Positions 1 to 64,000 of a stretch of 64,000 bases of DNA are shown piece after piece. This DNA comes from Granulicella arctica (GTDB taxonomy: Bacteria > Acidobacteriota > Terriglobia > Terriglobales > Acidobacteriaceae), in contig NZ_JAGTUT010000003.1 in NCBI RefSeq assembly GCF_025685605.1, forward strand, positions 62,001-126,000, in the 5' to 3' direction. Position 1 is the first letter of the stretch, and every line of letters begins with the position of its first letter. A program made the translations under genes and the position numbers. The notes under the pieces were generated by a model that was given only the letters and a program-made list of their open reading frames with translations, did not search any database and was not told where the DNA came from.

Positions 1-741
1 TTGGCACCGGATGTCTTTGGGATCACGTTCAAGCGGCTTAGCCGAAAACCATGGGAACTACCCTATGTGTCGGTTATCGATTGTCGCTTGGATAAGAAAT
101 ATCGCTCTTATTACACCAAGTGGCACGAGCTTGGACATCTGTTAATTTTGACCGATCAGATGCGTCTTGCATTTCGGCGAACTCATTTCGGGCTGGACGA
201 AAAAGACCCAGAGGAATCATTGGTTGACGTCATCGCCGGCGCATTCGGATTCCTCCCTGATCTCATCAAGCCTGTTGCCAAAGGCCGGCCTTCTTTTGAA
301 GGGATCGAATCAATTCGCTTGCAACTCTGCCCAGAAGCGAGCCAGCAGGCATCGATCATCGGCATTTCCAGAGCGTGGCCTACGCCTTGCATCTTGTTGC
401 AGGCTCAGTTGGGCTTGAAGCGTGGGGAGCGCAAAGACATCGCCCAAGGTGATCTTGGTTTTCACGACAGGCCAATCGAAGTTCTGCGGGCTACTCAGGT
501 GAGCCCAAACGATGCGGCTCGCGCTTCCAGCCTTGTTATCTTCCCCAACATGCGCGTTCCAGATCGATCGATCATTCATAAGGTTTTCACCGGCAGCGCC
601 ATGGATGGGCAGGCAGTAGAAGACCTCGCATGGTGGGAATCGAGTGACGGAAGTCGATTGCCGAGCGCCAAGGTTCTCGTTGAGACCCGCTCCAGCAGGG
701 ATGGGGTTCGTGCGATCATCACACCCCAAACGCAAACTTAG
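1..741 (+). CDS. ImmA/IrrE-type zinc metallopeptidase-like protein, 5' end cut by window
   Basis: The reading frame is open from the first base, so the true start probably lies outside the window. About residue 42 there is an H-E-L-G-H zinc motif (WHELGHLL), followed some 28 residues later by a Glu-rich segment (DPEESLVDVIAGAFGFLP) that could supply the third zinc ligand, as in the ImmA/IrrE (DUF955) family. Members of that family usually cleave or relieve repressors of mobile elements. The C-terminal 130 residues show no domain I recognise. The N-terminal helix-turn-helix often fused to this family is not visible and may be upstream. The family call is fairly secure; the specific role is not known. 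Confidence 0.7.
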   Translation: MAPDVFGITFKRLSRKPWELPYVSVIDCRLDKKYRSYYTKWHELGHLLILTDQMRLAFRRTHFGLDEKDPEESLVDVIAGAFGFLPDLIKPVAKGRPSFEGIESIRLQLCPEASQQASIIGISRAWPTPCILLQAQLGLKRGERKDIAQGDLGFHDRPIEVLRATQVSPNDAARASSLVIFPNMRVPDRSIIHKVFTGSAMDGQAVEDLAWWESSDGSRLPSAKVLVETRSSRDGVRAIITPQTQT

Positions 742-1051
742 AAGGTGCGGTCGGCCTTTAGGTCATAACGGGCGCGAAGATCAAACTTCCCAGTATCGAC
801 AGAGGTGTGACTGCTCTGGTAGGACAGTAGGCCAAGGAACACGTTGATCAGTTCGAGCGGCCCCCTTTGGATCTATCCTCAAAAGCCCTTCTGTCACGCC
901 ATAGGCCTTAGAGGCTACCGAGAAATTAGCAACGACGAACGCTCTTGTCGTCAGTTGGCGCATAATCACCAATGCACTCACCGAACGAGCTCGATGCCAT
1001 TCTGTCTGAGACTGAAACGCAGTGGCCATGAGTGTGCTTCTCTGGACTGCG
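742..1051. other. Gap without a supported gene; possible coding remnant on minus strand
   Basis: No intact gene is seen between the metallopeptidase and the convergent SRAP gene. On the minus strand, from about 873 down to 748, a frame of some 40 codons reads like protein (it includes LLSYQSSHTSVDTGKFDLR) and ends in a stop, but it has no start codon and a stop just upstream. It may be the tail of a deleted gene. I cannot assign it to a family. Confidence 0.3.
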
Positions 1052-1756
1052 CTAAAAGAGCATCAACGCGGGCGGTGGTGCTTCCGGGAGTGGATCTAAG
1101 AGATGAGGTCCGTTCCCAATCAACTTCGCTATCTTCCACGCCTTCATTCCTTCGGCGGGATAGGTTCGCACAAGATCGATTGGCAGCTGCGAGGGTTCCA
1201 CGTCCGCAAGCCAACGGTCATAGTCGCTGGGCTCAATCACCAGGGGTGTCCGGTCATGGAAGGCTTCCATGGTCCCGTTTGGATCACACGTGATCATGGC
1301 GAAGCTCTCGATGATGTGCCCTCTATCGTGGTCTTTCCATCGATCCCAGACCCCGCCAAAGGAAAATAGTCGGTCATCCTTCAGAGCGACCGCATAAGGC
1401 TGCTTCCTCTTTTTATCGATCTGCTCCCACTCGTAAAAGAATTCACCGGGGATCAGACAATGACGCCGTTGAAACGGCTCACGCCATGCACTGCTGGTCA
1501 GAAGATTGTCTGCCCTGGCATTGATGCTCTCAAACGGAGGCTTCGGGGTCTTCGACCAGAAGGGTACGAGCCGCCACTTTAGGAACGCGAGTTCCCGTTC
1601 GCCGGAATCTTTGCTCAGCCGGATCACCGGCTGCACGGAGTCGGGAGTGATGTTCCAGTCTGGCGCTGCCTCGAGCGGCACGTCTCTCAGGTCGCCCAGA
1701 CGGTAATGCTCCGCAATGTATTGCTTGTCGGACCGGCGTCCGTAGCGTCCACACAT
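1052..1756 (-). CDS. SOS response-associated peptidase (SRAP/YedK/HMCES family)
   Basis: The protein starts M-C-G-R-Y-G-R-R. Cys2 is the catalytic residue that becomes the N-terminus and forms a thiazolidine crosslink to abasic sites in single-stranded DNA. Other family signatures are WGL-like 'FLKWRLVPFWS' near residue 80, 'INARADNL' near 100, 'RHCLIPGEFFYEWE' near 120, and 'MITCDPNGTMEAFHDRTPLVI' near 165, which carries the conserved His. Its 234 residues match the usual family length. It is the last gene of a short minus-strand run with two small genes upstream. SRAP genes are common on plasmids and phages that pass through single-stranded DNA, which fits the SSB and ArdC-like genes nearby. 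Confidence 0.93.
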   Translation of the reverse strand: MCGRYGRRSDKQYIAEHYRLGDLRDVPLEAAPDWNITPDSVQPVIRLSKDSGERELAFLKWRLVPFWSKTPKPPFESINARADNLLTSSAWREPFQRRHCLIPGEFFYEWEQIDKKRKQPYAVALKDDRLFSFGGVWDRWKDHDRGHIIESFAMITCDPNGTMEAFHDRTPLVIEPSDYDRWLADVEPSQLPIDLVRTYPAEGMKAWKIAKLIGNGPHLLDPLPEAPPPALMLF

Positions 1757-1811
1757 GCAGACATCTTAGCGCGCAAGAAGGGTTGATGAGGTTCGCAGAG
1801 CCCTCCACGGA

Positions 1812-2072
1812 CTACCTTCCCGGCTTCGGACGTTCGAGCAAAGCGAGTTGAGGGTGCGAGAGTTCCAGATAGAGGCCTCCCCTGCCCATGCGGATAGCCT
1901 GTTCCAGAGCCTGCTTATCGGCCAGGCTCTTGAGAGCTCCACCACGTTGAGCCATCGCTTCGATCTTGTCTTCCGATTGAAATAGGAGGGTTCTCGGGAG
2001 GGTCTTCTCTCCGTCCACAAAGCTAACCCGCCAACCGGCCATCCATTCAAAACGCATGTAGATCCGCGGCAT
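1812..2072 (-). CDS. Small protein of unknown function (86 aa)
   Basis: I do not recognise this family. The 86-residue protein is basic and has one compact mixed alpha/beta-looking domain (MPRIYMRFEWMAGWRVSFVD at the start). It is translated just 3 bases after the stop of the upstream 93-residue gene and lies 55 bases before the SRAP gene, all on the minus strand, so the three are probably co-transcribed. The tight spacing is the main evidence that it is real. A link to DNA repair through the SRAP neighbour is only inference. Confidence 0.55.
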   Translation of the reverse strand: MPRIYMRFEWMAGWRVSFVDGEKTLPRTLLFQSEDKIEAMAQRGGALKSLADKQALEQAIRMGRGGLYLELSHPQLALLERPKPGR

Positions 2073-2075
2073 ACG

Positions 2076-2357
2076 CTACTCCTCGACATCTTCGTCGGCC
2101 AGACCACGTTTCTTGACCAACTCTCGAGGAACTCTTCGAAAGACGCAGTTGTACAGCTCATACGCAAGATCGACCGATTCGTTGATGGCCGCACCCGTAG
2201 GAATCACGCGCACATTGACCTGCTTCTCCCGTGCCAGACGCATCCCCGCAATCAGGCAGGCTCCGAAGTAGATCAGCGAGCGATTGGGTCGAGGAAGATG
2301 AGCGTCAGGATCGAACACGTCTTCAGTGTAGCGAACAAAAGGCGAAATACAATCCAC
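2076..2357 (-). CDS. Small protein of unknown function (93 aa)
   Basis: The 93-residue product has no family I recognise. It has an acidic tail (GLADEDVEE), a hydrophobic middle helix (SLIYFGACLIAGMRLA) and no signal peptide. It is the first gene of the minus-strand run that continues with the 86-residue gene 3 bases downstream and then SRAP. Its start lies head-to-head with the long leader of the ArdC-like gene, so promoters for both directions should lie in about 2330-2500. Confidence 0.5.
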   Translation of the reverse strand: MDCISPFVRYTEDVFDPDAHLPRPNRSLIYFGACLIAGMRLAREKQVNVRVIPTGAAINESVDLAYELYNCVFRRVPRELVKKRGLADEDVEE

Positions 2358-2783
2358 AGAGTTCTAACAAGTAGCTTGAGGTCCTTCCTTTTACCTTCTG
2401 AGAGTTCGCAAATACAGTTTGTGGGGGAGGCCCTCCCCCTGCCTCCAGCCGGCACGAGCGGCCGTCTTCCGGCACCCCCACCAGCGGGCCGTTCCCGCCC
2501 GCAACGCCCTCCCTTAAAACCAACCGCAACGACGAAGAGCAATTCCTGCGCTTGCGCGCAAAACGAGGTCACCAGACCTGCTGAGGGACTCCGTCCCTGG
2601 CGCGCGCAAGCTGATGGAAAACGCTCCGTGCAGCTCCAGGTATTCGCTTCCTCCGGCCTTCGGCTGGCCTTGCAGGCCACGTTTCCCACAACTTGCACTT
2701 GCCGCCCCTGCTGGCGTGGGCCAGGGCCAAGGCGTGTTTGTGAGCAAACACAGCACAGCCATTCCAAGCGGAGGAACACCCCA
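2358..2783 (+). promoter_or_regulatory. Long GC-rich structured leader upstream of the ArdC-like gene
   Basis: This 426-base stretch is open in one frame, but the translation is low-complexity and unlike the family, so I treat it as non-coding. It contains a perfect hairpin AGGGAC-TCC-GTCCCT at 2584-2598 and other short inverted GC pairs, such as the ccggccttcggctgg stretch near 2656. A clear ribosome site (GGAGG, 2770-2774) precedes the chosen start at 2784. The same kind of hairpin-rich leader precedes the primase-like and SSB genes. Confidence 0.5.
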
Positions 2784-3707
2784 ATGAGCAGCATCGCCAT
2801 CACGAACGAAACCAGCAACCAGAACAACGTCACTTCCCTTCCCTCGACCCCCAAGCCACAGACCTCGAAAGAAGTCATCGCGGCAAACGTTCAACTTCTC
2901 ATCGAGCAGTTGGAAGCAGGACACAGCGAAGGCCTCACCGCTTACCTCACGGCGATGGGCAGATTCCATAACTACTCGTTCGGCAACATCCTCGAGATCG
3001 CACGGCAGAACCCAGACGCAACCCGCGTCGCAGGGCTTTACGCATGGAACCAGCTTGGACGCAAAGTCAGCAAAGGGCAGAAGGGCATCCGCATTCTTGC
3101 ACCGATGATCGGCAGCAAACGCAAGAAAGACAAGGACATTACGAAGCAGAACACCCCTGTACTCGTCGGCTTCCGCGCAGTCTATGTCTTCGATGTATCG
3201 CAGACCGAAGGCGCAGAGCTTCCGCAGTTCACCGAGCGCACCACCGGAGACGTAGGCGCGTACCGCGAACGCCTGATCGACTTCACCATTGCCCAGGGCA
3301 TCGAGCTTGAGTTCAAGGATTCTATCGCTCCCGCATTGGGCATGAGCTACGGCGGCAGGATTGCGATCCTTCCCGGACAGGCACCCGCCGAAGAGTTCAG
3401 CACCCTTGTGCACGAACTCGCGCACGAGATGTTGCATAAGGCGGAACGCCGCACTGCAACCACCAAAACCGTACGCGAGACAGAAGCCGAGGCCATCGCC
3501 TTCGTTGTCTCGCAGACCATCGGCCTCGACGCAGGACGGGCATCCGCCGACTACATCCACCTGTACCACGGCAACGCCGCACTCCTGACTGAAAGCCTTG
3601 AAGTCATCCAGCGCACGTCAGCCCTCATCCTCTCTGCGATCGAGCCGCCCGCAGTGAAGGCAGAGGAAGACTCGAACGTTGCAGCAGCAGTCGAGGAGGT
3701 GGCCTAA
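2784..3707 (+). CDS. ArdC-like antirestriction / ssDNA-binding zinc metallopeptidase
   Basis: The 307-residue protein has the two-part layout of plasmid ArdC-like proteins. An N-terminal ssDNA-binding domain (about residues 25-150) includes 'FHNYSFGNILEIARQNPDATRVAGLYAWNQLGRKVSKGQKGI', typical of DUF1738. A C-terminal metallopeptidase domain has H-E-L-A-H-E near residue 210, followed by a Glu-rich helix (RETEAEAIAFVVSQTIGL) providing the third ligand. ArdC proteins protect incoming single-stranded plasmid DNA against host restriction. The start was chosen because of GGAGG at 2770 and because the family homology begins there. Its stop overlaps the next start (TAATG), so the two genes are translationally coupled. 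Confidence 0.88.
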   Translation: MSSIAITNETSNQNNVTSLPSTPKPQTSKEVIAANVQLLIEQLEAGHSEGLTAYLTAMGRFHNYSFGNILEIARQNPDATRVAGLYAWNQLGRKVSKGQKGIRILAPMIGSKRKKDKDITKQNTPVLVGFRAVYVFDVSQTEGAELPQFTERTTGDVGAYRERLIDFTIAQGIELEFKDSIAPALGMSYGGRIAILPGQAPAEEFSTLVHELAHEMLHKAERRTATTKTVRETEAEAIAFVVSQTIGLDAGRASADYIHLYHGNAALLTESLEVIQRTSALILSAIEPPAVKAEEDSNVAAAVEEVA

Positions 3708-4114
3708 TGCAGATCATTCTTCGCATTCTCGAAAAGGCTGGGGGCTGGACCCCCAGCCTCTACCTCAAGATCGAGCACGACCCGTTCATGGCGCTCGTGA
3801 TCGAAGCCACCGACGAGTCAGGCCCGACCGGATTGCCCTGTATCTCGGTCGCGCACTATGGCGAGCAGAATGGTGACCTGATGCGGGACCCCGAGATGTG
3901 CTTCGAGGTTCATGAGAAGACCCTCGACGCATTCTATTTTCGTAACGATTACCTCGGAATCGAGCAGTGGAGCCGCAGCATCGAACGCGGCCTCCTCTAC
4001 CACCACATCAGCCTGCACCACCAGCACCAGCAGTTTGCGAAGCATTGGGACGAGAACCTGCGCAACCAAGGATTCCTTGAAGCCTTCGAGCGGCAGTTGA
4101 CCCAACGCGCCTAG
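3707..4114 (+). CDS. DUF6908-like plasmid protein
   Basis: The 135-residue protein begins one base inside the ArdC-like stop codon (TAATG), showing coupling. It carries the block 'MALVIEATDESGPTGLPCISVAHYGEQNGDLMRDPEMCFEV', which I recognise as typical of DUF6908 proteins found on PRTRC-type plasmids. There is no membrane segment or signal peptide. The C-terminal third is rich in His and Gln (YHHISLHHQHQQF). The function is unknown. Co-occurrence with ArdC-like and PRTRC genes suggests a plasmid maintenance or transfer role; that is inference. Confidence 0.75.
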   Translation: MQIILRILEKAGGWTPSLYLKIEHDPFMALVIEATDESGPTGLPCISVAHYGEQNGDLMRDPEMCFEVHEKTLDAFYFRNDYLGIEQWSRSIERGLLYHHISLHHQHQQFAKHWDENLRNQGFLEAFERQLTQRA

Positions 4115-4254
4115 ACCCTTTCCGCCCTACGGAGCGGACAGAAGATCGTTCGCTCCCAACCTTCAGCCCCAAGCCACCCTCAAGGAGAGCAAACCATGCA
4201 GAGCGGGAGTCAGCCCATCGGCTCTCGCTTCCTTTTCCTATGAGGAGGAAGACG

Positions 4255-4521
4255 ATGTTCCAGTTCAGCTACAAACTCAAAGTCGCCGAGCGGGTCAAGG
4301 CCAAATGCGAACGGCATCCCCGCTATAACCCCGAACGTGATGGCAGGAACGGCATCAAGGGCGGATGCTCGACCTGCTACTCCCTCTATGACCTGCATCA
4401 GGCACGGCTCATGCTCGACTCTGCCCATCGCGAGTTCCTGCGGAAGGCTATCCCATGGACCCGCAGGGATCAGGCTCAGCGAAAGCCCCTGCCACTCGAC
4501 CCGGAGGACATGCCGATGTAA
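4255..4521 (+). CDS. Small Cys-containing protein of unknown function (88 aa)
   Basis: The start at 4255 is chosen because AGGAGGA (4243-4249) sits at ideal spacing; the ATG at 4240 overlaps that ribosome site. The protein is basic, with 'KCERHPRYNPERDGRNGIKGGCSTCYSLYDLH' in the centre, whose Cys and His residues (C-x2-H and C-x2-C) could bind a metal. I do not recognise a family. It lies in the same strand run as the ArdC-like and primase-like genes. Confidence 0.6.
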   Translation: MFQFSYKLKVAERVKAKCERHPRYNPERDGRNGIKGGCSTCYSLYDLHQARLMLDSAHREFLRKAIPWTRRDQAQRKPLPLDPEDMPM

Positions 4522-4571
4522 CGCAGACACGAGAAGTGAGGAGTCTGGTGACAGGCTCCTTGCTCTCCCAT

Positions 4572-4610
4572 CCGCCCACCTGAGGCGGGCGGCAGGGTCC
4601 GTTCCCTGCC
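4572..4610 (+). terminator. Tandem GC hairpins before the primase-like gene
   Basis: Two adjacent hairpins are visible: CCGCCC (4572-4577) with GGGCGG (4587-4592), and GGCAGGG (4591-4597) with CCCTGCC (4604-4610) around a 6-base loop. They share two bases, so they could form alternatively. No T-run follows, so they may be regulatory or attenuating structures rather than a simple terminator. Confidence 0.45.
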
Positions 4611-4655
4611 CCTGCACCCCTCCATCTCTCAACGACATCTCATAGGATCACGACG

Positions 4656-5509
4656 ATGGACAGGACCGAAGCAACCGTTCGCAACATGCTCTCCGCAATC
4701 GAAGCACCGCTCTACGATGTAGGCGTCTTGAGTGACCGGGGCATGCTCCCCGGTCTCGATGGCATCTCGGCTACCACCGTGCTCGAGAAGCTCTCGCTCC
4801 TCAAATACCGCAACTTCCGCGGCTCTCATATCTATATCCGCCCTTCCGGGGAGCATCGCTACACCGTTCTCGACGATCTCTCCGCGATCTCGCTCGTGAA
4901 ACTGAGCGCTGACGGCTTCACGCCGTGCGCCGTCGTCGAGACCAGTGCCGGCAACTTCCAGGCATGGCTCAAACACCGGGCAGTCTTTCCGAAGCTGATC
5001 GGCACCTTCGCCGCGCAGACGTTAGCATCCCGCTATGACGCCGATCCGAGCGCGGCAGACTGGCGACGCTTCGGCAGACTGCCCGGCTTTACCAACTGCA
5101 AACCTAAATACAAGAGACCTGACGGGCTTTTCCTTTCGTGCAGTTGCGGAGTCACTCCGGCGAGCAGTACCCGATGGCGGAAGCATTTGTGCAGGAAATC
5201 ACGAAGCTCCACGAAGCTCGCGAGCAGGAACGGGAGGCAAGACGCCTGCAGGCTTCTCTTTCTCCCCAAAGGGGACCGAGGTTATCGAATCTGTCGCTGG
5301 AACGCTTCCGCACCTCCAGCAAGTACAACGACCGCCCCGCCGCCGCAGATATCGCCTTCTGTGTTGCCGCTTATGCCAATGGCATGGAAGAGATCCGGAT
5401 CGAACGTGCTCTTGAGGACGACTACCTCTCCCGCCACCCCAGCCCTTCGAAGCGAACTGCCTACATCGGGAGAACCATGACGAAGGCAAGAGACTGGGCA
5501 AGCCGCTAA
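4656..5509 (+). pseudogene. RepB-like DNA primase, interrupted by a one-base frameshift
   Basis: The first frame (4656 to about 5130) gives a RepB-primase-like domain, including 'GSHIYIRPSGEHRYTVLDDL', 'CAVVETSAGNFQAWLKH' and 'DWRRFGRLPGFTNCKPKY'. At 5121-5135 it reads DGLFLSC and leaves the family. If one C is added within TTTTCC (5129-5133), reading passes to the other frame and gives DGLFPFVQLRSHSGEQYPMAEAF, continuing to 5509 with a helical C-terminus (LEDDYLSRHPSPSKRTAYIG). Reconstructed length is about 284 residues. The protein probably primes plasmid DNA synthesis. Either the gene is truly broken or the assembly lost one base; the clean continuation makes a recent event or an error likely. 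Confidence 0.75.
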
Positions 5510-5887
5510 GCCATTCGTTTTTGCACCGCCCTTGTATCTTCCAGCGTGCGATCGTTGAGGCGACTCTTCCCTGCCCTGAGCAGGCTTCTGCGAACTATCG
5601 TCCATGAGGACTAAACCGTTGAACAGGCCGGCTCCTTCCGGTTTGACCTGTCTGTCTGCGTGCAGCGTGCCGCGCTCAAGACACCCACGCCCTTCGGACG
5701 CACGCTCTCCTTCCCGGAACCCGCTGTCGCCCCTCTGCGAGGTGTGGACTCCTCCCCCGAGGCAAACTCGGGTCCCCTTCCACAAATTCCCTTCAGTCGC
5801 CGAGGGAGTGGGTCGCGCGGCACACCCTTCGGGCAAGCGTGTACCGCAGACAGCGGCACAAACCAGAAGAAAACGGAGCCAAACACC
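5510..5887 (+). promoter_or_regulatory. Non-coding leader upstream of ssb
   Basis: This 378-base stretch has no convincing gene. It holds a perfect hairpin CCCGAG-GCAAA-CTCGGG at 5756-5772 and several ccttcgg/ccgagg inverted pieces. It resembles the leader of the ArdC-like gene in composition. It probably contains the ssb promoter. Confidence 0.4.
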
Positions 5888-6259
5888 GTGTTCAACAAAG
5901 TCATCCTCATCGGCCGCCTCGGACAGAACGCAGAAGCCAAAACCGCTCAGAACAACAAAGAGTACGTCGTCCTCAGCGTCGCAACCCAGGAGAGCTGGAA
6001 GAACGACAAGGGCGAAGACGAAACCCGCACCGAATGGCATCGCGTCTATGCCTGGAGCCATCTCTCGAAGTTCGCCAGGACCCTCCAGAAGGGGCAGCTC
6101 ATCACCCTTGAAGGCAAGCTCAAGTATCGCGAGGTCGAGGAAGACGTCGAGGGAGTCACGTTCAATCGCCGGATCGCCGAGATCCATGCCATCAGCATGA
6201 AGCGGCTCTCGAAGATCGAGGACACTGACGATCCTTCGGACGGGGAGGACGACGAGTAG
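5888..6259 (+). CDS. ssb: Single-stranded DNA-binding protein
   Basis: The 123-residue OB-fold protein begins at a GTG (VFNKVILIGRLGQNAEAK), which matches the family N-terminus exactly; upstream in-frame sequence is not family-like. Core motifs are 'EYVVLSVATQESWKND', 'TEWHRVYAWSHLSKFARTLQKGQLITLEGKLKYR' and an acidic tail ending DDPSDGEDDE. The acidic tip lacks the usual DIPF, so docking to host partners may differ. It is short compared with chromosomal SSB (about 170), as usual for plasmid versions. It would protect plasmid single-stranded DNA during replication or transfer. Confidence 0.93.
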   Translation: MFNKVILIGRLGQNAEAKTAQNNKEYVVLSVATQESWKNDKGEDETRTEWHRVYAWSHLSKFARTLQKGQLITLEGKLKYREVEEDVEGVTFNRRIAEIHAISMKRLSKIEDTDDPSDGEDDE

Positions 6260-6367
6260 CCGTCGGCTTGGGTGGAGTCAGTCGGCTCCGCCCTTTTTCT
6301 TGACCCCTGAGGTCCTCTCCCTTGCAAGGGGGAGGACAAAGCCGCTATGTAGTGGGATACTGGCGAT

Positions 6368-7136
6368 ATGGCAGACCCATGTACGATCTGCGGTGACTCA
6401 GGCATGCAGGCCTTCGAAAACCCGGACGGCGTCCGATTCATGCGGGATTGCAGCTGTCGTCTTCAACGACGTGTAGACCGTCTCGTCGCGGGAGCCAGGA
6501 TCCCACGCCGATATGAGCATTGCACGCTTGAAAATTATGAGAGCGGCTTCCACGGAGCGACGAAAACCATCGCCGCCGCTCTCCGTCGCGCGACCGACTT
6601 CGTCGAGAGATATCCGGTCGACACCGGCGGCCTCGGGCTGCTTCTGACAGGTTCGATTGGGCGTCGGCAAGACACATCTCGCAACGGGCATTCTGCGAAA
6701 GCTTGTCACGGAACGCGGAGCGACAGGGCTCTTCTGCGACTATCGCGAACTCTTGAAGCAGGTTCAAAACAGTTACAACAAGCAGGTCCAGGCCACCGAG
6801 CTTGCGATCCTTGAGCCGATCTTTCAGGCCGAAGTGCTGGTCCTGGACGAACTGGGAGCAGCAAAACCAAGCGAATGGGTCTGGGACACCGTAGGCCTGA
6901 TTCTTAACACTCGCTATAACGACCGCCGAACGACCATCATCACGACAAACTACGCAAACGTAGGACCATTGGGCAGCAGCCTGGAGGTTACGCCGATTCG
7001 TGGCGCTCTCCGGGAGGAGACACTTGGCGATCGCATTGGCGAACGGATGAGAAGTCGCCTGCAGGAGATGTGCGTCCAGGTCGAGATACAAGGCAAAGAC
7101 TTTCGTCAAAGCGTCGCAATGGCATGGTTCACTTAG
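6368..7136 (+). pseudogene. DnaC/IstB-like AAA+ helicase-loader-type ATPase, one-base frameshift in Walker A
   Basis: The first frame starts with a Cys cluster (ADPCTICGDSGMQAF...RDCSC), as in DnaC-like loaders, and runs to 'LGLLLTGSIG'. The second frame continues exactly from there with 'GVGKTHLATGILRKL', then 'VLVLDELGAAKPSEWVWDTV' (Walker B) and 'TTIITTNY' (sensor 1). Removing one G from the GGG at 6659-6661 restores GSIGVGKT and a single protein of about 255 residues. As written, the ATPase is split inside its Walker A. It would load a replicative helicase or serve plasmid replication. A G-run indel also fits a sequencing error. Confidence 0.8.
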
Positions 7137-7460
7137 TTTCACAAGCTTGGCGCAAGTTCCCTTAGGTATGCGTACCGATGCACTGATCGCGATCTGCTTG
7201 GTCGACATCAGCGCTAAAGGCTCGCTAACACCTCAATCTGCTCCCGACTTAAAGTAGGCGGAACGCCTTTTGCAAGAGTACATCCCTAGCACATAAACCA
7301 CCTTGATTTCTTCCCCGGCCGGCAGCGTATCTGCTAAACAGCTAGCGATACCGGCACATCCTTTGATCGACCGTTGTCGTATTCTTAGAGAAGCATGTCG
7401 GTCTCCAGAATGCTCCAAAAGTGCACGCCGAGGTTTAGCAACCTGAAATTAGAGGACTGA
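7137..7460. other. Intergenic stretch, no gene recognised
   Basis: About 320 bases with no convincing coding frame on either strand. It separates the replication-type genes from the SLATT and c-di-GMP block and should hold the promoter of the SLATT gene. I see no clear terminator. Confidence 0.4.
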
Positions 7461-8000
7461 GTGTCAGAAAAGCCTGTTCTGAGAACCGTTGAATTGCTCG
7501 AAAGTTGGCAACGAAAGTCGCGAATCAGCCAACGAGCGCACTACTTCGTGGCAAGACGCTTAGTTCGACGAAATTGCCTCATCGGTGTTCCAGCAGTGAT
7601 TCTCTCGGGAGCTCTTGGCTCTGGCCTGCTGGTCACGACGCAGACCTCTTTGAGTGTTCACTGGCGCATCGGGGCTGGGATTGCTGGAGTTGCCGCGGCG
7701 GTACTAACCGCGATCCAAATGTCGGCGAATCTCTTTGGGGCCGCCGAGCGGCATAGAAGCACGGGTGCCCACTTCGACTCGCTTTCGAGAGAGATCGAAC
7801 AATCTCTGGCAGTCTGTCCGCTCTCCGAAGAAATTCCCTTACAAACTGTTGAGTTGATCCGCAAAGAGCTTGATTCTTTGTCTGAGAGGGCGCCCGCGCT
7901 TGCACCTGAACTTCTCGAGGAACGCCGATCTTCGTCTGTGTCTGAGGTGAATCGTACCAGACGCTATGAGGATTCTCCGTTCAACACGACCTCATCCTGA
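7461..8000 (+). CDS. SLATT-like two-transmembrane protein
   Basis: The 179-residue protein starts at GTG 7461, with AGAGGA at 7451-7456. It has an N-terminal amphipathic region (LLESWQRKSRISQRAHYFVARRLVRRN), two transmembrane helices (about residues 38-58 and 65-88), then a helical cytoplasmic part beginning 'NLFGAAERHRSTGAHFDSLSREIEQSL'. This order and the W-x-K-s-R-x-A-Q-x-A-H-Y pattern match SLATT domains, predicted pore-forming effectors associated with nucleotide-second-messenger (SMODS) defence systems. No SMODS cyclase is adjacent; the next two genes on the same strand are c-di-GMP enzymes. It could instead be a stand-alone membrane protein. Confidence 0.65.
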   Translation: MSEKPVLRTVELLESWQRKSRISQRAHYFVARRLVRRNCLIGVPAVILSGALGSGLLVTTQTSLSVHWRIGAGIAGVAAAVLTAIQMSANLFGAAERHRSTGAHFDSLSREIEQSLAVCPLSEEIPLQTVELIRKELDSLSERAPALAPELLEERRSSSVSEVNRTRRYEDSPFNTTSS

Positions 8001-8191
8001 TCCATTCGCCCTTGTTCGTAACAGCCTATTTGAATCCGCAATGTACGGCGCGCCGTAGTTTAGATAACGCGTTTCGAGTGCCGACTCGCATCTTAACGTG
8101 AAGAAGTAACGACGAAAGTTGCTTGATGCTTAGTTATTGACCATTCCAAGGTAAGCCGGGTATTCATCTCGGGCCAATCCAAGATCAGCCG

Positions 8192-9355
8192 ATGGAGAGC
8201 ACACTGATTCTTACCCTAACGGCTGCGCTGTTCTTCAGCGGGAGTGCGGTGATGATAACCGCGCGCCTGCACAATAGGGGACTGATGGGGCTGGGATGGC
8301 TTGGTCTCTCGCTCGCATCTGGCGGGGTGGGAGTGGTCCTCCTGCTCAATTCGAATCGCCTGCCCTTGTTGGCTTCTGTGCTTTCGTGGGACATGTCTAT
8401 TCTGATCGCCTTGGTCCTGCTGCATGTCGGCGTCCTTGAGCTTGCTGCAAGCCGGTCGCTGTTTCCGACATTCGGCACCGCACTTCTTGCTTTCCAGGTA
8501 GGAAGCGATCTTTATTGTGTCTATGGTAACGCCGGCAACCGGTTTCGAATCACAGTCTTCGGCCTCCTTATTGCTGGACAGTTAATTGACACGGCCATTC
8601 ATCTTTTGAAGATCTCAAAGCACGGCGGGCAGCTTCCTTCGCAATTTACCGCCGTAATCCTTTGGGGTGCCGTCGCAACCAACTTAGTTCGAAGCTGCAT
8701 GGCCATCTATGGTCTCTCATGGGGCCGAGAGGTCACTCATCGAGTCTGGGATTTGACTACCATCGCATACACAGTCGCCGTACTAGGGGTAGCATTTGGT
8801 TTTTTCTGGACTTCGATAACAATCAGAACCTCCGGGCTTGAACACATGGCAGGGACTGATCCTCTAACGCGCTTGTTCAATCGGCGGCTGTTTCTTACAT
8901 GGTGTGAGAAGGAGTGGCTGAGAAGCCAGAAGACAGGTGCATTCTTTTCAATCCTGATGATTGACTTAGACCACTTTAAGCGCATCAACGATACCTTCGG
9001 CCACCACATAGGAGATCTCGCTTTATGTGCTGCCGTCGAGAAGATCCAGGATGCAATGCGCGGTATCGATGTGATAGGACGGTGGGGAGGGGAGGAGTTC
9101 GCGGCACTCTTGCCCGGGGCCAACCATCAAGCCGCCTGTTTGGTCGCGGACCGTGTTCGCAGAAACATCCAAAGGGTCTCTTTATCGCCCGTCTCCAAGG
9201 TCGGAACGGGAGGCGAGAAACGGCTAAGCCTGACAGCATGTGTCGGCATAGCAACCCACTTGAATGCAGAGGATACAGTGCAGGCAATGATGCGGCGCGC
9301 CGACCAGGCCCTCTATACCGCAAAGACAAATGGCCGCAATCGGGTGGATGGGTAA
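8192..9355 (+). CDS. Membrane diguanylate cyclase (GGDEF domain)
   Basis: The 387-residue protein has an N-terminal half with six or seven hydrophobic helices (roughly residues 1-210), followed by a GGDEF domain starting at 'DPLTRLFNRRLF'. The active-site loop reads GGEEF, which is catalytically competent. R-G-I-D five residues before it is an intact inhibitory I-site (RxxD), so product feedback is expected. It converts two GTP to c-di-GMP at the inner membrane. The sensor part resembles MASE-type domains, but I cannot name it. It is followed 230 bases later by a second c-di-GMP enzyme on the same strand. Confidence 0.92.
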   Translation: MESTLILTLTAALFFSGSAVMITARLHNRGLMGLGWLGLSLASGGVGVVLLLNSNRLPLLASVLSWDMSILIALVLLHVGVLELAASRSLFPTFGTALLAFQVGSDLYCVYGNAGNRFRITVFGLLIAGQLIDTAIHLLKISKHGGQLPSQFTAVILWGAVATNLVRSCMAIYGLSWGREVTHRVWDLTTIAYTVAVLGVAFGFFWTSITIRTSGLEHMAGTDPLTRLFNRRLFLTWCEKEWLRSQKTGAFFSILMIDLDHFKRINDTFGHHIGDLALCAAVEKIQDAMRGIDVIGRWGGEEFAALLPGANHQAACLVADRVRRNIQRVSLSPVSKVGTGGEKRLSLTACVGIATHLNAEDTVQAMMRRADQALYTAKTNGRNRVDG

Positions 9356-9590
9356 GAACGTTTACCTTCAAAGAAGTTGATATCAGACCCGTAAATCAGA
9401 CTCGTATACAGCGAGAGCCGGTACTACTAAGGAGAGCACGAGCCTTCAGTTTCATCTACACGCGGGGCACATTGGAAGTTAACTCTCTCCTACGCTAATC
9501 TTTTGGAGGAACCTCGGCTCGATTGTTTTGAGCGCAATCTAGAACGGATCAGCACACGTACCCTCTTAAAGTTAAATCTCGGCGGTGTCC

Positions 9591-11417
9591 ATGGCTCCAG
9601 TAGCGATCATTCAAGATCTCGGCGAGTCACAACGTTTGCTTGAGTCGGTGGTACATAATGCAAACGATGCCATTCTGATCACAGAGGCTGAGCCTTTGGA
9701 CGCTCCTGGTCCTCGCATTGTGTATGCAAACCCAGCGTTCACGCGGATGACCGGCTACTCCCTCCAGGATGTTCTCGGTAAATCACCACGCCTCTTACAG
9801 GGAGTACTAAGTGGTTCGGAAGCACCGGCGCGAATACGCGCGGCGCTTGGGGCATGGAAATCGATTGAGATTGAGCTCGTCAACTACCGGAAGGACGGAA
9901 AGCCTTTTTGGGTTCAATTGAGCATTTTTCCCGTTCCGAATGGTAGAGGGTGGTATACGCATTGGGTTTCGGTGCAGCGAGAGATCACGAAACGGAAGGA
10001 GTCAGAAGAGACAGCGACTGAATTGCGCGTGACAGCACTTCAGAACGAAGCGTTGAATGCAGAGATCGCGGAGCGGAAGCTCATTCAAGCAGAGTTGACT
10101 CGCGTTGCTTTCCATGACAGCCTCACAGCCCTGCCCAATCGTACCTATTTCATGCACTCTCTCAGAGCTCTCATAACTCGAGTGCGCGATGAAGACCAGC
10201 ACCATGCGTGTGTCCTCTACATTGACTTGGACCAATTCAAGGGGATCAACGACACCCTCGGGCACCATGTGGGAGATCTACTCCTGAACGAAACTGCGCA
10301 AAGGCTGCGGCGTTGCACCAAGGATGCAAACATACTCGCACGATTGGGCGGAGACGAGTTCGCCGTACTCCTCGAGAACATAGAAGACTCCAATCAGATT
10401 CTTCTGACTGCAAATCATATGCTGGATGCCATTAGGGGGCCAGTAGTGCTGATGGGAACCAAGCTCAGAGTGACCGCGAGCATTGGGATCTGCTTTGTCG
10501 ATCAACCATCACTTGCAGCGGAAGACGTACTGCGCGACGCAGACCTGGCCATGTACGCAGCGAAGAGGAAGGGCGGAGCGCTATGCGTCGTCTATAACGA
10601 AGGAATGCACGCAGCGGCGCTCGCCGAACTTCAAATCAAGCTTCAGCTTGCACAGGCATTGGATCAAGAGGAATTCGAGGTTTACTATCAACCGTTCGTG
10701 GATACAAGAACGGGAATGATCCACGGCATGGAGGCTCTGATCCGGTGGAATCATCCGACACGCGGCCTGTTGACTCCCCATGCGTTCATTCCAATTGCGG
10801 AAGATACCGGTCTCATCGTAGAGCTTGGGCTGTGGATTTTGAGACAAGCCTGCAAGGACTTTTTAATAATCCGTCAGGTCTCAAAACAAGAGCTCTGCCT
10901 TAGCGTCAATGTTTCCAGTCGGCAGTTGGAGGAACCGCGCTTCCTTCCTTGTCTTGAAACGCTCCTGAGTGAGACCGGAATGGATGCCGAGCTTCTTATG
11001 TTGGAGATTACGGAAAGCGTCCTCCTCAAAGAGGCTGGAAGCGTCGGAGAGGTTCTCCAAAGTATTCGACGTCTTGGAGTGAAGATCGCCTTTGACGACT
11101 TTGGGGTCGGCTATTCGTCGTTGAACTACTTGAGAAAGTTTCCCATCGATACGCTCAAAATAGATCAATCGTTCGTTAGGGTGATGGGTCATGACCCTGT
11201 TACGGCGAGCATTATCGAGACGATTATCAAGTTAGCTCAAACACTCGGAATCGCTGTGTCAGCAGAAGGTATAGAGACTGAAGCAGAAGCTGAAGCTCTT
11301 CAAAGCTATGGCTGCAGTCGCGTTCAGGGCTATCTATACAGCGGGCCTGTACCGCTATATGGCCTTATCGAGATGCTTTCGAGCCCGAATCCTGCCGCTC
11401 TATGGCGTAAGTTTTGA
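9591..11417 (+). CDS. PAS-GGDEF-EAL c-di-GMP turnover protein
   Basis: About 608 residues. A PAS domain (about 15-130) includes 'YANPAFTRMTGYSLQDVLGKSPRLLQG', LOV-like in layout but lacking the photoactive Cys (KSPR instead of NCRF). A GGDEF domain (about 175-335) has the canonical R-L-G-G-D-E-F. An EAL domain (about 350-600) has E-A-L-I-R-W, 'NVSSRQL', 'DDFGVGYSSLNYL', 'LKIDQSFV' and 'SAEGIETEAEA', so all metal and catalytic residues for c-di-GMP hydrolysis appear present. It may make or degrade c-di-GMP. No membrane segment is seen. The ATG at 9591 is used; an in-frame GTG at 9585 is also possible. Confidence 0.92.
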   Translation: MAPVAIIQDLGESQRLLESVVHNANDAILITEAEPLDAPGPRIVYANPAFTRMTGYSLQDVLGKSPRLLQGVLSGSEAPARIRAALGAWKSIEIELVNYRKDGKPFWVQLSIFPVPNGRGWYTHWVSVQREITKRKESEETATELRVTALQNEALNAEIAERKLIQAELTRVAFHDSLTALPNRTYFMHSLRALITRVRDEDQHHACVLYIDLDQFKGINDTLGHHVGDLLLNETAQRLRRCTKDANILARLGGDEFAVLLENIEDSNQILLTANHMLDAIRGPVVLMGTKLRVTASIGICFVDQPSLAAEDVLRDADLAMYAAKRKGGALCVVYNEGMHAAALAELQIKLQLAQALDQEEFEVYYQPFVDTRTGMIHGMEALIRWNHPTRGLLTPHAFIPIAEDTGLIVELGLWILRQACKDFLIIRQVSKQELCLSVNVSSRQLEEPRFLPCLETLLSETGMDAELLMLEITESVLLKEAGSVGEVLQSIRRLGVKIAFDDFGVGYSSLNYLRKFPIDTLKIDQSFVRVMGHDPVTASIIETIIKLAQTLGIAVSAEGIETEAEAEALQSYGCSRVQGYLYSGPVPLYGLIEMLSSPNPAALWRKF

Positions 11418-12088
11418 TCATCGGAAAGACTTCGCTTAGATCTTTTCAGAACATGAGACCAAGGCAGAGGGAAACAATGGAAAGACACCATACAGGTCGT
11501 TAGAAGTTGGCTAGCTTGGTTATAATCCTAGTGAGCAACCAGGCATTCCTCCGCACATTATGCAGTGAGACTTCACTTCTTGTCTTTGATGGAAAGCTTA
11601 TCAGCCTATACTCTTGCATGACCCGCCAGGCTATGACCTACCAGCAGTTATGGGAAAGGTCTCGCCTGACCGCAGGCGACGATGAAGCATCCGTCTTTCG
11701 CTATCCTCCTCAGTAAGATTCCCCCACACCCAAATCACAGAGAAGGACCATGCGCCCTCGCGAGCGTTGCTCTCTGCGCTAAACAGGTATTACCTAGAGC
11801 GAAGAGTTCGACCCGATCACCCTTCCAGCTCAGGTCACATCTAGCTCATGCCGTCTCTATAATCCTGAACAGTTCGCTCTGCGGGTCAGCGCGAAACACA
11901 TAGTAGCGCTGGTCTGTGAGGGCAGCCGAGGCGTGTTTGCGCCGAGACCGAGCAACCAGACAAACAGTGCGGGCGGCAATTGCAACCGCAGATCACAGGA
12001 GATTAGAAAGCAAAGATTGCTCGTAAGTTCAAGGTTGAAAGTGTGGACTACCCTGAAGTGAGCGCCTTCGCGCTCCAAGGAGAACCAT
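11418..12088. other. 670-base intergenic stretch without a recognised gene
   Basis: Short open frames exist (for example 11507-11716 on the plus strand), but they have no family features or good ribosome sites. I see no tRNA, repeat or strong hairpin. The last 30 bases carry the ribosome site (AAGGAG, 12075-12080) of the small secreted peptide. Confidence 0.35.
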
Positions 12089-12286
12089 ATGAAGAAGCAG
12101 TGTGTTTTGATTCTGGCCGCAATCGTTGCTCTTTCCGCCTTCCCCATCACGATGTCGGCTCAGCTGGCCAACCCGCAGGTAATGGGAGGTTCCAACCCTC
12201 GTCCTCAGGTGATGGGAGGTTCTAATCCACGGCCCCAAGTGGCAGAGACCTTTTACTCGGCCGTCCTCGCATATTTAGGGTTTTAG
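12089..12286 (+). CDS. Small secreted peptide with NPRPQVMGGS repeats (65 aa)
   Basis: The 65-residue product starts with a clear Sec signal peptide (MKKQCVLILAAIVALSAF..., predicted cleavage after SAQ at about residue 25). The mature part holds three near-copies of N-P-(R-P)-Q-V-M-G-G-S, then the hydrophobic ending AETFYSAVLAYLGF. AAGGAG precedes the ATG by 8 bases. The DNA repeats mirror the peptide repeats (aatgggaggttc / gatgggaggttct). It lies directly before two membrane-protein genes on the same strand. I do not recognise a family. The features fit an exported signalling or precursor peptide, but that is inference. Confidence 0.6.
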   Translation: MKKQCVLILAAIVALSAFPITMSAQLANPQVMGGSNPRPQVMGGSNPRPQVAETFYSAVLAYLGF

Positions 12287-12314
12287 GAAACACTAGAGAG
12301 TCGTTAGAATCACT

Positions 12315-13118
12315 GTGCTGAGGTGCATCTTGAATCTGACTGTCATGGCAACGGTCCTGTGGGCTACGGGCTTCGTTCTGAACGCAGTCCTCTTAATCGT
12401 GCTGCTCTCCAAGCGGCGATACAGGACCGTTCCATGGTTTACCTTATGGATTGCGTCACAGAGCCTCTACACAATTGCTCTATTCGGAGCTTTTAGGCTT
12501 TCATCAAAGCACGTTTACGGGATCGTGTACTGGTCTTGTGACTTCCTCGACGTCGTACTACAGCTTGCAGTCATCCTGGAGGTAGCAGCCATCGTTCTTC
12601 GGCGGAGGGAGCGTTGGGTCTCAGGTGCCGGATCTCGGCTCATTCTTACGGGAACGATTGCCTTATTCATAGCTCTAGGAATGGCGTGGTCCATGCATCC
12701 AGCAGCAGGCAGCGAGCTGGATGCACTATTTGCGCGCGCAAGCGTCTTTACCACAGTCCTAGTTTTTCTTATGTTTCTGGGGGTTGTTATCGCCTCCCGC
12801 CAACTAGGGTTGGGATGGCGAAGTTATGCCATGAGAGAAAGTTATGGATTTATTGTGTGGGTGACAATTGGCTTTGTGACCGACGGGCTTCATGCATACT
12901 GGTGCACTTTAGGGCACTTCAACTTGCTTGAGAACGTGCACATAGCAGTTTTTCAGCTCGCTGCTGTCTACTGGACAGTCGTATTCTGGCTGCCGGAGCC
13001 AGCTGAATCTCCGGTCATCCCCGAAAGTACTGATTCACTCGAAGCGTTAGGAAGGCGTTTAGAATACAGACAACGGTCAAGTGCCGTTCCTGCGATCGAT
13101 AGGACTTCGCCAAAATGA
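12315..13118 (+). CDS. Seven-helix integral membrane protein of unknown function
   Basis: About 267 residues with seven hydrophobic helices, for example 'ATGFVLNAVLLIVLL', 'FLDVVLQLAVILEVAAIVL', 'LILTGTIALFIALGMAW', 'VFTTVLVFLMFLGVVIA' and 'IAVFQLAAVYWTVVFWL', followed by a polar tail of about 50 residues. The start could be GTG 12315 or ATG 12345. Its stop overlaps the next start by ATGA, so it is coupled to the downstream gene. Function is not recognised. Its position after the secreted repeat peptide makes a receptor or sensor role possible but unproven. Confidence 0.65.
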   Translation: MLRCILNLTVMATVLWATGFVLNAVLLIVLLSKRRYRTVPWFTLWIASQSLYTIALFGAFRLSSKHVYGIVYWSCDFLDVVLQLAVILEVAAIVLRRRERWVSGAGSRLILTGTIALFIALGMAWSMHPAAGSELDALFARASVFTTVLVFLMFLGVVIASRQLGLGWRSYAMRESYGFIVWVTIGFVTDGLHAYWCTLGHFNLLENVHIAVFQLAAVYWTVVFWLPEPAESPVIPESTDSLEALGRRLEYRQRSSAVPAIDRTSPK

Positions 13119-13639
13119 CCTTCTTTGTTCTGTACCTTCTTGTATTCCTCGGCGGCGTTGGATATTTCATTGACACTGGATACAAGCGACGCAGACTTCT
13201 CACACAAAGCTGGGGAGAAGTGCTTGGTAAGTTAGATCCTATTGATCTCGAAGGCATTCGGCTGATTGCTGAAAACTTTCAAAGTTTAGACCGCGACCAA
13301 GTTCGGTTCGACGCTAAGGAAATGTGGGAGGTCGTCGGTGGCTTACCTGGTCTAAAAAGGCTGAAAAGGAACGCTTGGGCGATGCTGAATCTGGCGGTTT
13401 ACGCTGAAAAGTGGAATCGCGAGCAGGCGCATTTGGTTTCGGAGATGATTCGCCAGGATGCGACTCGACTCAACCGCGCAATTGTTCGGATCCAGCTAGG
13501 CTTCTTCCTTCAGTTTGGATTTATGAAGTCCACCTTCTACCTTCAGCAAGCGGTGTCGTCCTACGCTCTTGTTCGGAGTCAGTTCGTTGGTCTCTATTAC
13601 ACAGCTCATCTTGGCCCTATACCCGGCCTGGAGTCGTAG
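13115..13639 (+). CDS. Membrane-anchored protein of unknown function (174 aa)
   Basis: The protein starts inside the stop region of the seven-helix gene (ATGA overlap). One transmembrane helix lies at residues 2-19 (TFFVLYLLVFLGGVGYFI), followed by a soluble, mainly helical domain with 'LDPIDLEGIRLIAENF' and 'MWEVVGGLPGLKRLKRNAWAMLNLAVYAEKW'. A second weakly hydrophobic stretch lies near residue 130. I do not recognise a family. Coupled translation implies it works with the seven-helix protein. Confidence 0.6.
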   Translation: MTFFVLYLLVFLGGVGYFIDTGYKRRRLLTQSWGEVLGKLDPIDLEGIRLIAENFQSLDRDQVRFDAKEMWEVVGGLPGLKRLKRNAWAMLNLAVYAEKWNREQAHLVSEMIRQDATRLNRAIVRIQLGFFLQFGFMKSTFYLQQAVSSYALVRSQFVGLYYTAHLGPIPGLES

Positions 13640-13799
13640 CCAGACCGGTGAGTCTCTGGTTCCTCGCGAAAAGCGGACGAGAAACAGTTTGACCTGTCCC
13701 AGGAATCTAGTATCCCTGCCGGACACGCCCTTCCCGCACGCGTATCGAGCCGACCCGTGTCCTCGTCCTTTGCTGAGCCGATCGCTACTCGTCGAAAGA

Positions 13800-14500
13800 T
13801 CATCTATAGGACCGGTCTCGGGCCGCCGTTGACCGATCGATCAAACTTGCCTTATCCCAGAATCGCATCAGATAGCTGGCTTTCACAAAGAATTGCCGTC
13901 CATCGTTCAAGTAGCCAGGACCGCGTGGCAGGATAGGCTCGTCGTGTCACAGCCCGGGCTGGCACCTCGAATGGGCGTGCAGATCGTGTGGTCCAGATTC
14001 TGTAGGTCGTTATTCCAGCCCACATAGATCGCTGTGCCAGGGTGCGAAAGCCAAGTGAAGAGAGCCTGCGTCTGCACCTGCTTTGTTCGAGCCAGTGTCG
14101 TCTCCGCCGCGTTCGCCAGGTTGGAGTCATACTCAACAATGACGCGCGCCGACATGGAGCGTGTGAACTGGTAGTTGATCTTCGTGCGAAGCACCTGATT
14201 CTCGTAGACGAAAGCTCCCGTGTGCGCATTGTGATCGCGATCCAGCAGGTGTGTCTCGTCCGCGGTAAGCTGGCGAAAGGGTTGCAATGTAAACAGCGCC
14301 TGCACAAAGCCTTGATGCAGCAGAGCCGGGCCCTGTCCCGGGAGCGGGTTATAGTTTACGTTGCCTGCGTGCTCCGCAACCACGTTGAAGTTGAACTTCG
14401 CCGATGGCTGTCCGCGGGCAACAAAGCCCGCGTAGTTCTCCGTAAAGTTCACACTCTGCGCAAGGGCGTACCCGTTCTGCGGACCTACCGTGAAGAGCAA
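13800..14500 (-). pseudogene. Remnant of a DUF5916 outer-membrane-type protein (C-terminal part)
   Basis: On the minus strand a frame gives 'NYQFTRSMSARVIVEYDSNL', 'ARTKQVQTQALFTWLSHPGTAIYVGWNNDLQNLD', the beta-barrel-like C-terminus of DUF5916 proteins. Near 13930 the frame shifts; the other frame then gives GPGYLNDGRQFFVKASYLM and RFWDK, the expected family ending. The N-terminal several hundred residues are missing. Near 14470-14500 the sequence runs into a different pseudogene (TolB-like). It cannot make a working protein. Confidence 0.7.
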
Positions 14501-14945
14501 GCTTCTCCAGCTTGCCGTCACGATTGAGCAGAAAGAAAGAGACATCGTGCGACTAGTTCGGCGCTTCGATGTGCGTGGGGCATAACGTATTCGACATGGC
14601 GATCAGTGGAAGCACATTAACGGTTTCGAGCGCGCTATACAACACTGGCGAGCCTGTCGAAAGCGGGACTTTCTCCAACTTGACATTTGCAAATACAGCC
14701 TTCTCAACAGCCTTTTCGTCATGAGCGGAGACTCTGATACCAACATAGAAGGGTTCTTTAAGGACCAGCTTCGTAGATGCCCTTGGCATGCTCAGCTTGC
14801 CATCTTTTCCAGAGACGAAGGTATAGAAGAAATCACCACGCTTCTCAAGCTTCACGGTATGCGGCACCGATACATTAATCTCTACATCGGGGTCGTTGCC
14901 ACCCGTCACATCGCGATAATTGAATCTCGGAGATGAGGGCGATGC
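14500..14945 (-). pseudogene. Remnant of a TolB-like / DUF1349-type protein
   Basis: The minus strand reads 'SPSSPRFNYRDVTGGNDPD', 'VPHTVKLEKRGDFFYTFVSG', 'LKEPFYVGIRVSAHDEKAVEKAVF' and 'SALETVNV', a segment I associate with acidobacterial TolB-propeller proteins with a DUF1349-like domain. It continues in the same frame after a stop: IEAPN-stop-SHDVSFFLLNRDGKL, where family members have Trp (TGG changed to TAG at about 14553). Both ends are missing. The gene is a fragment joined to the DUF5916 remnant by a deletion. Confidence 0.65.
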
Positions 14946-15428
14946 TCTCTCCTCATGATGGCAAGCAATATAGTGGAAGGCACATTGCCGGCACGGCCGC
15001 TACGCTGACCCTTGAATTCTTTCTCCTTGCACTCTTTGCCTGTTTCTATCCGGTTGTTCCGCAGGCAGTTGGCGGCGGCAGGCTGGAGCAGCGCGACGTA
15101 TGGGTTCAAAGACAGCCTGGAACGTGCTGCGTTCCTGCAACGTCGATCTTCCTGCTGAGCATCTGCCGGATGAGGATGCTTTCCTGCTCAGAGGTCTTTG
15201 GGTTCTTCACGAAAGCAGGGACAATTTCATCATTTGAAGAGCCGCGTGCCCTACGAACGCTCTTCCAAAGATTTTAATCAAGACCTATCAATGGCCTCAG
15301 TAGCATCTCTCAACGAACCATCCTCGCGACATCTACGTATGCATTTCCAGCATTGAAGGAAGAAAGCTTTTCCAATGCCTTCAGCAGGAACACCCGGGAA
15401 CACCCTAAGCTACAGAAATTGCCTCACT
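14946..15428. other. Degenerate stretch without an intact gene
   Basis: About 480 bases. The minus strand shows short protein-like pieces in different frames (for example 'DEIVPAFVKNPKTSEQ' near 15220 and 'NPYVALLQPAAANCLRNN' near 15100), separated by stops. They look like further decay of whatever preceded the TolB-like remnant, but I cannot name a family. Confidence 0.4.
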
Positions 15429-16505
15429 TCAGTTGGTATCGTCGATCGGCTCTTCAGGTGCGTTCTGAAGATAGAACTCGTGAAGCTTCGCCTGAAGCAG
15501 TTCCTTGTCGGGAAGTTGAGTTTTGTACTCGGCGATGAGAGTCGGAGACAGACTTCGGCTTAGCGCGAACTCAACCACCTCGTTATTCTTGCTGGCGCAA
15601 AGCAAGACGCCGATGCTGGGCTGTTCGTGAGGTTTTCTGACGTTTCGATCGAGAGCTTCAAGGTAGAAGTCGAGTTTACCAAGATACTCTGGTTCGAAAC
15701 GGCCAACCTTGAGTTCCACGGCAATCAGACAGTTGAGTCCTCGGTGGAAGAACAGCAGATCCAAGGCGAAGTCTCTGTCCCCGACCTGGAGCGGGTATTC
15801 TGAGCCTACGAAGCAGAAGTCACGGCCAAGCTCAATGAGGAAATCCTTCAGTTTGTGGAGCAAGCCTTGGTGCAGATCAGCTTCAGGATGCTCTGGAGGA
15901 AGGCCTAAAAATTCAACGGCATAGGCATCTTTGAAGATGCTTAGCGCTTCCGGGTATCTTTGTGTCACCAGTGGTGACACTTTTGGAGGACTGAGGACCA
16001 CTCTCTCGAATAGAGCGTTCTTGAACTGTCGCTCGAGTTCCCTCTTGCTCCACCTCTCTCGAATTGCAATTTTTATGTAGAACTCTCTCTCTTCAGGTCG
16101 TTTGCTTTGCCCAAGAATGACTAGGTGATGGGACCACGGCAATTGTGTCACCAGTGGAGACACAATTGGATCGCTTACATATGCCTCATAGAATTGCCTC
16201 ATTCTGAAGAGATTGCGTCGCGTAAAACCCCTGAGGTTCGGCTCTTTGCGAGCGATGTACGCAGCGAGCTCATCCACCACCCCGTCGCCCCAGTCCGCCT
16301 CTTCAATCTTCCGTCTGATCATCGCCCCAATCTCCCAATAAAGCGAAATGAGGGTCGAGTTGACGGCCTGCAATGCTCGATCCCGCGAGGTCGATATCAG
16401 GGTCAAAATCTCGCTGAATTCCGTATTGCGGCGCTGCGCAATGGCCTCCTTTACATGGGAGAGCTTCGCGGCATCCTTCGTAGGCGTCAGGTCATTCTTC
16501 GGCAT
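15429..16505 (-). CDS. DUF1016 / YhcG-family PD-(D/E)XK nuclease
   Basis: The 358-residue protein has the DUF1016 N-terminal domain ('LYWEIGAMIRRKIEEADWGDGVVDELA', 'GFTRRNLFRMRQFYEAY', 'LPWSHHLVIL') and the C-terminal PDDEXK nuclease fold ('CFVGSEYPLQVGDRDFALDLLFFHRGLNCLIAVELKVGRF'). The catalytic set D...E-L-K is intact. Residues 'PLVTQ' occur twice (VSPLVTQLPW and VSPLVTQRYP), an internal repetition mirrored in the DNA (tgtcaccagtggtgacac near 15962 and tgtcaccagtggagacac near 16145). ATG 16505 or 16517 may be the start. YhcG-type proteins are found with restriction and phage-defence genes. It lies beside an integrase in the same orientation. Confidence 0.88.
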   Translation of the reverse strand: MPKNDLTPTKDAAKLSHVKEAIAQRRNTEFSEILTLISTSRDRALQAVNSTLISLYWEIGAMIRRKIEEADWGDGVVDELAAYIARKEPNLRGFTRRNLFRMRQFYEAYVSDPIVSPLVTQLPWSHHLVILGQSKRPEEREFYIKIAIRERWSKRELERQFKNALFERVVLSPPKVSPLVTQRYPEALSIFKDAYAVEFLGLPPEHPEADLHQGLLHKLKDFLIELGRDFCFVGSEYPLQVGDRDFALDLLFFHRGLNCLIAVELKVGRFEPEYLGKLDFYLEALDRNVRKPHEQPSIGVLLCASKNNEVVEFALSRSLSPTLIAEYKTQLPDKELLQAKLHEFYLQNAPEEPIDDTN

Positions 16506-16572
16506 GCTGTGAACCATGATAGTCGGTACAACATGGACGGCTTCTACCCGACTAAGGAGCTAAGCTCATATA

Positions 16573-17550
16573 TCAAAGACCCAAATTGTCGTTCACCGCC
16601 ACGACGATCTCCTGCTCCGCTCCAAGGTACCGTTCGGTCGTCTGGATAGACGAGTGCCCGAGCAGGAACTTGATCTGCTCGAGGTCGCCGCCGCCCTTGC
16701 GGCAGAGCTTGGCACAGGTTCTGCGGAGATCGTGGGCCCCGAAGCGTTCGATCCCGATCTGCTTGGCGGATTGCTCGACGACCGACCAGATGGCCCAGTC
16801 GCTCAGGGTCTCGCCGCGGATCTTGCTCCCCTTGCCGATCCGGACGAGGAGCCGGCCTTGCTCGATGCCGGCCGCTTCCCGCCAGGCGTCGATTCCCTTC
16901 TTGACCCAGATCGGGATCGCGACCGTGCGGATCCGCCGGCCCTTTCCTTCGAGATCGGCCAGGACCCAGCGGCCCTCCCGCTGCTGAATCGTCGCGACCT
17001 CCAGTTCAGCTAGTTCGGTCCGGCGCAGGGCGCAGCCGACCAGCAGGGCCAGGATGACGTAGTCGCACTTACCCTTAAGGGTCGACCGGTCCGGCACGGC
17101 CAGCAACTCCTTGGCCTGCTCGCGGGTCAGCCAATTTCCCATCCGGGTTCCCGCCTGCTTGATGTTCGGGATCGAGGTCAGCTGCGCCGCCTCCTCGACC
17201 CCGAGCATGCCGTTCTTCTGCGCTTCCGTCACCATGCGCCGCATGGCCGCGAGCCGCACGTTGATGGTCGACGGCGCGAGCGCCTCGAGGCTCGCGCGGT
17301 ACTCCATGAGGAGCGTGCGGGTGAGAGGTTGGCTGGCAGCGAACCGGAACAGCTGGTCAAGGGCGGTCGCGTAGTTTCGCCTGGAGTGGGCGGACGGGAC
17401 CGTGTCCAGAACCATGCGGCGGAGGAGCGCCTGAGCTGGGGTCAGCGCAAAAGCACTTCCCTGCCTTGCTAAATCGGGGCCGTTTGAGGCTGGATGACCG
17501 GATTCGAGCAGAAATGGCATGAAAACCAGTTTACCCATGACAAGTGACAT
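16573..17550 (-). CDS. Tyrosine recombinase / integrase (XerC/XerD-type fold)
   Basis: About 325 residues. The N-terminal SAM-like core-binding domain covers roughly 45-130 ('SRRNYATALDQLFRFAAS', 'APSTINVRLAAMRRMV'). The catalytic domain follows, with Arg in 'GCALRRTELAELE', 'AHDLRRTCAKLCRKGG' (H-x-x-R), 'FLLGHSSIQTTERYLG' (H and the nucleophile Tyr). All catalytic residues are visible. Starts at 17550, 17538 or 17520 are possible, since all are in-frame ATGs. It could resolve plasmid multimers or have mobilised the adjacent genes. No attachment site is recognised. Confidence 0.92.
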   Translation of the reverse strand: MSLVMGKLVFMPFLLESGHPASNGPDLARQGSAFALTPAQALLRRMVLDTVPSAHSRRNYATALDQLFRFAASQPLTRTLLMEYRASLEALAPSTINVRLAAMRRMVTEAQKNGMLGVEEAAQLTSIPNIKQAGTRMGNWLTREQAKELLAVPDRSTLKGKCDYVILALLVGCALRRTELAELEVATIQQREGRWVLADLEGKGRRIRTVAIPIWVKKGIDAWREAAGIEQGRLLVRIGKGSKIRGETLSDWAIWSVVEQSAKQIGIERFGAHDLRRTCAKLCRKGGGDLEQIKFLLGHSSIQTTERYLGAEQEIVVAVNDNLGL

Positions 17551-17668
17551 TCTCGTGGGTAATAACTCACAGATGCTCCACAGGTTAATGCGCGATCACG
17601 CACTCATTCCCTTCCGCCCGGAAAGCCTCTACACTAGCGTGATTGCTGATCTTTCGAAAGGTTCAACC

Positions 17669-18174
17669 GTGGCCCGTCCGGTCTCTTGGCTTCCGCGCCT
17701 GCACACCATCACGAAGACCGTCCAGAACTCCGTCCGGTCCCACTATGACCGGGGAGACCTCGAACGGCTCTTCGAACTGCAGCCCCGGGCAGCCCAGAAG
17801 ATGCTCGAGATGCTGCCCATCGTCCGGTCGGGACCTCGCGCCTGATCGACCGGGAAGTGCTGCTTAACTTCCTGGAGCGCGTGCGCGATGCAGACGATGT
17901 GCCCGCACTCTATGCACAGATCCTGTCTGAGAAGGTCCGGGTCTCGCAACGGAAACCACGCTCGCTCGTCCGCAGCGATCTTCCGCCGGTCAGTCTCGAT
18001 TCCCTGCCCTCGTCGATCCTGCTGAGCCGGGGGAGGATGGAGGTGAACTTTACCACTGTAACCGAGCTCGCGGAGGCAATGTTTGCTCTCGCTCGTATCT
18101 TGGAGTCGGAGGGAGACGAATTCTGCCGGGCTTTCGAGCCTCATTACCGGACGCTATCGGTCGACGGCGACTAA
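17669..18174 (+). pseudogene. Unknown protein divergent from the integrase, split by one-base frameshift
   Basis: GTG 17669 with AAAGG upstream starts 'ARPVSWLPRLHTITKTVQ', followed by helical segments 'YDRGDLERLFELQPRAAQKM'. The frame ends at RSGPRA. Adding one G to GGG at 17830-17832 gives SGTSRLIDREVLLNFLERV, which runs on in the second frame to 18174. The joined product is about 168 residues. I do not recognise a named family; the first half looks like a small helical DNA-binding module. It may act with the divergent integrase. The indel sits in a G-run, so assembly error is possible. Confidence 0.6.
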
Positions 18175-19102
18175 GTTCTACGCTCATTAATCGTTTGATG
18201 AGCAGGAACACAGTTCTTCGCATTCTCTCAGGTGCCTAGCCACTAGTCAGTCCAACGCACAGTACGGCCACGCCGATACGCTTTGAAGCATTTAGTCATA
18301 TGACAAGATGTATGGCTCCCCGTACATACAAGCAAGAACAGCTTCCAATAAAGGGCGCTGCTAGTTTACGGCGAGCCTGTTTCCGGCCGATCATCAGGAG
18401 ACTCTGGCCTTTAAGGCATAGATAGCTGTATGGCTGCAATAATCTATTTTCTCCACAAAGGTATGGAGGATGCTGACGTCGCGTTGCTACTAGTCTCGAG
18501 CAAAGCTTACGTCCGAACGAGCAGAACGGAGCCCAAAAATGAATAATGAAGGCGAAAGCGGTCTGTCTTGTTAGGGAGTCTTACTGGCCAGCACCTTATC
18601 ATACATCTGGCCATATAGCGAGAGAGGATGCATAAACATATGTACAGCTATATGGCCGTGCATACATACAGCCATATAGCTAACTATATATCTATTTGTA
18701 TCAATCATGCTGGCTTGTGCCTATTCATGTCAGGGAATCAATTCAGGCTACGACAGACGTAGGAGAGCACCACTGAGGCCTCGCACTTCGCATCATCTTT
18801 GGCGTACATACATCGCGCCATACATCTGTCAGTATGGCGACTCGTACGTTCTGCTGTACACCTAGCTATATGGCTGCACCTACGTTTAGCGTCTATTTAC
18901 CTCGTTAGGCTGGGAGCAAGCCTCAAGGCGTGCGTGATGGAGTTCAGAATGTCGATAGGCTCATCGACATGGATTGGGAACACGCAGCCTTCGCTTAGCG
19001 CTTCTATTTGGATAACGCCCTGGTAGTAGCTACTTTGGGTCCCAATCGTACATCGTGCTGTATGTACGGTCGTACAGCTCGCCGTACTGCTATACATATG
19101 AC
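18175..19102. repeat. Centromere-like (parS-type) repeat field upstream of parA
   Basis: No gene is supported here. The motif AGCTATATGGC occurs on the plus strand at 18424-18434 (one mismatch), 18646-18656 and 18864-18874, and inverted as GCCATATAGC(T) at 18610-18619 and 18671-18681. A second motif, (C)GTACATAC, occurs at about 18321, 18803 and, inverted, at about 19059, with a GTGCATAC variant at 18658. The base composition is more AT-rich than in flanking genes. Type Ib parA operons often have such direct and inverted repeats just upstream, bound by the small RHH partner. A centromere or operator role is inferred from position and pattern. Confidence 0.6.
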
Positions 19103-19792
19103 ATGGCTATCACAATTGCAATTGCAAACCAAAAGGGTGGCTGCGGGAAAACTACAACATGTATGAACTTGGCTGGCGGTCTTTCCGCAGCTGGACTAAG
19201 AGTTTTAGTCGTTGATGCTGACCCGCAGGGAAGCGCCACTGAGTGGCGCAATAGATCTGAGGAGTCACGTCTGAGCTTTGACGTGATAGCTATGTCAACT
19301 TCATCGATCCACAAAGAGCTTCCTCGGGTCATCAAGAACTCATCCTATGAAGTTGCTATCATTGATTGTCCACCCGGGACCGAGACAAAAGGCTTTGGCA
19401 CCGTGACCCGCTCAGCACTCCTAGCTGCGGACTGCGTCATTATTCCAAGCCGGCCCACGCCGATTGACTTTCTCGCTACCTCCATCATGCTCCCGGTACT
19501 TGCCGATGTTGCCACTATCAAGCCAGAACAACGAGTTTTCCTCCTGTTGAATGCAAAGCATTCCAGTAATCGACTTGGACGAACAGCGAAAGAGGGTGCA
19601 ATTGCGATGTTCAGTGATCAGGGCATCAAGATCGATATTCTTCAAACTGAGATTCACGATCGCACCGCCTTCGCTGAGGCGCCGGCATCAGGCCAGACGG
19701 TTGTTGAATTTGCTCCTTCATCAAAAGCTGCCGAAGAGATTCTTTTTCTAACCAAGGAGGTCATCAAACTATGTCTGGTCGCCCAACAGTGA
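19103..19792 (+). CDS. parA: ParA-family partition ATPase
   Basis: The 229-residue protein starts at ATG 19103, where family homology begins (MAITIAIANQKGGCGKTTT). The deviant Walker A is KGGCGKTT. Walker A' is 'VLVVDADPQGSATEW', and Walker B is 'YEVAIIDCPPGTE'. There is no N-terminal HTH, so it is a short type Ib ParA, which normally relies on a separate small DNA-binding partner. The next gene, overlapping its end by 22 bases, is exactly such a protein. It drives plasmid segregation on the nucleoid through ATP-dependent DNA binding. Confidence 0.92.
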   Translation: MAITIAIANQKGGCGKTTTCMNLAGGLSAAGLRVLVVDADPQGSATEWRNRSEESRLSFDVIAMSTSSIHKELPRVIKNSSYEVAIIDCPPGTETKGFGTVTRSALLAADCVIIPSRPTPIDFLATSIMLPVLADVATIKPEQRVFLLLNAKHSSNRLGRTAKEGAIAMFSDQGIKIDILQTEIHDRTAFAEAPASGQTVVEFAPSSKAAEEILFLTKEVIKLCLVAQQ

Positions 19793-20148
19793 CATCAGCA
19801 TTTCAGAACCTCAGGCCCACGATCATGCGTGAGCCTAACCGCTCGAATGTCTCAGCAGAAGCGGAAGAGAGGCTCCTGGCAACACCAAAACATCAACCCA
19901 CCAGAACAACAACTGTCACTCCCGAGGAGAGTAAATCAAATCCCGGGGATACGGGGTCGATTTCGGGCGCGCAATCTGTTGGTGGTCCGCTTCTCCTGAG
20001 TAAGAAACGTGAACGCCTACTGCTCGTCAGTTTTCGAATGCCACAAGCACTTAAAGAGCAATTGGAATTCGTTGCAAAGAAACACGAGATAAATCAGACA
20101 GACATCATCAATGAGGCAATTCTGATGAATCTTCAGAGATATATGTAA
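19771..20148 (+). CDS. Ribbon-helix-helix partition partner (ParB/ParG-type)
   Basis: The 125-residue protein begins before parA stops, indicating coupled expression. The first 80 residues are polar and probably disordered (TTTVTPEESKSNPGDTGS). The C-terminal 45 residues read 'RERLLLVSFRMPQALKEQLEFVAKKHEINQTDIINEAIL', a ribbon (VSFRMP) followed by two helices, the RHH fold. Small RHH proteins of this layout bind centromere repeats and stimulate ParA with their flexible N-terminus. Which repeats it binds is inferred to be the field at 18.4-19.1 kb. Confidence 0.78.
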   Translation: MSGRPTVTSAFQNLRPTIMREPNRSNVSAEAEERLLATPKHQPTRTTTVTPEESKSNPGDTGSISGAQSVGGPLLLSKKRERLLLVSFRMPQALKEQLEFVAKKHEINQTDIINEAILMNLQRYM

Positions 20149-20160
20149 TTAGGAGCGAGC

Positions 20161-21138
20161 ATGTCGAAAATCACTGCCGAAATGGAAAAGAAGCGAGACC
20201 GACAAGCCGAGGACTCGATAAGTAAAGATAGGTTTGTGGAAGAGTTGGTAAGGTTGCGCGAGAAACGTGATGCTGGCGCTCTTGGTGTTCAGATGACTCA
20301 AATTGCTCAAGCCATGGTTCTCTGTGGACTCCCTTACAGCCCCACAAAAGAGACTAAGATCGTCCGTCGAGCTCGTCTCGGGGACGGATCTACAGTTTCT
20401 GTAACCTTTAGTGCGGGACTCGATGGAATTGGCATGCCCTACGGTTCAGACCGTACGCTCCTGCACTGGATGATTGACCGTGCAATCAAGACGAAGTCAG
20501 CCATTGTCAGTTGGGACACAGCTACGGAATTCCTAAAGGACGTCGGCATGGCGGACAGTGGGAAGAACCGTAAAGATCTCAAGCAACGATACTTGCGCCT
20601 CACGGGACTGACCATTGGTGTAGTGAGAAAGGGAAGTACCGAGGAATCAACGGTCTTGGTTCCTTTCATCGAAGAATCCCACCTCCCGACTTCTGTTGAT
20701 ATCAAGTCAGCCAAAAGTGGGCAAGCGCTACTACGCCTTGACTCACCTACGTTCGGCTTCCGCTTGGGCGAACGCATTTTCCGGGAGATACTCCAGTATC
20801 ATGTGCCCGTACCCTTCGAACTCCTACAGGCAACAAAGAAGAAGTCTCAGCTTCAGGATCACCTCATCTTCCTCTACTGGCGCAGTTTCTCAGCGCAAAC
20901 CGAGACCCTAATTCCTTGGGAAAGCCTCCGGGAACAACTCTGGCAAGAAGACAGTGTTGCAAGTCGCATCCGTACCAGATTTAAGGAAGCGATTTCTGTG
21001 TTCAAGACAATTTGGCCTGAACTGAACGCTGAGGCCGAGAAGGCAGGCCTACGTATTGGTCCGCCGAGAGGCGGAATGCACTTCCTTCCTCAAGCAAGGG
21101 CAGTACGTCGCTTGCCGATCCCAAGCCCATTTCAATAA
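20161..21138 (+). CDS. Plasmid replication initiator (RepA-type)
   Basis: The 325-residue protein follows the partition genes after 12 bases (GGAG at 20152). It has the pattern of the 'plasmid encoded RepA' family: 'RDAGALGVQMTQIAQAMVLCGLPYSPTKE' near the N-terminus, 'LPYGSDRTLL'-like 'MPYGSDRTLLHWMIDRAI', 'LKDVGMADSGKNRKDLKQRYLRLTGL', and 'HVPVPFELLQATKKKSQLQDHLIFLYWRS'. These regions form winged-helix units that bind iterons. The stop codon overlaps the first inverted iteron at 21137, and iteron arrays follow for 1.1 kb. It should start plasmid replication by binding them. Confidence 0.88.
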   Translation: MSKITAEMEKKRDRQAEDSISKDRFVEELVRLREKRDAGALGVQMTQIAQAMVLCGLPYSPTKETKIVRRARLGDGSTVSVTFSAGLDGIGMPYGSDRTLLHWMIDRAIKTKSAIVSWDTATEFLKDVGMADSGKNRKDLKQRYLRLTGLTIGVVRKGSTEESTVLVPFIEESHLPTSVDIKSAKSGQALLRLDSPTFGFRLGERIFREILQYHVPVPFELLQATKKKSQLQDHLIFLYWRSFSAQTETLIPWESLREQLWQEDSVASRIRTRFKEAISVFKTIWPELNAEAEKAGLRIGPPRGGMHFLPQARAVRRLPIPSPFQ

Positions 21139-21199
21139 TGACCTAGAAGTGCGGATTTGACTCAGCCTAAAGGTAAATCAACCGCACTTCTGGGTCATT
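21137..21199. promoter_or_regulatory. Inverted iteron pair at the end of rep
   Basis: AATGACCTAGAAGTGCGG at 21137-21154 overlaps the rep stop codon. Its inverted partner CCGCACTTCTGGGTCATT lies at 21182-21199, differing by one base from a perfect complement across a 27-base spacer. This could be an iteron pair, a stem-loop at the end of rep mRNA, or both. Confidence 0.6.
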
Positions 21200-22034
21200 C
21201 CACGGCACTTCCCAGTCATTCTTGGTCGCTGGGCTATGATGTTGCTCCGACGATATCGTTCGTCAGTGCCACAAGAACTCGCCCGATCCAGGCTCTTCAC
21301 GTATACCAGTTCAAGATTGAATCAGACGGGGATCAAAGCACTTCCCGGTCAGTAATTAGATCGAACGGCACTTCCCGGTCATTTGATAACTAAACTGCTT
21401 TGAACTTCTCCACAGGCTTAGATTCAGCCTGCTTTTTTGCACATTAGGCACCTCGCGGACACGAACTTTTCCACAATGATGAACAGTGGGTGCTTGGCGG
21501 CCTAACAACTATGGAGCAATGGAGCGATGTGACGGCACTTCCCGGTCATTCGAGATTCTCTGGTAAGGCTTAGCTGTAAATGTTAGCTGCTGAACTCGTA
21601 AGATAAAGTTCCAACCGCACTTCCCGGTCATTCTCAATAACTAAAACCGACGTATAGACCAGGAGCAACAACGTTCTTACCTAGCATCGTCCTTTGATCA
21701 TGCGAGGAGCAACCATGGTCCGCACTTCCCGGTCATTCTCGACAGCTCAAACTTACGTATGGACCAGCAACACTACGTTTTCTTACCTAGCTTCGTCCTT
21801 GATCATGCAAGGAGCAGCCATGGTCCGCACTTCCCAGTCATTCTCGACAACTCAAACTTACGTAGGGACCAACAACCACTACGTTTCTCACCTAGCTTCG
21901 TCCTTGATCATGCAAGGAGCAACCCATGGTCCGCACTTCCCGGTCATTTTCGACAACTCAAACTTACGTATGGACCAGAAGCCACCACGTTCTTACCTAG
22001 CCTCGTCCTTGATCATGCAATGAGCAACTATGGT
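21182..22034 (+). repeat. Iteron region with 105-bp tandem units (probable oriV)
   Basis: Copies of CCGCACTTCCCGGTCATT or close variants occur at 21182, 21203, 21336 (partial), 21366, 21533, 21615, 21720, 21825 and 21931. From 21615 the copies are spaced 105, 105 and 106 bases apart because they belong to four tandem units of about 105 bp. A fifth unit near 22036 has a degenerate iteron. Each unit also carries conserved ACGTATGGACCA-like, TTCTTACCTAGC and TTGATCATGCAAGGAGCA segments. TTTTCCACA (21465) and TTCTCCACA (21405) are DnaA-box-like. No gene is supported here. Together with rep this is most likely the replication origin. Confidence 0.82.
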
Positions 22035-22179
22035 TAGGCATTTCCTGGTGACCCTACTTCTATCAAGCAATTAGCCGTTGCTGGATGGAACTTGTTGAGC
22101 GAAATTGATAGTGATTTGCCTGTGCAAAGCATCAGCCTCAAGTTTTTCCACATGCGCCTGCGGATAAGCTCATTTTTCC

Positions 22180-22284
22180 TCGCACTTCCCAGTCATAAAG
22201 ACAGAACTTCCCGGTTAGACATGAGGAACGTCCCGGTCAGAATAACGGAACCTCCCGGTCACATCGTCAGCACTTCCCGGTTCT
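22180..22284 (+). repeat. Five iterons with exact 22-bp spacing
   Basis: Cores related to CTTCCCGGTCA start at 22185, 22207, 22229, 22251 and 22273, exactly 22 bases apart, or about two helical turns. The third and fourth diverge at the first bases (CGTCCCGG, CCTCCCGG). TTTTCCACA at 22145-22153, just before the array, resembles a DnaA box. This is the classic geometry of an iteron origin where initiators line up on one DNA face. Confidence 0.82.
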
Positions 22285-22402
22285 GCTTAATATAGAAGCA
22301 AGATGTATCAAGAGTCTCAAGAATGATATGACGTTCTGCAAGATGATAAAGCGGCGTTATAAGCGTTGGATTTACATCCCTGAGTAGCTCACCAAGGACA
22401 CT

Positions 22403-23044
22403 TTGGAGGAGCAAAGGTTCATAACACCAATCGAACTTATGGAAGCCGCCGCTAGCCACGGGCCGCAGATATGGTCTGAAATAGAGATTGTGAAAAAGGG
22501 CGTTGCCGAGGTTCCTGTGTTTATTGCTTTGATGGTAAATTTTATGAGGACTTCAGCTCCGGGCGAGGACGTCTTCATGGGTGGCCCAACAGACCTAACC
22601 AATGAGTTTTCTGAACTCTTGAAAGACAATTCGACATCAGGACTACTCAGAAAAGCTCTGGAGTTGTTCATGGCAGCAGATCCCAAGCTTGCCAGGGACG
22701 CGGCGGACAAGCTTGACGAACTTTGTGAGCGAAGGCTCGCTATGACTAGGACACATACGGAGCAGGGTTACGTCACATCAGCTTTTCCAGATCGTACCGA
22801 AATGAATGACCGCTGTGACGCACTTACTGGTCGACTAATGAAGTATCTAGGAGAGTTAGTAGTCGAGCAGGGACGCACAGGAGGCTCTCAGTTGGTTCTC
22901 TTTGCCGCAGCTCGATCTTTCATCTGCACCAGTGCAAGTGTGTCTGGTGTGGAGGAAGGATTGGCCGGCGCTCGGCTGATCTTCGAGGAAACACTAAGAG
23001 AGCTGACTCCCATGCTGCGCGAAATGCCAGAAACGGTGATTTGA
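22403..23044 (+). CDS. Unknown soluble protein next to the origin (213 aa)
   Basis: The product is acidic and mainly helical, with no signal peptide or membrane helix and no motif I recognise. Notable stretches are 'GPTDLTNEFSELLKDNSTSGLLRKALELFMAADPKLARDAADKLDELCERR' and 'GGSQLVLFAAARSFICTSASVSGVEEG'. The frame opens at TTG 22403, but GGAGGAG at 22405-22411 overlaps that codon, so the start is uncertain (ATG 22439 is the next ATG). Its stop overlaps the following lipoprotein start (TGATG), so the two are coupled. Confidence 0.55.
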   Translation: MEEQRFITPIELMEAAASHGPQIWSEIEIVKKGVAEVPVFIALMVNFMRTSAPGEDVFMGGPTDLTNEFSELLKDNSTSGLLRKALELFMAADPKLARDAADKLDELCERRLAMTRTHTEQGYVTSAFPDRTEMNDRCDALTGRLMKYLGELVVEQGRTGGSQLVLFAAARSFICTSASVSGVEEGLAGARLIFEETLRELTPMLREMPETVI

Positions 23045-23367
23045 TGACACGACGACTCCGGAACGTAATTTGTGGAACCCTCCTTGCTGCGTTAGCGGGC
23101 TGCCAGTCGACTCCTGTCCCGCCTACAGAAGAAGATGCTCAAGCTGTGTGGCACCACATAGCTGCTCAAAACCACGTCGACACTGTTCGTGAGCTTGTCA
23201 GCTTGAAGAAAACGAACGCTCAAGCATCAAACCTCCAAGGGACAGAGGTGTACACGCTTTCGTATGAAGCCAAAGTTCGATACCTAGTTCCCGTAGGCAA
23301 GTGGAAGACAGGAGATGTTCAGGTTGTTGACTCCAACTACGGTTTTCGACGCACAGAGAAGGGTTAG
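23044..23367 (+). CDS. Small lipoprotein of unknown function
   Basis: The 107-residue protein has a lipoprotein signal peptide (MTRRLRNVICGTLLAALAGC), with lipobox L-A-G-C and lipidated Cys near residue 20. The rest, including 'AQAVWHHIAAQNHVDTVRELVSLKKTNAQ' and 'YEAKVRYLVPVGKWK', forms a small periplasmic domain. The ATG overlaps the upstream stop by one base. No family is recognised. Confidence 0.65.
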   Translation: MTRRLRNVICGTLLAALAGCQSTPVPPTEEDAQAVWHHIAAQNHVDTVRELVSLKKTNAQASNLQGTEVYTLSYEAKVRYLVPVGKWKTGDVQVVDSNYGFRRTEKG

Positions 23368-23473
23368 CAAGGCCCAGACGGAACGATCTACACGAAGTAG
23401 CCGATTTGACCGAGTAGCGGCTCCATACTAGTCTCTCCCCACGCTGAGCCAATCAGCGTGGAGGATTGAGTGG

Positions 23474-24034
23474 ATGTTTGATTCGCCAGAGCAAGCGCTC
23501 GCTGAGCTGAGTAGGGTCGGCTATTTTACCGATCAAAAGACGGCAACAACGGTCTACCTTGCGGGGAAGATCAATAAGCCCATCATGCTGGAGGGTCCTG
23601 CCGGCGCCGGCAAGACTGAGCTCGCGCAATCTGTCGCGCGCGCTTCCGGTGCCGAGCTACTTCGGCTTCAGTGCTACCAAGGGATAAACGAGGAGAAGGC
23701 GATCGGCCACTACGACAAGAGCCTCCAGGAGCTCTTCGTCCTGCTGAAGACCAAAGCCGAGGGGGCGCATGATTGGGACCAGATCCGGAGGGACGTCACC
23801 AGCCGTGCGTTCTTTTTAGCAGGCCCTCTCCTCACTGCAATCGAGAAGGAGAAGCGCTGCGTCCTTCTCATCGATGAAATTGACAAGGTACCTGATGCAG
23901 CGCCTCACGAAGAACATGCTGGCGAACAAGCGCCGGGTCATCCTGAGTGCTCCCACACACAAGGCCGTGACGGTACTTGCGCGCAAGTTGGCCGAGGCCA
24001 GGATCGAAGGCGTGACATGCCGCACCATTCATAG
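23474..24034 (+). pseudogene. MoxR-type AAA+ ATPase, C-terminal half lost in a deletion
   Basis: The first 139 residues are a good MoxR ATPase: 'AGKINKPIMLEGPAGAGKTELAQSVARASGAELLRLQCYQG' (Walker A GPAGAGKT) and 'CVLLIDEIDKV' (Walker B). After position 23889 the frame leaves the family and runs out of frame through the next gene to a stop at 24034. MoxR proteins are normally about 300 residues, so half is missing. The junction with the following helicase is at about 23889-23895. It is probably non-functional. Confidence 0.8.
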
Positions 24035-25085
24035 CGTGCTCAGCCTGAAAGCTAAGCCTCAGACCGACCGGCTCGTATTTCAGCGTGATCGAGGGGCGGA
24101 GCCTGTCACGGCCGATGTTGTGGTGCTGGACGAGTGCAGCATGGTGGACGAAGACCTGTTCCGTCACATCAAACGCCATCTTCCAAATGCCTTCGTGCTG
24201 TTTGTCGGTGACCCAGCGCAGCTACCGCCCGTCGGGGAGACGGAAAGTCAGACCTTCCGGACCCCGAACCGATCGCACCTTACGACAATCGTTCGCCAGG
24301 CAGCCGGCAACCCGATCCTCGCCGCTGCCAATGTGATCCGGAAGAGTCAGGGGGGAGATCCAGACCTGTCCTGGTGCACGCAATCAGCTCTGGCAAGCGG
24401 GCATGGAGTCTTCATCCCTGGGGAAGCAGCGCACCGTTGGATGAAGAAAGCCTTCACCTCATCTGAATTTGAGGCCGATCCGGACAGTTTTCGTTATCTC
24501 GCCTGGACCAATGAACGCGTCGCGCAAGTCAACGAGACAATCCGGCGATGGCGGTATGGGGAGAACATCCCGACGCCTTTCATGCCGGGAGAGAGCGCGC
24601 TCTTTCGTCAGCCCTTGATTCTCGAGAACACTTTGCTCTTCGCAAACAACCAGGAAGCCAAAGTGATCGCGATAAAGCGCGGCACCTTCATCCATGAGGT
24701 TGAAGAGGCCCATGGTGTGTCGAAGTGGACAGCTTCGGTACCGTCCTGGGAGCTCTGCCTGCGTGACGCTGATGGCAATGAAAAGACGGTTCACATGGTC
24801 GCGGACAATAACGAGTTCCAGAAGGTGATCGCACGCATCAAGGACGAAGCTGCCGATACAAGGCTCCGATGGAAGCATCTGCATGACTTTCAGCAATCCC
24901 TCGCGCAGCTGCAGTCCATCTATGCGCTCACCGTACACAAGAGCCAGGGGTCCACCATCGGCTCGGTCTTTGTTGACCTCCCCGACATACGCCGACGCGA
25001 GGAAACCAACTTGCTGGAGGCGCAGCAGATGCTGTACGTGGCGGTGACACGGCCGTCCAAACGTCTGATTGTGATTGGGACGTGA
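23895..25085 (+). pseudogene. RecD/UvrD-type SF1 helicase missing its N-terminal Walker A
   Basis: The open part begins near 'MQRLTKNMLANKRRVILSAPTHKAVTVLARKL' (motif Ia), followed by 'VTADVVVLDECSMVDEDLF' (motif II, DE-type), 'FVLFVGDPAQLPPVGE' (motif III) and, near the C-terminus, 'IYALTVHKSQGSTIGSVFVDL' and 'LLEAQQMLYVAVTRPSKRLIVI' (motifs V and VI). The Walker A (motif I) that should precede motif Ia is gone. Instead the sequence joins the MoxR gene out of frame. An internal start could make about 390 residues without ATP binding, so the gene is probably dead. Confidence 0.82.
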
Positions 25086-25174
25086 CCCTCTACGTACTAC
25101 TTCCGAAACGGCGTTATGAGGACCAATCTCCCGAGCCGCCAACATTCTTGCTCAATGAGGACACCGGCCCCCTG

Positions 25175-26068
25175 TCACCCTTTCAGTTTCCTTTCGGCAG
25201 CGTCTCGTCTTTTCAGAATGGCAATGGAGATGCCTTGAGTGCGCGTGGTTGGATACATCGCGAAGAACGAGTCAGCCGCGCTGATCAGGTCTTGCCATCG
25301 TTGCTGTTTCTTATACAGGAGGGATAGGCGGTCCAATGCGCCGAGGTCAGCTGCGTTAAGATGGCAATCCCACGACTCGCTGATTTCTCTGCTCAACTCG
25401 GCCACTAGTCCAACTTCCCAAACGAGTGTGGCGTACTCGGTCATACGGCTTATAGCCTCTTGATACCTTTCCTCGGCTGCGACCAAGCCGCTCGATTCCA
25501 ATGGAAGCATCTCAGCGATGAATAACCAGTTTGCCTTCCGCAGCTTATGGAATCGCGCATTAACGACAAGGTCTGTTTGCCGTCCTGAGTTCTGCCAGTT
25601 CACTAGTTGATGGCCATAGAGTGCGATCAGGTCGCTTTCGAACTCGAGGGCTGCCTCATCGCTGTGGAACCGGCGAACAATCTCTACTGTGTATTGACCA
25701 CCACACCGGGTCTTCACATAATGGTGCCAGTGAGGCATCCGATCTTTGGAGTAAGCGCGGTCTCCCGCTCCTTTCCCCACGTAGAAAATCTCCTCATTTG
25801 CCCCCTTGTGGACATACACATAATGTTTGCCGGTCGTCTGTTTTCCATCGACCAACATACGAGTAGCCTTCTGTGGATCGCCGCCAAAACTTATTGTCGC
25901 GGTAAGGGTCATTTCCTGTTCCGCCAGGATTGTTGCAACGTAGCTATCTGGCGCGTCTGCGTCCCCTTCAGCGCTGATCTTGGGAGAGGCTGCAGTTCTG
26001 CTAGATGCCAGCCCATAGCATATCCAACAAACCGTGATGATGATCGTAAGTGTGAGGATGGATGGCAT
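25175..26068 (-). CDS. Membrane-anchored GIY-YIG-type nuclease-like protein
   Basis: The 297-residue protein has one N-terminal transmembrane helix (LTLTIIITVCWICYGLA), then a variable linker. A GIY-YIG-like domain begins about residue 80: 'KHYVYVHKGANEEIFYVGKGAGDRAYSKDRMPHWHHYVK', with Y-V-Y and F-Y-V-G-K-G in place of GIY/YIG, then 'EFESDLIALYGHQLVNWQNSG' containing the metal-binding Glu and the Asn. The C-terminal 120 residues are helical and TPR-like ('LSLLYKKQQRWQDLISAADSFFAMYP'). It follows the qat genes on the same strand after 268 bases. It could be an extra defence nuclease, but there is no direct evidence. Confidence 0.6.
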   Translation of the reverse strand: MPSILTLTIIITVCWICYGLASSRTAASPKISAEGDADAPDSYVATILAEQEMTLTATISFGGDPQKATRMLVDGKQTTGKHYVYVHKGANEEIFYVGKGAGDRAYSKDRMPHWHHYVKTRCGGQYTVEIVRRFHSDEAALEFESDLIALYGHQLVNWQNSGRQTDLVVNARFHKLRKANWLFIAEMLPLESSGLVAAEERYQEAISRMTEYATLVWEVGLVAELSREISESWDCHLNAADLGALDRLSLLYKKQQRWQDLISAADSFFAMYPTTRTQGISIAILKRRDAAERKLKG

Positions 26069-26336
26069 ACGGATGAGGCTAAGTCTATAACTCGACTCGC
26101 TTCAGTTGGTGGACCGTATGAATCCGACGCATAGATGCCACTTGCTCGTGGCCGTGTTCTCGATAAGTGCCAAATCGCCGAGCACTCAGTGGCATAGGCT
26201 TAGTCCCGACAAGTCGCACAATGTTGACCAATCCGGGGTTGTTCGGCCCGAACCATGCCAACTTCCGGTACTAACGTTTGTCATTACTTATCTGAGCGCC
26301 GCAGGACAAAGGGCGTGCGACAGGTTCAAAAGCCAA

Positions 26337-27083
26337 CTAAATCTCTGAGCCTCCACTGCTCCTTTGCAGCATCTTCCTGAAATTGCTTGCAATCTTCTCT
26401 TCAGTAGTACTGATCGGCAACGACCATAAGTTACTAAGCTGCTCAACGACTTGATGGAGATGTATTGGACGGGATGATGCTCGCCCCACTCTGGTGTAGG
26501 GTCCATCTGTCTCAAGAAGACAACACGAGGGCGGAACTCCAGCCAACAGTTCTCTACCGCTGCTGCTCTTCAGCATTGCGCTGTTGACTGAAAGAAAGTG
26601 GCCGTCGTCGAGTATTTGTGACAACACCTCCTTCGTTCCGGTGTACCAATGGAACGTTGCACCCGTGACTGAATGGTCACGAAGACATGTGAGAACTTCG
26701 GATTCAGCTTTCCGCGAATGAATTGAGAGGATCTTGGCCTTTCCTGCAATCCGTTCTAACACGAATCGAAACGAATCAATCTGCTTCTGTTTGGTGCCGA
26801 TGCTATCTTTGGAAAAGTCGAGTCCGACTTCACCAATGTATGAGGTCAAAGGTTCGAGCTGTGAGAAGAGAGCCAATTCAAGGTGCGAATGCGGAGCCAG
26901 AATCGGATGTAATCCCAAGGAGAGCCGAACATTTTTTAAGCGTGAAGCAGGTTCTTTACCGGCCGCGAAATGACTAGGAAGGTTCGTCACTGCGACGATT
27001 GTCACGCCAGCACGCTCCGCCTCCTTCGCAATCTCACGAGGGTTCGGGTAGCGGTCCAAGTGGCAATGCATATCGAGGATCAA
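26337..27083 (-). CDS. qatD: QatD: TatD-family DNase of the Qat anti-phage system
   Basis: The 248-residue protein has the TatD TIM-barrel metal sites: 'MILDMHCHLDRYPNP' (H-x-H), 'SYIGEVGLDFSK' (Glu), 'KILSIHSRKAESEV' (His), 'ATFHWYTG' (His) and 'CCLLETDGPYTR' (Asp). Family length is about 260. The start overlaps the end of qatC by ATGA. TatD enzymes are metal-dependent DNases; in Qat the protein is the likely nuclease effector. It is the last gene of the qatA-B-C-D operon. The order and coupling make the assignment strong. Confidence 0.9.
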   Translation of the reverse strand: MILDMHCHLDRYPNPREIAKEAERAGVTIVAVTNLPSHFAAGKEPASRLKNVRLSLGLHPILAPHSHLELALFSQLEPLTSYIGEVGLDFSKDSIGTKQKQIDSFRFVLERIAGKAKILSIHSRKAESEVLTCLRDHSVTGATFHWYTGTKEVLSQILDDGHFLSVNSAMLKSSSGRELLAGVPPSCCLLETDGPYTRVGRASSRPIHLHQVVEQLSNLWSLPISTTEEKIASNFRKMLQRSSGGSEI

Positions 27084-28423
27084 TTTTTGATTCCAGCCAT
27101 TCGCTTAAGTTCCTTTGTGCCCTTCGCACGGAATAGCAATCGAATCTCTTCAAAGGCTCGAACAACGAGATCTGCATAGCTGTCCAACAGGCTCACGTCT
27201 AACGAACCGTTTGCCAAAAGGAGGGTGGCAATCTCCCGCCGAGATGGGTTTCTTTGCACGAACGATAGACACGCACGGAGATCCGCGGGCCCTTCGGTCT
27301 CAGTGTCATTGAAGTCGACTTCACCGGCGCAGATGTCGCTCCCATAGAGCTCGTTGTCGAGGCCTGCGGATTGGAGAGCAGCGCGGCGGTAAATGCAGGG
27401 CATGCACCGACCGCATGACTTCACATGCTTATTCGCCCATATCCTTTTGTGTCCGCGCTTCGCGCACGAAACTGAAGACGCAACGAGTTTTTGGAAAAGC
27501 GCCTGGTTGACGCATGTGCGAGCTACCTCACCCTTTGTCTTCATCATGAGAGGATTTTCTATGGAATATTTCAGTCCCACTTTTGCGAAGACTTGTGCAA
27601 GCAGAGCAATGTAGAACGGGTGTGCGGTGCGCGTACTACAAGATCCTCGACGTGAAGGACTAAGTGGAACGTTTAGCGCGATCGTACCATTCTCTGGCAG
27701 GATAAGCGGGCCTTCGAATCCGTATCCGGATGCTACACACACCGCGACCGCGATGAACAAAAGGGAGCGACCCCGTAACGTAATCTCGGAAGACTCGCCG
27801 GTATTGCCAACACGTACCAGAGATTGAGCAATACGGCCCGGGTATGTTTTACGAAGGACCGGCAGAATGTTCTTTTGATCCCCGAAGGGCCCGCTCATTT
27901 GCCCGTCATGATGTCCGGCGAGAAGAAGACCTTTGCTCGGATTGCCTTCCAGCCAATCGATCACGCCTGCGAGTGAATCCATCCCTCCAGAGAACAAGGA
28001 GACGGCACCGATTTCTGCGATCTTTGGAATCACGCGGCCCACCGCGGAAGCACCGAGCAGTTGACGTTTGGCCTTAACAAAATTGAAGGTCCACGTATCT
28101 CCAGTCAAGAAAGAAACACAGGTATTCAAACTACTGGACGCATTGGCCCATAGGCAGGTTTCGCTAACCGGGATGGTGACATCAAAGACGCGGGTCCAGG
28201 CGTTCGATGCATCGGTTCTCAGAACGATTTTATCGAGGCTGTAAACCGTGGCCGCAATCAGTAGAAAATCAGCTGCGAGTCGGCTTGGCACGCGTTTCAA
28301 TTCGAAGGCCGTCGCTTGCACATCGAGTGTGCCGAGCGATTTGCCGTCATGATCATTGATGCTGACAACCGGGAATTTCTCTGATGTAGAAGCTAGTTTG
28401 TCCACCACAACCGTGTAAGGCAT
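27080..28423 (-). CDS. qatC: QatC: QueC-like ATP-dependent enzyme of the Qat system
   Basis: The 447-residue protein has a central QueC-like PP-loop domain: 'GAVSLFSGGMDSLAGVIDW' (S-G-G-x-D-S) near residue 150, and 'SCGRCMPCIYRRAAL' near residue 350, a C-x2-C-x2-C zinc-type motif as in QueC. Extra N- and C-terminal regions (about 140 and 90 residues) go beyond QueC and are typical of QatC. ATG 28423 overlaps the qatB stop (TAATG), so this start is preferred to an upstream in-frame one. QueC makes the nitrile of 7-cyano-7-deazaguanine; in Qat a related chemistry acting on a partner protein has been proposed. Confidence 0.9.
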   Translation of the reverse strand: MPYTVVVDKLASTSEKFPVVSINDHDGKSLGTLDVQATAFELKRVPSRLAADFLLIAATVYSLDKIVLRTDASNAWTRVFDVTIPVSETCLWANASSSLNTCVSFLTGDTWTFNFVKAKRQLLGASAVGRVIPKIAEIGAVSLFSGGMDSLAGVIDWLEGNPSKGLLLAGHHDGQMSGPFGDQKNILPVLRKTYPGRIAQSLVRVGNTGESSEITLRGRSLLFIAVAVCVASGYGFEGPLILPENGTIALNVPLSPSRRGSCSTRTAHPFYIALLAQVFAKVGLKYSIENPLMMKTKGEVARTCVNQALFQKLVASSVSCAKRGHKRIWANKHVKSCGRCMPCIYRRAALQSAGLDNELYGSDICAGEVDFNDTETEGPADLRACLSFVQRNPSRREIATLLLANGSLDVSLLDSYADLVVRAFEEIRLLFRAKGTKELKRMAGIKN

Positions 28424-29157
28424 TAGGCTCCAAAGACCTCCAGCGTCTGCGCGCAAATATCGTTTACGATGTTCGCTCCATCGGCTCCTCCCCAGTCAAC
28501 CTTCGACAAGTCGCGTTCCAAGGCTCGGCCGGCCAGGGAAGACCCAATGAACTCCCTGATCTGACCAAGAAAAGACACCGCTTGCTGCGCTCCTACTCGT
28601 TGCACCAAGCGTTCGTAAAAGACGCGACTGAATTGCTCGAAGATGTAGTGACCGAAATAGCGTTCCAACAATCCTTCGATATTGAGTTCCAGATTAGAGA
28701 GAATCGCTTCCACCTCTTCTACGGTCTTGGCTTCGGCTAGAAGTTCTTCTTGAAGATCGGAGAGCGCTTGACGTGCATCGGCGTCGTCAACCGTGCTTGA
28801 TTCGCCACCCAGTCGATCGAGGAGCGTGTTCAGCACGTCGCTGACGGACATGCCACCGAGATCTCCCAGCCCGGCGCGTGTGGCGGCTTCGGAAAGGCCA
28901 TACTGCTGAACATCAGAGATGAAGTTTGCTAAGCGACCTGCTGCGGCGCGGGCTGGTGCGGCAGATCCGGCCCCGCCCGATGCACCTTGCCTGTCGCCCC
29001 TAGACATCTCCACCTTGCCGCCGTTGGCATGAACTACCTTCTGGAGGAGTCGCCGAAGCTTGGCAGCTGGAATGACACCGTCTTTAGCGAGCCGCGTGAC
29101 ATCGGCCTTTACATGTTCCCAACTGGGGGGCGCGTCGTAAGGAGCGGATGTACCCAC
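28423..29157 (-). CDS. qatB: QatB: uncharacterised component of the Qat system
   Basis: The 244-residue protein starts at GTG 29157, overlapping the qatA stop (TAGTG), and ends overlapping qatC (TAATG). The N-terminus is M-G-T-S, followed by a helical part, an Ala/Gly-rich linker (GASGGAGSAAPARAAAGR) and a long helical domain ('VEEVEAILSNLELNIEGLLERYFGHYIFEQFSRVFYERLVQRVG'). No catalytic motif is seen, as expected for QatB. Gly2 would become the N-terminal residue after Met removal, which matters if QatC modifies it. The call rests on position between qatA and qatC plus general resemblance. Confidence 0.85.
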   Translation of the reverse strand: MGTSAPYDAPPSWEHVKADVTRLAKDGVIPAAKLRRLLQKVVHANGGKVEMSRGDRQGASGGAGSAAPARAAAGRLANFISDVQQYGLSEAATRAGLGDLGGMSVSDVLNTLLDRLGGESSTVDDADARQALSDLQEELLAEAKTVEEVEAILSNLELNIEGLLERYFGHYIFEQFSRVFYERLVQRVGAQQAVSFLGQIREFIGSSLAGRALERDLSKVDWGGADGANIVNDICAQTLEVFGA

Positions 29158-31079
29158 TATTTCTTGCCCCCCTTAAGTGTTGTCCTGTACGCGGCTCCAA
29201 TTTTTTCATTCGACTCCTTTAGCCGGTCGAGGGCAGGCTGGAGTACTAACCGAAATTCCGAATGGGCATTAACAAGGTTTCCTACATCGGTGCCTGCGGC
29301 GATGTTTGCCCTTGAAAATGGAACTTTGAGAAGAATGCCATTGTACTGTTCTCCGGCGCCTGCGATGCCTTTTTCCATTAGCAAGCGAATCGCATCAAAC
29401 CCCTTCTTATCGTCCGGCTGACGCATTATTGCTTGGTCAAGGAGTTCGTAGAGCATCTTAAATTCGTCGCCGCTTAGCTGCTTCGCTGTTTCGAGGCCGG
29501 CGTTCCGCTGTACTGTGACGCCCGATAGAAGGTCTGCCAGTACTGCCCTTGTGAGCGGGCTCACCATCGACAGACCGGCGAAGGTCGCATCTAGCTTATC
29601 CCTCGCAATCCAGAAGTAGTCCCTTAAGTCGACGTGCGCCAGAGCCGGTTCAAGAGCGATCCACTGCCGGGTAGCTTTATCCCGCCACCCCTTGATGAGA
29701 TCTTTAGCAGCCTCGTTAAAGGCGCTTTCGTCTGAACCGGCTTTCTCAAGAGCAGCGAGTTCACCTGGAAGGCCTGCCTGGCTGGCCTGCTTCGCAAATA
29801 GGTCTTTAAACAATCCATCGTCGGTGTATTCGAGGATCATGAGCTTGACGAGCACGTCGTCTTTGATATGACTCAGCTTCGCGACCTTCGCAAGCTTCTT
29901 CCGCAGAATGAACGCATTCAAAAAGCGTTTCACCTGCCGTGGATTGCCTTCAAGTCCTTTAGCAATCAACGGGGCTGCAGTGGCGGAGAAAATGAGGGAT
30001 TCGCTGAGCGATCCATTAGGCTCTTTACCCAATGTCTCTTTCACCTTGGCGAACCCGAACGCGCTGTAGCGATTGGCCGTCCGTTCCTTGTGGCTTTGAA
30101 CGATACAGCGATCCGCATCGTCCTTCCCGAGGTAGAGTCCGCAAAATAACAGAGACATATAGGTCTCAATCTCCGAACTGGAGAGTCGCGGTAGGCGGTA
30201 AGGAATTTGGATTACCTTTTCCAAGTAGTCCTTCACCAAACGTTTGTTCTCTTCTGGTTCGTCACCGCCCGCCCGCTCCGCATAGCGGAGGCGAATCGCA
30301 TGCTCAACGATGCGTGGATCAGCACCGATGACAAAGGCAGTAGATGGAACGCTTAAGAATAGCTTGATGGCTTCGAGGTTTTCGATTACGCGTTCGGGAC
30401 TGCATCTATCGAGGTCGTCAATCAAAACAACGAGAGTTTTTATGTCGCTGTCCTCGAGAAGCTTGCTGAATCGTTCGCGAAAGGTTCGGACGTTGAAGGC
30501 GTGTTCTTCCTCTTTGGCTTTGAACCAAGATTCTTCGCTTTGCGCCTTCTCGCTACTCCCTTCGTGTGTTGGCTTGTCTTTGGCGGCGTGACCCGGTCCT
30601 ACGGAAGCGGCGAGGACGGCCGGAATGGCGGACATGCCACCCGTCGCGGCAGCCGCTGCCGCCGGCACGACAATATGCTTGAAACCGAATTTAGCGATCC
30701 GCATCCATTCGACCGACTTGAGCAGCTATACGGCCTTGTCGCGAATCTTCGGCCCAAATCTCTTATGATCGCCCAAGGCGAGAAGAATAGATGAGAGGAT
30801 CGCAGATTTTGCATCTTCATAGCCCTCGAAGAGCCAGCCATTGAAGTAAACAACAGCGATGTCTTGGTAGAGAGCTTGTTCAACGTCTTCATCAGTCCAG
30901 TTCTCCGACGCGAGATCGCGTTTAAGCATCTTCATTATGCTCGTCTTACCGCCACCCCAGTCGCCGAACACCCCAATGGTGACGGGCAACATCTTGTCGT
31001 CTGAAACGACGCTGCGGATAAGGTCCGCGTGAACCTGAAATCCGATCAGATCATCTGAAGTCTCATTATCCGCCCACAT
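29157..31079 (-). pseudogene. qatA: QatA: KAP-type P-loop ATPase of the Qat system, interrupted by an in-frame amber codon
   Basis: ATG 31079 follows GGAAGGGG. The first 117 codons include 'MLPVTIGVFGDWGGGKTSIMKML' (Walker A G-D-W-G-G-G-K-T). TAG at 30728-30726 then interrupts the frame, and the same frame continues as LLKSVEWMRIAKFGFKH through 'IKTLVVLIDDLDRCSPERVIENLEAIKLFL' (KAP Walker B, D-D-L-D-R) and 'AFVIGADPRIVEHAI' to 29157. Reconstructed length is about 640 residues. A CAG-to-TAG change would explain it. Unless suppressed or a base-call error, Walker A and B lie on separate polypeptides. The downstream genes are intact and coupled. Confidence 0.85.
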
Positions 31080-31396
31080 ACAATAAACCCCTTCCGGCAA
31101 TTAAAGAATGACGTGTCAATGGAGGCTAACCCAGCGCATCCTTTTGGAGAGGTTGAGCGATTACAGCGCGCAGTTCAGAGTTGACGAGATGCCGATCAAG
31201 TTTACATGGAAAGATCCGTTCGCTTGGGCCGGAGTCGCGTTCTCCTGCTTCTGCTGCGACGAACAGAAACTTCTCCCGCCACCCTGCGGTTCTCATAAGT
31301 CGCATTATCGTCAGTAATTAGTCACACCCCTCCCAAACAAGGCCAGCGTGAGCTGGCCTGTTCCATTGCTCATTCGCTCACTTCAGGAGACCCCTC
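31080..31396. promoter_or_regulatory. Divergent intergenic region between qatA and the SNF2-like helicase
   Basis: This 317-base region separates the minus-strand qat operon from the plus-strand helicase. A perfect hairpin GGCCAGC-GTGA-GCTGGCC lies at 31341-31358 in the helicase leader, 40 bases before its ATG. A small open frame (31108-31317) has no family features and is not annotated. Promoters for both directions must lie here. Confidence 0.45.
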
Positions 31397-33706
31397 ATGG
31401 AAACTTACTTCGACTACCTGCGCGCGATGGCTCCTGAACTGGGCTCGCGCATCGTGGAGACTTACCCCGCGCTTCAGTCACCCAAGGACGATGTCGCTCC
31501 CCGTCTAAGCTCGCTTCTCCGTTCCCCGCTGCCTGCTCAGGCTCTCGCGATCACTGGACTAGCCAAGTACCTGAAGACCGCCCGCGCAGCCCGTATTGTG
31601 GCGGAGTGCGGGGCAGGGAAGACCTTCATGTCGCTGGGCACGATCCACGTACATGCCGGCGACAAACCGTACACGTCGCTCGTGATGTGCCCACCACACA
31701 TCGTCCACAAGTGGGCGCGTGAGGCGCTTCTCACGGTCCCCGGAGGCAGAGCGTTCATCATCGAGGACCTGCGCAACGGCGGCGACCCGAAGAACACGCA
31801 TGGCATCGTGGAGGTCAAGCTCGAGAAAGGGAAGACCATCGTCCGTGGCCTGACCACAACTCTCCCGAAGTTGCGCAGCATGGGACGTGCTGGCTGGCGC
31901 GCTCTTTGCCCTGGTCCGGCTTTCTTCATCATGGGCAAGGAGAAGGGCAAGCTCGGCTACTTCTGGAAACATGCTTTCAATGTGGCCAAGAGCGGCCGCG
32001 ACCTCGGGGGCTTGATCAACCCCGACACAGGCCATGCGATCCCGTCGCAGGAGGGTGGTTTCCTCACTCGGCTGGATCTCCGGGAGGCCAAATTCCATGA
32101 GACCTATACGGCAGGGAAGACGGGCACCACCCGGTTCTCTCCTCTGTGGCAGGCTGATGGCAGCAAGATACAGCGTATGGCGCCGCTCGACTTCATCGGC
32201 CGGTATATGAAGGGCTGGTGGGACTACTCGATCGCCGACGAGTTGCACCAACTTGCCGGCGACACAGCACAGGGCAACGGCCTCGGAGTTCTCGCCCGTT
32301 GTGCCGAAAAGCTGATTGCGCTGACGGGCACGCTCATGGGAGGCTATGCCGACGACCTGTTCAACATCTTCTACCGCATGGAACCGCGGCGGATGGTGGC
32401 GGCCGGGTACGAGGCAGGCAGCCAGGGGCGGCGGGACTTTCAGGAGCAATACGGCGTCCTTGAGACCGTGGAGAAGGTCCGCGAGACCGACAATGCCTGC
32501 TCGAAAGCCCAAAAGCGCACCGTCCAGGTTCTCCGCAAACCCGGCGCGTCACCCCTTCTCTTCGGCAAGTACCTGATGGAGTCGACAGCCTTCATCACGC
32601 TTGAAGACATCTCCGATCAGCTGCCGTCGTACGAGGAAAGCGTGCTGACCGTGGACATGGACGGGGAGCTCGCCACAGCGTACGAAGAGATCGAGAAGGA
32701 CATCACCTCCGCCATGAAGGAGCACAGGGGCAACAAGAGCCTGATGAGCGTCATGCTCAACACGCTTCTGCTGTATCCGGACCACCCCTTTGGCATCGAG
32801 GAGATCTGGGGCAAGAAGTTTGATCCGAAGGAAGGCTGCATGGTGCCCTTCTTCGTGACCAATCCGTCCAGCCTGCCGGAAACCGAGGTATACGCCAAGG
32901 AGGAGCGTCTGATCGAGGACATCCGGGAGGAGCTGAAGCAGGGCAGGCGGTGCCAGGTCTACGCTACGTTCACAGGCAAGCACGATGTAACGGGGCGGTT
33001 GGCTCATGTTCTCGGGAACGCGGGCTTTCGAGTGGCGGTTCTCCGCTCCACGGTCCCCACGGACAAGCGGGAGGCCTGGTACGAGAAGCAGCTGAAGGAA
33101 GGGGTAGAGGTGGTCATCTGCCATCCCAAGCTGGTCGAGACCGGCCTCGATCTGCTGGCTTTCCCGACGCTCTACTTCTACGAGACCGGATATTCGCTCC
33201 ACACGCTGCGTCAGGCGAGCCGGCGATCGTGGCGGATCGGGCAGCACTTGCCGGTCCGGGTGAAGTTTCTGGCCTACAGCGGAACGATGCAGGAGACCTG
33301 CATCCGGCACATGGGCAAGAAGATGTTGGTCGCGCTCATGATGGAAGGCAAGTTCTCCGGCGAAGGGCTGCAGTCGCTCGATGCCAACGAGGATCTGCTG
33401 TCCGCCATGGCTCGTGAACTGGTCGAGAAGGGCGGGGTTGGTGAAACAGCCGATGCTGTCTGGAAGGACCTGGAGCGCGAACGGGCCAAGCAGGTACCGG
33501 CACCGAAGCCGATGGCAGAGGTGATCCCAATGCCAGTCACGCCGATCCAACTGGAGAAGGTTGAGGTTGTTCCCGAGTCAATCGAGCTTCCAGTCATGGC
33601 CGGTCTTCAGCTGGTCTTTCCTACCAACCCACGTTCGAAGCGAAAATCTGCCCCGCTCTGGCCAACCGGTCACACGCATGGCGAGCAGATGAGGCTGTTC
33701 GGCTGA
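31397..33706 (+). CDS. SNF2/DEAD-like superfamily 2 helicase of plasmid type
   Basis: The 769-residue protein is an SF2 ATPase. Motif I is 'AECGAGKTFMSLGTIH' near residue 73, motif Ia-like 'SLVMCPPHIVHKWAREAL', motif II 'SIADELHQL' (D-E-L-H) near 280, motif III 'IALTGTLMGG', and in the second RecA domain 'RCQVYATFTGKHDVTGRL', 'VVICHPKLVETGLDLL' and motif VI 'RQASRRSWRIGQ' near 615. The spacing between motifs Ia and II is long, with an insertion. AGGAG precedes the ATG. No nuclease domain is seen. It is likely a DNA translocase for plasmid processes and lies upstream of parDE and the PRTRC genes. Confidence 0.85.
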   Translation: METYFDYLRAMAPELGSRIVETYPALQSPKDDVAPRLSSLLRSPLPAQALAITGLAKYLKTARAARIVAECGAGKTFMSLGTIHVHAGDKPYTSLVMCPPHIVHKWAREALLTVPGGRAFIIEDLRNGGDPKNTHGIVEVKLEKGKTIVRGLTTTLPKLRSMGRAGWRALCPGPAFFIMGKEKGKLGYFWKHAFNVAKSGRDLGGLINPDTGHAIPSQEGGFLTRLDLREAKFHETYTAGKTGTTRFSPLWQADGSKIQRMAPLDFIGRYMKGWWDYSIADELHQLAGDTAQGNGLGVLARCAEKLIALTGTLMGGYADDLFNIFYRMEPRRMVAAGYEAGSQGRRDFQEQYGVLETVEKVRETDNACSKAQKRTVQVLRKPGASPLLFGKYLMESTAFITLEDISDQLPSYEESVLTVDMDGELATAYEEIEKDITSAMKEHRGNKSLMSVMLNTLLLYPDHPFGIEEIWGKKFDPKEGCMVPFFVTNPSSLPETEVYAKEERLIEDIREELKQGRRCQVYATFTGKHDVTGRLAHVLGNAGFRVAVLRSTVPTDKREAWYEKQLKEGVEVVICHPKLVETGLDLLAFPTLYFYETGYSLHTLRQASRRSWRIGQHLPVRVKFLAYSGTMQETCIRHMGKKMLVALMMEGKFSGEGLQSLDANEDLLSAMARELVEKGGVGETADAVWKDLERERAKQVPAPKPMAEVIPMPVTPIQLEKVEVVPESIELPVMAGLQLVFPTNPRSKRKSAPLWPTGHTHGEQMRLFG

Positions 33707-33832
33707 TTTACCCCCGCCAACCGCGCCCGAGAGGGGAGGAAATCTTCCCTCCCGGGCCCACTGCAAAAGAAATAAATGGAGGCACCAATGGAGGAATACA
33801 ATAGGATTCAATCCTACTCGGAGGCGGCACCC

Positions 33833-34114
33833 ATGCGCTCTACACAGCAACTCAGCATTACCCTCCCTAACGAAATGGCGGATCTGGTACGTGCCAAGGT
33901 AGAAGCTGGCGAGTACGCCACGGAAAGCGAAGTGATCAGGGATGGTCTCCGGACTCTTATCGCTCGTGATCGCGTCGTCGAAAATTGGCTTCACGAAAGC
34001 GTAGGTCCGGCTTTTGACGCTTTGAGAGCCGACCCGTCTCGGGCCGTTTCCGCAAAGCATGTTCGGGAAACACTCTCGACAGAACACAACAAAGCGGTTG
34101 CGAAGCAACGTTGA
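33833..34114 (+). CDS. parD: ParD-type RHH antitoxin
   Basis: The 93-residue protein has the ParD N-terminal ribbon-helix-helix: 'QQLSITLPNEMADLVRAKVEAGEYATESEVIRDGLRTLIARD'. The C-terminal tail wraps the toxin in this family. The ATG at 33833 follows GGAGG (33820-33824) and matches the family start; a longer version from 33776 is less likely. Its stop overlaps the parE start (TGATG). It neutralises ParE and represses its own operon. Confidence 0.9.
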   Translation: MRSTQQLSITLPNEMADLVRAKVEAGEYATESEVIRDGLRTLIARDRVVENWLHESVGPAFDALRADPSRAVSAKHVRETLSTEHNKAVAKQR

Positions 34115-34422
34115 TGCCCTACACGGTTGTTTTTACGCCTGAAGCAGAGGCGCAGCTGCTTGAGCTGTATGGCTACCTTGCGGTTGAAGCATCTCCGGAG
34201 ACCGCTGCGCGGTTCACAGACGGCATTGTCACCTATTGCGAGAGCTTGAGTACCTTTCCACTGCGAGGCACTCGCCGCGATGATGTACGGCTAGGGCTGC
34301 GCATCACCAGCTACCGTAAACGTGTTGTTGTTGCCTTTGCGGTTGACGCCGATCAGGTCCAGATTATCGGGATCTTCTACGGCGGTCAGAACTATGAGGC
34401 GATCCTTCAAGACGAAAACTAA
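34114..34422 (+). CDS. parE: ParE-type toxin (RelE/ParE superfamily)
   Basis: The 102-residue protein starts within the parD stop. It matches ParE: 'YTVVFTPEAEAQLLELYGYLAVEASPETAARFTDGIVTYCESLSTFPLRGTRRDDVRLGLRI' and 'VVVAFAVDADQVQIIGIFYGGQNYEAIL'. ParE toxins poison DNA gyrase. With parD it forms a post-segregational killing module that stabilises the plasmid. Two hairpins with T-rich tails follow. Confidence 0.92.
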   Translation: MPYTVVFTPEAEAQLLELYGYLAVEASPETAARFTDGIVTYCESLSTFPLRGTRRDDVRLGLRITSYRKRVVVAFAVDADQVQIIGIFYGGQNYEAILQDEN

Positions 34423-34461
34423 CGTCAGCTTCGTCACGTCTCTCACCTGTGCATCTAGCCC

Positions 34462-34525
34462 GCCCGTCCTCTGGACGGGCTTTCCTGTGTCTGGACCCGG
34501 CCTTCGTGCCGGGTCTTTCTGCTTT
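34462..34525 (+). terminator. Tandem intrinsic terminators after parDE
   Basis: GCCCGTCC (34462-34469), loop TCT, GGACGGGC (34473-34480), then TTTCCTGTGT. A second hairpin, GACCCGGC (34494-34501) with GCCGGGTC (34508-34515) around CTTCGT, is followed by TTTCTGCTTT. Both stems are perfect 8-bp GC stems with T-rich tails, so they act as terminators for parDE. Confidence 0.75.
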
Positions 34526-34555
34526 CAAGGAGATTCCATGGCCACTGCCGTTGCC

Positions 34556-34936
34556 CTAAACCTTCCGCGCCTCCTCTTTGCCATACAGCACGAGACCACA
34601 TGGCACCTGTTCGCCGTAGTGCTCACGCACGAGGACGATATAAGCAAGCACCTGGATCAGGTGATTGGGATACACCCCACCTCTGGCCGGCGGTCGAGCC
34701 GACTTCTTCAGCTCCACTGGGATGATTCCGTCCACATTGCGGATCAGACAGTCAGGTTTCCCTCGAAGTCCCAGCCGCTCTGAAACGAGCGTGGGTGGGC
34801 TCACCTGCTGGCTTTCGTGGTCCTGGTAGACGACGTCGCCATCCGGGATCCCGAGCGCCCTCTTTCGTTTTTGGCTGAGGCGTAGCAGCAGCACACCTAC
34901 AACCAGTGCACCCAAAGCTGCCAGCAGCAGGAGCAT
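34556..34936 (-). CDS. Cas4-like PD-(D/E)XK nuclease core with N-terminal membrane helix (second half of split pair)
   Basis: The 126-residue protein begins with a transmembrane helix (LLLLAALGALVVGVLLL). The nuclease core follows: 'LGLRGKPDCLIRNVDGIIPVELKKSARP' supplies P-D and E-L-K, and 'NHLIQVLAYIVLVREHYG' supplies the Q/Y helix. It stops at YGKEEARKV, before the C-terminal Cys cluster of Cas4/AddB-type enzymes, so the tail seems lost. The other strand there starts a different-looking leader with a ribosome site (AAGGAG at 34528-34533). It overlaps the preceding gene by TGATG. It is a membrane-bound exonuclease-like protein, probably truncated. Confidence 0.65.
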   Translation of the reverse strand: MLLLLAALGALVVGVLLLRLSQKRKRALGIPDGDVVYQDHESQQVSPPTLVSERLGLRGKPDCLIRNVDGIIPVELKKSARPPARGGVYPNHLIQVLAYIVLVREHYGEQVPCGLVLYGKEEARKV

Positions 34937-35184
34937 CAGAGCACCCGCCAGAGAGCCACAGCAAGCAACAGAAGAGCCAGGACCATAGCCGCGATACCGG
35001 CGCCACTCAGCGCATCAGTCCTCGCGATCTTTGCGCCTTGCGCCTGATGCCAAAGCTCCCCTTCAACCTGGGCTTCCCGTGCTTCAGCGCTGGACGGCTC
35101 TTTGCACACCATTTTTAGCCACCACGCACGTTGGCAGTACACAAACTCTGCCAGCTCGCTCACTCGTATCGGTCGGTCATTCAT
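34936..35184 (-). CDS. Cas4-like N-terminal module with membrane helix (first half of split pair)
   Basis: The 82-residue protein begins MNDRPIRVSELAEFVYCQR, matching the Cas4/Dna2 N-terminus with its first iron-sulfur Cys (V-Y-C-Q-R-A-W-W-L). A helical stretch (EAQVEGELWHQA) follows, then a C-terminal transmembrane helix (GIAAMVLALLLLAVALW). The nuclease residues are not here but in the next gene, whose start overlaps this stop (TGATG). Either the family is encoded as two subunits in this plasmid or a frameshift split one gene between two membrane helices. Confidence 0.62.
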   Translation of the reverse strand: MNDRPIRVSELAEFVYCQRAWWLKMVCKEPSSAEAREAQVEGELWHQAQGAKIARTDALSGAGIAAMVLALLLLAVALWRVL

Positions 35185-35246
35185 CACGTCTTGATTCGGC
35201 CTCAACTTCCGGTTTCCGTCAAATCCCATTCTTCAGAGGTACTTCT

Positions 35247-35759
35247 ATGTTCCGAGAACTCGCGCCCCTCCTACGACAGCGAGCCGTTCTGCTCACGGTC
35301 ACTCACCTCGAGGAGGATCAGATTCGTGTCAACGTGCTTCCCAAGCAGGTAGGCACGGGTGAGAATACAGCTCTCATAACTCCATTCAGCGTCACGGGTA
35401 CTGCCGAGGAGTTGGACGAACAGTTGCCGCAGGCTTTCGTCCAGTTCGTCGGCAAACATCTGGAGCTAAAGAACACCCTCGAAGCGGCCAAGGCCGAGAT
35501 GGACGCCGCGGGCAAACAGGCAAAGGAAGAGGCGAAGTCGAAGACCAAGATGACGGTCAAGAAGCCAGAGCCAGAGCCCGCGAAACCTGAACCAGCAAAA
35601 ACAGCGCCAGCACCTGGTCTCTTCGACACACTGCCTACTGCAGCAGAACCTACGCCACCAAGTTCCGATGAGGACGAAATCCTGAAGGAGATCCAAGCCA
35701 ATGAGCAGTCTGACGACGACACCGAAAATGACCTTGAAGACGAACCTGTTGCCGCGTGA
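35247..35759 (+). CDS. PRTRC system protein E
   Basis: The 170-residue protein starts MFRELAPLLRQRAVLLTVTH, followed by 'RVNVLPKQVGTGENTALITPFSVTGTAEELDEQLP', which I recognise as PRTRC protein E. The C-terminal half is charged and Pro/Ala/Lys-rich (KPEPEPAKPEPAKTAPAP) and ends with an acidic tail. PRTRC (ParB-related, ThiF-related cassette) genes occur on plasmids with unknown joint function. Its end overlaps the start of protein C by about 59 bases. The start at ATG 35247 fits the family; longer frames upstream do not. Confidence 0.85.
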   Translation: MFRELAPLLRQRAVLLTVTHLEEDQIRVNVLPKQVGTGENTALITPFSVTGTAEELDEQLPQAFVQFVGKHLELKNTLEAAKAEMDAAGKQAKEEAKSKTKMTVKKPEPEPAKPEPAKTAPAPGLFDTLPTAAEPTPPSSDEDEILKEIQANEQSDDDTENDLEDEPVAA

Positions 35760-35937
35760 GTTCGTTTACAACGGGTCCAAGATTCCCGATCCGAACCCTG
35801 AAATGACTGTGGAGCAGGTTCGAGAGTTGCTCACCGCAGCCTACCCGGAGATCTCGACGGCAGCGGTCTCTGGGCCAGAAGACGCCGGCAGGAGTTTGCG
35901 ATACACCTTCACCCGGGCGATTGGCTCGAAGGGGTAA
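35701..35937 (+). CDS. PRTRC system protein C
   Basis: The 78-residue protein holds 'LLPREFVYNGSKIPDPNPEMTVEQVRELLTAAYPEISTAAVSGPE' and 'LRYTFTRAIGSKG', a ubiquitin-like small protein pattern typical of PRTRC protein C. GGAG (35686-35689) supports ATG 35701; ATG 35728 is an alternative. It overlaps the end of E, so the two are coupled. The ThiF partner expected for a ubiquitin-like protein is not in the window. Confidence 0.85.
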   Translation: MSSLTTTPKMTLKTNLLPREFVYNGSKIPDPNPEMTVEQVRELLTAAYPEISTAAVSGPEDAGRSLRYTFTRAIGSKG

Positions 35938-35941
35938 CGGC

Positions 35942-36154
35942 ATGCCCAGCACAGCGAAGGATCGGCTTCTGGTTGAGTTTGCCAGCCTCACCCAGAAGCC
36001 GCTTACACCTAACGAAGAACGGCTCAGGAGACATCTCGAATGCGACAAGTGCGTCAAGCTATGCTCCGCCCTCGCGGAAGCCGTCCAACCCTACCGAAAC
36101 CAAGCCCAGCGTGTTCTCGACGCACCCACCGAGTTGCTGGCGCCCCTGCTGTAG
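35942..36154 (+). CDS. Small Cys-containing protein between PRTRC C and F
   Basis: The 70-residue protein starts 4 bases after PRTRC C. It has 'LTPNEERLRRHLECDKCVKLCSALAEAVQPY' with C-x2-C-x3-C, which may bind metal. Its 3' end overlaps the F frame by more than 100 bases, so one of the two starts is wrong or the genes are overlapped. No family recognised. Confidence 0.55.
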   Translation: MPSTAKDRLLVEFASLTQKPLTPNEERLRRHLECDKCVKLCSALAEAVQPYRNQAQRVLDAPTELLAPLL

Positions 36155-37110
36155 GGCTGCTGGCACCAGCCTTCGGCCAGGCGCTCCCCAGCCTGGCCGA
36201 AGTGCCAGCCGCTTACTCCCATAGCGAAAATACGGGCACCCTCCTCGAGCTCTGCCGAGTCCTGGTGGAGCATGACCTCGGAGATGAAACCCTATGGAAG
36301 AGCAGCGGCAAACAGCCCCTCAGGTTCGCGGCGGCCGCAATCAAAGAAGAAATCGAGGAGCGCTGCGGAGATATGTTGACCCGCAACGTCAATTACGAAC
36401 TCTCGATACAAGACAGTATCGGCAGCTACGGTGACGAGAATCTGCGTGAAGGCGTACTGCTTCTTTCGGTTGATTGCAGCGGTTGTGGATACTTGAAGAT
36501 CGGCCCTGCCCTGGCAGCGTTAGAGAAAGAGGAGGAAGGGCTAGGAGCAGCCTTCTATCACCTGCTTCGGCTCTCGCTTTATCGCTGGCTCCGCTTGTAT
36601 GACCACACAGATGCAGAGGCATACAACGAGAACCTGCGTGAGTGGGCGGAACAGGAAGACGAACAGGCCCGCGAAGAGTATGAGATCGCCGACGTCGGAG
36701 GAGCATTACCGGCATTTCTCCGCGGAGAAGACAAACGGCAAGCTAAAGACTACCGCGCTCTGATTCGCCGGCATCGCCGTGGCCCACAGAGGGCATGGAT
36801 CGAAAGCCTGCTTCGCATCGCGGCGTTGACCCGCGTTCCCTCACGTTCGCCTCGGGAGCTCATCGATGCCTATTGGGACGACATCCCTCTGCCTGCCTTG
36901 CTGATCTGCTTTCACGACCAGGATGCGATTGCCGCGGCGTTCGACGCGGAAGCCCGCTCCATGCAGGAGGCTTCGCACGAGCCGACTTACCTCCAGGTTT
37001 TCTCCCCCTCGAACCCTGCTGAAGCCGACAAAGCCTTCCGTGGCTTTGCGCGCTTTCTGGCGATCAACCTGGAGCTCTTCACGCTGGTGGAGGCCCTGAA
37101 CCAAGCATAA
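36040..37110 (+). CDS. PRTRC system protein F
   Basis: From about residue 45 the protein matches PRTRC F: 'LAEVPAAYSHSENTGTLLELCRVLV', 'LREGVLLLSVDCSGCGYLKIGPALAALE', 'AAFYHLLRLSLYRWLRLYDHTDA' and 'FRGFARFLAINLELFTLVEAL'. The first 40 residues read in the overlap with the small upstream gene and look unlike protein F, so the real start may be later or non-ATG. The frame itself is certain to 37110. It is followed 13 bases later by PRTRC B with GGAG between. Order E-C-F-B is the usual one. Confidence 0.85.
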   Translation: MRQVRQAMLRPRGSRPTLPKPSPACSRRTHRVAGAPAVGLLAPAFGQALPSLAEVPAAYSHSENTGTLLELCRVLVEHDLGDETLWKSSGKQPLRFAAAAIKEEIEERCGDMLTRNVNYELSIQDSIGSYGDENLREGVLLLSVDCSGCGYLKIGPALAALEKEEEGLGAAFYHLLRLSLYRWLRLYDHTDAEAYNENLREWAEQEDEQAREEYEIADVGGALPAFLRGEDKRQAKDYRALIRRHRRGPQRAWIESLLRIAALTRVPSRSPRELIDAYWDDIPLPALLICFHDQDAIAAAFDAEARSMQEASHEPTYLQVFSPSNPAEADKAFRGFARFLAINLELFTLVEALNQA

Positions 37111-37123
37111 GGAGACCTCACAC

Positions 37124-38350
37124 GTGCAGACCCAGATCTCGATCGGCAGCAACAGAAACTTTGCCATGAGCCAGGCCCTTCTCATCTACAAGGGGGATTC
37201 AAACAGGGAAGCTTTCGTTACCCTTCACCAGGTCGGCAAGCAGGCTCATTGCCCACCGACGCTCGGTCCGGCCGAAACGCTTACACAGGCTTTTCTCGAT
37301 AGCCTTGTGCGCGCAGTGGGCGGCAACGCAGCTGTTGAAGTCCTTCCGGAGAACGTTCTCGCACGCACACAACATATGCTGGCGTGGTGGGTGCCGGCGA
37401 AGGCGCGACGGATGTTCTTCCAGCACGCGCAAGGTGTGCTCGACGACTTGAACGAAGCCGCTGCGCGGCGAACGCATCGCCTCGAGTGGGGGATTTCCCA
37501 GTATCCCGTTGTTCCAGGTCACGAGATCGTCGGAACAGTGGCGGCAGTAGGTTCTGCCGTTACCCGGCTACAGGTCGGGCAGCGTGTCGGCGTCGGTGCG
37601 CTTTGCGGCTCGTGCATGCAGTGTGAATGGTGTGAAGGCGGGGCGCAGCACGTCTGCGCCCAAGTTGTAGGCACAGTGATGGGCGAACACAAAGGAGGCT
37701 TCGCGTCTGTCGTTCGGGTGAACAACTGGCAGTTCGCTCACCCCTTACCCGATACGATTGCCTCCGAATACGGTGGGCCGTTGATGTGTGCCGGCACGAC
37801 GGTGTTTACACCGATGATTCGCTATGGAGTGCGGCCCACGGACCGCGTTGCGGTCGTCGGCATTGGGGGTCTGGGTCACTTGGCGGTGCAGTACCTCGCC
37901 AAGTGGGGCTGCGAGGTGACCGCGATCAGTTCCACGCATGAAAAGGATGAGATGGCTCACGGCTTCGGCGCTACGCGCTTTATTGCCACCCGTGGCACGG
38001 ATGAGCTGCAGAAGGCTGCGCGGTCTTTTGACTTCATTCTCTCCACGGTATCCGCAGACCTGCCTTGGGATCAATACATGACGGCTCTACGACCGCAGGG
38101 AAAGCTTTGCATCGTGGGCATTCCGGAGAAGCCGATCTCTGTGGTTTCCTGGAACCTCATTGGTGGAGAAAAGTCCATCGTCGGCGGTCAGCCAGGATCG
38201 ATCGACGAGACGCAGCAAATGCTGGAATTCTCTGCAACGCATGGAGTGAAACCGATGATCGAGACATTTCCAATGCACGAGGCCAACGCGGCCCTCGACC
38301 ATACTCGCAAAGGGAAGGCACGCTTCCGCTCCGTTCTCGTAGCGGAGTGA
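37124..38350 (+). CDS. In-frame chimera: PRTRC protein B N-terminus fused to a zinc alcohol dehydrogenase
   Basis: Starting at GTG 37124, residues 1 to about 103 match PRTRC B ('SQALLIYKGDSNREAFVTLHQV', 'VLPENVLARTQHMLAWWVPAKARRMFF'). From about residue 105 the protein is an alcohol dehydrogenase of the CAD/YahK type: 'EWGISQYPVVPGHEIVGTVAAVGS', structural zinc Cys set 'CGSCMQCEWCEGGAQHVC', and Rossmann 'VAVVGIGGLGHLAVQYL'. The first 45 residues of the ADH, including the catalytic-zinc Cys of G-V-C-H-S-D, are missing (QGVLDDLNEA at the join). The fused protein is 408 residues. Without that Cys it is probably inactive. This is a deletion or recombination junction at about 37430. Confidence 0.85.
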   Translation: MQTQISIGSNRNFAMSQALLIYKGDSNREAFVTLHQVGKQAHCPPTLGPAETLTQAFLDSLVRAVGGNAAVEVLPENVLARTQHMLAWWVPAKARRMFFQHAQGVLDDLNEAAARRTHRLEWGISQYPVVPGHEIVGTVAAVGSAVTRLQVGQRVGVGALCGSCMQCEWCEGGAQHVCAQVVGTVMGEHKGGFASVVRVNNWQFAHPLPDTIASEYGGPLMCAGTTVFTPMIRYGVRPTDRVAVVGIGGLGHLAVQYLAKWGCEVTAISSTHEKDEMAHGFGATRFIATRGTDELQKAARSFDFILSTVSADLPWDQYMTALRPQGKLCIVGIPEKPISVVSWNLIGGEKSIVGGQPGSIDETQQMLEFSATHGVKPMIETFPMHEANAALDHTRKGKARFRSVLVAE

Positions 38351-38499
38351 CCATCTCCGGCTACGAAAGCGCTTCCCAGTTCTTCGGGAGTTTCGCCGCC
38401 TCGTTGGGACTCCTACCATGCGAGACATGGAACGTCTCATTACTGCTTCAGGGCATGTGACGGGCAGAGCGAAGGCGGCGAGTCGAGTAAAGTTATGCC

Positions 38500-39490
38500 T
38501 CAAGCAGTGATAACGACCTTGCCGACCTGCGTATTGGATTCGAGAAAACGATACGCGTCCGCTGACTGCTCCAGGGGAAACGTCTTTGCAATCTTCGGAA
38601 CGAACCGACCGTCTTGAAATCGTTGGCGAAGATAACGCTGTCCTTCCTCAAGCACGGACTGTTTGCCCCGGACCTCATTAGTCGTATAGCCGCGCAGGTT
38701 GATCGCTTTTGCCAATCCCGCCATAAGTGGGTATACCGTGGGTTGTCCGGATAGTCCACCATACAGAAAGATGGTGGCGCCAGGGGATGCGGCCTCGGCC
38801 AGCTTTTCGACGTATGGGCCACCAACAGAATCAAACATCACGCGGGCTCCCTCACCGCCACTCATCTCGCGCAGGCGAGCGGGCAGGTCTTCCTCTTTGG
38901 TCGCGATGACGTAATCCGCGCCGAGTGCGAGCAGTTCCTGTCGCTTCTCCGACGTGCGTGTGGCAGCAATGGCCACAGCGCCTGCGTCTTTTACAATTTG
39001 GATTGCCGCCAAGCCCACGCCGCTGGAGGCGGCCGAAATCAGAACGAAGTCGCCCGTCTTAACTCGTGCATAGTGAATCAGAGCGCCCCAGGCCGTTAGA
39101 TATGCAATCCAAATTGAGGCGCCCTGGGAGGGCGACAAGTTGGCAGGGTATTCGGCAACCGTAGACACCGGCACAATAGCCTCTTCGCCGAGCACGCCGA
39201 ACTCGCCCTGCGAGAAACCGCCCATCGTGGATACTTGCCTGCCGATGAGGGCAGGGTCCACGCCCGGACCCACTGCTTCTATGGATCCCGCGGCTTCAAA
39301 TCCAATGCGCGATGGAAGGGTTGGCTTGTCTCCGTAATAGGAGCTACGCATATACATCGCTTCGGAACGATTCAGGCAATCGCTTGCACACGCGCTTGAC
39401 CTCATCTTTGCCGGACCGCCGCGATGGAGCATCCTCTAGCTGCAGATTTTCCGGGCCGCCAAACTCATGCAAACGAACAATCCTCGGCAC
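38500..39490 (-). pseudogene. Zinc-independent quinone-oxidoreductase-type MDR enzyme, frameshifted near the N-terminus
   Basis: GTG 39490 with AGGAGG upstream starts 'PRIVRLHEFGGPENLQLEDAP'. The frame breaks around 39390-39400 (after GKDEVK), and the other frame continues as 'NRSEAMYMRSSYYGDKPTLPSRIGFEAAGSIEAVG', then 'VLISAASSGVGLAAIQIVKDAGAVAIAATRT' (NADPH Rossmann loop) to 38500. The reconstructed length is about 328 residues, normal for quinone oxidoreductase/zeta-crystallin relatives. The region at the break also mismatches, so more than one base may be altered. It is convergent with the chimeric ADH. Confidence 0.8.
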
Positions 39491-39677
39491 AATTCCTCCT
39501 TTAGCCTTAAGATGTTTGCCGTTTTGCAAGGACTCTACTTTGTACCCTACCTATCAAAAGCAGCTTTACCGCTCGCATAATCGATCAGTCCCGTTATGTC
39601 GCAATAGCGGAACTCTGCTTCCCGGAGGCTCGATCTGGAGCAGCCCGGCCCTAACTGGCGTGAGCCGGCACGTATCG

Positions 39678-40239
39678 TTATGCGTCGTTTGCTCCCAAAC
39701 CCCGAAAGGCAAGCGCAAGAAGTCTCCTGACGCGCGCTTCCCCAGACGGCGTTGGCGGGATGCGCCAGAAGAGTCCCACCAAGACCAGAAAGTCCTCGGG
39801 GTCCGTTCCGGCCCGCAGATGGCCTGAACGTTCACATGCTTGGATGAACTGGCGGACGGCGCCCAGCATCGGCGTGTAGATGTCCCGGACGCTCCTGATC
39901 CGATGTAGACGCATGGACGATGTCAGCGACTCCGTACTTCATCCTCCCGAACTTCGCGAAGCGGTCACACCAGGTGCGAAAGGCGTGTAGGGGCGGGTGC
40001 CTGGCAAGCAGTGTAGGGGCAAGAGCTGCCAGTATGTCGATCTCATTGCGATATACGCCAAGCACCAAAGCTTCGCGGCTGGGAAAGTGACGATAGAGCG
40101 TCCCTGCACCGACCCCAGCCGCTTTGGCGATCGAGTTGAGTGAGGCCGCAGGATCAGCAGCCAATGCATCGCGAGCGACCTCCAAAATGCGATTTTTGTT
40201 TGCCTTTGCGTCCGCGCGAAGAAGATCGTCGCTTGCCAT
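39678..40239 (-). pseudogene. TetR-family regulator, frameshifted in its ligand domain
   Basis: ATG 40239 follows AGGAGG. The N-terminal HTH is intact: 'ANKNRILEVARDALAADPAASLNSIAKAAGVGAGTLYRHFPSREALVLGVY'. After 'MKYGVADIVHASTSD' the frame shifts near 39905-39915, and the other frame continues as 'DIYTPMLGAVRQFIQACERSGHLRAGTDPEDFLVLVGLFWRI' to 39678. The related fragment at 58.9 kb reads straight through, and comparison shows one extra base here. It divergently adjoins the aldo/keto reductase gene, its likely target. Confidence 0.82.
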
Positions 40240-40255
40240 CACCCTCCTTGACTAA

Positions 40256-40300
40256 ACGGAGAGTTCTCCGTAAGCTCCATTGTAACCGGAGAGTTCTCCC
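40256..40300. promoter_or_regulatory. Paired palindromic operator between tetR and the aldo/keto reductase
   Basis: ACGGAGAGTTCTCCGT (40256-40271) is a near-perfect palindrome. CGGAGAGTTCTCC recurs at 40287-40299, 30 bases downstream. Both lie in the 87-base gap between the divergent genes, as expected for TetR operators. Confidence 0.7.
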
Positions 40301-40326
40301 TTTTGCATTTCCGGTTCGGAGGGTCT

Positions 40327-41370
40327 ATGCGATACAGGAAGCTCGGTCACACAGGTCTTGACGTCTCGCCCATCTGCATTGGCTGCATGGGCTTTGGCGA
40401 TCCTTCTCGCGGCTACCCGGCTTGGTCGCTCGACGAGGAAGCCAGTCGATCCTTGATTCGGCACTCTACCGAAGCGGGGATCAACTTCTTCGACACAGCA
40501 AATATGTACTCCAACGGCAGCAGCGAGGAGATCGTTGGCAGAGCATTGAAAGAATTCAGTAACCGCGATAGCGTCGTCATCGCGACCAAGGTAGCTCCCC
40601 CCACGCACAACGGGCCAAACGCCATCGGATTATCCCGCAAGGCGATCATGGCGGAGATCGACGGTAGCTTACGGCGACTTGGCACAGATTACGTCGATTT
40701 GTACCAGATTCATCGACGCGATCAATCGACTCCTTGGGAGGAAACGTTGGAAGCCCTTCACGATCTTGTGAAAATGGGCAAAGTGCGCTATCTCGGTGCT
40801 TCCTCCATGAAGGCCTGGGAGTTCAGCAAGGCGCTTCACTTGCAGAAAACTAACGGCTGGACGCGTTTCGTGTCCATGCAGGACAACTACAATCTCCTTG
40901 CGCGGGAAGAAGAACGCGAGATGCTGCCGCTATGCGCCGATGAAGGCGTCCAGACGATGGTCTATAGTCCGCTTGCCCGTGGCAAACTCGCGCGTCCGTG
41001 GGGTGAATCGACTGCCCGTGCGGAAGCTGAGCTTGCCGGCGCCAGGCAAAACGAGGCAACGGCCGCCAGCGATCAGAAGATCGTCGAAGCGGTGGCTGCG
41101 ATTGCAACGGAACGTAGCGTCGGCCAGGCGCAAGTAGCCTTAGCTTGGCTGCTTCGCAATCCCGTCATTGCGGCACCCATCGTCGGCGCGTTGAAGACGA
41201 AGCACATAGACGACGCGGTCGCAGCACTCGACATCCATCTGACCGATGAAGAGGTCGCGAGACTCGGTCAGTCTTATATCCCCCGTGTCGATAATCAAGG
41301 TTTATCCGATCCGGCAATCCTGCATCGCGGCATGGAGGCCACGACGGGGTTCAAAGTGAACGCCGCTTAG
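40327..41370 (+). CDS. Aldo/keto reductase
   Basis: The 347-residue protein starts MRYRKLGHTGLDVSPICIGC. The AKR tetrad is visible: Asp in 'FFDTANMYSNGSSEEIVG' with Tyr in N-M-Y, Lys in 'VVIATKV', and His in 'DLYQIHRRD'. The NADPH-binding end includes 'AQVALAWLLRNPVIAAPIVG'. It reduces aldehydes or ketones with NADPH in the cytoplasm. The divergent tetR and paired palindromes suggest substrate-inducible control. From about codon 78 the gene is present again almost unchanged in inverted orientation at 58.0-58.85 kb. Confidence 0.92.
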   Translation: MRYRKLGHTGLDVSPICIGCMGFGDPSRGYPAWSLDEEASRSLIRHSTEAGINFFDTANMYSNGSSEEIVGRALKEFSNRDSVVIATKVAPPTHNGPNAIGLSRKAIMAEIDGSLRRLGTDYVDLYQIHRRDQSTPWEETLEALHDLVKMGKVRYLGASSMKAWEFSKALHLQKTNGWTRFVSMQDNYNLLAREEEREMLPLCADEGVQTMVYSPLARGKLARPWGESTARAEAELAGARQNEATAASDQKIVEAVAAIATERSVGQAQVALAWLLRNPVIAAPIVGALKTKHIDDAVAALDIHLTDEEVARLGQSYIPRVDNQGLSDPAILHRGMEATTGFKVNAA

Positions 41371-41526
41371 GATGTTTCGACAAGAGCCGCGTGTCATTCA
41401 GGTGCGATCCGCCCGTAGAGCATCCATCTGATCTGTACGAGAAGCCGCAATCTGGGAAGTTGGCCGGATCAGGCCGAAATTCTTTTGATGCTGAGATCTC
41501 CAATCCGCTTTCGGGTTAGGAGTGGT

Positions 41527-42258
41527 CTAGGGCTGTGCCTTGGAGCGAAGAGTGACCTCGCCAATGTTGACGCCTTCCGGCTGCTCAAGAACATAGGCGA
41601 CCGCGCGTGCTACAGCTTCAGGAGACATCGCAAATTTTGCACCGGCCTTCTGAAGCTGTTCCTTGAGTTCCGGGTTTCTAACATGCTCGCTGAACGCCGT
41701 GTCTGTAAAGCCCGGCAGAATGGTGCTTACCCGAATGTGACCGGCGAGCTCTTGTCTTAGGCCGTCCGAAATAGCCAGCACAGCTGCCTTCGTTGCGGCG
41801 TATACCACCTGGTTGGGAACCGTTTTGCGAGCCGCAGCAGAAGCTGTGTGGATGAAGTGACCTGAGTCTTGTCGACGGAAAACAGGCAATGCGGCGGCGA
41901 TACCGAACAAAACTCCCTTGATGTTCACGTCGACCATCGTTTCCCAATCATCGACCGCGAGATCGTCGAACGGCCCAATAGGCATCGCACCTGCGTTGCT
42001 GAAAAGAACATCAAGTCGCCCAAAACTCTGCTGAGCAAGCCCTACAAGGCTCTGGAGATCCTCGCGCCTGCTCACATCCGTCACCCGGTATACGGCTTGG
42101 CCTCCGGCAGCCGTGATCTCTTCTTTCAGCCTCGCTAGTCCGTCTTCATGCCGCGCGCCGAGCACCACCTTCGCCCCGCATTCGGCCAAACATAACGCTG
42201 TAGCCCGTCCGATACCGCTGCTCGCGCCGGTTATTGCAATGACTTGCCCGCTGATCAT
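41527..42258 (-). CDS. Short-chain dehydrogenase/reductase
   Basis: The 243-residue SDR starts at ATG 42258 (MISGQVIAITGASSGIGRATAL). T-G-A-S-S-G-I-G is the cofactor loop, N-A-G follows near residue 88, the catalytic Ser is in 'HTASAAARKTV' and Y-A-A-T-K is the active-site Tyr/Lys. Residues 'GARHEDG' with Arg at the second strand suggest NADPH preference. It is divergent from the TetR gene at 42406, which may regulate it. Confidence 0.9.
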   Translation of the reverse strand: MISGQVIAITGASSGIGRATALCLAECGAKVVLGARHEDGLARLKEEITAAGGQAVYRVTDVSRREDLQSLVGLAQQSFGRLDVLFSNAGAMPIGPFDDLAVDDWETMVDVNIKGVLFGIAAALPVFRRQDSGHFIHTASAAARKTVPNQVVYAATKAAVLAISDGLRQELAGHIRVSTILPGFTDTAFSEHVRNPELKEQLQKAGAKFAMSPEAVARAVAYVLEQPEGVNIGEVTLRSKAQP

Positions 42259-42405
42259 ATTTACTCTGATGTGTTCCACAGTTCTAGGGTTCAATCTTTG
42301 CCCCCTTGCAAGGCATTGAAAAGACGGCCGCCACAAAGGCTCCGAGCTGTGAATTGCTCGTGCAACGCATCGACTTCAACCCAAGGCGCCGACTACTATG
42401 GAGAA

Positions 42406-43017
42406 ATGGCTCGGAAGGAACCAACCTCCCGCAACAGCGCGGCAAAGACGCACCTCCTTGACACGGCGCAGCGTATCGTGGGGGCGAAAGGCTTTTCAGG
42501 TGTAGGTCTTAACCAACTTTTGGGTGCCGCCTGTATTCCAAAGGGCTCATTCTATTACTACTTTGCGTCCAAAGATGCTTTCGGGAAAGACCTGCTCGAG
42601 CACTACTTTGAAAAAGATCTTTCACAAATCGACAAATTCCTATCGGAGCCTGGTCGTACCGCCCGGGAACGGCTAATTGCATATTGGCGCTCCTTTCGAA
42701 AAAACCAAGAGCACGACGATCCTGACGGGAAGTGTCTGGCAGTGAAACTCGGCGCTGAGGTCTCCGACATGTCGGAAGGTATGCGACTCGCGTTGAAAGC
42801 CGGGACCTCGGCTATCATCTCTAGACTCGCTCGCATCCTCAAAGAGGGGATGACTGACGGTTCGATCGTGATCTCCGGAAGTCCTGGGGCAACCGCCTTG
42901 ACGCTCTATCAATTGTGGATGGGTGCAAGCGTCATGGCAAAAATCTCACATGATCGTGGTGCGTTCATTCATGCAAATGCAACGACCGAGCGAATCCTGG
43001 CCGGCGAGGCCCTCTAA
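42406..43017 (+). CDS. TetR-family regulator (NemR/AcuR-like)
   Basis: ATG 42406 follows GGAG (42400-42403). The 203-residue protein has the HTH 'THLLDTAQRIVGAKGFSGVGLNQLLGAACIPKGSFYYYFASKDAFGKDLLEHYF'; the G-S-F-Y-Y-Y-F ending is typical of TetR groups sensing electrophiles, such as NemR and AcuR. One Cys occurs in 'DGKCLAVKLG', as in that group. It is divergent from an SDR and upstream of a DJ-1/PfpI gene preceded by two TAGAC-N5-GTCTA palindromes, the NemR-type pattern. Regulation of both is inferred. Confidence 0.88.
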   Translation: MARKEPTSRNSAAKTHLLDTAQRIVGAKGFSGVGLNQLLGAACIPKGSFYYYFASKDAFGKDLLEHYFEKDLSQIDKFLSEPGRTARERLIAYWRSFRKNQEHDDPDGKCLAVKLGAEVSDMSEGMRLALKAGTSAIISRLARILKEGMTDGSIVISGSPGATALTLYQLWMGASVMAKISHDRGAFIHANATTERILAGEAL

Positions 43018-43089
43018 ACCTAACTCGGCCAATTCCTAGCCAAACCGTGCACGACTTCCGGTGCGTTATATCCAAACACTTGCTTTCTG

Positions 43090-43128
43090 TAGACAGTCGG
43101 TCTATAACCTTGTAGACGACTGGTCTAC
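43090..43128. promoter_or_regulatory. Two TAGAC-N5-GTCTA palindromes upstream of the DJ-1/PfpI gene
   Basis: TAGAC-AGTCG-GTCTA lies at 43090-43104 and GTAGAC-GACTG-GTCTAC at 43112-43128, centres 23 bases apart. TetR proteins of the NemR type use similar boxes. The neighbouring TetR (42406) is the natural candidate. Confidence 0.72.
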
Positions 43129-43259
43129 TGCAAACTGGACCCAGCTCATTTTGCATCCAAGTTTCGCAGTCAAGCCGTTGCTGTCCGTTGACTGCCATCG
43201 ATCAGTGAACAGTACGCTTGCACGTCCGCGTACCAAACTAAAGACAAAGGAGTACGTCC

Positions 43260-44039
43260 ATGTTCAACACGCTCCCTCGGAAAGCGCTCATTTCCGTCAG
43301 CAGCTTTCAAGGTTCCATCTTTCCCGATGGATCCAAGACCGGTGTATTTTTCACTGAGGCTCTACACCCCTACCAAGTATTGACGGCGGCAGGTTTCGAG
43401 GTGGATTTTGCCTCTGAAACCGGCTCGTTTGGTTTTGATGAGTTCTCTCTTACGCCGCCTTTCTTGGCGGGAAGCGACAAGGCCGTGTACGAAAATGCGA
43501 ATAGCCCGTTCATGGTCAAGCTCACGTCACACTGTATGAAGGCGTCCGAAGTAAACAGCGGACAATACGGACTGTTCTTCGCCTCCGCTGGGCATGCCGC
43601 ACTTTACGATTACCCGCAGGCTAAAGGTCTGCAGGCCATAGCCTTGGATGTCTGGAATCGTGGTGGCGTTCTTGGTGCCGTTTGCCATGGGCCGGTGCTG
43701 CTGCCGGCGATCATCGATCGCAAGACCGGGGAGTCTGTCATCGCGGGTAAAACGGTGACGGGATTCACAACGGAAGGGGAGATGGTTCTGAACCTTCTCG
43801 AACGGCTGAAATCAGATGGCGTCTCGACTGTAACGGAAGCTGTCTCGAAGGTTGGAGCGGATTACAGTTCGCCTATGTCTGCCTTTGACGATTACTCTGT
43901 GACTGCTGGCCGCATCATCACCGGTACCAATCCTGCCAGTGCTCGCAGCGCTGCGGAAAGATGTGTCGAGCCTTCAACAATCCATCCGAGGGCCTGCTCA
44001 AAAGATTTCTGTCGTAGCACACCGGAGAGCCTGAGTTGA
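43260..44039 (+). CDS. DJ-1/PfpI family protein (Hsp31/glyoxalase III-like), altered C-terminus
   Basis: About 230 residues match the DJ-1/PfpI class I amidotransferase-like family: 'ALISVSSFQGSIFPDGSKTGVFFTEALHPYQVLTAAGFEVDFASETG', 'LFFASAGHAALYDYP', and 'GGVLGAVCHGPVLLPAI' with the nucleophile Cys in A-V-C-H-G-P. Such proteins handle methylglyoxal or protein glycation damage. After 'TGTNPASARSAAERCVE' the reading ends in an unrelated 24-residue tail. Adding one base gives VEAFNNPSEGLL, the usual family end, so a one-base deletion near 43965-43975 is likely. AGGAG precedes the ATG. Confidence 0.85.
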   Translation: MFNTLPRKALISVSSFQGSIFPDGSKTGVFFTEALHPYQVLTAAGFEVDFASETGSFGFDEFSLTPPFLAGSDKAVYENANSPFMVKLTSHCMKASEVNSGQYGLFFASAGHAALYDYPQAKGLQAIALDVWNRGGVLGAVCHGPVLLPAIIDRKTGESVIAGKTVTGFTTEGEMVLNLLERLKSDGVSTVTEAVSKVGADYSSPMSAFDDYSVTAGRIITGTNPASARSAAERCVEPSTIHPRACSKDFCRSTPESLS

Positions 44040-44343
44040 ATCGAATAGCCCGGAGACTGCCGATTATCTCCGGACTATTGCATATGGCAGAGCACTCAGG
44101 CAATTTAGAGGCACGCGTGTCGCTCATGAAAATCACCGGGGATCGGTTCCGACAATGCGATTTATGGTATCAATCCGACCCAATGATGAGTGTATTTGCG
44201 ATTTCGCTTCAATCCAGAGGCGCTGGCAACGATAACGGCGTTCCCAGGTGCCTGACAGAACCGATATGGCAGAACGGGCCCTCTGCAAGGACTTAGGCGG
44301 CCTTGTTGTTCTGTGAGGATGAACTAGCCGATAGCCAAACCCG
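44040..44343. other. Intergenic stretch without a recognised gene
   Basis: About 300 bases between the DJ-1/PfpI gene and a convergent frameshifted SnoaL-like gene. A short open frame on the plus strand (44036-44296) lacks family features. No strong hairpin is seen. Confidence 0.35.
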
Positions 44344-44759
44344 CTATTTGGCGTATATCACGGGGTTGGCGTACTCGTAGCCTTCTGCAATCTTGCCGTC
44401 TCGGACTACAAATTTGAATACATAGACGTTGTTATATGCAGTGCCGTCCTGAGCGATGTAGTCGCCCTTGGACTCGACAAAGACGGTGCTGCCGTCGGTG
44501 CTCAGAAAATACCTGGGTTCAAGCATCTTGATCTGCTTGAAACACTCCAAGACCTGACCTTGGTACTTAGTGACGGCTTCTTTGCCCTCGTAGGTGAACC
44601 AGTTTTCTTGTTTGCCTGACGCAGCTAGGGAAAGATATACACCGCGTCGTCGCTGAACAGATCCATGGTTGCGTCGAGGTCATGGCGTTCTTTGGCCGCA
44701 AACAACGCTTTCGCCAGATCGAGTGCCGTGTTCGACATTTCCTGCTTTTCATAGCCCAT
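44344..44759 (-). pseudogene. SnoaL/NTF2-like protein, frameshifted
   Basis: ATG 44759 (ribosome site AAAGGA) starts 'GYEKQEMSNTALDLAKALFAAK' and continues 'ERHDLDATMDLFSDDAVYIFP', then meets TAG near 44635. The second frame continues 'LAASGKQENWFTYEGKEAVTKYQGQVL' and 'DGTAYNNVYVFKFVVRDGKIAEGYEYANP' to 44344, the standard ending of SnoaL-like NTF2 proteins. One base is missing near 44634-44640. Joined length is about 138 residues. It is divergent from a MarR regulator. Confidence 0.72.
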
Positions 44760-44940
44760 ATTGTTTTCCTTTCAAGATGATGTTTGGACGCCAAGACAGC
44801 CTTAGCGCAACGCCGGCGGCAATCTCGGCAGCTGCGGTGGCAATACGGTAGGCCAACTCCCGGTCATGTTCGTCTCCAATAGGAACTGAAACGTCATTCC
44901 GTGTAACGTTCACAAAGGAACAGCGAAGGTCCATGTCCGA

Positions 44941-45507
44941 ATGAAGAAAGCAAACAACGCGAGCAAGACCGGCCAACGTTCCAACTCTATGGGCGACCCA
45001 GGCAACGAGTTTGTCAACATGTTGACAGATCCCCTCGAAACCCTCAACGACGATGCTCGCCGCTTCCGGCGTTTCACCCGCGCTGTCTTCGCCGCGCATG
45101 CCGCTGTGCTGAAACATGGGGATGCAATGAATGCGCGATATCAGCAAAGCGCCGCGCGATGGAGAGTGCTCATACGAGTCGGGTTGGGTGATGTTTCCGC
45201 GTCGGCTATCGCCAAGGTGACCGGCTACTCGCGTCAATCCGTGAACAGGCTCTTGGCAGAGTTGCAAACAGAGGGTTTGGTGCGCACATCGGCAGACCTT
45301 ACGGATCTGAGGAGGTTACGGCCTCAGCTCACGAAAAAGGGCCGGGAAGTGCTGATTGGAATGGAGTCCGGTTTCAATGTGTGGGCTGAGGAACTGGTAG
45401 TTCGGTTAGAAGCATCACGCCTTGAGCAAACCTCCATGTTCCTTGAAGAAGCTGTAATCCTTTTGCAAAGGGAGGAAGAGGCCGCGAAGGAAAGGGGTGT
45501 CCACTGA
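44941..45507 (+). CDS. MarR-family regulator
   Basis: The 188-residue protein carries a winged helix: 'AARWRVLIRVGLGDVSASAIAKVTGYSRQSVNRLLAELQTEGLVRTSADLTDLRRLRPQLTKKGREVL', including the wing 'DLTDLRR'. Helices at both ends would form the dimer. It starts at ATG 44941; ATG 44989 is an alternative. The divergent SnoaL-like gene (44759) is its probable target. Confidence 0.88.
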   Translation: MKKANNASKTGQRSNSMGDPGNEFVNMLTDPLETLNDDARRFRRFTRAVFAAHAAVLKHGDAMNARYQQSAARWRVLIRVGLGDVSASAIAKVTGYSRQSVNRLLAELQTEGLVRTSADLTDLRRLRPQLTKKGREVLIGMESGFNVWAEELVVRLEASRLEQTSMFLEEAVILLQREEEAAKERGVH

Positions 45508-45775
45508 TAGAAGTCAGTTCAATGATTTCGTCGCTATAGGTGGCGTTGGAGGGATTCGAAGGTTCTCACTTGACGCCGGCCAATGCAATCACCTAAGACG
45601 ACGGAACTGCGTTAGTCCCGGGAAACGCGTTTCTGGGAAGTTGGCCCCGCTCCTTCAGTGCTCTGCATAGCGTGGCATCCGAAGTGGTCTCATTTAAACG
45701 GCAAGCCAGGCTGAATAGTAAATCTGAACTTTGCTTAGGGTCTGGATCGAGATGAGGTTCTTGGATAATGCAACG

Positions 45776-46684
45776 TCACAGAGCCTCAGCCACCTGACGA
45801 ACGGCATTGCGTAGCCAGATATGGGCAGCATCGCTGTTCATTCTTGGATGCCACCACATGAAGTAGTCGAATCGGCTCATTGGTTTTGGCGCTTTCAGGT
45901 ATCGCAGCGTCGTATTCGTCCCTTCCAGGGGGATCATCCGTTTCGGCACAGTAGCAATCAGGTCTGTCCCCTCCACAGCTCGCAAGGCCACCTTGAAGTA
46001 GGGCACGGTGAAGGCTACCCGTATCTTGAGCCCGCTCCCCACGAGACGACGCTCGACTTCGGTCTGCATGCCATTGCCGATCGAAATGGCGATATGTCTT
46101 GCTTCCAAGTACTCAGCCAATGTGAGTTTGCTGTCATAGGGCCTTCCGCGGTCGAAGACGCAAACGAACTCTTCCTCGTAGAGAAGCTGACGCTGGTACT
46201 GCATTGGAAGTCGGCCATCATCCGGACCAAGGAGCAGATCCAGTCTCCCGCGGCTAAGGTCATGCAGCGTGTTGTCGTGGAAGGGTAAGAACTCTAATGA
46301 CAGTTCGTTTCCCGCTGCTGCAATAAGTTTCAGCAAGGGCATCCCGGTCAGATGCGCAGCATAGTCAGTACCTGCCACTCGGAAGTGCATGGTCTCCTGA
46401 GAAGGAACGAAGTCGCCGCCTGTTAGCAATCGGTCGATGCGGGGGAGGGTCGTTTCCAGCTCTTGCAACAGAAGCTGCCCCTTGGGTGTGAGCTCATAGC
46501 TTCCGGAAACCCGAACGAGCAGGTCGTCTTTGAACATGTCCCGCAGTCTGCCCAGTGCCCGCGTCACAGCGGGTTGGCTTAGCAAGAGACGACGGGCGCC
46601 GCGGGACACACTACGCTCCTCGGCCAGTACCTTGAAGACAACGAGGAGGTTCAAATCGGCTTGGCGTAGCTGCGTTATATGCAT
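45776..46684 (-). CDS. LysR-family regulator
   Basis: The 302-residue protein starts at ATG 46684 (MHITQLRQADLNLLVVFKVL), with the HTH 'RSVSRGARRLLLSQPAVTRALGRLRDMFKDDLLVRVSG' and a full periplasmic-binding-like effector domain. The sequence 'QADLNLLVVFKVLAEERSVSRGA' is typical of the NodD/PcpR-like branch, which often controls aromatic or quinone-related genes. It is divergent from the seven-gene operon starting at 46783, its likely target. Confidence 0.9.
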   Translation of the reverse strand: MHITQLRQADLNLLVVFKVLAEERSVSRGARRLLLSQPAVTRALGRLRDMFKDDLLVRVSGSYELTPKGQLLLQELETTLPRIDRLLTGGDFVPSQETMHFRVAGTDYAAHLTGMPLLKLIAAAGNELSLEFLPFHDNTLHDLSRGRLDLLLGPDDGRLPMQYQRQLLYEEEFVCVFDRGRPYDSKLTLAEYLEARHIAISIGNGMQTEVERRLVGSGLKIRVAFTVPYFKVALRAVEGTDLIATVPKRMIPLEGTNTTLRYLKAPKPMSRFDYFMWWHPRMNSDAAHIWLRNAVRQVAEAL

Positions 46685-46782
46685 AGCTACTATCAGCACA
46701 ATGCATGACGTGTATGAAAGTCAAGTCGCATCGAATCACCCATGCGCCGCAAGGAGGTGCTTAAGGACGACCAGGAGGAAAT

Positions 46783-47523
46783 ATGGCAAAAGCAGAGGCA
46801 AAAACAGCAATCGTAACGGGAGCATCTGGTGGCATCGGGCGTGCTGTAGCGAAGCGGCTGGCGCAGGATGGCTTTTCGGTGGTGCTCAACTATTCAGGGA
46901 ACGCAGACAAGGCCGAACAGGCCGTGAACGAGATCAAAGCTGCCGCAGGTCAAGCAACAGCGATCAAAGCCGACCTAAGCAAGGAAGACGAGGTCGCGAG
47001 CCTGTTTGAGCGGAGCCTTTCCAAGCTCGGGCAGGTCGATGTTGTGGTGCACAGTGCGGGTGTAATGCCGCTCTCTCCCATCATCAAGAATGACGTGAAG
47101 CAGTTCGACGAGGTGATTGCCACTAACCTGCGGAGCACCTTCCTGGTGCTCGCTCAGGCGGCCCAACACGTTGCCGACGGGGGCCGCATCGTAGCCCTCT
47201 CCAGCAGTGTGATCGCGAAATCGACACCTACCTACGGGGCTTACATTGCCTCGAAGGCTGGGGTCGAGGGCTTAGTGAAGGTGCTCGCGGGGGAACTCCG
47301 AGGTCGCAACATCAGCGTGAACGCCGTCGCTCCTGGACCCGTGGCAACGCCGCTGTTTCTAAAGGACAAGACTCCAGAGCAGATCGCCCAACTCAGCAGG
47401 ATCGCGCCTTTCGAGCGGCTCGGAGAGCCGGAGGATGTTGCCCGGGTGATTTCTTTCCTTACGGGTCCTGACGGCGGTTGGATTAACGCTCAGGTCGTTC
47501 GCCCCAACGGTGGTTTCGCCTAA
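46783..47523 (+). CDS. Short-chain dehydrogenase/reductase
   Basis: The 246-residue SDR has T-G-A-S-G-G-I-G-R near the N-terminus, 'VVHSAGVMP', catalytic Ser in 'IVALSSSVIAKSTPTYGAYIASKAGVEG' with Y-I-A-S-K, and a C-terminal 'GPDGGWINAQVVRPNGGF' typical of 3-oxoacyl-ACP-reductase-like members. AGGAGG lies upstream (46772-46777). It is the first gene of a plus-strand operon that continues with another SDR after 16 bases. It likely reduces a carbonyl with NAD(P)H. Confidence 0.92.
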   Translation: MAKAEAKTAIVTGASGGIGRAVAKRLAQDGFSVVLNYSGNADKAEQAVNEIKAAAGQATAIKADLSKEDEVASLFERSLSKLGQVDVVVHSAGVMPLSPIIKNDVKQFDEVIATNLRSTFLVLAQAAQHVADGGRIVALSSSVIAKSTPTYGAYIASKAGVEGLVKVLAGELRGRNISVNAVAPGPVATPLFLKDKTPEQIAQLSRIAPFERLGEPEDVARVISFLTGPDGGWINAQVVRPNGGFA

Positions 47524-47539
47524 GAGAGAGGGATTTTCC

Positions 47540-48439
47540 ATGAAAGAAGTCATTCTAATCACTGGGGCATCGAGCGGATTCGGTGCCCTCACTGCTCGCG
47601 CTCTTGCTGGAGCGGGGCACATCGTCTACGCCAGCATGCAGGACCTCGGCGGCAGGAACGCTGACAAGGTCAAAGAGCTCGATCAGTTCGCCAAAGAGAG
47701 AAGTCTTGACCTCCGCGCAGTCGAGCTGGATGTGACCTCCGAGAAGTCGGCGAACAGCGCGGTCGAATCGATCCTGAAAGACCAAGGACGACTCGACGTC
47801 ATTGTTCACAACGCAGGTCACATGGCCTACGGACCGGCTGAAGCCTTCACCACGGATCAGTTTGCGAAGCTCTACGACATCAATGTTTTGGGGACACAGC
47901 GTATCAATCGCGCCGTTCTTCCCCAACTGCGCAAACAAGGCCGAGGCCTGCTGATCTGGGTAGGTAGCACCAGCACGCGCGGTGGTACCCCGCCTTATCT
48001 TTCACCATATTTCGCGGCGAAGGCTGCCATGGATTCGCTCGCTGTCAGCTACGCCGGCGAAGTAAGTCGCTGGGGCATCGAAACCTGCATCGTGGTGCCT
48101 GGCGCGTTTACGAGCGGTACCAAACACTTCGCTAACGCCGGGAAGCCGGAGGACAGCAAGCGAGTAGCCGCCTATGAAGCCGGTCCGTACAAAGGATTCG
48201 GCGACTCTACGTCGAAGGCCCTTGCAGCGACTGTTCCACCCGATGCAGACGTCTCCGAGGTGGCCAGGGCCATCGCCAGGGTAGTAGGACTGCCCTTCGG
48301 TCAACGCCCGTTCCGCGTTTACGTGGATCCGGCGCAGGATGGCGGCGAGGTGGTTGGCGTGGTCGCGGACCGTATCCGAGCGGAATTTCTCCGCAGGATC
48401 GGTCTCGAGGACCTGATGACTCCCGCGAAACGTCCGTAG
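47540..48439 (+). CDS. Short-chain dehydrogenase/reductase
   Basis: The 299-residue SDR starts at ATG 47540. T-G-A-S-S-G-F-G is the cofactor loop, N-A-G appears in 'VIVHNAGHMAYGP', and 'LLIWVGSTSTRGGTPPYLSPYFAAKAAMDS' holds Ser with Y-F-A-A-K. A C-terminal extension of about 60 residues, including 'GQRPFRVYVDPAQDGGEVV', is longer than in classical SDRs. It differs from the first SDR in sequence and length, so it is not a tandem duplicate. Second gene of the operon. Confidence 0.9.
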   Translation: MKEVILITGASSGFGALTARALAGAGHIVYASMQDLGGRNADKVKELDQFAKERSLDLRAVELDVTSEKSANSAVESILKDQGRLDVIVHNAGHMAYGPAEAFTTDQFAKLYDINVLGTQRINRAVLPQLRKQGRGLLIWVGSTSTRGGTPPYLSPYFAAKAAMDSLAVSYAGEVSRWGIETCIVVPGAFTSGTKHFANAGKPEDSKRVAAYEAGPYKGFGDSTSKALAATVPPDADVSEVARAIARVVGLPFGQRPFRVYVDPAQDGGEVVGVVADRIRAEFLRRIGLEDLMTPAKRP

Positions 48440-48501
48440 ACCCACAAACCATAACCTGCGCTCCATCACGTCTGAGTGCTCACGCAACCGGAAAGGACCT
48501 C

Positions 48502-48972
48502 ATGCCGCAACAGACGCTTACACAGTCTTCTACGCTCACGGAGAAGGAACTTCATTCCATCGAAACCTTCTATCGCGCCTTCACCGACCACAATCCCGAT
48601 CTACTCGACTCGGTCTGCACTCCTGACTGGCAGGACATTCCGCTCGCGCCTGGTCAGGCGGCAGGACCAGACGGCCTCAAAGAGCAGATTACGTCGGTCT
48701 TTCTCTCTGCATTTCCCGATCTGAAGATCGTCGTGCACGAGATCGTTGGCTCCCCAGGCCGTGCGGGAGTTCGTGCCAGCATTACCGGAACGCATCTCGG
48801 CGAAGTCATGGGAGTTCCCCCAACGGGCCAATCTGTGTCCATCGCCCTGCACGAGTTCCACCACCTTGAGGATGGTTTGCTCACCCACACCTGGCATCTT
48901 GAGGATTGGTTCGGCATGTTCAACAGGCTTGGTGTCTGGCACCCGCCCGCGCCAGCCTCGAGTCAGAACTAG
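48502..48972 (+). CDS. SnoaL-like / ester cyclase-type NTF2-fold protein
   Basis: The 156-residue protein begins MPQQTLTQSSTLTEKELHSI, then 'FYRAFTDHNPDLLDSVCTPDWQDIPLAPGQAAGPDGLKEQITSVFLSAFPDLKIVVHEIV', with the SnoaL pattern 'VRASITGTHLGEVMGVPPTGQSVSIALHEFHHLEDGLLTHTWHLEDW'. Such proteins catalyse small-molecule cyclisation or hydrolysis or simply bind ligands. Third gene of the operon. Confidence 0.85.
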   Translation: MPQQTLTQSSTLTEKELHSIETFYRAFTDHNPDLLDSVCTPDWQDIPLAPGQAAGPDGLKEQITSVFLSAFPDLKIVVHEIVGSPGRAGVRASITGTHLGEVMGVPPTGQSVSIALHEFHHLEDGLLTHTWHLEDWFGMFNRLGVWHPPAPASSQN

Positions 48973-49051
48973 TGAATGCACGACAGCCCATCCGGTCCGC
49001 CGGTGACAGCCGGCTCACGACCATAACCCGCTAACACAACAGGAGAAGACG

Positions 49052-49261
49052 ATGCCTTACGCGAATTTCAAGTTTCCGCAGGGAACGCTGAACGCCAAAC
49101 AAAAGGAAGAGATCATCCACAAAACGACCAACCTCTTTGCTGAGTATTTTGGCGAGGGCGTTCGCCCGTACACCATGGTTCTCGTCGACGAGGTGGTCGA
49201 CGGTGGATGGGGTCGAGCCGACGAGACACTCACCCTCGAAAAGATGCAGGCGAAAAAGTAG
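49052..49261 (+). CDS. 4-oxalocrotonate tautomerase family protein
   Basis: The 69-residue protein begins M-P-Y-A-N-F-K. Pro1 after Met removal is the catalytic base of the tautomerase superfamily. The remainder ('GTLNAKQKEEIIHKTTNLFAEYFGEGVRPYTMVLVDEV') fits the small beta-alpha-beta fold. AGGAG precedes the ATG. It sits within the LysR-linked operon with SDR and SnoaL genes, consistent with catabolism or isomerisation of unsaturated keto-acids, but no pathway is complete. Confidence 0.88.
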   Translation: MPYANFKFPQGTLNAKQKEEIIHKTTNLFAEYFGEGVRPYTMVLVDEVVDGGWGRADETLTLEKMQAKK

Positions 49262-49282
49262 ATCATTCGCAGAAGAACAAGT

Positions 49283-49316
49283 ACGTCAGCCGGGAGCTAG
49301 CCTCCCGGTCTGACGT
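49283..49316 (+). terminator. Long intra-operon hairpin
   Basis: ACGTCAG-CCGGGAG (49283-49296) pairs with CTCCCGG-T-CTGACGT (49302-49316), a 14-bp stem with one bulged T and a 5-base loop. No T-run follows, so a processing or partial termination site between tautomerase and DUF3861 is more likely than full termination. Confidence 0.55.
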
Positions 49317-49336
49317 CCACTTGGACCGGAGACAGG

Positions 49337-49669
49337 ATGTATAACTACCGCATCACGCTCGAATGGCTAGAATCGACCACGCAGTCGCAGACTCCGCAGG
49401 AACGCACAATACAGTTTCAGGTGCCGAACCACGATGATCTTCTGAAGATTGTGAAAGCTGTTCGCTCGAAAGGAATTATGGACGCAGACAAGTCTGCGGC
49501 ACTCGCAGTCGGTCTAAAACTATTTTCTGAGATCGTGCTGGAAAAGCGCAATGACCCGCTTTTCGCGCCGCTCTGGGAGCCGATCCGCTTATTCACCGGA
49601 CAGCTCAAGGCATTTCAGGCCAGCGGACTCGCAGAACAAGACCGTGATCGAGTGGCGGATCATTCCTAA
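49337..49669 (+). CDS. DUF3861 family protein
   Basis: The 110-residue protein starts MYNYRITLEWLEST and continues with 'IQFQVPNHDDLLKIVKAVRSKGIMDADKSAALAVGLKLFSEIVLEKRNDPLFAPLWEPI', which fits DUF3861. Function is unknown. It lies between the tautomerase and DoxX genes on the same strand, after a strong hairpin. Confidence 0.78.
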   Translation: MYNYRITLEWLESTTQSQTPQERTIQFQVPNHDDLLKIVKAVRSKGIMDADKSAALAVGLKLFSEIVLEKRNDPLFAPLWEPIRLFTGQLKAFQASGLAEQDRDRVADHS

Positions 49670-49696
49670 CCCGCTTAAGGGTTTGCAGGAGGAACT

Positions 49697-50131
49697 ATGG
49701 ATGTACGGTCCATTCTTGCAGTGAGTAAGGCCAGTTATACGACAAACCTCGGCCTGCTCTTTCTCCGAGTGTCTTTTGGACTCAGTCTCTTCGTGAAACA
49801 TGGCTTCGAGAAGATAACCAGGTTCGGCCGGATGGTGGCGGGGTTTCCTGATCCGTTTCACATCGGCGCACCCCTTAGCCTCTCCATCGCCACAGCGTCC
49901 GACGTGTTTGCGGCTGTTTTCTTGGTCATTGGCTTTTCTACTCGCCCCGCCGCATTCTTTGTCGCCTGCAACATCCTGGTCGCATGGCTCTTTGTGCATC
50001 ACGGAATGTTCTTTGGCAAAGATGCGGACCACGGGGAAGTATGTGTTCTGTACATCTGTGGTTTCGTCTCCGTCCCACTGTGTGGACCGGGCAGGTATAG
50101 CGTCGACGCCCTGCTCACAGCCAGGTTTTAG
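49697..50131 (+). CDS. DoxX family membrane protein
   Basis: The 144-residue protein has four transmembrane helices: about 18-37, 58-80, 83-103 and 110-135 ('TNLGLLFLRVSFGLSLFVKHG', 'IATASDVFAAVFLVIGFSTRPAAFFVACNILVAWLF'). The motif 'LFLRVSFGLSLFVKHGFEKI' and 'GKDADHGEVCVLYICGFV' are typical DoxX features. Such proteins partner with oxidoreductases and handle redox or thiosulfate chemistry. GGAGGAAC precedes the ATG. Confidence 0.9.
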   Translation: MDVRSILAVSKASYTTNLGLLFLRVSFGLSLFVKHGFEKITRFGRMVAGFPDPFHIGAPLSLSIATASDVFAAVFLVIGFSTRPAAFFVACNILVAWLFVHHGMFFGKDADHGEVCVLYICGFVSVPLCGPGRYSVDALLTARF

Positions 50132-50175
50132 CAACCCAAACTTTGCGCCAACATTGACCCTTTCAGGACTTCACT

Positions 50176-50946
50176 ATGTCGACATCACCGCTCGCCGTTA
50201 TCACTGGCTCTTCCTCTGGGATCGGCCTTGAGCTGGCAAAGCTTGCAGCCAACGATGGATACTCGCTCATCCTGGCGGCCGACACGCCGTTCGATGACGC
50301 TATCACCCAGATCACAAGTCACAACGTCCAGACACTGAATGCTGATCTCTCGACCTCAAACGGGATTGCAGAATTGGTCACGTTGGTGGGCGACCGGCAG
50401 GTTGACGTCCTCTGCGCCAACGCCGGTCATGGTCTTGGCAAAGCGTTCCTGGACGAAGACTTTCAAGCGATCAGAGGCGTGATCGGCACCAATATTACTG
50501 GAACACTCGAGCTGCTTCATGCGGTGGCTGGACGCATGCAGGCCCGAGGAACCGGACGTATTCTCCTGACCGGTTCCATGGCCGGCTTCATGCCCGGGGC
50601 CTATCAGGCTGTCTACAACGCTTCGAAGGCTTTTATCAACAACTTCAGCTACGCGCTCCGCAATGAACTTAAGGATTCTGGTGTGACCGTCACCTGCCTG
50701 ATGCCTTCGGTCACCGATACCGAGTTTTGGGAGCGCGGTGGAACGTTGGACACCAAGGCAGGATCTGGAGAGAAAGGTTCTCCCGACAAGCCAGCTCTTG
50801 CCGGCTGGGAAGCCATGAAGGCAGGCAAAGACGAAGTTTCTCCAGGTTTAGGACATACGATCGAAAAAGCTGCGCTAAAGGTGATGCCAGCAGAAATAGC
50901 GGCAGAGATGAACGCGAAGGATTTGAAGCCACGACCTGCTAGGTAG
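50176..50946 (+). CDS. Short-chain dehydrogenase/reductase
   Basis: The 256-residue SDR starts MSTSPLAVITGSSSGIGLEL (T-G-S-S-S-G-I-G), has 'VLCANAGHGLGKA' in place of NAG, 'ILLTGSMAGFMPGAYQAVYNASKAFINNF' with Ser and Y-N-A-S-K, and a C-terminal part rich in charged residues. It is the third SDR of the same plus-strand run, and its differing sequence shows it is a separate paralogue. Last gene of the operon before the pseudogene at 50975. Confidence 0.9.
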   Translation: MSTSPLAVITGSSSGIGLELAKLAANDGYSLILAADTPFDDAITQITSHNVQTLNADLSTSNGIAELVTLVGDRQVDVLCANAGHGLGKAFLDEDFQAIRGVIGTNITGTLELLHAVAGRMQARGTGRILLTGSMAGFMPGAYQAVYNASKAFINNFSYALRNELKDSGVTVTCLMPSVTDTEFWERGGTLDTKAGSGEKGSPDKPALAGWEAMKAGKDEVSPGLGHTIEKAALKVMPAEIAAEMNAKDLKPRPAR

Positions 50947-50974
50947 AATCAAGCCGCCCTCAGCAGGTTCAAGT

Positions 50975-51421
50975 TTTCGGCCCGGAGTAGATGGCGTGCA
51001 CTATGCCGTCAATACCAACTACCTCTACGGCTCGTCTACGGCAAAAAAATCTTAACGAGGGTCAAGGTCGACCCTGCGACACTCAAACCGGCAGGCACAC
51101 CCGAGTTGGTCGTGGCTGGCTGCATGGATGTTGACTTCTGCATTGATGAGGACGCCGAGGTCAGTTATCTGGCAACCCGTCGTCAGAATACGATTGACGT
51201 CGTTTCCATGGACCCGGGTCTGAATAGCGGCTTTACGCAAAGCGTCGCTGGAGATCCATTTACGGAGGACCGGATTGGCCCGTCGAGCGGAGCTTGGCGG
51301 CGCGGTTCTGGTGACTAGGGCCGCGCTGCCTACTTCATCATGGACGGGGGACCGCATCACCCCCACCTGATGGCATTCCAAGGCCGGCCAAACTGTTCAG
51401 GGTTGATCTTCAGCCCATGAC
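50975..51421 (+). pseudogene. Remnant of an SMP-30/gluconolactonase-like protein
   Basis: Reading 'GVHYAVNTNYLYGSSTAKK' from 50988 meets a frameshift in the A-run near 51042-51048 (seven A; eight would keep the frame), then 'DPATLKPAGTPELVVAGCMDVDFCIDEDAEVSYLATRRQNTIDVVSMDP' and 'GDPFTEDRIGPSSGAW', where family C-terminal blades match. TAG at 51316 replaces a Tyr codon (GDYGRAAYF), and another shift follows. The N-terminal half is absent. Non-functional. Confidence 0.65.
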
Positions 51422-51453
51422 CAAGTCTTTCCCTGGTACCGGTGCTTGACGCC

Positions 51454-52335
51454 TCAGGCGCCTTCGCGAAGGAAGTGCAGAAGTTCGTCTGTGAGACGCT
51501 CCGGTTGCTCTTCTGCCAGATAGTGGCCGCATCCCTCGATCATAACGGCTCGCAAATGTTCGACCAGCGGGCGGATCTCGCCTTCCAGATCGGCACCGAA
51601 ACTCGCGGCTCCGCCAACGGTGAGCACCGGCATCGATAGCTTTGTCTTGGCGTTTACTCGGTTGTGCTCTGCATCGATCTTGTGAGCGCGGAAATGAGCG
51701 ATGCCCGCTCGCAGCGCACCGGGCGCGGCAAGCCGGTCTGCATAAGCGTCCAGCACGTCATCTTCTAGAGCGGCGGTGTTGTACGCCTGCTGCCGCATAA
51801 AGTGCCGGACGAACATCTTCTCGCGACCGGTAATCAGGGCCTCTGCAAGGCCGTTCGGTGCTTCGAAAAGTGGAAGGTGATACATGCGGGGATACCTGTC
51901 AGCGTCGTAGAGCTTTTCGAGACCGAGTCCCGGGAGAGCCGCCTCCATTAGCACTAGGCGTTTAACCTTGGAAGGATAAGCGCAAGCATAGGCGTAGCCG
52001 ACCATCATGCCAACATCATGACTGACAAGGTTAATGGCTCCAAACCCAAGGTGATGTATGAGCTGGTGAACATCCTCGGCGACGGTGCGCTTGTCGTACC
52101 CTCCATCCGGTCGATCGGAGTCCCCGAAGCCACGCAAGTCGGGCGCAACAACGGTATAGTGTTCTGCTAGTCGGGGCATGACCTTGCGCCACGCAAGCGA
52201 ACTCTCAGGAAAGCCGTGCAGGAGAACTACCGGCTCGCCGGAGCCCGCCATACGGTAGTACATCCGGATGCCGTTGACGTCGGCTCTGCCAAAAGTGGTC
52301 TTCAAGCAATTTGGGTTCTCGGTTTCCATATCCAT
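51454..52335 (-). CDS. Alpha/beta hydrolase of epoxide hydrolase / haloacetate dehalogenase type
   Basis: The 293-residue protein starts at ATG 52335 (ribosome site GGAAAGGA). Motifs: H-G-F-P-E-S ('VVLLHGFPESSLAWR', oxyanion loop), nucleophile Asp in 'INLVSHDVGMMVGYAYA' (S-H-D-V-G), lid with 'RQQAYNTAAL', and 'EGCGHYLAEEQPERL' with catalytic His. An Asp nucleophile is typical of epoxide hydrolases and haloalkane or haloacetate dehalogenases, not esterases. Substrate is not predictable. It is followed by a LysR gene in the same direction upstream (52416-53330). Confidence 0.9.
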   Translation of the reverse strand: MDMETENPNCLKTTFGRADVNGIRMYYRMAGSGEPVVLLHGFPESSLAWRKVMPRLAEHYTVVAPDLRGFGDSDRPDGGYDKRTVAEDVHQLIHHLGFGAINLVSHDVGMMVGYAYACAYPSKVKRLVLMEAALPGLGLEKLYDADRYPRMYHLPLFEAPNGLAEALITGREKMFVRHFMRQQAYNTAALEDDVLDAYADRLAAPGALRAGIAHFRAHKIDAEHNRVNAKTKLSMPVLTVGGAASFGADLEGEIRPLVEHLRAVMIEGCGHYLAEEQPERLTDELLHFLREGA

Positions 52336-52415
52336 TCCTTTCCTCGGCAAGTTTGAACTGTGCGCTTACATAAGCTCGGCGTACCGGATGCTTCAAAGAG
52401 TGACTGGTACGAAGA

Positions 52416-53330
52416 TCATGGCCTAGGCTTCTCAACGTGCTTCGCAAAGAGTTCTCGGGCAAGGAGCGTCAGATTCTTGGCTGCCTCGGATGTCTCGCCC
52501 CGCCGGACAGCGACGACCGTCTCCATGGTGATGTCAGCAGCCGGCCTTAGTCGTTTGTAATAGATTCGTTTGGGATGAATGTTGGTCATGTATGTGGGGA
52601 CAAACGTCACGCCGATTCCGGACGCGACAAGGTTTAGTGCCAGCATAAACTCGGGAACAGTTTGCGCGATGCGTGGAGTGACGCCCCACTTTCCGAAAGC
52701 CGCTATGAGTGCCGATTCCAAGGAGTGCACTGTGTTGCCATGAGAAATAAGGAAAAATGGTTCATTATGCAAGTCTTTAAGTGACACCGCAGCCTGACCG
52801 CTCAATGGGTGTTCGCTCGAGAGAGCCAGTAACATGTCTTCCTTGTAGAGCGGATTCAACGTGAGATCCTCCGGATCGGGAAGAGGACACATAAAAGCCA
52901 CGTCGATGACATCGTTTCTCAGGTCGGAAGCCAAACCTGGCGATTGGTGTTGCGTGAACGACAACTGAACACCTGAATAGCTTTGACGAAAGGCATTGAA
53001 GACACCCGCCAGGATTGGATTAAAGGAAGCTCCTTCTGTTACTCCGATTCTCAGAGCGCCGGTCTCACCTCTTGCAAGCTCGCTAGCCTTAAGACAAGCG
53101 TTATGCAAATTCTCCAAGAGAGCTTCTGCCTCCTGATGAAAAAAGCCGCCCGCTTGCGTGAGCTTTATTCCTCGACCATTTGGCAGAATGAGCTGAAAAC
53201 CCAGGTCCCGTTCCAGCAGGCGGAGCTGCTGGGTCAGAGCTGGCTGCGCCATCTTGAGTCGCTTGGCTGCTTTGGTGACATGCAACTCCTGAGCGACCGC
53301 ACAGAACGATCGCAAGTGTCTCAATTCCAT
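52416..53330 (-). CDS. LysR-family regulator
   Basis: The 304-residue protein starts MELRHLRSFCAVAQELHVTKAAKRLKMAQPALTQQLRLLERDLGFQLI, the standard LysR HTH, with a complete effector domain ('LRIGVTEGASFNPILAGVF', 'LALNLVASGIGVTFVPTYM'). It is co-directional with, and just upstream of, the epoxide-hydrolase-like gene and divergent from the Gfo/Idh gene at 53507. Either or both may be its targets. Confidence 0.92.
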   Translation of the reverse strand: MELRHLRSFCAVAQELHVTKAAKRLKMAQPALTQQLRLLERDLGFQLILPNGRGIKLTQAGGFFHQEAEALLENLHNACLKASELARGETGALRIGVTEGASFNPILAGVFNAFRQSYSGVQLSFTQHQSPGLASDLRNDVIDVAFMCPLPDPEDLTLNPLYKEDMLLALSSEHPLSGQAAVSLKDLHNEPFFLISHGNTVHSLESALIAAFGKWGVTPRIAQTVPEFMLALNLVASGIGVTFVPTYMTNIHPKRIYYKRLRPAADITMETVVAVRRGETSEAAKNLTLLARELFAKHVEKPRP

Positions 53331-53506
53331 AAAGACCGTCTCCGCTTGATCTCATTACGCGGTTTCATTTCATAGTTCTGGACGTATGAATGTCAAGGTG
53401 CTCAAATATTGGACGGGAAGTTCCACGCGAAACACAATGAAATAAGCCGATCGGCCTTGGAGAAGGCGGCTGCACGACTCATTCATGTTGTTTGAAGGAG
53501 AATTGT

Positions 53507-54601
53507 ATGGCGAAGATCCTTAGAGTTGGTGTTATCGGTGCGAGTTTGGACCGTGGATGGGCCAATAAGTCGCATCTTCCCGCACTTAGATCGATGAGGG
53601 GTGTAGAACTGGCTGGTGTGAGCGGTCGCACGCAGCAGGCTGCGGATACAACGGCGGCGACCGTCGGGGCGACACGGGGATTCAAAGACGTGGACAGCAT
53701 GATTGCGGACCCATCCATCGACCTCATCACTGTCGCCGTCCGCGTTCCGGCCCATCGAGAACTGGTTCTTAAGGCTCTGCATGCCGGCAAGCACGTGTAT
53801 TGCGAATGGCCGCTCGGTAGAAATGTTCAAGAAGCGGAAGAACTTCGTGACGCAGCCAAATCGGCAGGCGTGCATGTTGCCATTGGGCTACAGACGAGAA
53901 TGAATCCCGCGCTTCGGAAAGCCATGGACTTGATCAAAGTCAGTGCGCTTGGACGCATTTTGAGCGCACGGATGTACTCCGGCACGGTCGCGTTCGGTGC
54001 TACCGAGAGTGAGTCAGATTCATATCTGGAGAATCCTGAAAATGGAGCGACGCACCTTACGATCCATGGCGGCCATGCAGTGGACGCAGTTGTCGCGCTC
54101 CTCGGCGGCTTGGATGTGCTCGACGCACTTGGGACCATTCAGTACAAGAAGATTGACGTAGAGAAAGGAAAGCGCGTGCTGGAGCGCACCATTCCCGATC
54201 ACCTTCTGATCCAGGGCAGTCTCATTGCAGGGGCGGCTGTGGGGATTGAAGTCGATGGCGGCAGGCAGCCGGGAGATACGCGCTTCCGATTTGAAATCAG
54301 CGGGGAGCAGGGATCTATGACGCTCGAGGGCGGCGCTGCAGTCGGGTTTCAGGCTGGGCGGTTGGCCCTGTTAGTGAACGGCGAGCGTCAGGTGGTCGAC
54401 GAGGGAGACCTTGCGTCCCTTCCTGAGGCGGCGGCAAACGTTGGCGCCATGTACGCGGCCTTGCGCGATGACATTGCCGATCATCGCAGGTCCGTACCCA
54501 ATTTCGACCATGCAGTGACGCTTACGCGAATTCTTAGCGCCATCGACCGGTCCGCGCACCTTGGCCAGCGTGCCCGACGTGCTGATTGGCCCGAGCACTG
54601 A
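53507..54601 (+). CDS. Gfo/Idh/MocA-family oxidoreductase
   Basis: The 364-residue protein starts at ATG 53507 (ribosome site GAAGGAG). A Rossmann loop 'VGVIGASLDRGWANKSHLPAL' is at the N-terminus; the family motif 'HVYCEWPLGRNVQEAEEL' (the E-K-P counterpart is E-W-P here) and 'THLTIHGGHAVDAVVALLGG' (H-x3-D catalytic pair) follow. The C-terminal beta-sheet domain is complete. The EKP motif usually provides a Lys that binds NAD; its replacement by Trp is unusual. It probably oxidises a sugar or cyclitol derivative. Confidence 0.9.
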   Translation: MAKILRVGVIGASLDRGWANKSHLPALRSMRGVELAGVSGRTQQAADTTAATVGATRGFKDVDSMIADPSIDLITVAVRVPAHRELVLKALHAGKHVYCEWPLGRNVQEAEELRDAAKSAGVHVAIGLQTRMNPALRKAMDLIKVSALGRILSARMYSGTVAFGATESESDSYLENPENGATHLTIHGGHAVDAVVALLGGLDVLDALGTIQYKKIDVEKGKRVLERTIPDHLLIQGSLIAGAAVGIEVDGGRQPGDTRFRFEISGEQGSMTLEGGAAVGFQAGRLALLVNGERQVVDEGDLASLPEAAANVGAMYAALRDDIADHRRSVPNFDHAVTLTRILSAIDRSAHLGQRARRADWPEH

Positions 54602-55030
54602 TTATCGCCACTATCGGCTTGATCACTGTGCCATGCGCGGTTGCGTAGACCAAAAATACCTATTAAGGCAACCGTTCAGTCAATCGCATCGGGTCTCCGT
54701 GAACGCACCTTCACACCGGACGTTACTAGCGCTCACTAGTCGTAGAAAGAAGGCGAAATGTTTGAAGAGCCGCGGGAAAAGCACCGCGCACCTTTGAGTC
54801 GCACGTCGTCGATCAGGCGCTTCCGCGCGTCGACGACAGGCTGAAGGTAACGAGTGGGACGGCAAATCTAGTTCTTCCTTCTTCTGTCGCATAGTGAGTA
54901 GTATGTTCGCAATGGGCTACATCAGTCTTGAAACTCCGCCACTCATTCCGGGCGCTCGCAGCCCATCCATCAGTACCTCGACTAGCCGGTAAGCGCCTGT
55001 CTTCCACTGTTGTGCCCAGTATCGTCCATG
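54602..55030. other. Intergenic stretch without a recognised gene
   Basis: About 430 bases. Short frames on both strands look like shadows or remnants. I see no repeat or terminator except a small CGCGG/CCGCG pair near 54771-54788. Confidence 0.35.
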
Positions 55031-55630
55031 CTACGCACCAAGCCACTGGCGCTCTGAGGCATAAAGCGTTTCCACGGTTTCGGGCCGGTCGATACCTGGG
55101 AGATCGTCCCGAACAGCATTGCCCAGAAAGTCCAGAACGTAGCTCAGGTAGCGGTAAGAGAGCCTGTACCCGGCGAGCTTCGTGTCGTCCAACGTAAGAA
55201 CTTGACCGGGATTGCAAGCGATGAGCGAGTCCCTTACGTAGTAGACACGCAAACCTGCTATAAGCCACTGGTCTCCGGTCGACCGTGCAGCACGCCAGAG
55301 AAGGTGAACATGGCCGGCCTGATTTACGTCGATACCATCGAGTTGCGAAAAGTTCTGAAGCACGCATGGCATATCGACGATGGCACGAGTCCCATTAAGT
55401 GTCACTGTCGCGGGACTCAGTTGGTGGAAGTTAATAGAGTCGGGGCGGATGGTTTTCTTTGTTTGCTCGATGAACTGAGACCCGCTTCCTTGAAACCAGG
55501 AGACTTCGACAGTCGACTCGGGATGCCAGTAGGATGCCATTTCGTCCCAGTGTCCTCCGTCCCGCGCAATCCGCTCACTACCGATCATATCGACGATCAA
55601 CATCTTCTCAACCTGCTCAGTCATGACCAT
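55031..55630 (-). CDS. SnoaL-like NTF2-fold protein
   Basis: The protein, about 199 residues from ATG 55630 (ribosome site AGAGG), contains 'LIVDMIGSERIARDGGHWDEMASYWHPESTVEVSWFQGSGSQFIEQTKK', the SnoaL_4 pattern, then 'AIVDMPCVLQNFSQLDGIDVNQAGHVHLLWRAAR' and a helical C-terminus (RLSYRYLSYVLDFLGNAV). Longer starts exist (55666). It follows the TetR gene at 55673-56314 in the same direction and is likely co-regulated. Substrate unknown. Confidence 0.82.
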   Translation of the reverse strand: MVMTEQVEKMLIVDMIGSERIARDGGHWDEMASYWHPESTVEVSWFQGSGSQFIEQTKKTIRPDSINFHQLSPATVTLNGTRAIVDMPCVLQNFSQLDGIDVNQAGHVHLLWRAARSTGDQWLIAGLRVYYVRDSLIACNPGQVLTLDDTKLAGYRLSYRYLSYVLDFLGNAVRDDLPGIDRPETVETLYASERQWLGA

Positions 55631-55672
55631 TGAACCTCTCATAATCTCAAATTCGTACTTCATCAAACAGCG

Positions 55673-56314
55673 TTAGCGGGACTGAAAGATAGCATCGACT
55701 TCATCTCGAAGCCCCACAAGGATGGCCTCGACAACAGACGGCGTAAAGCTTTTCCAACCCATTATTCCTAACGCGGACCTCCTCACGGCACGGAACGCCA
55801 GTACTCGCCCGACGAGCATGAATGCCTGAAGCTTCACGGCTTGTCCAGCTGGCGGCAGGCTGCGCAAGATGCCGATGAGCCGGCATGCCGTTTTCATGAG
55901 ACGCTTTTCTACAAAGTCAGACAGAGAGTGTTGTGCCTCTGTCGGATACAGCTGCTCATGCACGACCAACGCCATCCAGTCCGCCCGGTTTAGAAGCAGG
56001 ACCTTCGCGTGAACTCGCAGTAGGTCCTGTAAGACTTCTAGCGCTCTGGCATGAGACATCGATATATCCCTCAGCGCATCGGTTGCCGCAGCCAGAACAG
56101 GGCTAAGTTGCCTCTCCATCTCTTCGGAGATCGAACTAAAAACAGCCAGGTATAGACCTTGCTTAGAACCGAAGTGGTGGGCGATGGAAGGCAAAGTGGT
56201 GCCGGCCGCGTTTGCGATCTCCCTCGTCGAGACGCCATCAAACCCACGCTCACTGAACAAGCCGGTTGCAACATCGAGCAATTTTGCGTGCGTCGTTCTT
56301 CCTCGCTCGTTCAC
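55673..56314 (-). CDS. TetR-family regulator (CecR/DUF1956-like)
   Basis: The 213-residue protein has the HTH 'THAKLLDVATGLFSERGFDGVSTREIANAAGTTLPSIAHHFGSKQGLYLAVF' and a C-terminal domain with 'DWMALVVHEQLYPTEAQ', like the CecR group (DUF1956). Upstream, in the gap to the divergent amidohydrolase, there are two TATCG-type palindromes (56355 and 56435), so it probably represses itself with the SnoaL gene and the amidohydrolase. Confidence 0.9.
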   Translation of the reverse strand: MNERGRTTHAKLLDVATGLFSERGFDGVSTREIANAAGTTLPSIAHHFGSKQGLYLAVFSSISEEMERQLSPVLAAATDALRDISMSHARALEVLQDLLRVHAKVLLLNRADWMALVVHEQLYPTEAQHSLSDFVEKRLMKTACRLIGILRSLPPAGQAVKLQAFMLVGRVLAFRAVRRSALGIMGWKSFTPSVVEAILVGLRDEVDAIFQSR

Positions 56315-56354
56315 GCCATTGACCCTCCGGGTCGGAATTGTGTCCTAATAATTC

Positions 56355-56446
56355 TATCGCTCGATACATTAATGGTGCTAACGCTTGGCTATGGTCTTGC
56401 ACCTCTAGAGTAGATGCGCTCTCTTTTACATATCTATCGTACGATA
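56355..56446. promoter_or_regulatory. Two TATCGnnCGATA palindromes between tetR and the amidohydrolase
   Basis: TATCGCTCGATA at 56355-56366 and the perfect palindrome TATCGTACGATA at 56435-56446, 80 bases apart, lie in the divergent gap. They are probable TetR operators, one near each promoter. Confidence 0.75.
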
Positions 56447-56489
56447 TAATTATCTCAACAGCGGTTGTTCATGCTGCGGAGAGCTGCCG

Positions 56490-57743
56490 ATGAATGCGCA
56501 AGCACCTACTGGGATGATCGTGGACCTCGCATCAGAAGACCCTTCTACGCATCATCTAACCGAGGGTAGAAGCCGACGAGGGTTCTTGAAATCCGTCGCC
56601 GCCTTTGCAGCTGCGGCTGTCGGTTGGATTTCGACGAGCGATGCAGGAGCAATCGGAACCCCCCAAACGATCCATCTAACAGACTCAGTACAAGGAAATC
56701 TCATGCCCCTGGAAATCATTTGTCTTGAAGAACACACGGTTGACGCGGAGATTGCAAAAGCCACGAGATCCGCGGCGCTGAAGGAAGCTCCTTATGCTGG
56801 CGACGTTAACTCGATATACCACGATGACTCCGTTGCACAACCGACCGACCGACCGCGCTTTGTGGAATCAAAAACGGCGTTTCGCCTTGCAGGCCGATCG
56901 ATTGCGGATCGGCTTCCCGCTATGGATCAGGCGGGCATCGACATGCAGATTGTGTCGTACAGCAACGCCACGCAGGATGCACCGCCGACGCAGGCTACCT
57001 CGCTGGCGCAGGCTGCCAACGACCGTCTTGCCGATGCCGTTCGAAAACATCCGAGTCGTCTTGGCGGTTTCTGCACACTTCCATGGCAGGATACCCACGC
57101 TGCAGTCCGCGAGATCGAACGCTGTGTGCAGCAGCTGGACCTTCGCGCAACCCTACTCATCGGTCGCCCCGGTAAGAGCGTCTTTCTCGAAGAGAAGCAA
57201 TTTGAGCCCATCCTTGCAAAACTGGCGGAATTGGATACACCGCTCTACATTCACCCCGGGGCACCTCTCCTGCAGGTTCAGCAGCCCTACTATGGCGGTC
57301 TGAACAAGGAGGTCACGGCCCGGCTATCTTTATTTGGCTGGGGATGGCATCACGAAGCAGGAATCCAGGTGGTGAGACTGATCCTGTCCGGTGCGCTTGA
57401 TCGCCATCCTAAGCTGAAGATCATCAGCGGACACTGGGGTGAGATGGTTCCTTTCTTCCTGCAGCGGCTGGATGACATGATCCCCCAGGGAGCGACTGGC
57501 CTGCGGCGGACGATCACGCAGACCTATCGCGATCAGGTCTGGGTCACGCCGAGCGGCATGCTGAACATGCCACACTTCAACTTCATCCGCGAGACGCTTG
57601 GCTACGAGCGCATCATGTTCTCCGTGGACTATCCTTATCTCACGATGACCGGAGCGCGTTCGTGGCTTGAGCATCTGCCTGTCGCGGACAAGGAACGCGT
57701 CGCCATCGCAAGCGGTAACGCAAGGAAGCTCTTCCGCTTGTAG
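56490..57743 (+). CDS. Tat-exported amidohydrolase (ACMSD-like, amidohydrolase 2)
   Basis: The 417-residue protein has a twin-arginine signal near residue 28 (S-R-R-G-F-L-K, then 'SVAAFAAAAVGWIS'). The catalytic domain of the amidohydrolase-2/ACMSD family includes 'LEIICLEEHTVDAE' (E-E-H where H-x-H is usual), 'PLYIHPGAPLL' (His), 'KIISGHWGEMVPFF' (His, Glu) and 'IMFSVDYPYL' (Asp). It probably decarboxylates or hydrolyses an aromatic or cyclic acid outside the cytoplasm, which is unusual for the family. It lies divergent from TetR. Confidence 0.88.
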   Translation: MNAQAPTGMIVDLASEDPSTHHLTEGRSRRGFLKSVAAFAAAAVGWISTSDAGAIGTPQTIHLTDSVQGNLMPLEIICLEEHTVDAEIAKATRSAALKEAPYAGDVNSIYHDDSVAQPTDRPRFVESKTAFRLAGRSIADRLPAMDQAGIDMQIVSYSNATQDAPPTQATSLAQAANDRLADAVRKHPSRLGGFCTLPWQDTHAAVREIERCVQQLDLRATLLIGRPGKSVFLEEKQFEPILAKLAELDTPLYIHPGAPLLQVQQPYYGGLNKEVTARLSLFGWGWHHEAGIQVVRLILSGALDRHPKLKIISGHWGEMVPFFLQRLDDMIPQGATGLRRTITQTYRDQVWVTPSGMLNMPHFNFIRETLGYERIMFSVDYPYLTMTGARSWLEHLPVADKERVAIASGNARKLFRL

Positions 57744-58037
57744 CACGCTCTTGCCGCGTACGTTCGATCGAAATCCGTACAAACGCCATGGTCGGAAGCC
57801 GAATGAGCAAGAAGCGTACCCAATCGAAATGAAATCTCAGGGAGTACAAGCATGACCGATCAATGCTTACCGGCGGTTCCAGAGAGTATAAAGCTGCACG
57901 TTCTGCAAATCCCCGGCTGTGAAACGGTATTTCGGCGGCAACCTTCCGACAATGCGATTTCCTCGGTATCGATGATCTGGAGTTCTACAAAGCCGCTGGT
58001 CGCACGCGAACGGCCCGCGGCCTTTTATTGAAACATC
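57744..58037 (+). other. Short truncated frame before the inverted duplication
   Basis: ATG 57852 with GGGAG before it opens a 59-residue frame (MTDQCLPAVPESIKLHVLQI at the start) that ends at 58031, exactly where the duplicated block begins (58024). It is probably the start of a gene cut off by the duplication. The family is not recognised. Confidence 0.35.
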
Positions 58038-58853
58038 CTAAGCGGCGTTCACTTTGAACCCCGTCGTGGCCTCCATGCCGCGATGCAGGATTGCCGGATC
58101 GGATAAACCTTGATTATCGACACGGGGGATATAAGACTGACCGAGTCTCGCGACCTCTTCATCGGTCAGATGGATGTCGAGTGCTGCGACCGCGTCGTCT
58201 ATGTGCTTCGTCTTCAACGCGCCGACGATGGGTGCCGCAATGACGGGATTGCGAAGCAGCCAAGCTAAGGCTACTTGCGCCTGGCCGACGCTACGTTCCG
58301 TTGCAATCGCAGCCACCGCTTCGACGATCTTCTGATCGCTGGCGGCCGTTGCCTCGTTTTGCCTGGCGCCGGCAAGCTCAGCTTCCGCACGGGCAGTCGA
58401 TTCACCCCACGGACGCGCGAGTTTGCCACGGGCAAGCGGACTATAGACCATCGTCTGGACGCCTTCATCGGCGCATAGCGGCAGCATCTCGCGTTCTTCT
58501 TCCCGCGCAAGGAGATTGTAGTTGTCCTGCATGGACACGAAACGCGTCCAGCCGTTAGTTTTCTGCAAGTGAAGCGCCTTGCTGAACTCCCAGGCCTTCA
58601 TGGAGGAAGCACCGAGATAGCGCACTTTGCCCATTTTCACAAGATCGTGAAGGGCTTCCAACGTTTCCTCCCAAGGAGTCGATTGATCGCGTCGATGAAT
58701 CTGGTACAAATCGACGTAATCTGTGCCAAGTCGCCGTAAGCTACCGTCGATCTCCGCCATGATCGCCTTGCGGGATAATCCGATGGCGTTTGGCCCGTTG
58801 TGCGTGGGGGGAGCTACCTTGGTCGCGATGACGACACTATCGCGGTTGGAATT
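58038..58853 (-). pseudogene. Truncated inverted copy of the aldo/keto reductase gene
   Basis: The block repeats, in inverted orientation, the sequence 40548-41376 of the aldo/keto reductase gene. The encoded 240 C-terminal residues are identical, and only scattered bases differ (for example gatagTgtc versus gatagCgtc). Homology begins near TTGAAAGAATTC (58842-58853) and ends just past the stop at about 58024. The N-terminal 75 codons, promoter and operator are missing, so it is not functional. Confidence 0.92.
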
Positions 58854-58856
58854 CTT

Positions 58857-59196
58857 TCAAGCCCCTGCTTGCCAAGCACCAGCCTCTGCGCGCCTTTCGT
58901 ACCTGGTGTGTCACTTCGCCAGATTTGGGAGAATGAAGTACGGAGTCGCTGACATCGTCGATGCGGCGACATCGGGTCAAGATCTCCAAGAGACCTACAC
59001 GCCGATGCTGGGCGCCGTACGCCAGTTCATCCATGCCTATGAAGGGTCGGGCAATATCCGGGCCGGAACTGACCTCGAAGATTTTCTGGTCTTGGTAGGA
59101 CTCTTATGGCGTATCCCCCCAACTCTGTCCGGTGAAGCGCGAGTCAGGAGACTTCTTGACCTTGCGTTCCGTGGGTTGGGCGCAAACGATCAGTAA
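58857..59196 (+). pseudogene. Truncated TetR fragment related to the regulator at 39.7-40.2 kb
   Basis: The frame reads 'FARFGRMKYGVADIVDAATSGQDLQETYTPMLGAVRQFIHAYEGSGNIRAGTDLEDFLVLVGLLWRIPPTLSGEARVRRLLDLAFRGLGAND', close to but clearly less similar to the TetR at 39.7 kb than the adjacent reductase copies are to each other. It lacks the whole HTH. The divergent order (TetR fragment, then reductase fragment on the other strand) matches the parent locus with its middle deleted. Confidence 0.82.
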
Positions 59197-59243
59197 CTGT
59201 AAACGCCTCTCACGCCATTTGGTCTTTCCCCACAAGCTGGGAA

Positions 59244-59567
59244 TTAGGAGTAGGGTTTCGCTTGAATGGGATCACTCATTTTTATCGGCACTTTGACCGG
59301 TGAGACCACAACAGGGCTAAGAGCCCGAAGCTTCCAACTCACACTGACATCCGCCGCAACAAACGGATCGCCTTTGACGATCTTCTCCGCCTCTTCTATC
59401 GTCTCGACTTCGAGTATCCACAATGCTCCAGACTCGTCATCAAAGGGCCCAGCGGCCCGCAGTAGGCCATTCTCAAGGAAGCTTTGTCTATATACGAGGT
59501 GCGCAGGCAAAGTTGCTTTGATCTTTTTCTTGTCCTGAATGTATTCGATGATTGCTGCGATCTTCAT
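59244..59567 (-). CDS. YciI-like protein
   Basis: The 107-residue protein fits the YCII-related family: 'MKIAAIIEYIQDKKKIKATLPAHLVYRQSFLENGLLRAAGPFDDESGALWILEVETIEEAEKIVKGDPFVAADV'. The conserved G-P and D-P-F-V are present. YciI proteins have a ferredoxin-like fold and occur near oxidoreductases; function is not certain. It lies upstream of no obvious partner, 137 bases from a membrane protein gene in the same orientation. Confidence 0.85.
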   Translation of the reverse strand: MKIAAIIEYIQDKKKIKATLPAHLVYRQSFLENGLLRAAGPFDDESGALWILEVETIEEAEKIVKGDPFVAADVSVSWKLRALSPVVVSPVKVPIKMSDPIQAKPYS

Positions 59568-59704
59568 TTTTGTTGCTCCGTTTCTTGACGAGTATTTCGG
59601 CTGTGGCAGGTTGCAGGATCAAATTGATCCCATGTTCGCGCTCTTTCGAATCGAGGGCGTTCAGGCCAGCGAAGCCCCCTGGGAAGCAAGCGCAATTGGT
59701 GTCG

Positions 59705-60163
59705 TCAGCCCTTTGCCTGAGCCGAAGAGTTCGTGAAGCTTACATGGTGCCCCATGAACACGGTCGTGCACAGCAAATAAACGACGAGGGCTGCCGCAGA
59801 ACTCTTTGATTGCGACGTGGCGTGGTAGAGCGTGGTGTTGAAGTTGATCGCCGCAAGAACGGTGAGCGCCAAGGCTACAAAGCACTTTAACAATAGCAAT
59901 ATGCCCGCGATGGCTTGAAGGAAAGCGACCTTCACCATGTAGGGAAGATCCAGTAAAGCTTCCATGTATTGCTTCGCCACAAGGAGAGTAGCGGAAGGGT
60001 GGTAGACCAAATCGAGGAAAGCGTTAAGGCCTCCCCACGTCATAAGGAAGTCAACAAGATAGCAAACTATGGTGATGGCTACTCGCTCAACTGTTGACGA
60101 AGGGACCGATGTCGGATCAGTTTCCACTTGACCGGGTGTCTTGAAGTTTTCAGCGGTTTCCAT
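59705..60163 (-). CDS. Four-helix membrane protein, DoxX-like
   Basis: The 152-residue protein has four hydrophobic helices: 'VAITIVCYLVDFLMTWGGL', 'MVKVAFLQAIAGILLLLKCFVALALTVLAAI' (two), and 'ALVVYLLCTTVFMG'. The layout is DoxX-like, but the DoxX motif is weak. Start ATG 60163 follows GGTTAAGCAGATGG without a strong ribosome site. Unknown function. Confidence 0.6.
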   Translation of the reverse strand: METAENFKTPGQVETDPTSVPSSTVERVAITIVCYLVDFLMTWGGLNAFLDLVYHPSATLLVAKQYMEALLDLPYMVKVAFLQAIAGILLLLKCFVALALTVLAAINFNTTLYHATSQSKSSAAALVVYLLCTTVFMGHHVSFTNSSAQAKG

Positions 60164-60331
60164 CTGCTTAACCTAGTGCGTTAAGCATCGGTGCGCCGTC
60201 AACGATGGTATGGATTTGTAGCCGAGCGTAGACAAGTTCGCACAGGCACTCCGACTCATACTCCTACACTTGCTTACACGAACACACGAAGTCTGACCGC
60301 ATACCTCCTGTTCAACGACTAACGTCGGAAC

Positions 60332-61492
60332 ATGAACGCTCTGCACGAAACGAAGAAGAAGACCAGAAATTCTGTCCTAGCGAACGAGCGGCGTCAGTTC
60401 GTAGTCCTCCCGTTCAGCCTTTGTCTGTTCATTCTTGCAACTGTCATTCCTGCGGATGCTCAACAACTGGCCGGTACACGTACGGCAATCAGCACCGATC
60501 TCCCGGACGCCCCGCTGCCTGAATTTGGTTTGCAAAGCGTTCCATCCACCACGCAAACAGAAGGACAAGGGACCATCTTGGGCGTGGTGCTTGATTTGAG
60601 TGGAGCTCGCGTTGTTGACGCTAGGGTAACGCTCAACACTGCCAATGGCGTCCAAGTGCAGACTTTGCAGTCGAGGGATGACGGCGCTTTTGTGTTCAAG
60701 GCTGTTCCACCGGGCTCCTATCAGGTAGTGATTGACGCTAACGGTCTTGAGCCGTTTACCTCTGCTCCCATCGTTCTCGGAGCTGGGCAAGTCTACGAGA
60801 TGCCGAGAGAACTGCTGGCCATTGCCTCAACGAGCACATCGGTTGAGGTTCGACCGACTGAGGAGATTGCTGCCGAGCAAATCAAGCAGGAGGAAAAGCA
60901 ACGGATTCTGGGTTTCGCGCCAGCCTTTTATGTGAGCTATGTCAAAGATGCAGCCCCCATGACCACAAAGCAGAAGTATTCCCTTGCCGCGCATGACACT
61001 CTCGATTGGACTTCCTATATAGGCGTCAGTGTGGCCGCTGGTATTGAACAAGCAAGCAATACACACCCCGGATATGGACAGGGTGCGGCTGGCTACGGCA
61101 AACGTTGGGCGGCACAGTTTGGCGATGGGCGTTCCAGTGACTTTCTAAGCCACGCGGTCTTCGCTTCCATGTTTCATCAAGATCCCCGCTACTTCTACCA
61201 GGGCACAGGAACGACAAAATCGCGTTTGTATCACGCCTTGAGCAGTGCCTTTGTCGCTCGAAGCGACAGCGGAAAGACGATGCCGAACTATTCTTATCTT
61301 CTTGGAACAATGGCATCCGGCGCCCTCTCGAACGCCTATTATCCTCATGCGGATCGTGGGGTCGGTCTCGTCTTCACAACTGCCGCCATCGGGATCGGTG
61401 GACGTGCTGCTCAAGCAGTGCTCGAAGAATTTGTGAGCAAGAGGATTACAAAGAACGCGCCCAAGTCGATTCCGGCTGGGCCAACACCATGA
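60332..61492 (+). CDS. Exported carboxypeptidase-regulatory-like domain protein
   Basis: The 386-residue protein has an N-terminal signal ('FVVLPFSLCLFILATVIPADAQQ'). Residues about 75-155 form a carboxypeptidase regulatory-like domain ('GTILGVVLDLSGARVVDARVTLNTANGV', 'DDGAFVFKAVPPGSYQVVIDANGL'). The C-terminal 200 residues have small-residue-rich helices and 'FHQDPRYFYQGTGTTKSRLYHALSSAF', a pattern common in acidobacterial surface proteins. It is an envelope protein of unknown binding role. Confidence 0.78.
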   Translation: MNALHETKKKTRNSVLANERRQFVVLPFSLCLFILATVIPADAQQLAGTRTAISTDLPDAPLPEFGLQSVPSTTQTEGQGTILGVVLDLSGARVVDARVTLNTANGVQVQTLQSRDDGAFVFKAVPPGSYQVVIDANGLEPFTSAPIVLGAGQVYEMPRELLAIASTSTSVEVRPTEEIAAEQIKQEEKQRILGFAPAFYVSYVKDAAPMTTKQKYSLAAHDTLDWTSYIGVSVAAGIEQASNTHPGYGQGAAGYGKRWAAQFGDGRSSDFLSHAVFASMFHQDPRYFYQGTGTTKSRLYHALSSAFVARSDSGKTMPNYSYLLGTMASGALSNAYYPHADRGVGLVFTTAAIGIGGRAAQAVLEEFVSKRITKNAPKSIPAGPTP

Positions 61493-61626
61493 ACGGCATG
61501 CAACACTTCCGACCCCATCCCGGCCTGCTTGCGAGTTGCTGAACGGTGATGATCCTCGACGTTGCCTGTACCCGCCTTCAAGTGGCCGAAGACGGCAAGA
61601 AGATTCCTCTAAGGAAATGCAGAGTG

Positions 61627-62268
61627 ATGAGAGTCAAACGGAAGCAAAGCCTAATTGCAAATATCGGGGACACTGGCTCTATCACGCGGCGTGTTGCGCA
61701 GGCTGTCTCGGAGAGCCGTCTCAACTATTGGGCCTCTTACGTGACTGACTTCACGTGTCCTCTGCTGTTCGGATATTTAGGAATGAGACACCACTGGAAC
61801 TGGTCCTCTGTCATATTCAGTTTCTTATCTGGCTGGATCGTATTCAGCCTGATCGAATACTCGGTTCATCGCTGGCTTCTTCATGCTGGGGAGGGGCTCC
61901 TCTTTCGCCTTCATGAGAGTCACCATCATCACCCTGAAGAGCCTTCAGCCTTCTTCTTTGCTACGAGCATCGTGGTACTGACACTGGCCTGGCTGCTCCT
62001 CGACCGGGCTCTCCATCTCGACGGCGCATCCTTTTTTATCTGCGGTTTCGCGAGTGGTTACTGCTATTTTGGACTTCTTCATCACCTCGAACACACGACC
62101 CGGATCAATCGGATACCCTTTCGATGGCTGCAGAAACGATGGGCGGCTCATAGCGTTCATCACCGACTGGATCATCATAACTTTGGAGTCATCACGTCTT
62201 TTTGGGACCTTGTGTTCAAGACACATCAAAGCAATAAGAAGCGGGAGCGGTCGGAAGTCGTTCCATAA
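61627..62268 (+). CDS. Sterol desaturase / fatty-acid-hydroxylase-like membrane protein
   Basis: The protein contains four membrane helices and the His boxes of the FA_hydroxylase family: 'HRWLLH' (near 'LIEYSVHRWLLHAG'), 'HESHHHHPEEP', 'HHLEHTTR' and 'HSVHHRLDHHNFG', which bind a di-iron centre. It hydroxylates or desaturates a lipid in the inner membrane. The start is uncertain: ATG 61546 gives 240 residues, and ATG 61627 gives 213, which matches the family better and follows aggaaatgcag. Confidence 0.82.
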   Translation: MRVKRKQSLIANIGDTGSITRRVAQAVSESRLNYWASYVTDFTCPLLFGYLGMRHHWNWSSVIFSFLSGWIVFSLIEYSVHRWLLHAGEGLLFRLHESHHHHPEEPSAFFFATSIVVLTLAWLLLDRALHLDGASFFICGFASGYCYFGLLHHLEHTTRINRIPFRWLQKRWAAHSVHHRLDHHNFGVITSFWDLVFKTHQSNKKRERSEVVP

Positions 62269-62387
62269 GCGCGAGCACAACCGATGTTTTCGCAGGCGGG
62301 AATCTCCTAAACCTTAGTCGATGGACATTCAGTAAAATTGGGTAGACGTGAGCAGCCAATGCTCGACTCGTTGTCATAGGAGGCGCT

Positions 62388-63845
62388 ATGCTGGATAGCC
62401 TCATCAATCGAAGTACAGCAATTTTAGGGCACGTTCCAAGATCGCGCCTGTTCTTCAAGATCTTCGGCTGGTTCTGGCTCACGACGATAGCAATCCATGT
62501 AGCCTTTTCTTTCGGCAGTGCGCTCACCGGTGTTCACGTCGTTCCCCAAGGTAATATGTACGCCACGGTTGCCCCGCTGCTGGCGGCCGAAGCTGTCGAT
62601 ACTTTTGAGGCCGGGGGAGCGCCTGCCTTTACTCAGTTCTCTGAACACAATTTCAGCGCGAATCAGGGAGTGCTTTTCCTCCTCAATGGGTTCTACGCGG
62701 ATGTGCTGGCGAGACCTCTTCCTACTAATGGAGTTCGAGTCGCGAAAGAAGCTCGCCTGGGGCAGTTGACCATCTTCGGACCGCATCTTGCTGCCTATAG
62801 ATGTCTCAGCCGCTCAGGTCGTCCCTATACTCTTCTGCTCGCAATGCGAGATGGGCCTGGTCAGTTTCGCGAGATTTGGGGTCTTTCCGCCTTGTGGTTC
62901 GTGGCTGCAATCGGAGCCGTGGTGACGATGCTCTGCTGGTGGCTCACCTACCACATCGTCTCTCCAGTACATCAGATTCAGGCTGCGGCACGGGACGTGG
63001 CCCTCGGAAACCTCAGTGCCCGAGTCGCGCCGGCAGTACATCGGCGAGGAGACGAGCTTGCTGCTTTGGCAAGGGACTTTGACGGGATGGTATCCCGGCT
63101 GGAATCCCTTATTCGGTCGCAGAAGTCTCTGCTCAATTCTGTTTCGCATGAAGTGCGGTCTCCTTTAGCTCGCATCACACTTGCCGCCGAGGTTCTCCGT
63201 GATGGCCCGGTCTCGGAAGAGGAGAATGCTTTAGCTCATCTCGACCGGGATGTAAGCCGATTGGACATTCTGATGGGTCAGCTGCTCACGTTATCGCGCC
63301 TCGATGCGGGTCTCGGCTATGGGGAACGCGAGAGCCTCGATCTTGTACAACTGGTAGAGGAAGTTGCTGCGGATGGGGACTTTGAGGCGCGGGCGGATGG
63401 AAAACGTGTTCTGTTCCGTTCGAGCTTGGCACGGCTCGACTTGCCCGCAAATGCATCTGCGCTGCGAAGTGCTGTTGAAAATGTCGTTCGCAATGGGATC
63501 CGGTTTTCGGAGACCGGTGCCGAGGTCTTGGTAGATCTCCAGGTCGTAAATCGATCCATAGCCAAATGCGTTCAGGTGCGCATACGTGATCACGGGCCTG
63601 GCGTGCCGGACGACTATCTTTCTGCGATCTTTCAGCCATTTTTCCAGATCAAGAACGCTTCTGTCTCACAGGTTGGCAATGGTCTTGGGCTGGCCATCGC
63701 TTTTGAAGCAGTCCGAATGCACCGTGGCTCTATGCTTGCGACGAACCTGTCTCCGTCGGGCTTGGAAATTATGATGGAGTTACCTTTAGATCATGCATCT
63801 ACCGCGGCGCATACCCTCATAGGGAAGTCTTCGACACGCAGCTAG
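62388..63845 (+). CDS. Membrane sensor histidine kinase (CpxA-like architecture), orphan
   Basis: The 485-residue protein has TM1 about residues 27-47, a periplasmic sensor of about 120 residues, TM2 about 170-195, and a HAMP domain ('VSPVHQIQAAARDVALGNLSARV'). The phospho-acceptor box is 'NSVSHEVRSPLARITLAAEVL' (His near 250), followed by the HATPase domain with N box 'SAVENVVRNGIRFSETG', G1 'DHGPGVPDDYL' and G2 'GNGLGLAIAFEAV'. All catalytic boxes are intact. GGAGG precedes the ATG. No response regulator is adjacent within the window; it may lie beyond the right edge. Confidence 0.92.
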   Translation: MLDSLINRSTAILGHVPRSRLFFKIFGWFWLTTIAIHVAFSFGSALTGVHVVPQGNMYATVAPLLAAEAVDTFEAGGAPAFTQFSEHNFSANQGVLFLLNGFYADVLARPLPTNGVRVAKEARLGQLTIFGPHLAAYRCLSRSGRPYTLLLAMRDGPGQFREIWGLSALWFVAAIGAVVTMLCWWLTYHIVSPVHQIQAAARDVALGNLSARVAPAVHRRGDELAALARDFDGMVSRLESLIRSQKSLLNSVSHEVRSPLARITLAAEVLRDGPVSEEENALAHLDRDVSRLDILMGQLLTLSRLDAGLGYGERESLDLVQLVEEVAADGDFEARADGKRVLFRSSLARLDLPANASALRSAVENVVRNGIRFSETGAEVLVDLQVVNRSIAKCVQVRIRDHGPGVPDDYLSAIFQPFFQIKNASVSQVGNGLGLAIAFEAVRMHRGSMLATNLSPSGLEIMMELPLDHASTAAHTLIGKSSTRS

Positions 63846-63975
63846 AACCACCAAAACCTACAAATCATGACGAATCTGATCACATCCTGACGGCACTCTA
63901 GGGTGCATGGGTTGATGCTAGTGATTGTCGGCTCGCGCCTGCCTTCCTTGCTCACTTTATGCCAGAAGAAGTAAG

Positions 63976-64000
63976 AAGGAGAATCACAAACTATGGAGAC
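63976..64000 (+). other. Possible start of a gene cut by the window edge
   Basis: AAGGAG at 63976-63981 followed by ATG at 63993 suggests a gene that begins at the end of the window; only a few codons are visible. Confidence 0.35.

Follow-up and report, generated by a model that had tools for sequence, protein, structure and literature searches.

A chimeric PRTRC B–alcohol dehydrogenase reading frame in Granulicella arctica, most probably left by an IS91-type element

PRTRC protein B is represented by the NCBIfam family TIGR03737 and the Pfam family Prok-E2_D, and from that Pfam name and general descriptions of bacterial E2-like proteins we take its conserved cysteine to be an E2-like catalytic residue. 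The context for this reading comes from the general account of bacterial E2-like proteins in the portion of PMC1779556 on which we draw. Ahr, or YjgB of E. coli, is an NADPH-dependent aldehyde reductase (NF047908; PDB 7bu2, 7bu3). In IS91-family elements, according to the sections of PMC3189936 used here, transposition begins at the right end and terminates at the left, products of failed stops retain the right end, and left ends carry a GC-rich stem-loop. For Pseudomonas syringae 1448A, the same sections state that most fragments of IS801, a member of the IS91 family, were judged to be products of reorganisation, and that chimeras formed between mobile elements and host coding sequences were judged mostly altered or non-functional (PMC3189936).

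We analysed a window of 64,000 nucleotides from Granulicella arctica, positions 62001-126000 of contig C3 (243,985 bp), which from its size and PRTRC content is probably a plasmid; the genome comprises 9 contigs and 5.85 Mb, with 4.74 Mb in contig C1. Positions 37124-38350 (+) of the window hold an open reading frame of 408 codons, with a GTG start and without an internal stop, whose 408-residue product would have three parts: the front of PRTRC B (residues 1-108), a linker (109-120) and a dehydrogenase (121-408). The reading that we prefer, at a probability of roughly 0.86, is that a mobile element left this chimeric frame behind, through an IS91-type insertion in PRTRC B and a subsequent deletion or recombination that glued two broken genes together. 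It would differ from the IS-derived chimeras of P. syringae 1448A, as the sections of PMC3189936 used here present them, in that no more than about 34 bp of the element are left, as a linker between two host gene fragments.

An earlier note on this DNA had proposed an in-frame fusion of PRTRC B to a zinc alcohol dehydrogenase (ADH) with a 408-residue product. Both the open frame and the profile matches of the two halves bear this out (TIGR03737, E 5e-14; NF047908, E 3e-106; both below the curated cut-offs). The note assigned the first 103 residues to PRTRC B, which is indeed where the profile match ends, but blastn identity runs on to residue 108, at base 37447. The frame is kept across the join that it placed near 37430, but the joint proper is a 35-bp stretch (37448-37482) explained by neither PRTRC B nor ADH and consisting mostly of an IS91-type left end. 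This remnant is absent from the earlier reading.

Table 1. Features of the PRTRC block and the hybrid reading frame (window positions).
Feature	Position	Strand	Basis
Cas4/PD-(D/E)XK-like nuclease, shortened, left edge of PRTRC block	34556..34936	-	126 aa vs 176 aa in L059
PRTRC E	35031..35759	+	TIGR03741, E 4.5e-20, over cut-off; family match from residue 73
PRTRC C, 78 aa	35701..35937	+	Open frame; close L062 homologue matches TIGR03738 at 7.9e-25
356-aa gene at PRTRC F position (label positional only)	36040..37110	+	ORF; homologous genes occupy this position in L059, L060, L062
AAGGAG ribosome-binding-like motif	37109..37114	+	Sequence; 9 bases 5' of GTG, overlaps stop of upstream gene
PRTRC protein B 5' part (residues 1-108), native start kept	37124..37447	+	TIGR03737 positions 1-94/228; blastn edge 37447
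IS91-family left-end remnant (element: tyrosine recombinase + Y2 transposase)	37443..37477	+	91-97% identity; source of most of the linker (12 residues, 109-120)
Few bases of ambiguous origin, second joint	37478..37483	+	Diverge from IS copies and from ADH relatives shown
Ahr/YjgB-type zinc alcohol dehydrogenase 3' part (residues 121-408)	37484..38350	+	NF047908 positions 51-334/335; alignments A1, A2

The front of the hybrid matches positions 1-94 of 228 of TIGR03737 in NCBIfam with 52.2 bits, which is below the curated cut-off of 131.45 for membership. Its likeness to PRTRC B lies in residues 1-108, in the start site and in its place in the operon: the native B start and the AAGGAG motif are retained, immediately 3' of the upstream gene. 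Intact PRTRC B has 237 residues in the operons of three same-genus genomes (L059 from G019, L060 from G026 and L062 from G015). These operons match the window from 34559, 34557 and 34970, at 90%, 79% and 80% identity respectively, and in all three blastn identity ends at 37447. Unlike intact PRTRC B, the hybrid lacks the remaining ~129 residues and with them the cysteine of the VCxGSM motif, which lies beyond the break in alignment A1 and is conserved in five of the six intact relatives aligned, the sixth reading VCLGTM. Alignment A1 sets this cysteine opposite C178 of the dehydrogenase half; in our reading, the pairing with a residue that is the ADH's own is a coincidence.

The back of the hybrid matches positions 51-334 of 335 of NF047908 (355 bits in NCBIfam, short of the curated membership cut-off of 470). 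Dehydrogenase homology begins at 37483-37484, and ADH genes with a full N-terminus, one at L018 (uncultured Granulicella, Acidobacteriota; the closest named relative) and one from G026 (L061/L004), match from 37483 to 38343-38344; amino-acid identity is 82% to L018 and 80% to L061. With Ahr/YjgB this half shares the structural-zinc-type cysteines, the GHE motif and the Rossmann domain. In alignment A2, C164, C167, C170 and C178 are invariant (C-x2-C-x2-C-x7-C) and the Rossmann motif GIGGLG is retained at 246-251. In contrast to Ahr/YjgB, the first ~50 residues are missing, and the CGxC(H)(S/T)D motif is absent in both A1 and A2; across the 24 rows of A2 the G, C, H, S and D columns of that motif reach at least 90% conservation. 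The earlier note was thus right that the catalytic cysteine segment is lacking. In this enzyme family the cysteine of the motif is the catalytic-zinc ligand.

The ~34-bp filler between the two halves corresponds, in the element's own direction, to an IS91-family left end, with 91-97% identity over 28-35 bases at 12 places in eight same-genus genomes (G002, G005, four times in G028, twice in G072, G073, G076, G078 and G079). This count is a lower bound from a DNA search of 60 same-genus genomes, own included, in which five candidates were scored per genome; a shorter query run on 62 genomes brings in additional, weaker places, such as those in G020, G031, G033 and G068. At best, 33 of 34 bases are identical (L086). 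Ten of the 12 fetched copies were compared further, L089 and L095 being left out at contig ends. Alignment scores against these ten were 26-32, which none of 500 shuffles reached, the highest shuffle scoring 16. Five of the ten show both ends of a ~2.5 kb element (L085 twice, L091, L093 and L094), and in the other five the match stops after about 170, 240, 740, 1230 and 1370 bp. At L085, the one copy tested, the Pfam domains are Phage_integrase (PF00589, E 1.2e-41), Y2_Tnp (PF04986, E 1e-59) and Zn_Tnp_IS91 (PF14319, E 2.1e-27); the first belongs to a tyrosine recombinase and the other two to a transposase, and by these genes the element is a member of the IS91 family.

With the five two-ended copies the window has the left-end sequence and the stem-loop in common; the latter is retained as GCCGC-TGC-GCGGC, with -6.3 kcal/mol as DNA in a calculation without shuffle control. 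Unlike them, the window contains no detectable transposase, recombinase or right end of the element, and the remnant itself holds no gene. Its outer boundary is blurred, the first ~5 bases (CGAC) being common to PRTRC B. A point against this origin is that the genome contains no further copy of the left end when 3 mismatches are allowed in a 24-mer, which requires that the source element arrived and was lost again; one distant relative, 67% identical, lies on C1. Queried with the whole element, 29 of 60 genomes (own included) match in some way, many of them partially, and left-only or right-only pieces occur elsewhere in the genus; these counts are lower bounds, and some of the pieces may be cut by contig ends or be distant relatives only. 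The element with its tyrosine recombinase gene is common in the genus (L085-L095), with many copies matching at one end only. Some left ends append a short tail to host reading frames, as at L093 3828-4994, a presumably RHS-like gene.

Two other sources for the filler were considered and rejected. A 10-row protein alignment places the linker NEAAARRTH opposite NEVDVRVTH of ADH, which suggested the 5' end of the ADH gene itself. At the DNA level, scores against eight ADH 5' regions and three PRTRC B downstream regions were 6-10, mostly at shuffle level: the L018 5' region scored 9, reached by 81 of 500 shuffles, and L023, the least ordinary, was reached by 16 of 500. A coding sequence on G026:C261, which we take to be hsdR-like, matches 37455-37482 (93% over 28 bp, E 9e-5). 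It was seen once and does not cover 37444-37454, and we judge the match to be chance; it does span 37478-37482 of the unexplained bases 37478-37483 and may have supplied these last few. A direct illegitimate recombination of the PRTRC B gene with the ADH gene, in which the filler would merely resemble an IS91-type end, would be helped by the shortness of the filler, by this hsdR-like match in one genome and by the shared CGAC, which could be plain microhomology. We nevertheless consider it very unlikely, given the 33 identical bases of 34, the similar ends at 12 places and copy scores well above the best shuffle.

One-ended transposition was also rejected as the origin. As the sections of PMC3189936 used here describe them, products of failed stops keep the right end without a true left end, whereas it is the left end that the window retains. 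We therefore read a lone left end as the remnant of a rearrangement, in agreement with the judgement on IS801 fragments cited above. The mobile-element origin that we prefer would have proceeded as follows. First, an IS91-family element would have inserted in PRTRC B, oriented so that its left end pointed to the front of the gene, as the remnant and its orientation suggest. A deletion or recombination would then have run from ~35 bp inside the left end into an Ahr-type ADH gene, as far as about codon 51. Missing from the locus are the remainder of the element, the 3' part of B, ThiF and the 5' part of the ADH gene; we infer that this second step removed them, as we infer the order of the two steps. 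The second joint would by chance have fallen in phase, and translation from the native B start would yield the 408-residue hybrid. Since one of the three phases is open at the second joint, the in-frame join would be about a one-in-three accident, and the open frame would need no selection. Because both active-site-type cysteines, that of B and the catalytic-zinc-type cysteine of the ADH, are lost, the product is most likely a non-functional scar without either activity. What remains of the PRTRC block (E, C, the gene at the F position and the B front) would no longer be able to act as an intact system.

It is extremely unlikely that the assembler joined two unrelated stretches. A piece of a repeated element family does sit exactly at the joint, and the judgement was made from the assembly without reads. 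However, the joint piece is unique in the genome at the 3-mismatch level given above, so there is no assembly repeat at this point. The rest of the assembly yielded neither a further piece of PRTRC B nor a PRTRC ThiF, nor any ADH above 48%, and its nine contigs are 100% complete with 0.2% contamination.

The fusion looks like a single event and not a family, since the whole joint occurs in none of the 61 other same-genus genomes in a DNA search of 62 (own included); other genomes match its parts separately, and at most 13 candidate stretches were scored in each genome. No homologue carrying this fusion, which the earlier note had named as the mark of a real family, was found among 60 relatives by protein search either. 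By a start-codon rule, 39 of 41 ADH loci checked have an ordinary ADH N-terminus, the other two being L035 and L036. A search of PLSDB plasmids with a 55-residue peptide across the joint returned 269 records, and among the 10 listed one covers at least 80% of the query (44% identity, E 9e-3). We rejected this record, Agrobacterium plasmid CP129670.1 (L113), as a decayed, unannotated ADH fragment whose upstream translation is by eye unlike PRTRC B; the fragment, at 1201-1350, has lost its front part and lies near an IS6-family transposase gene. A search of plasmid DNA with 34500-38400 returned a single match, of 114 bp, within the ADH part.

With 2 nonsynonymous and 4 synonymous differences between the B half and G019 (dS 0.054), the join probably arose recently, within the time of a small divergence, and in a recent join an open frame would be expected without selection. 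Also relative to G019, dS is 0.12 for the gene at the F position and 0.63 for PRTRC E from the family start on (0.41 over the whole listed reading frame). The drop along 35031-37447, from 0.63 through 0.12 to 0.05, may reflect recombination inside the PRTRC block. In the ADH half, none of 96 positions invariant in five homologues has changed, compared with 4 of 100 in L018 and 5 of 101 in G026 as controls. Its lineage carries 1.5 nonsynonymous versus 41.5 synonymous changes and that of L018 20.5 versus 50.5, rough counts in view of saturated synonymous sites. Because the B half has diverged so little from G019, this constraint would mostly predate the join; the undecayed state of the ADH half fits a recent event and would also fit a working protein.

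In the AlphaFold prediction, all 10-residue blocks of 201-380 reach a pLDDT of at least 90, and 1-130 lies at 30-58. Structural prediction, which the earlier note had suggested, is thus confident for the ADH half but not for the first 130 residues. The input alignment contained no PRTRC B relatives for the B half, over which ADH N-termini were aligned instead. The model matches E. coli YjgB nearly full-length. Given those N-termini in the alignment, we do not take this match to mean that the B piece stands in for the missing ADH segment. There is a slim chance that the hybrid is a new working protein, with the PRTRC B piece as a docking or expression signal and the NADP-binding Rossmann part in a binding or regulatory role. 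The frame without stop or frameshift, the native start with its ribosome-binding-like site, the 96 of 96 invariant positions kept, the excess of synonymous changes, and the predicted fold with its likeness to YjgB are all consistent with such a protein. Both active-site-type cysteines are missing, however; the B piece covers 94 of 228 family positions at low pLDDT, with no B relatives in the alignment; the 61 other same-genus genomes offer no second example; and the ADH constraint is mostly older than the join. We find it barely credible that the element end, as an in-frame linker, has created a new expressed two-domain protein, in which an NADP-binding Rossmann unit is joined to a piece of an E2-like plasmid protein, and that the host now uses it.

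The left side of the PRTRC block is likewise cut, as the homology edge at 34557-34559 truncates the minus-strand Cas4-like nuclease. In PRTRC E, dN exceeds dS over the first 70 columns, and the first ~70 codons of the listed reading frame are probably not coding. The gene at the F position has no Pfam match at 0.01 and one insignificant NCBIfam match (E 0.027), and its L062 homologue is likewise without a significant match. PRTRC B exceeds the cut-off in 7 of 61 same-genus genomes (G001, G015, G017, G019, G026, G027 and G033, the last covering 191 of 228 positions), and partial copies are found in the present genome and in G034, where the copy scores below the cut-off and contains a stop. In six of the seven, PRTRC ThiF lies directly 3' of B; in G019 the contig ends just behind B. 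Behind the B part of the hybrid stands the ADH instead, and ThiF is missing from the genome (best match 28.6 bits, cut-off 144.75). The earlier note held that A, ThiF, D and ParB were all lost here, which is supported for ThiF but not for the others. PRTRC A or D was found at E<=0.001 in none of eight genomes (own and the seven with B over the cut-off), a weak negative since no positive control rang, and PRTRC ParB over the cut-off in none of the eight, all of which have ordinary ParB relatives; G034 was left out of the searches for A, D, ParB and ThiF. On this evidence, gene loss at this point would hold for ThiF only.

Several other features lie on the contig. A ParDE-type toxin-antitoxin pair (33776-34422) is located between a helicase gene (31397-33706) and the PRTRC block, and the helicase has a relative near the PRTRC operon of G001 (L075). 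The region 2298-17550 encodes an ArdC-like anti-restriction protein, GGDEF and GGDEF/EAL proteins, a DUF1016/YhcG nuclease and a phage-type integrase. Downstream of the hybrid, at 38500-39432 (-), the best NCBIfam match of a quinone-oxidoreductase-like gene begins at position 39, and the start of this gene may also be truncated or frame-shifted. An aldo/keto reductase (AKR) gene is duplicated at 98% identity in opposite orientation (40538-41407 and 58000-58868 (-)), and the TetR-AKR neighbourhood has further matches of 71-83% elsewhere in the genome.

Among the matches listed in literature searches on PRTRC and on Granulicella with IS91, nothing concerns this junction. The locus offers a base-level example of a mobile-element end serving as the linker between two unrelated genes. 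It also carries a warning for annotation, as a clean two-domain open frame with significant matches in both halves need not represent a protein family. For the strain itself, the evidence points to a broken PRTRC block on this replicon, and PRTRC function should not be inferred from it.
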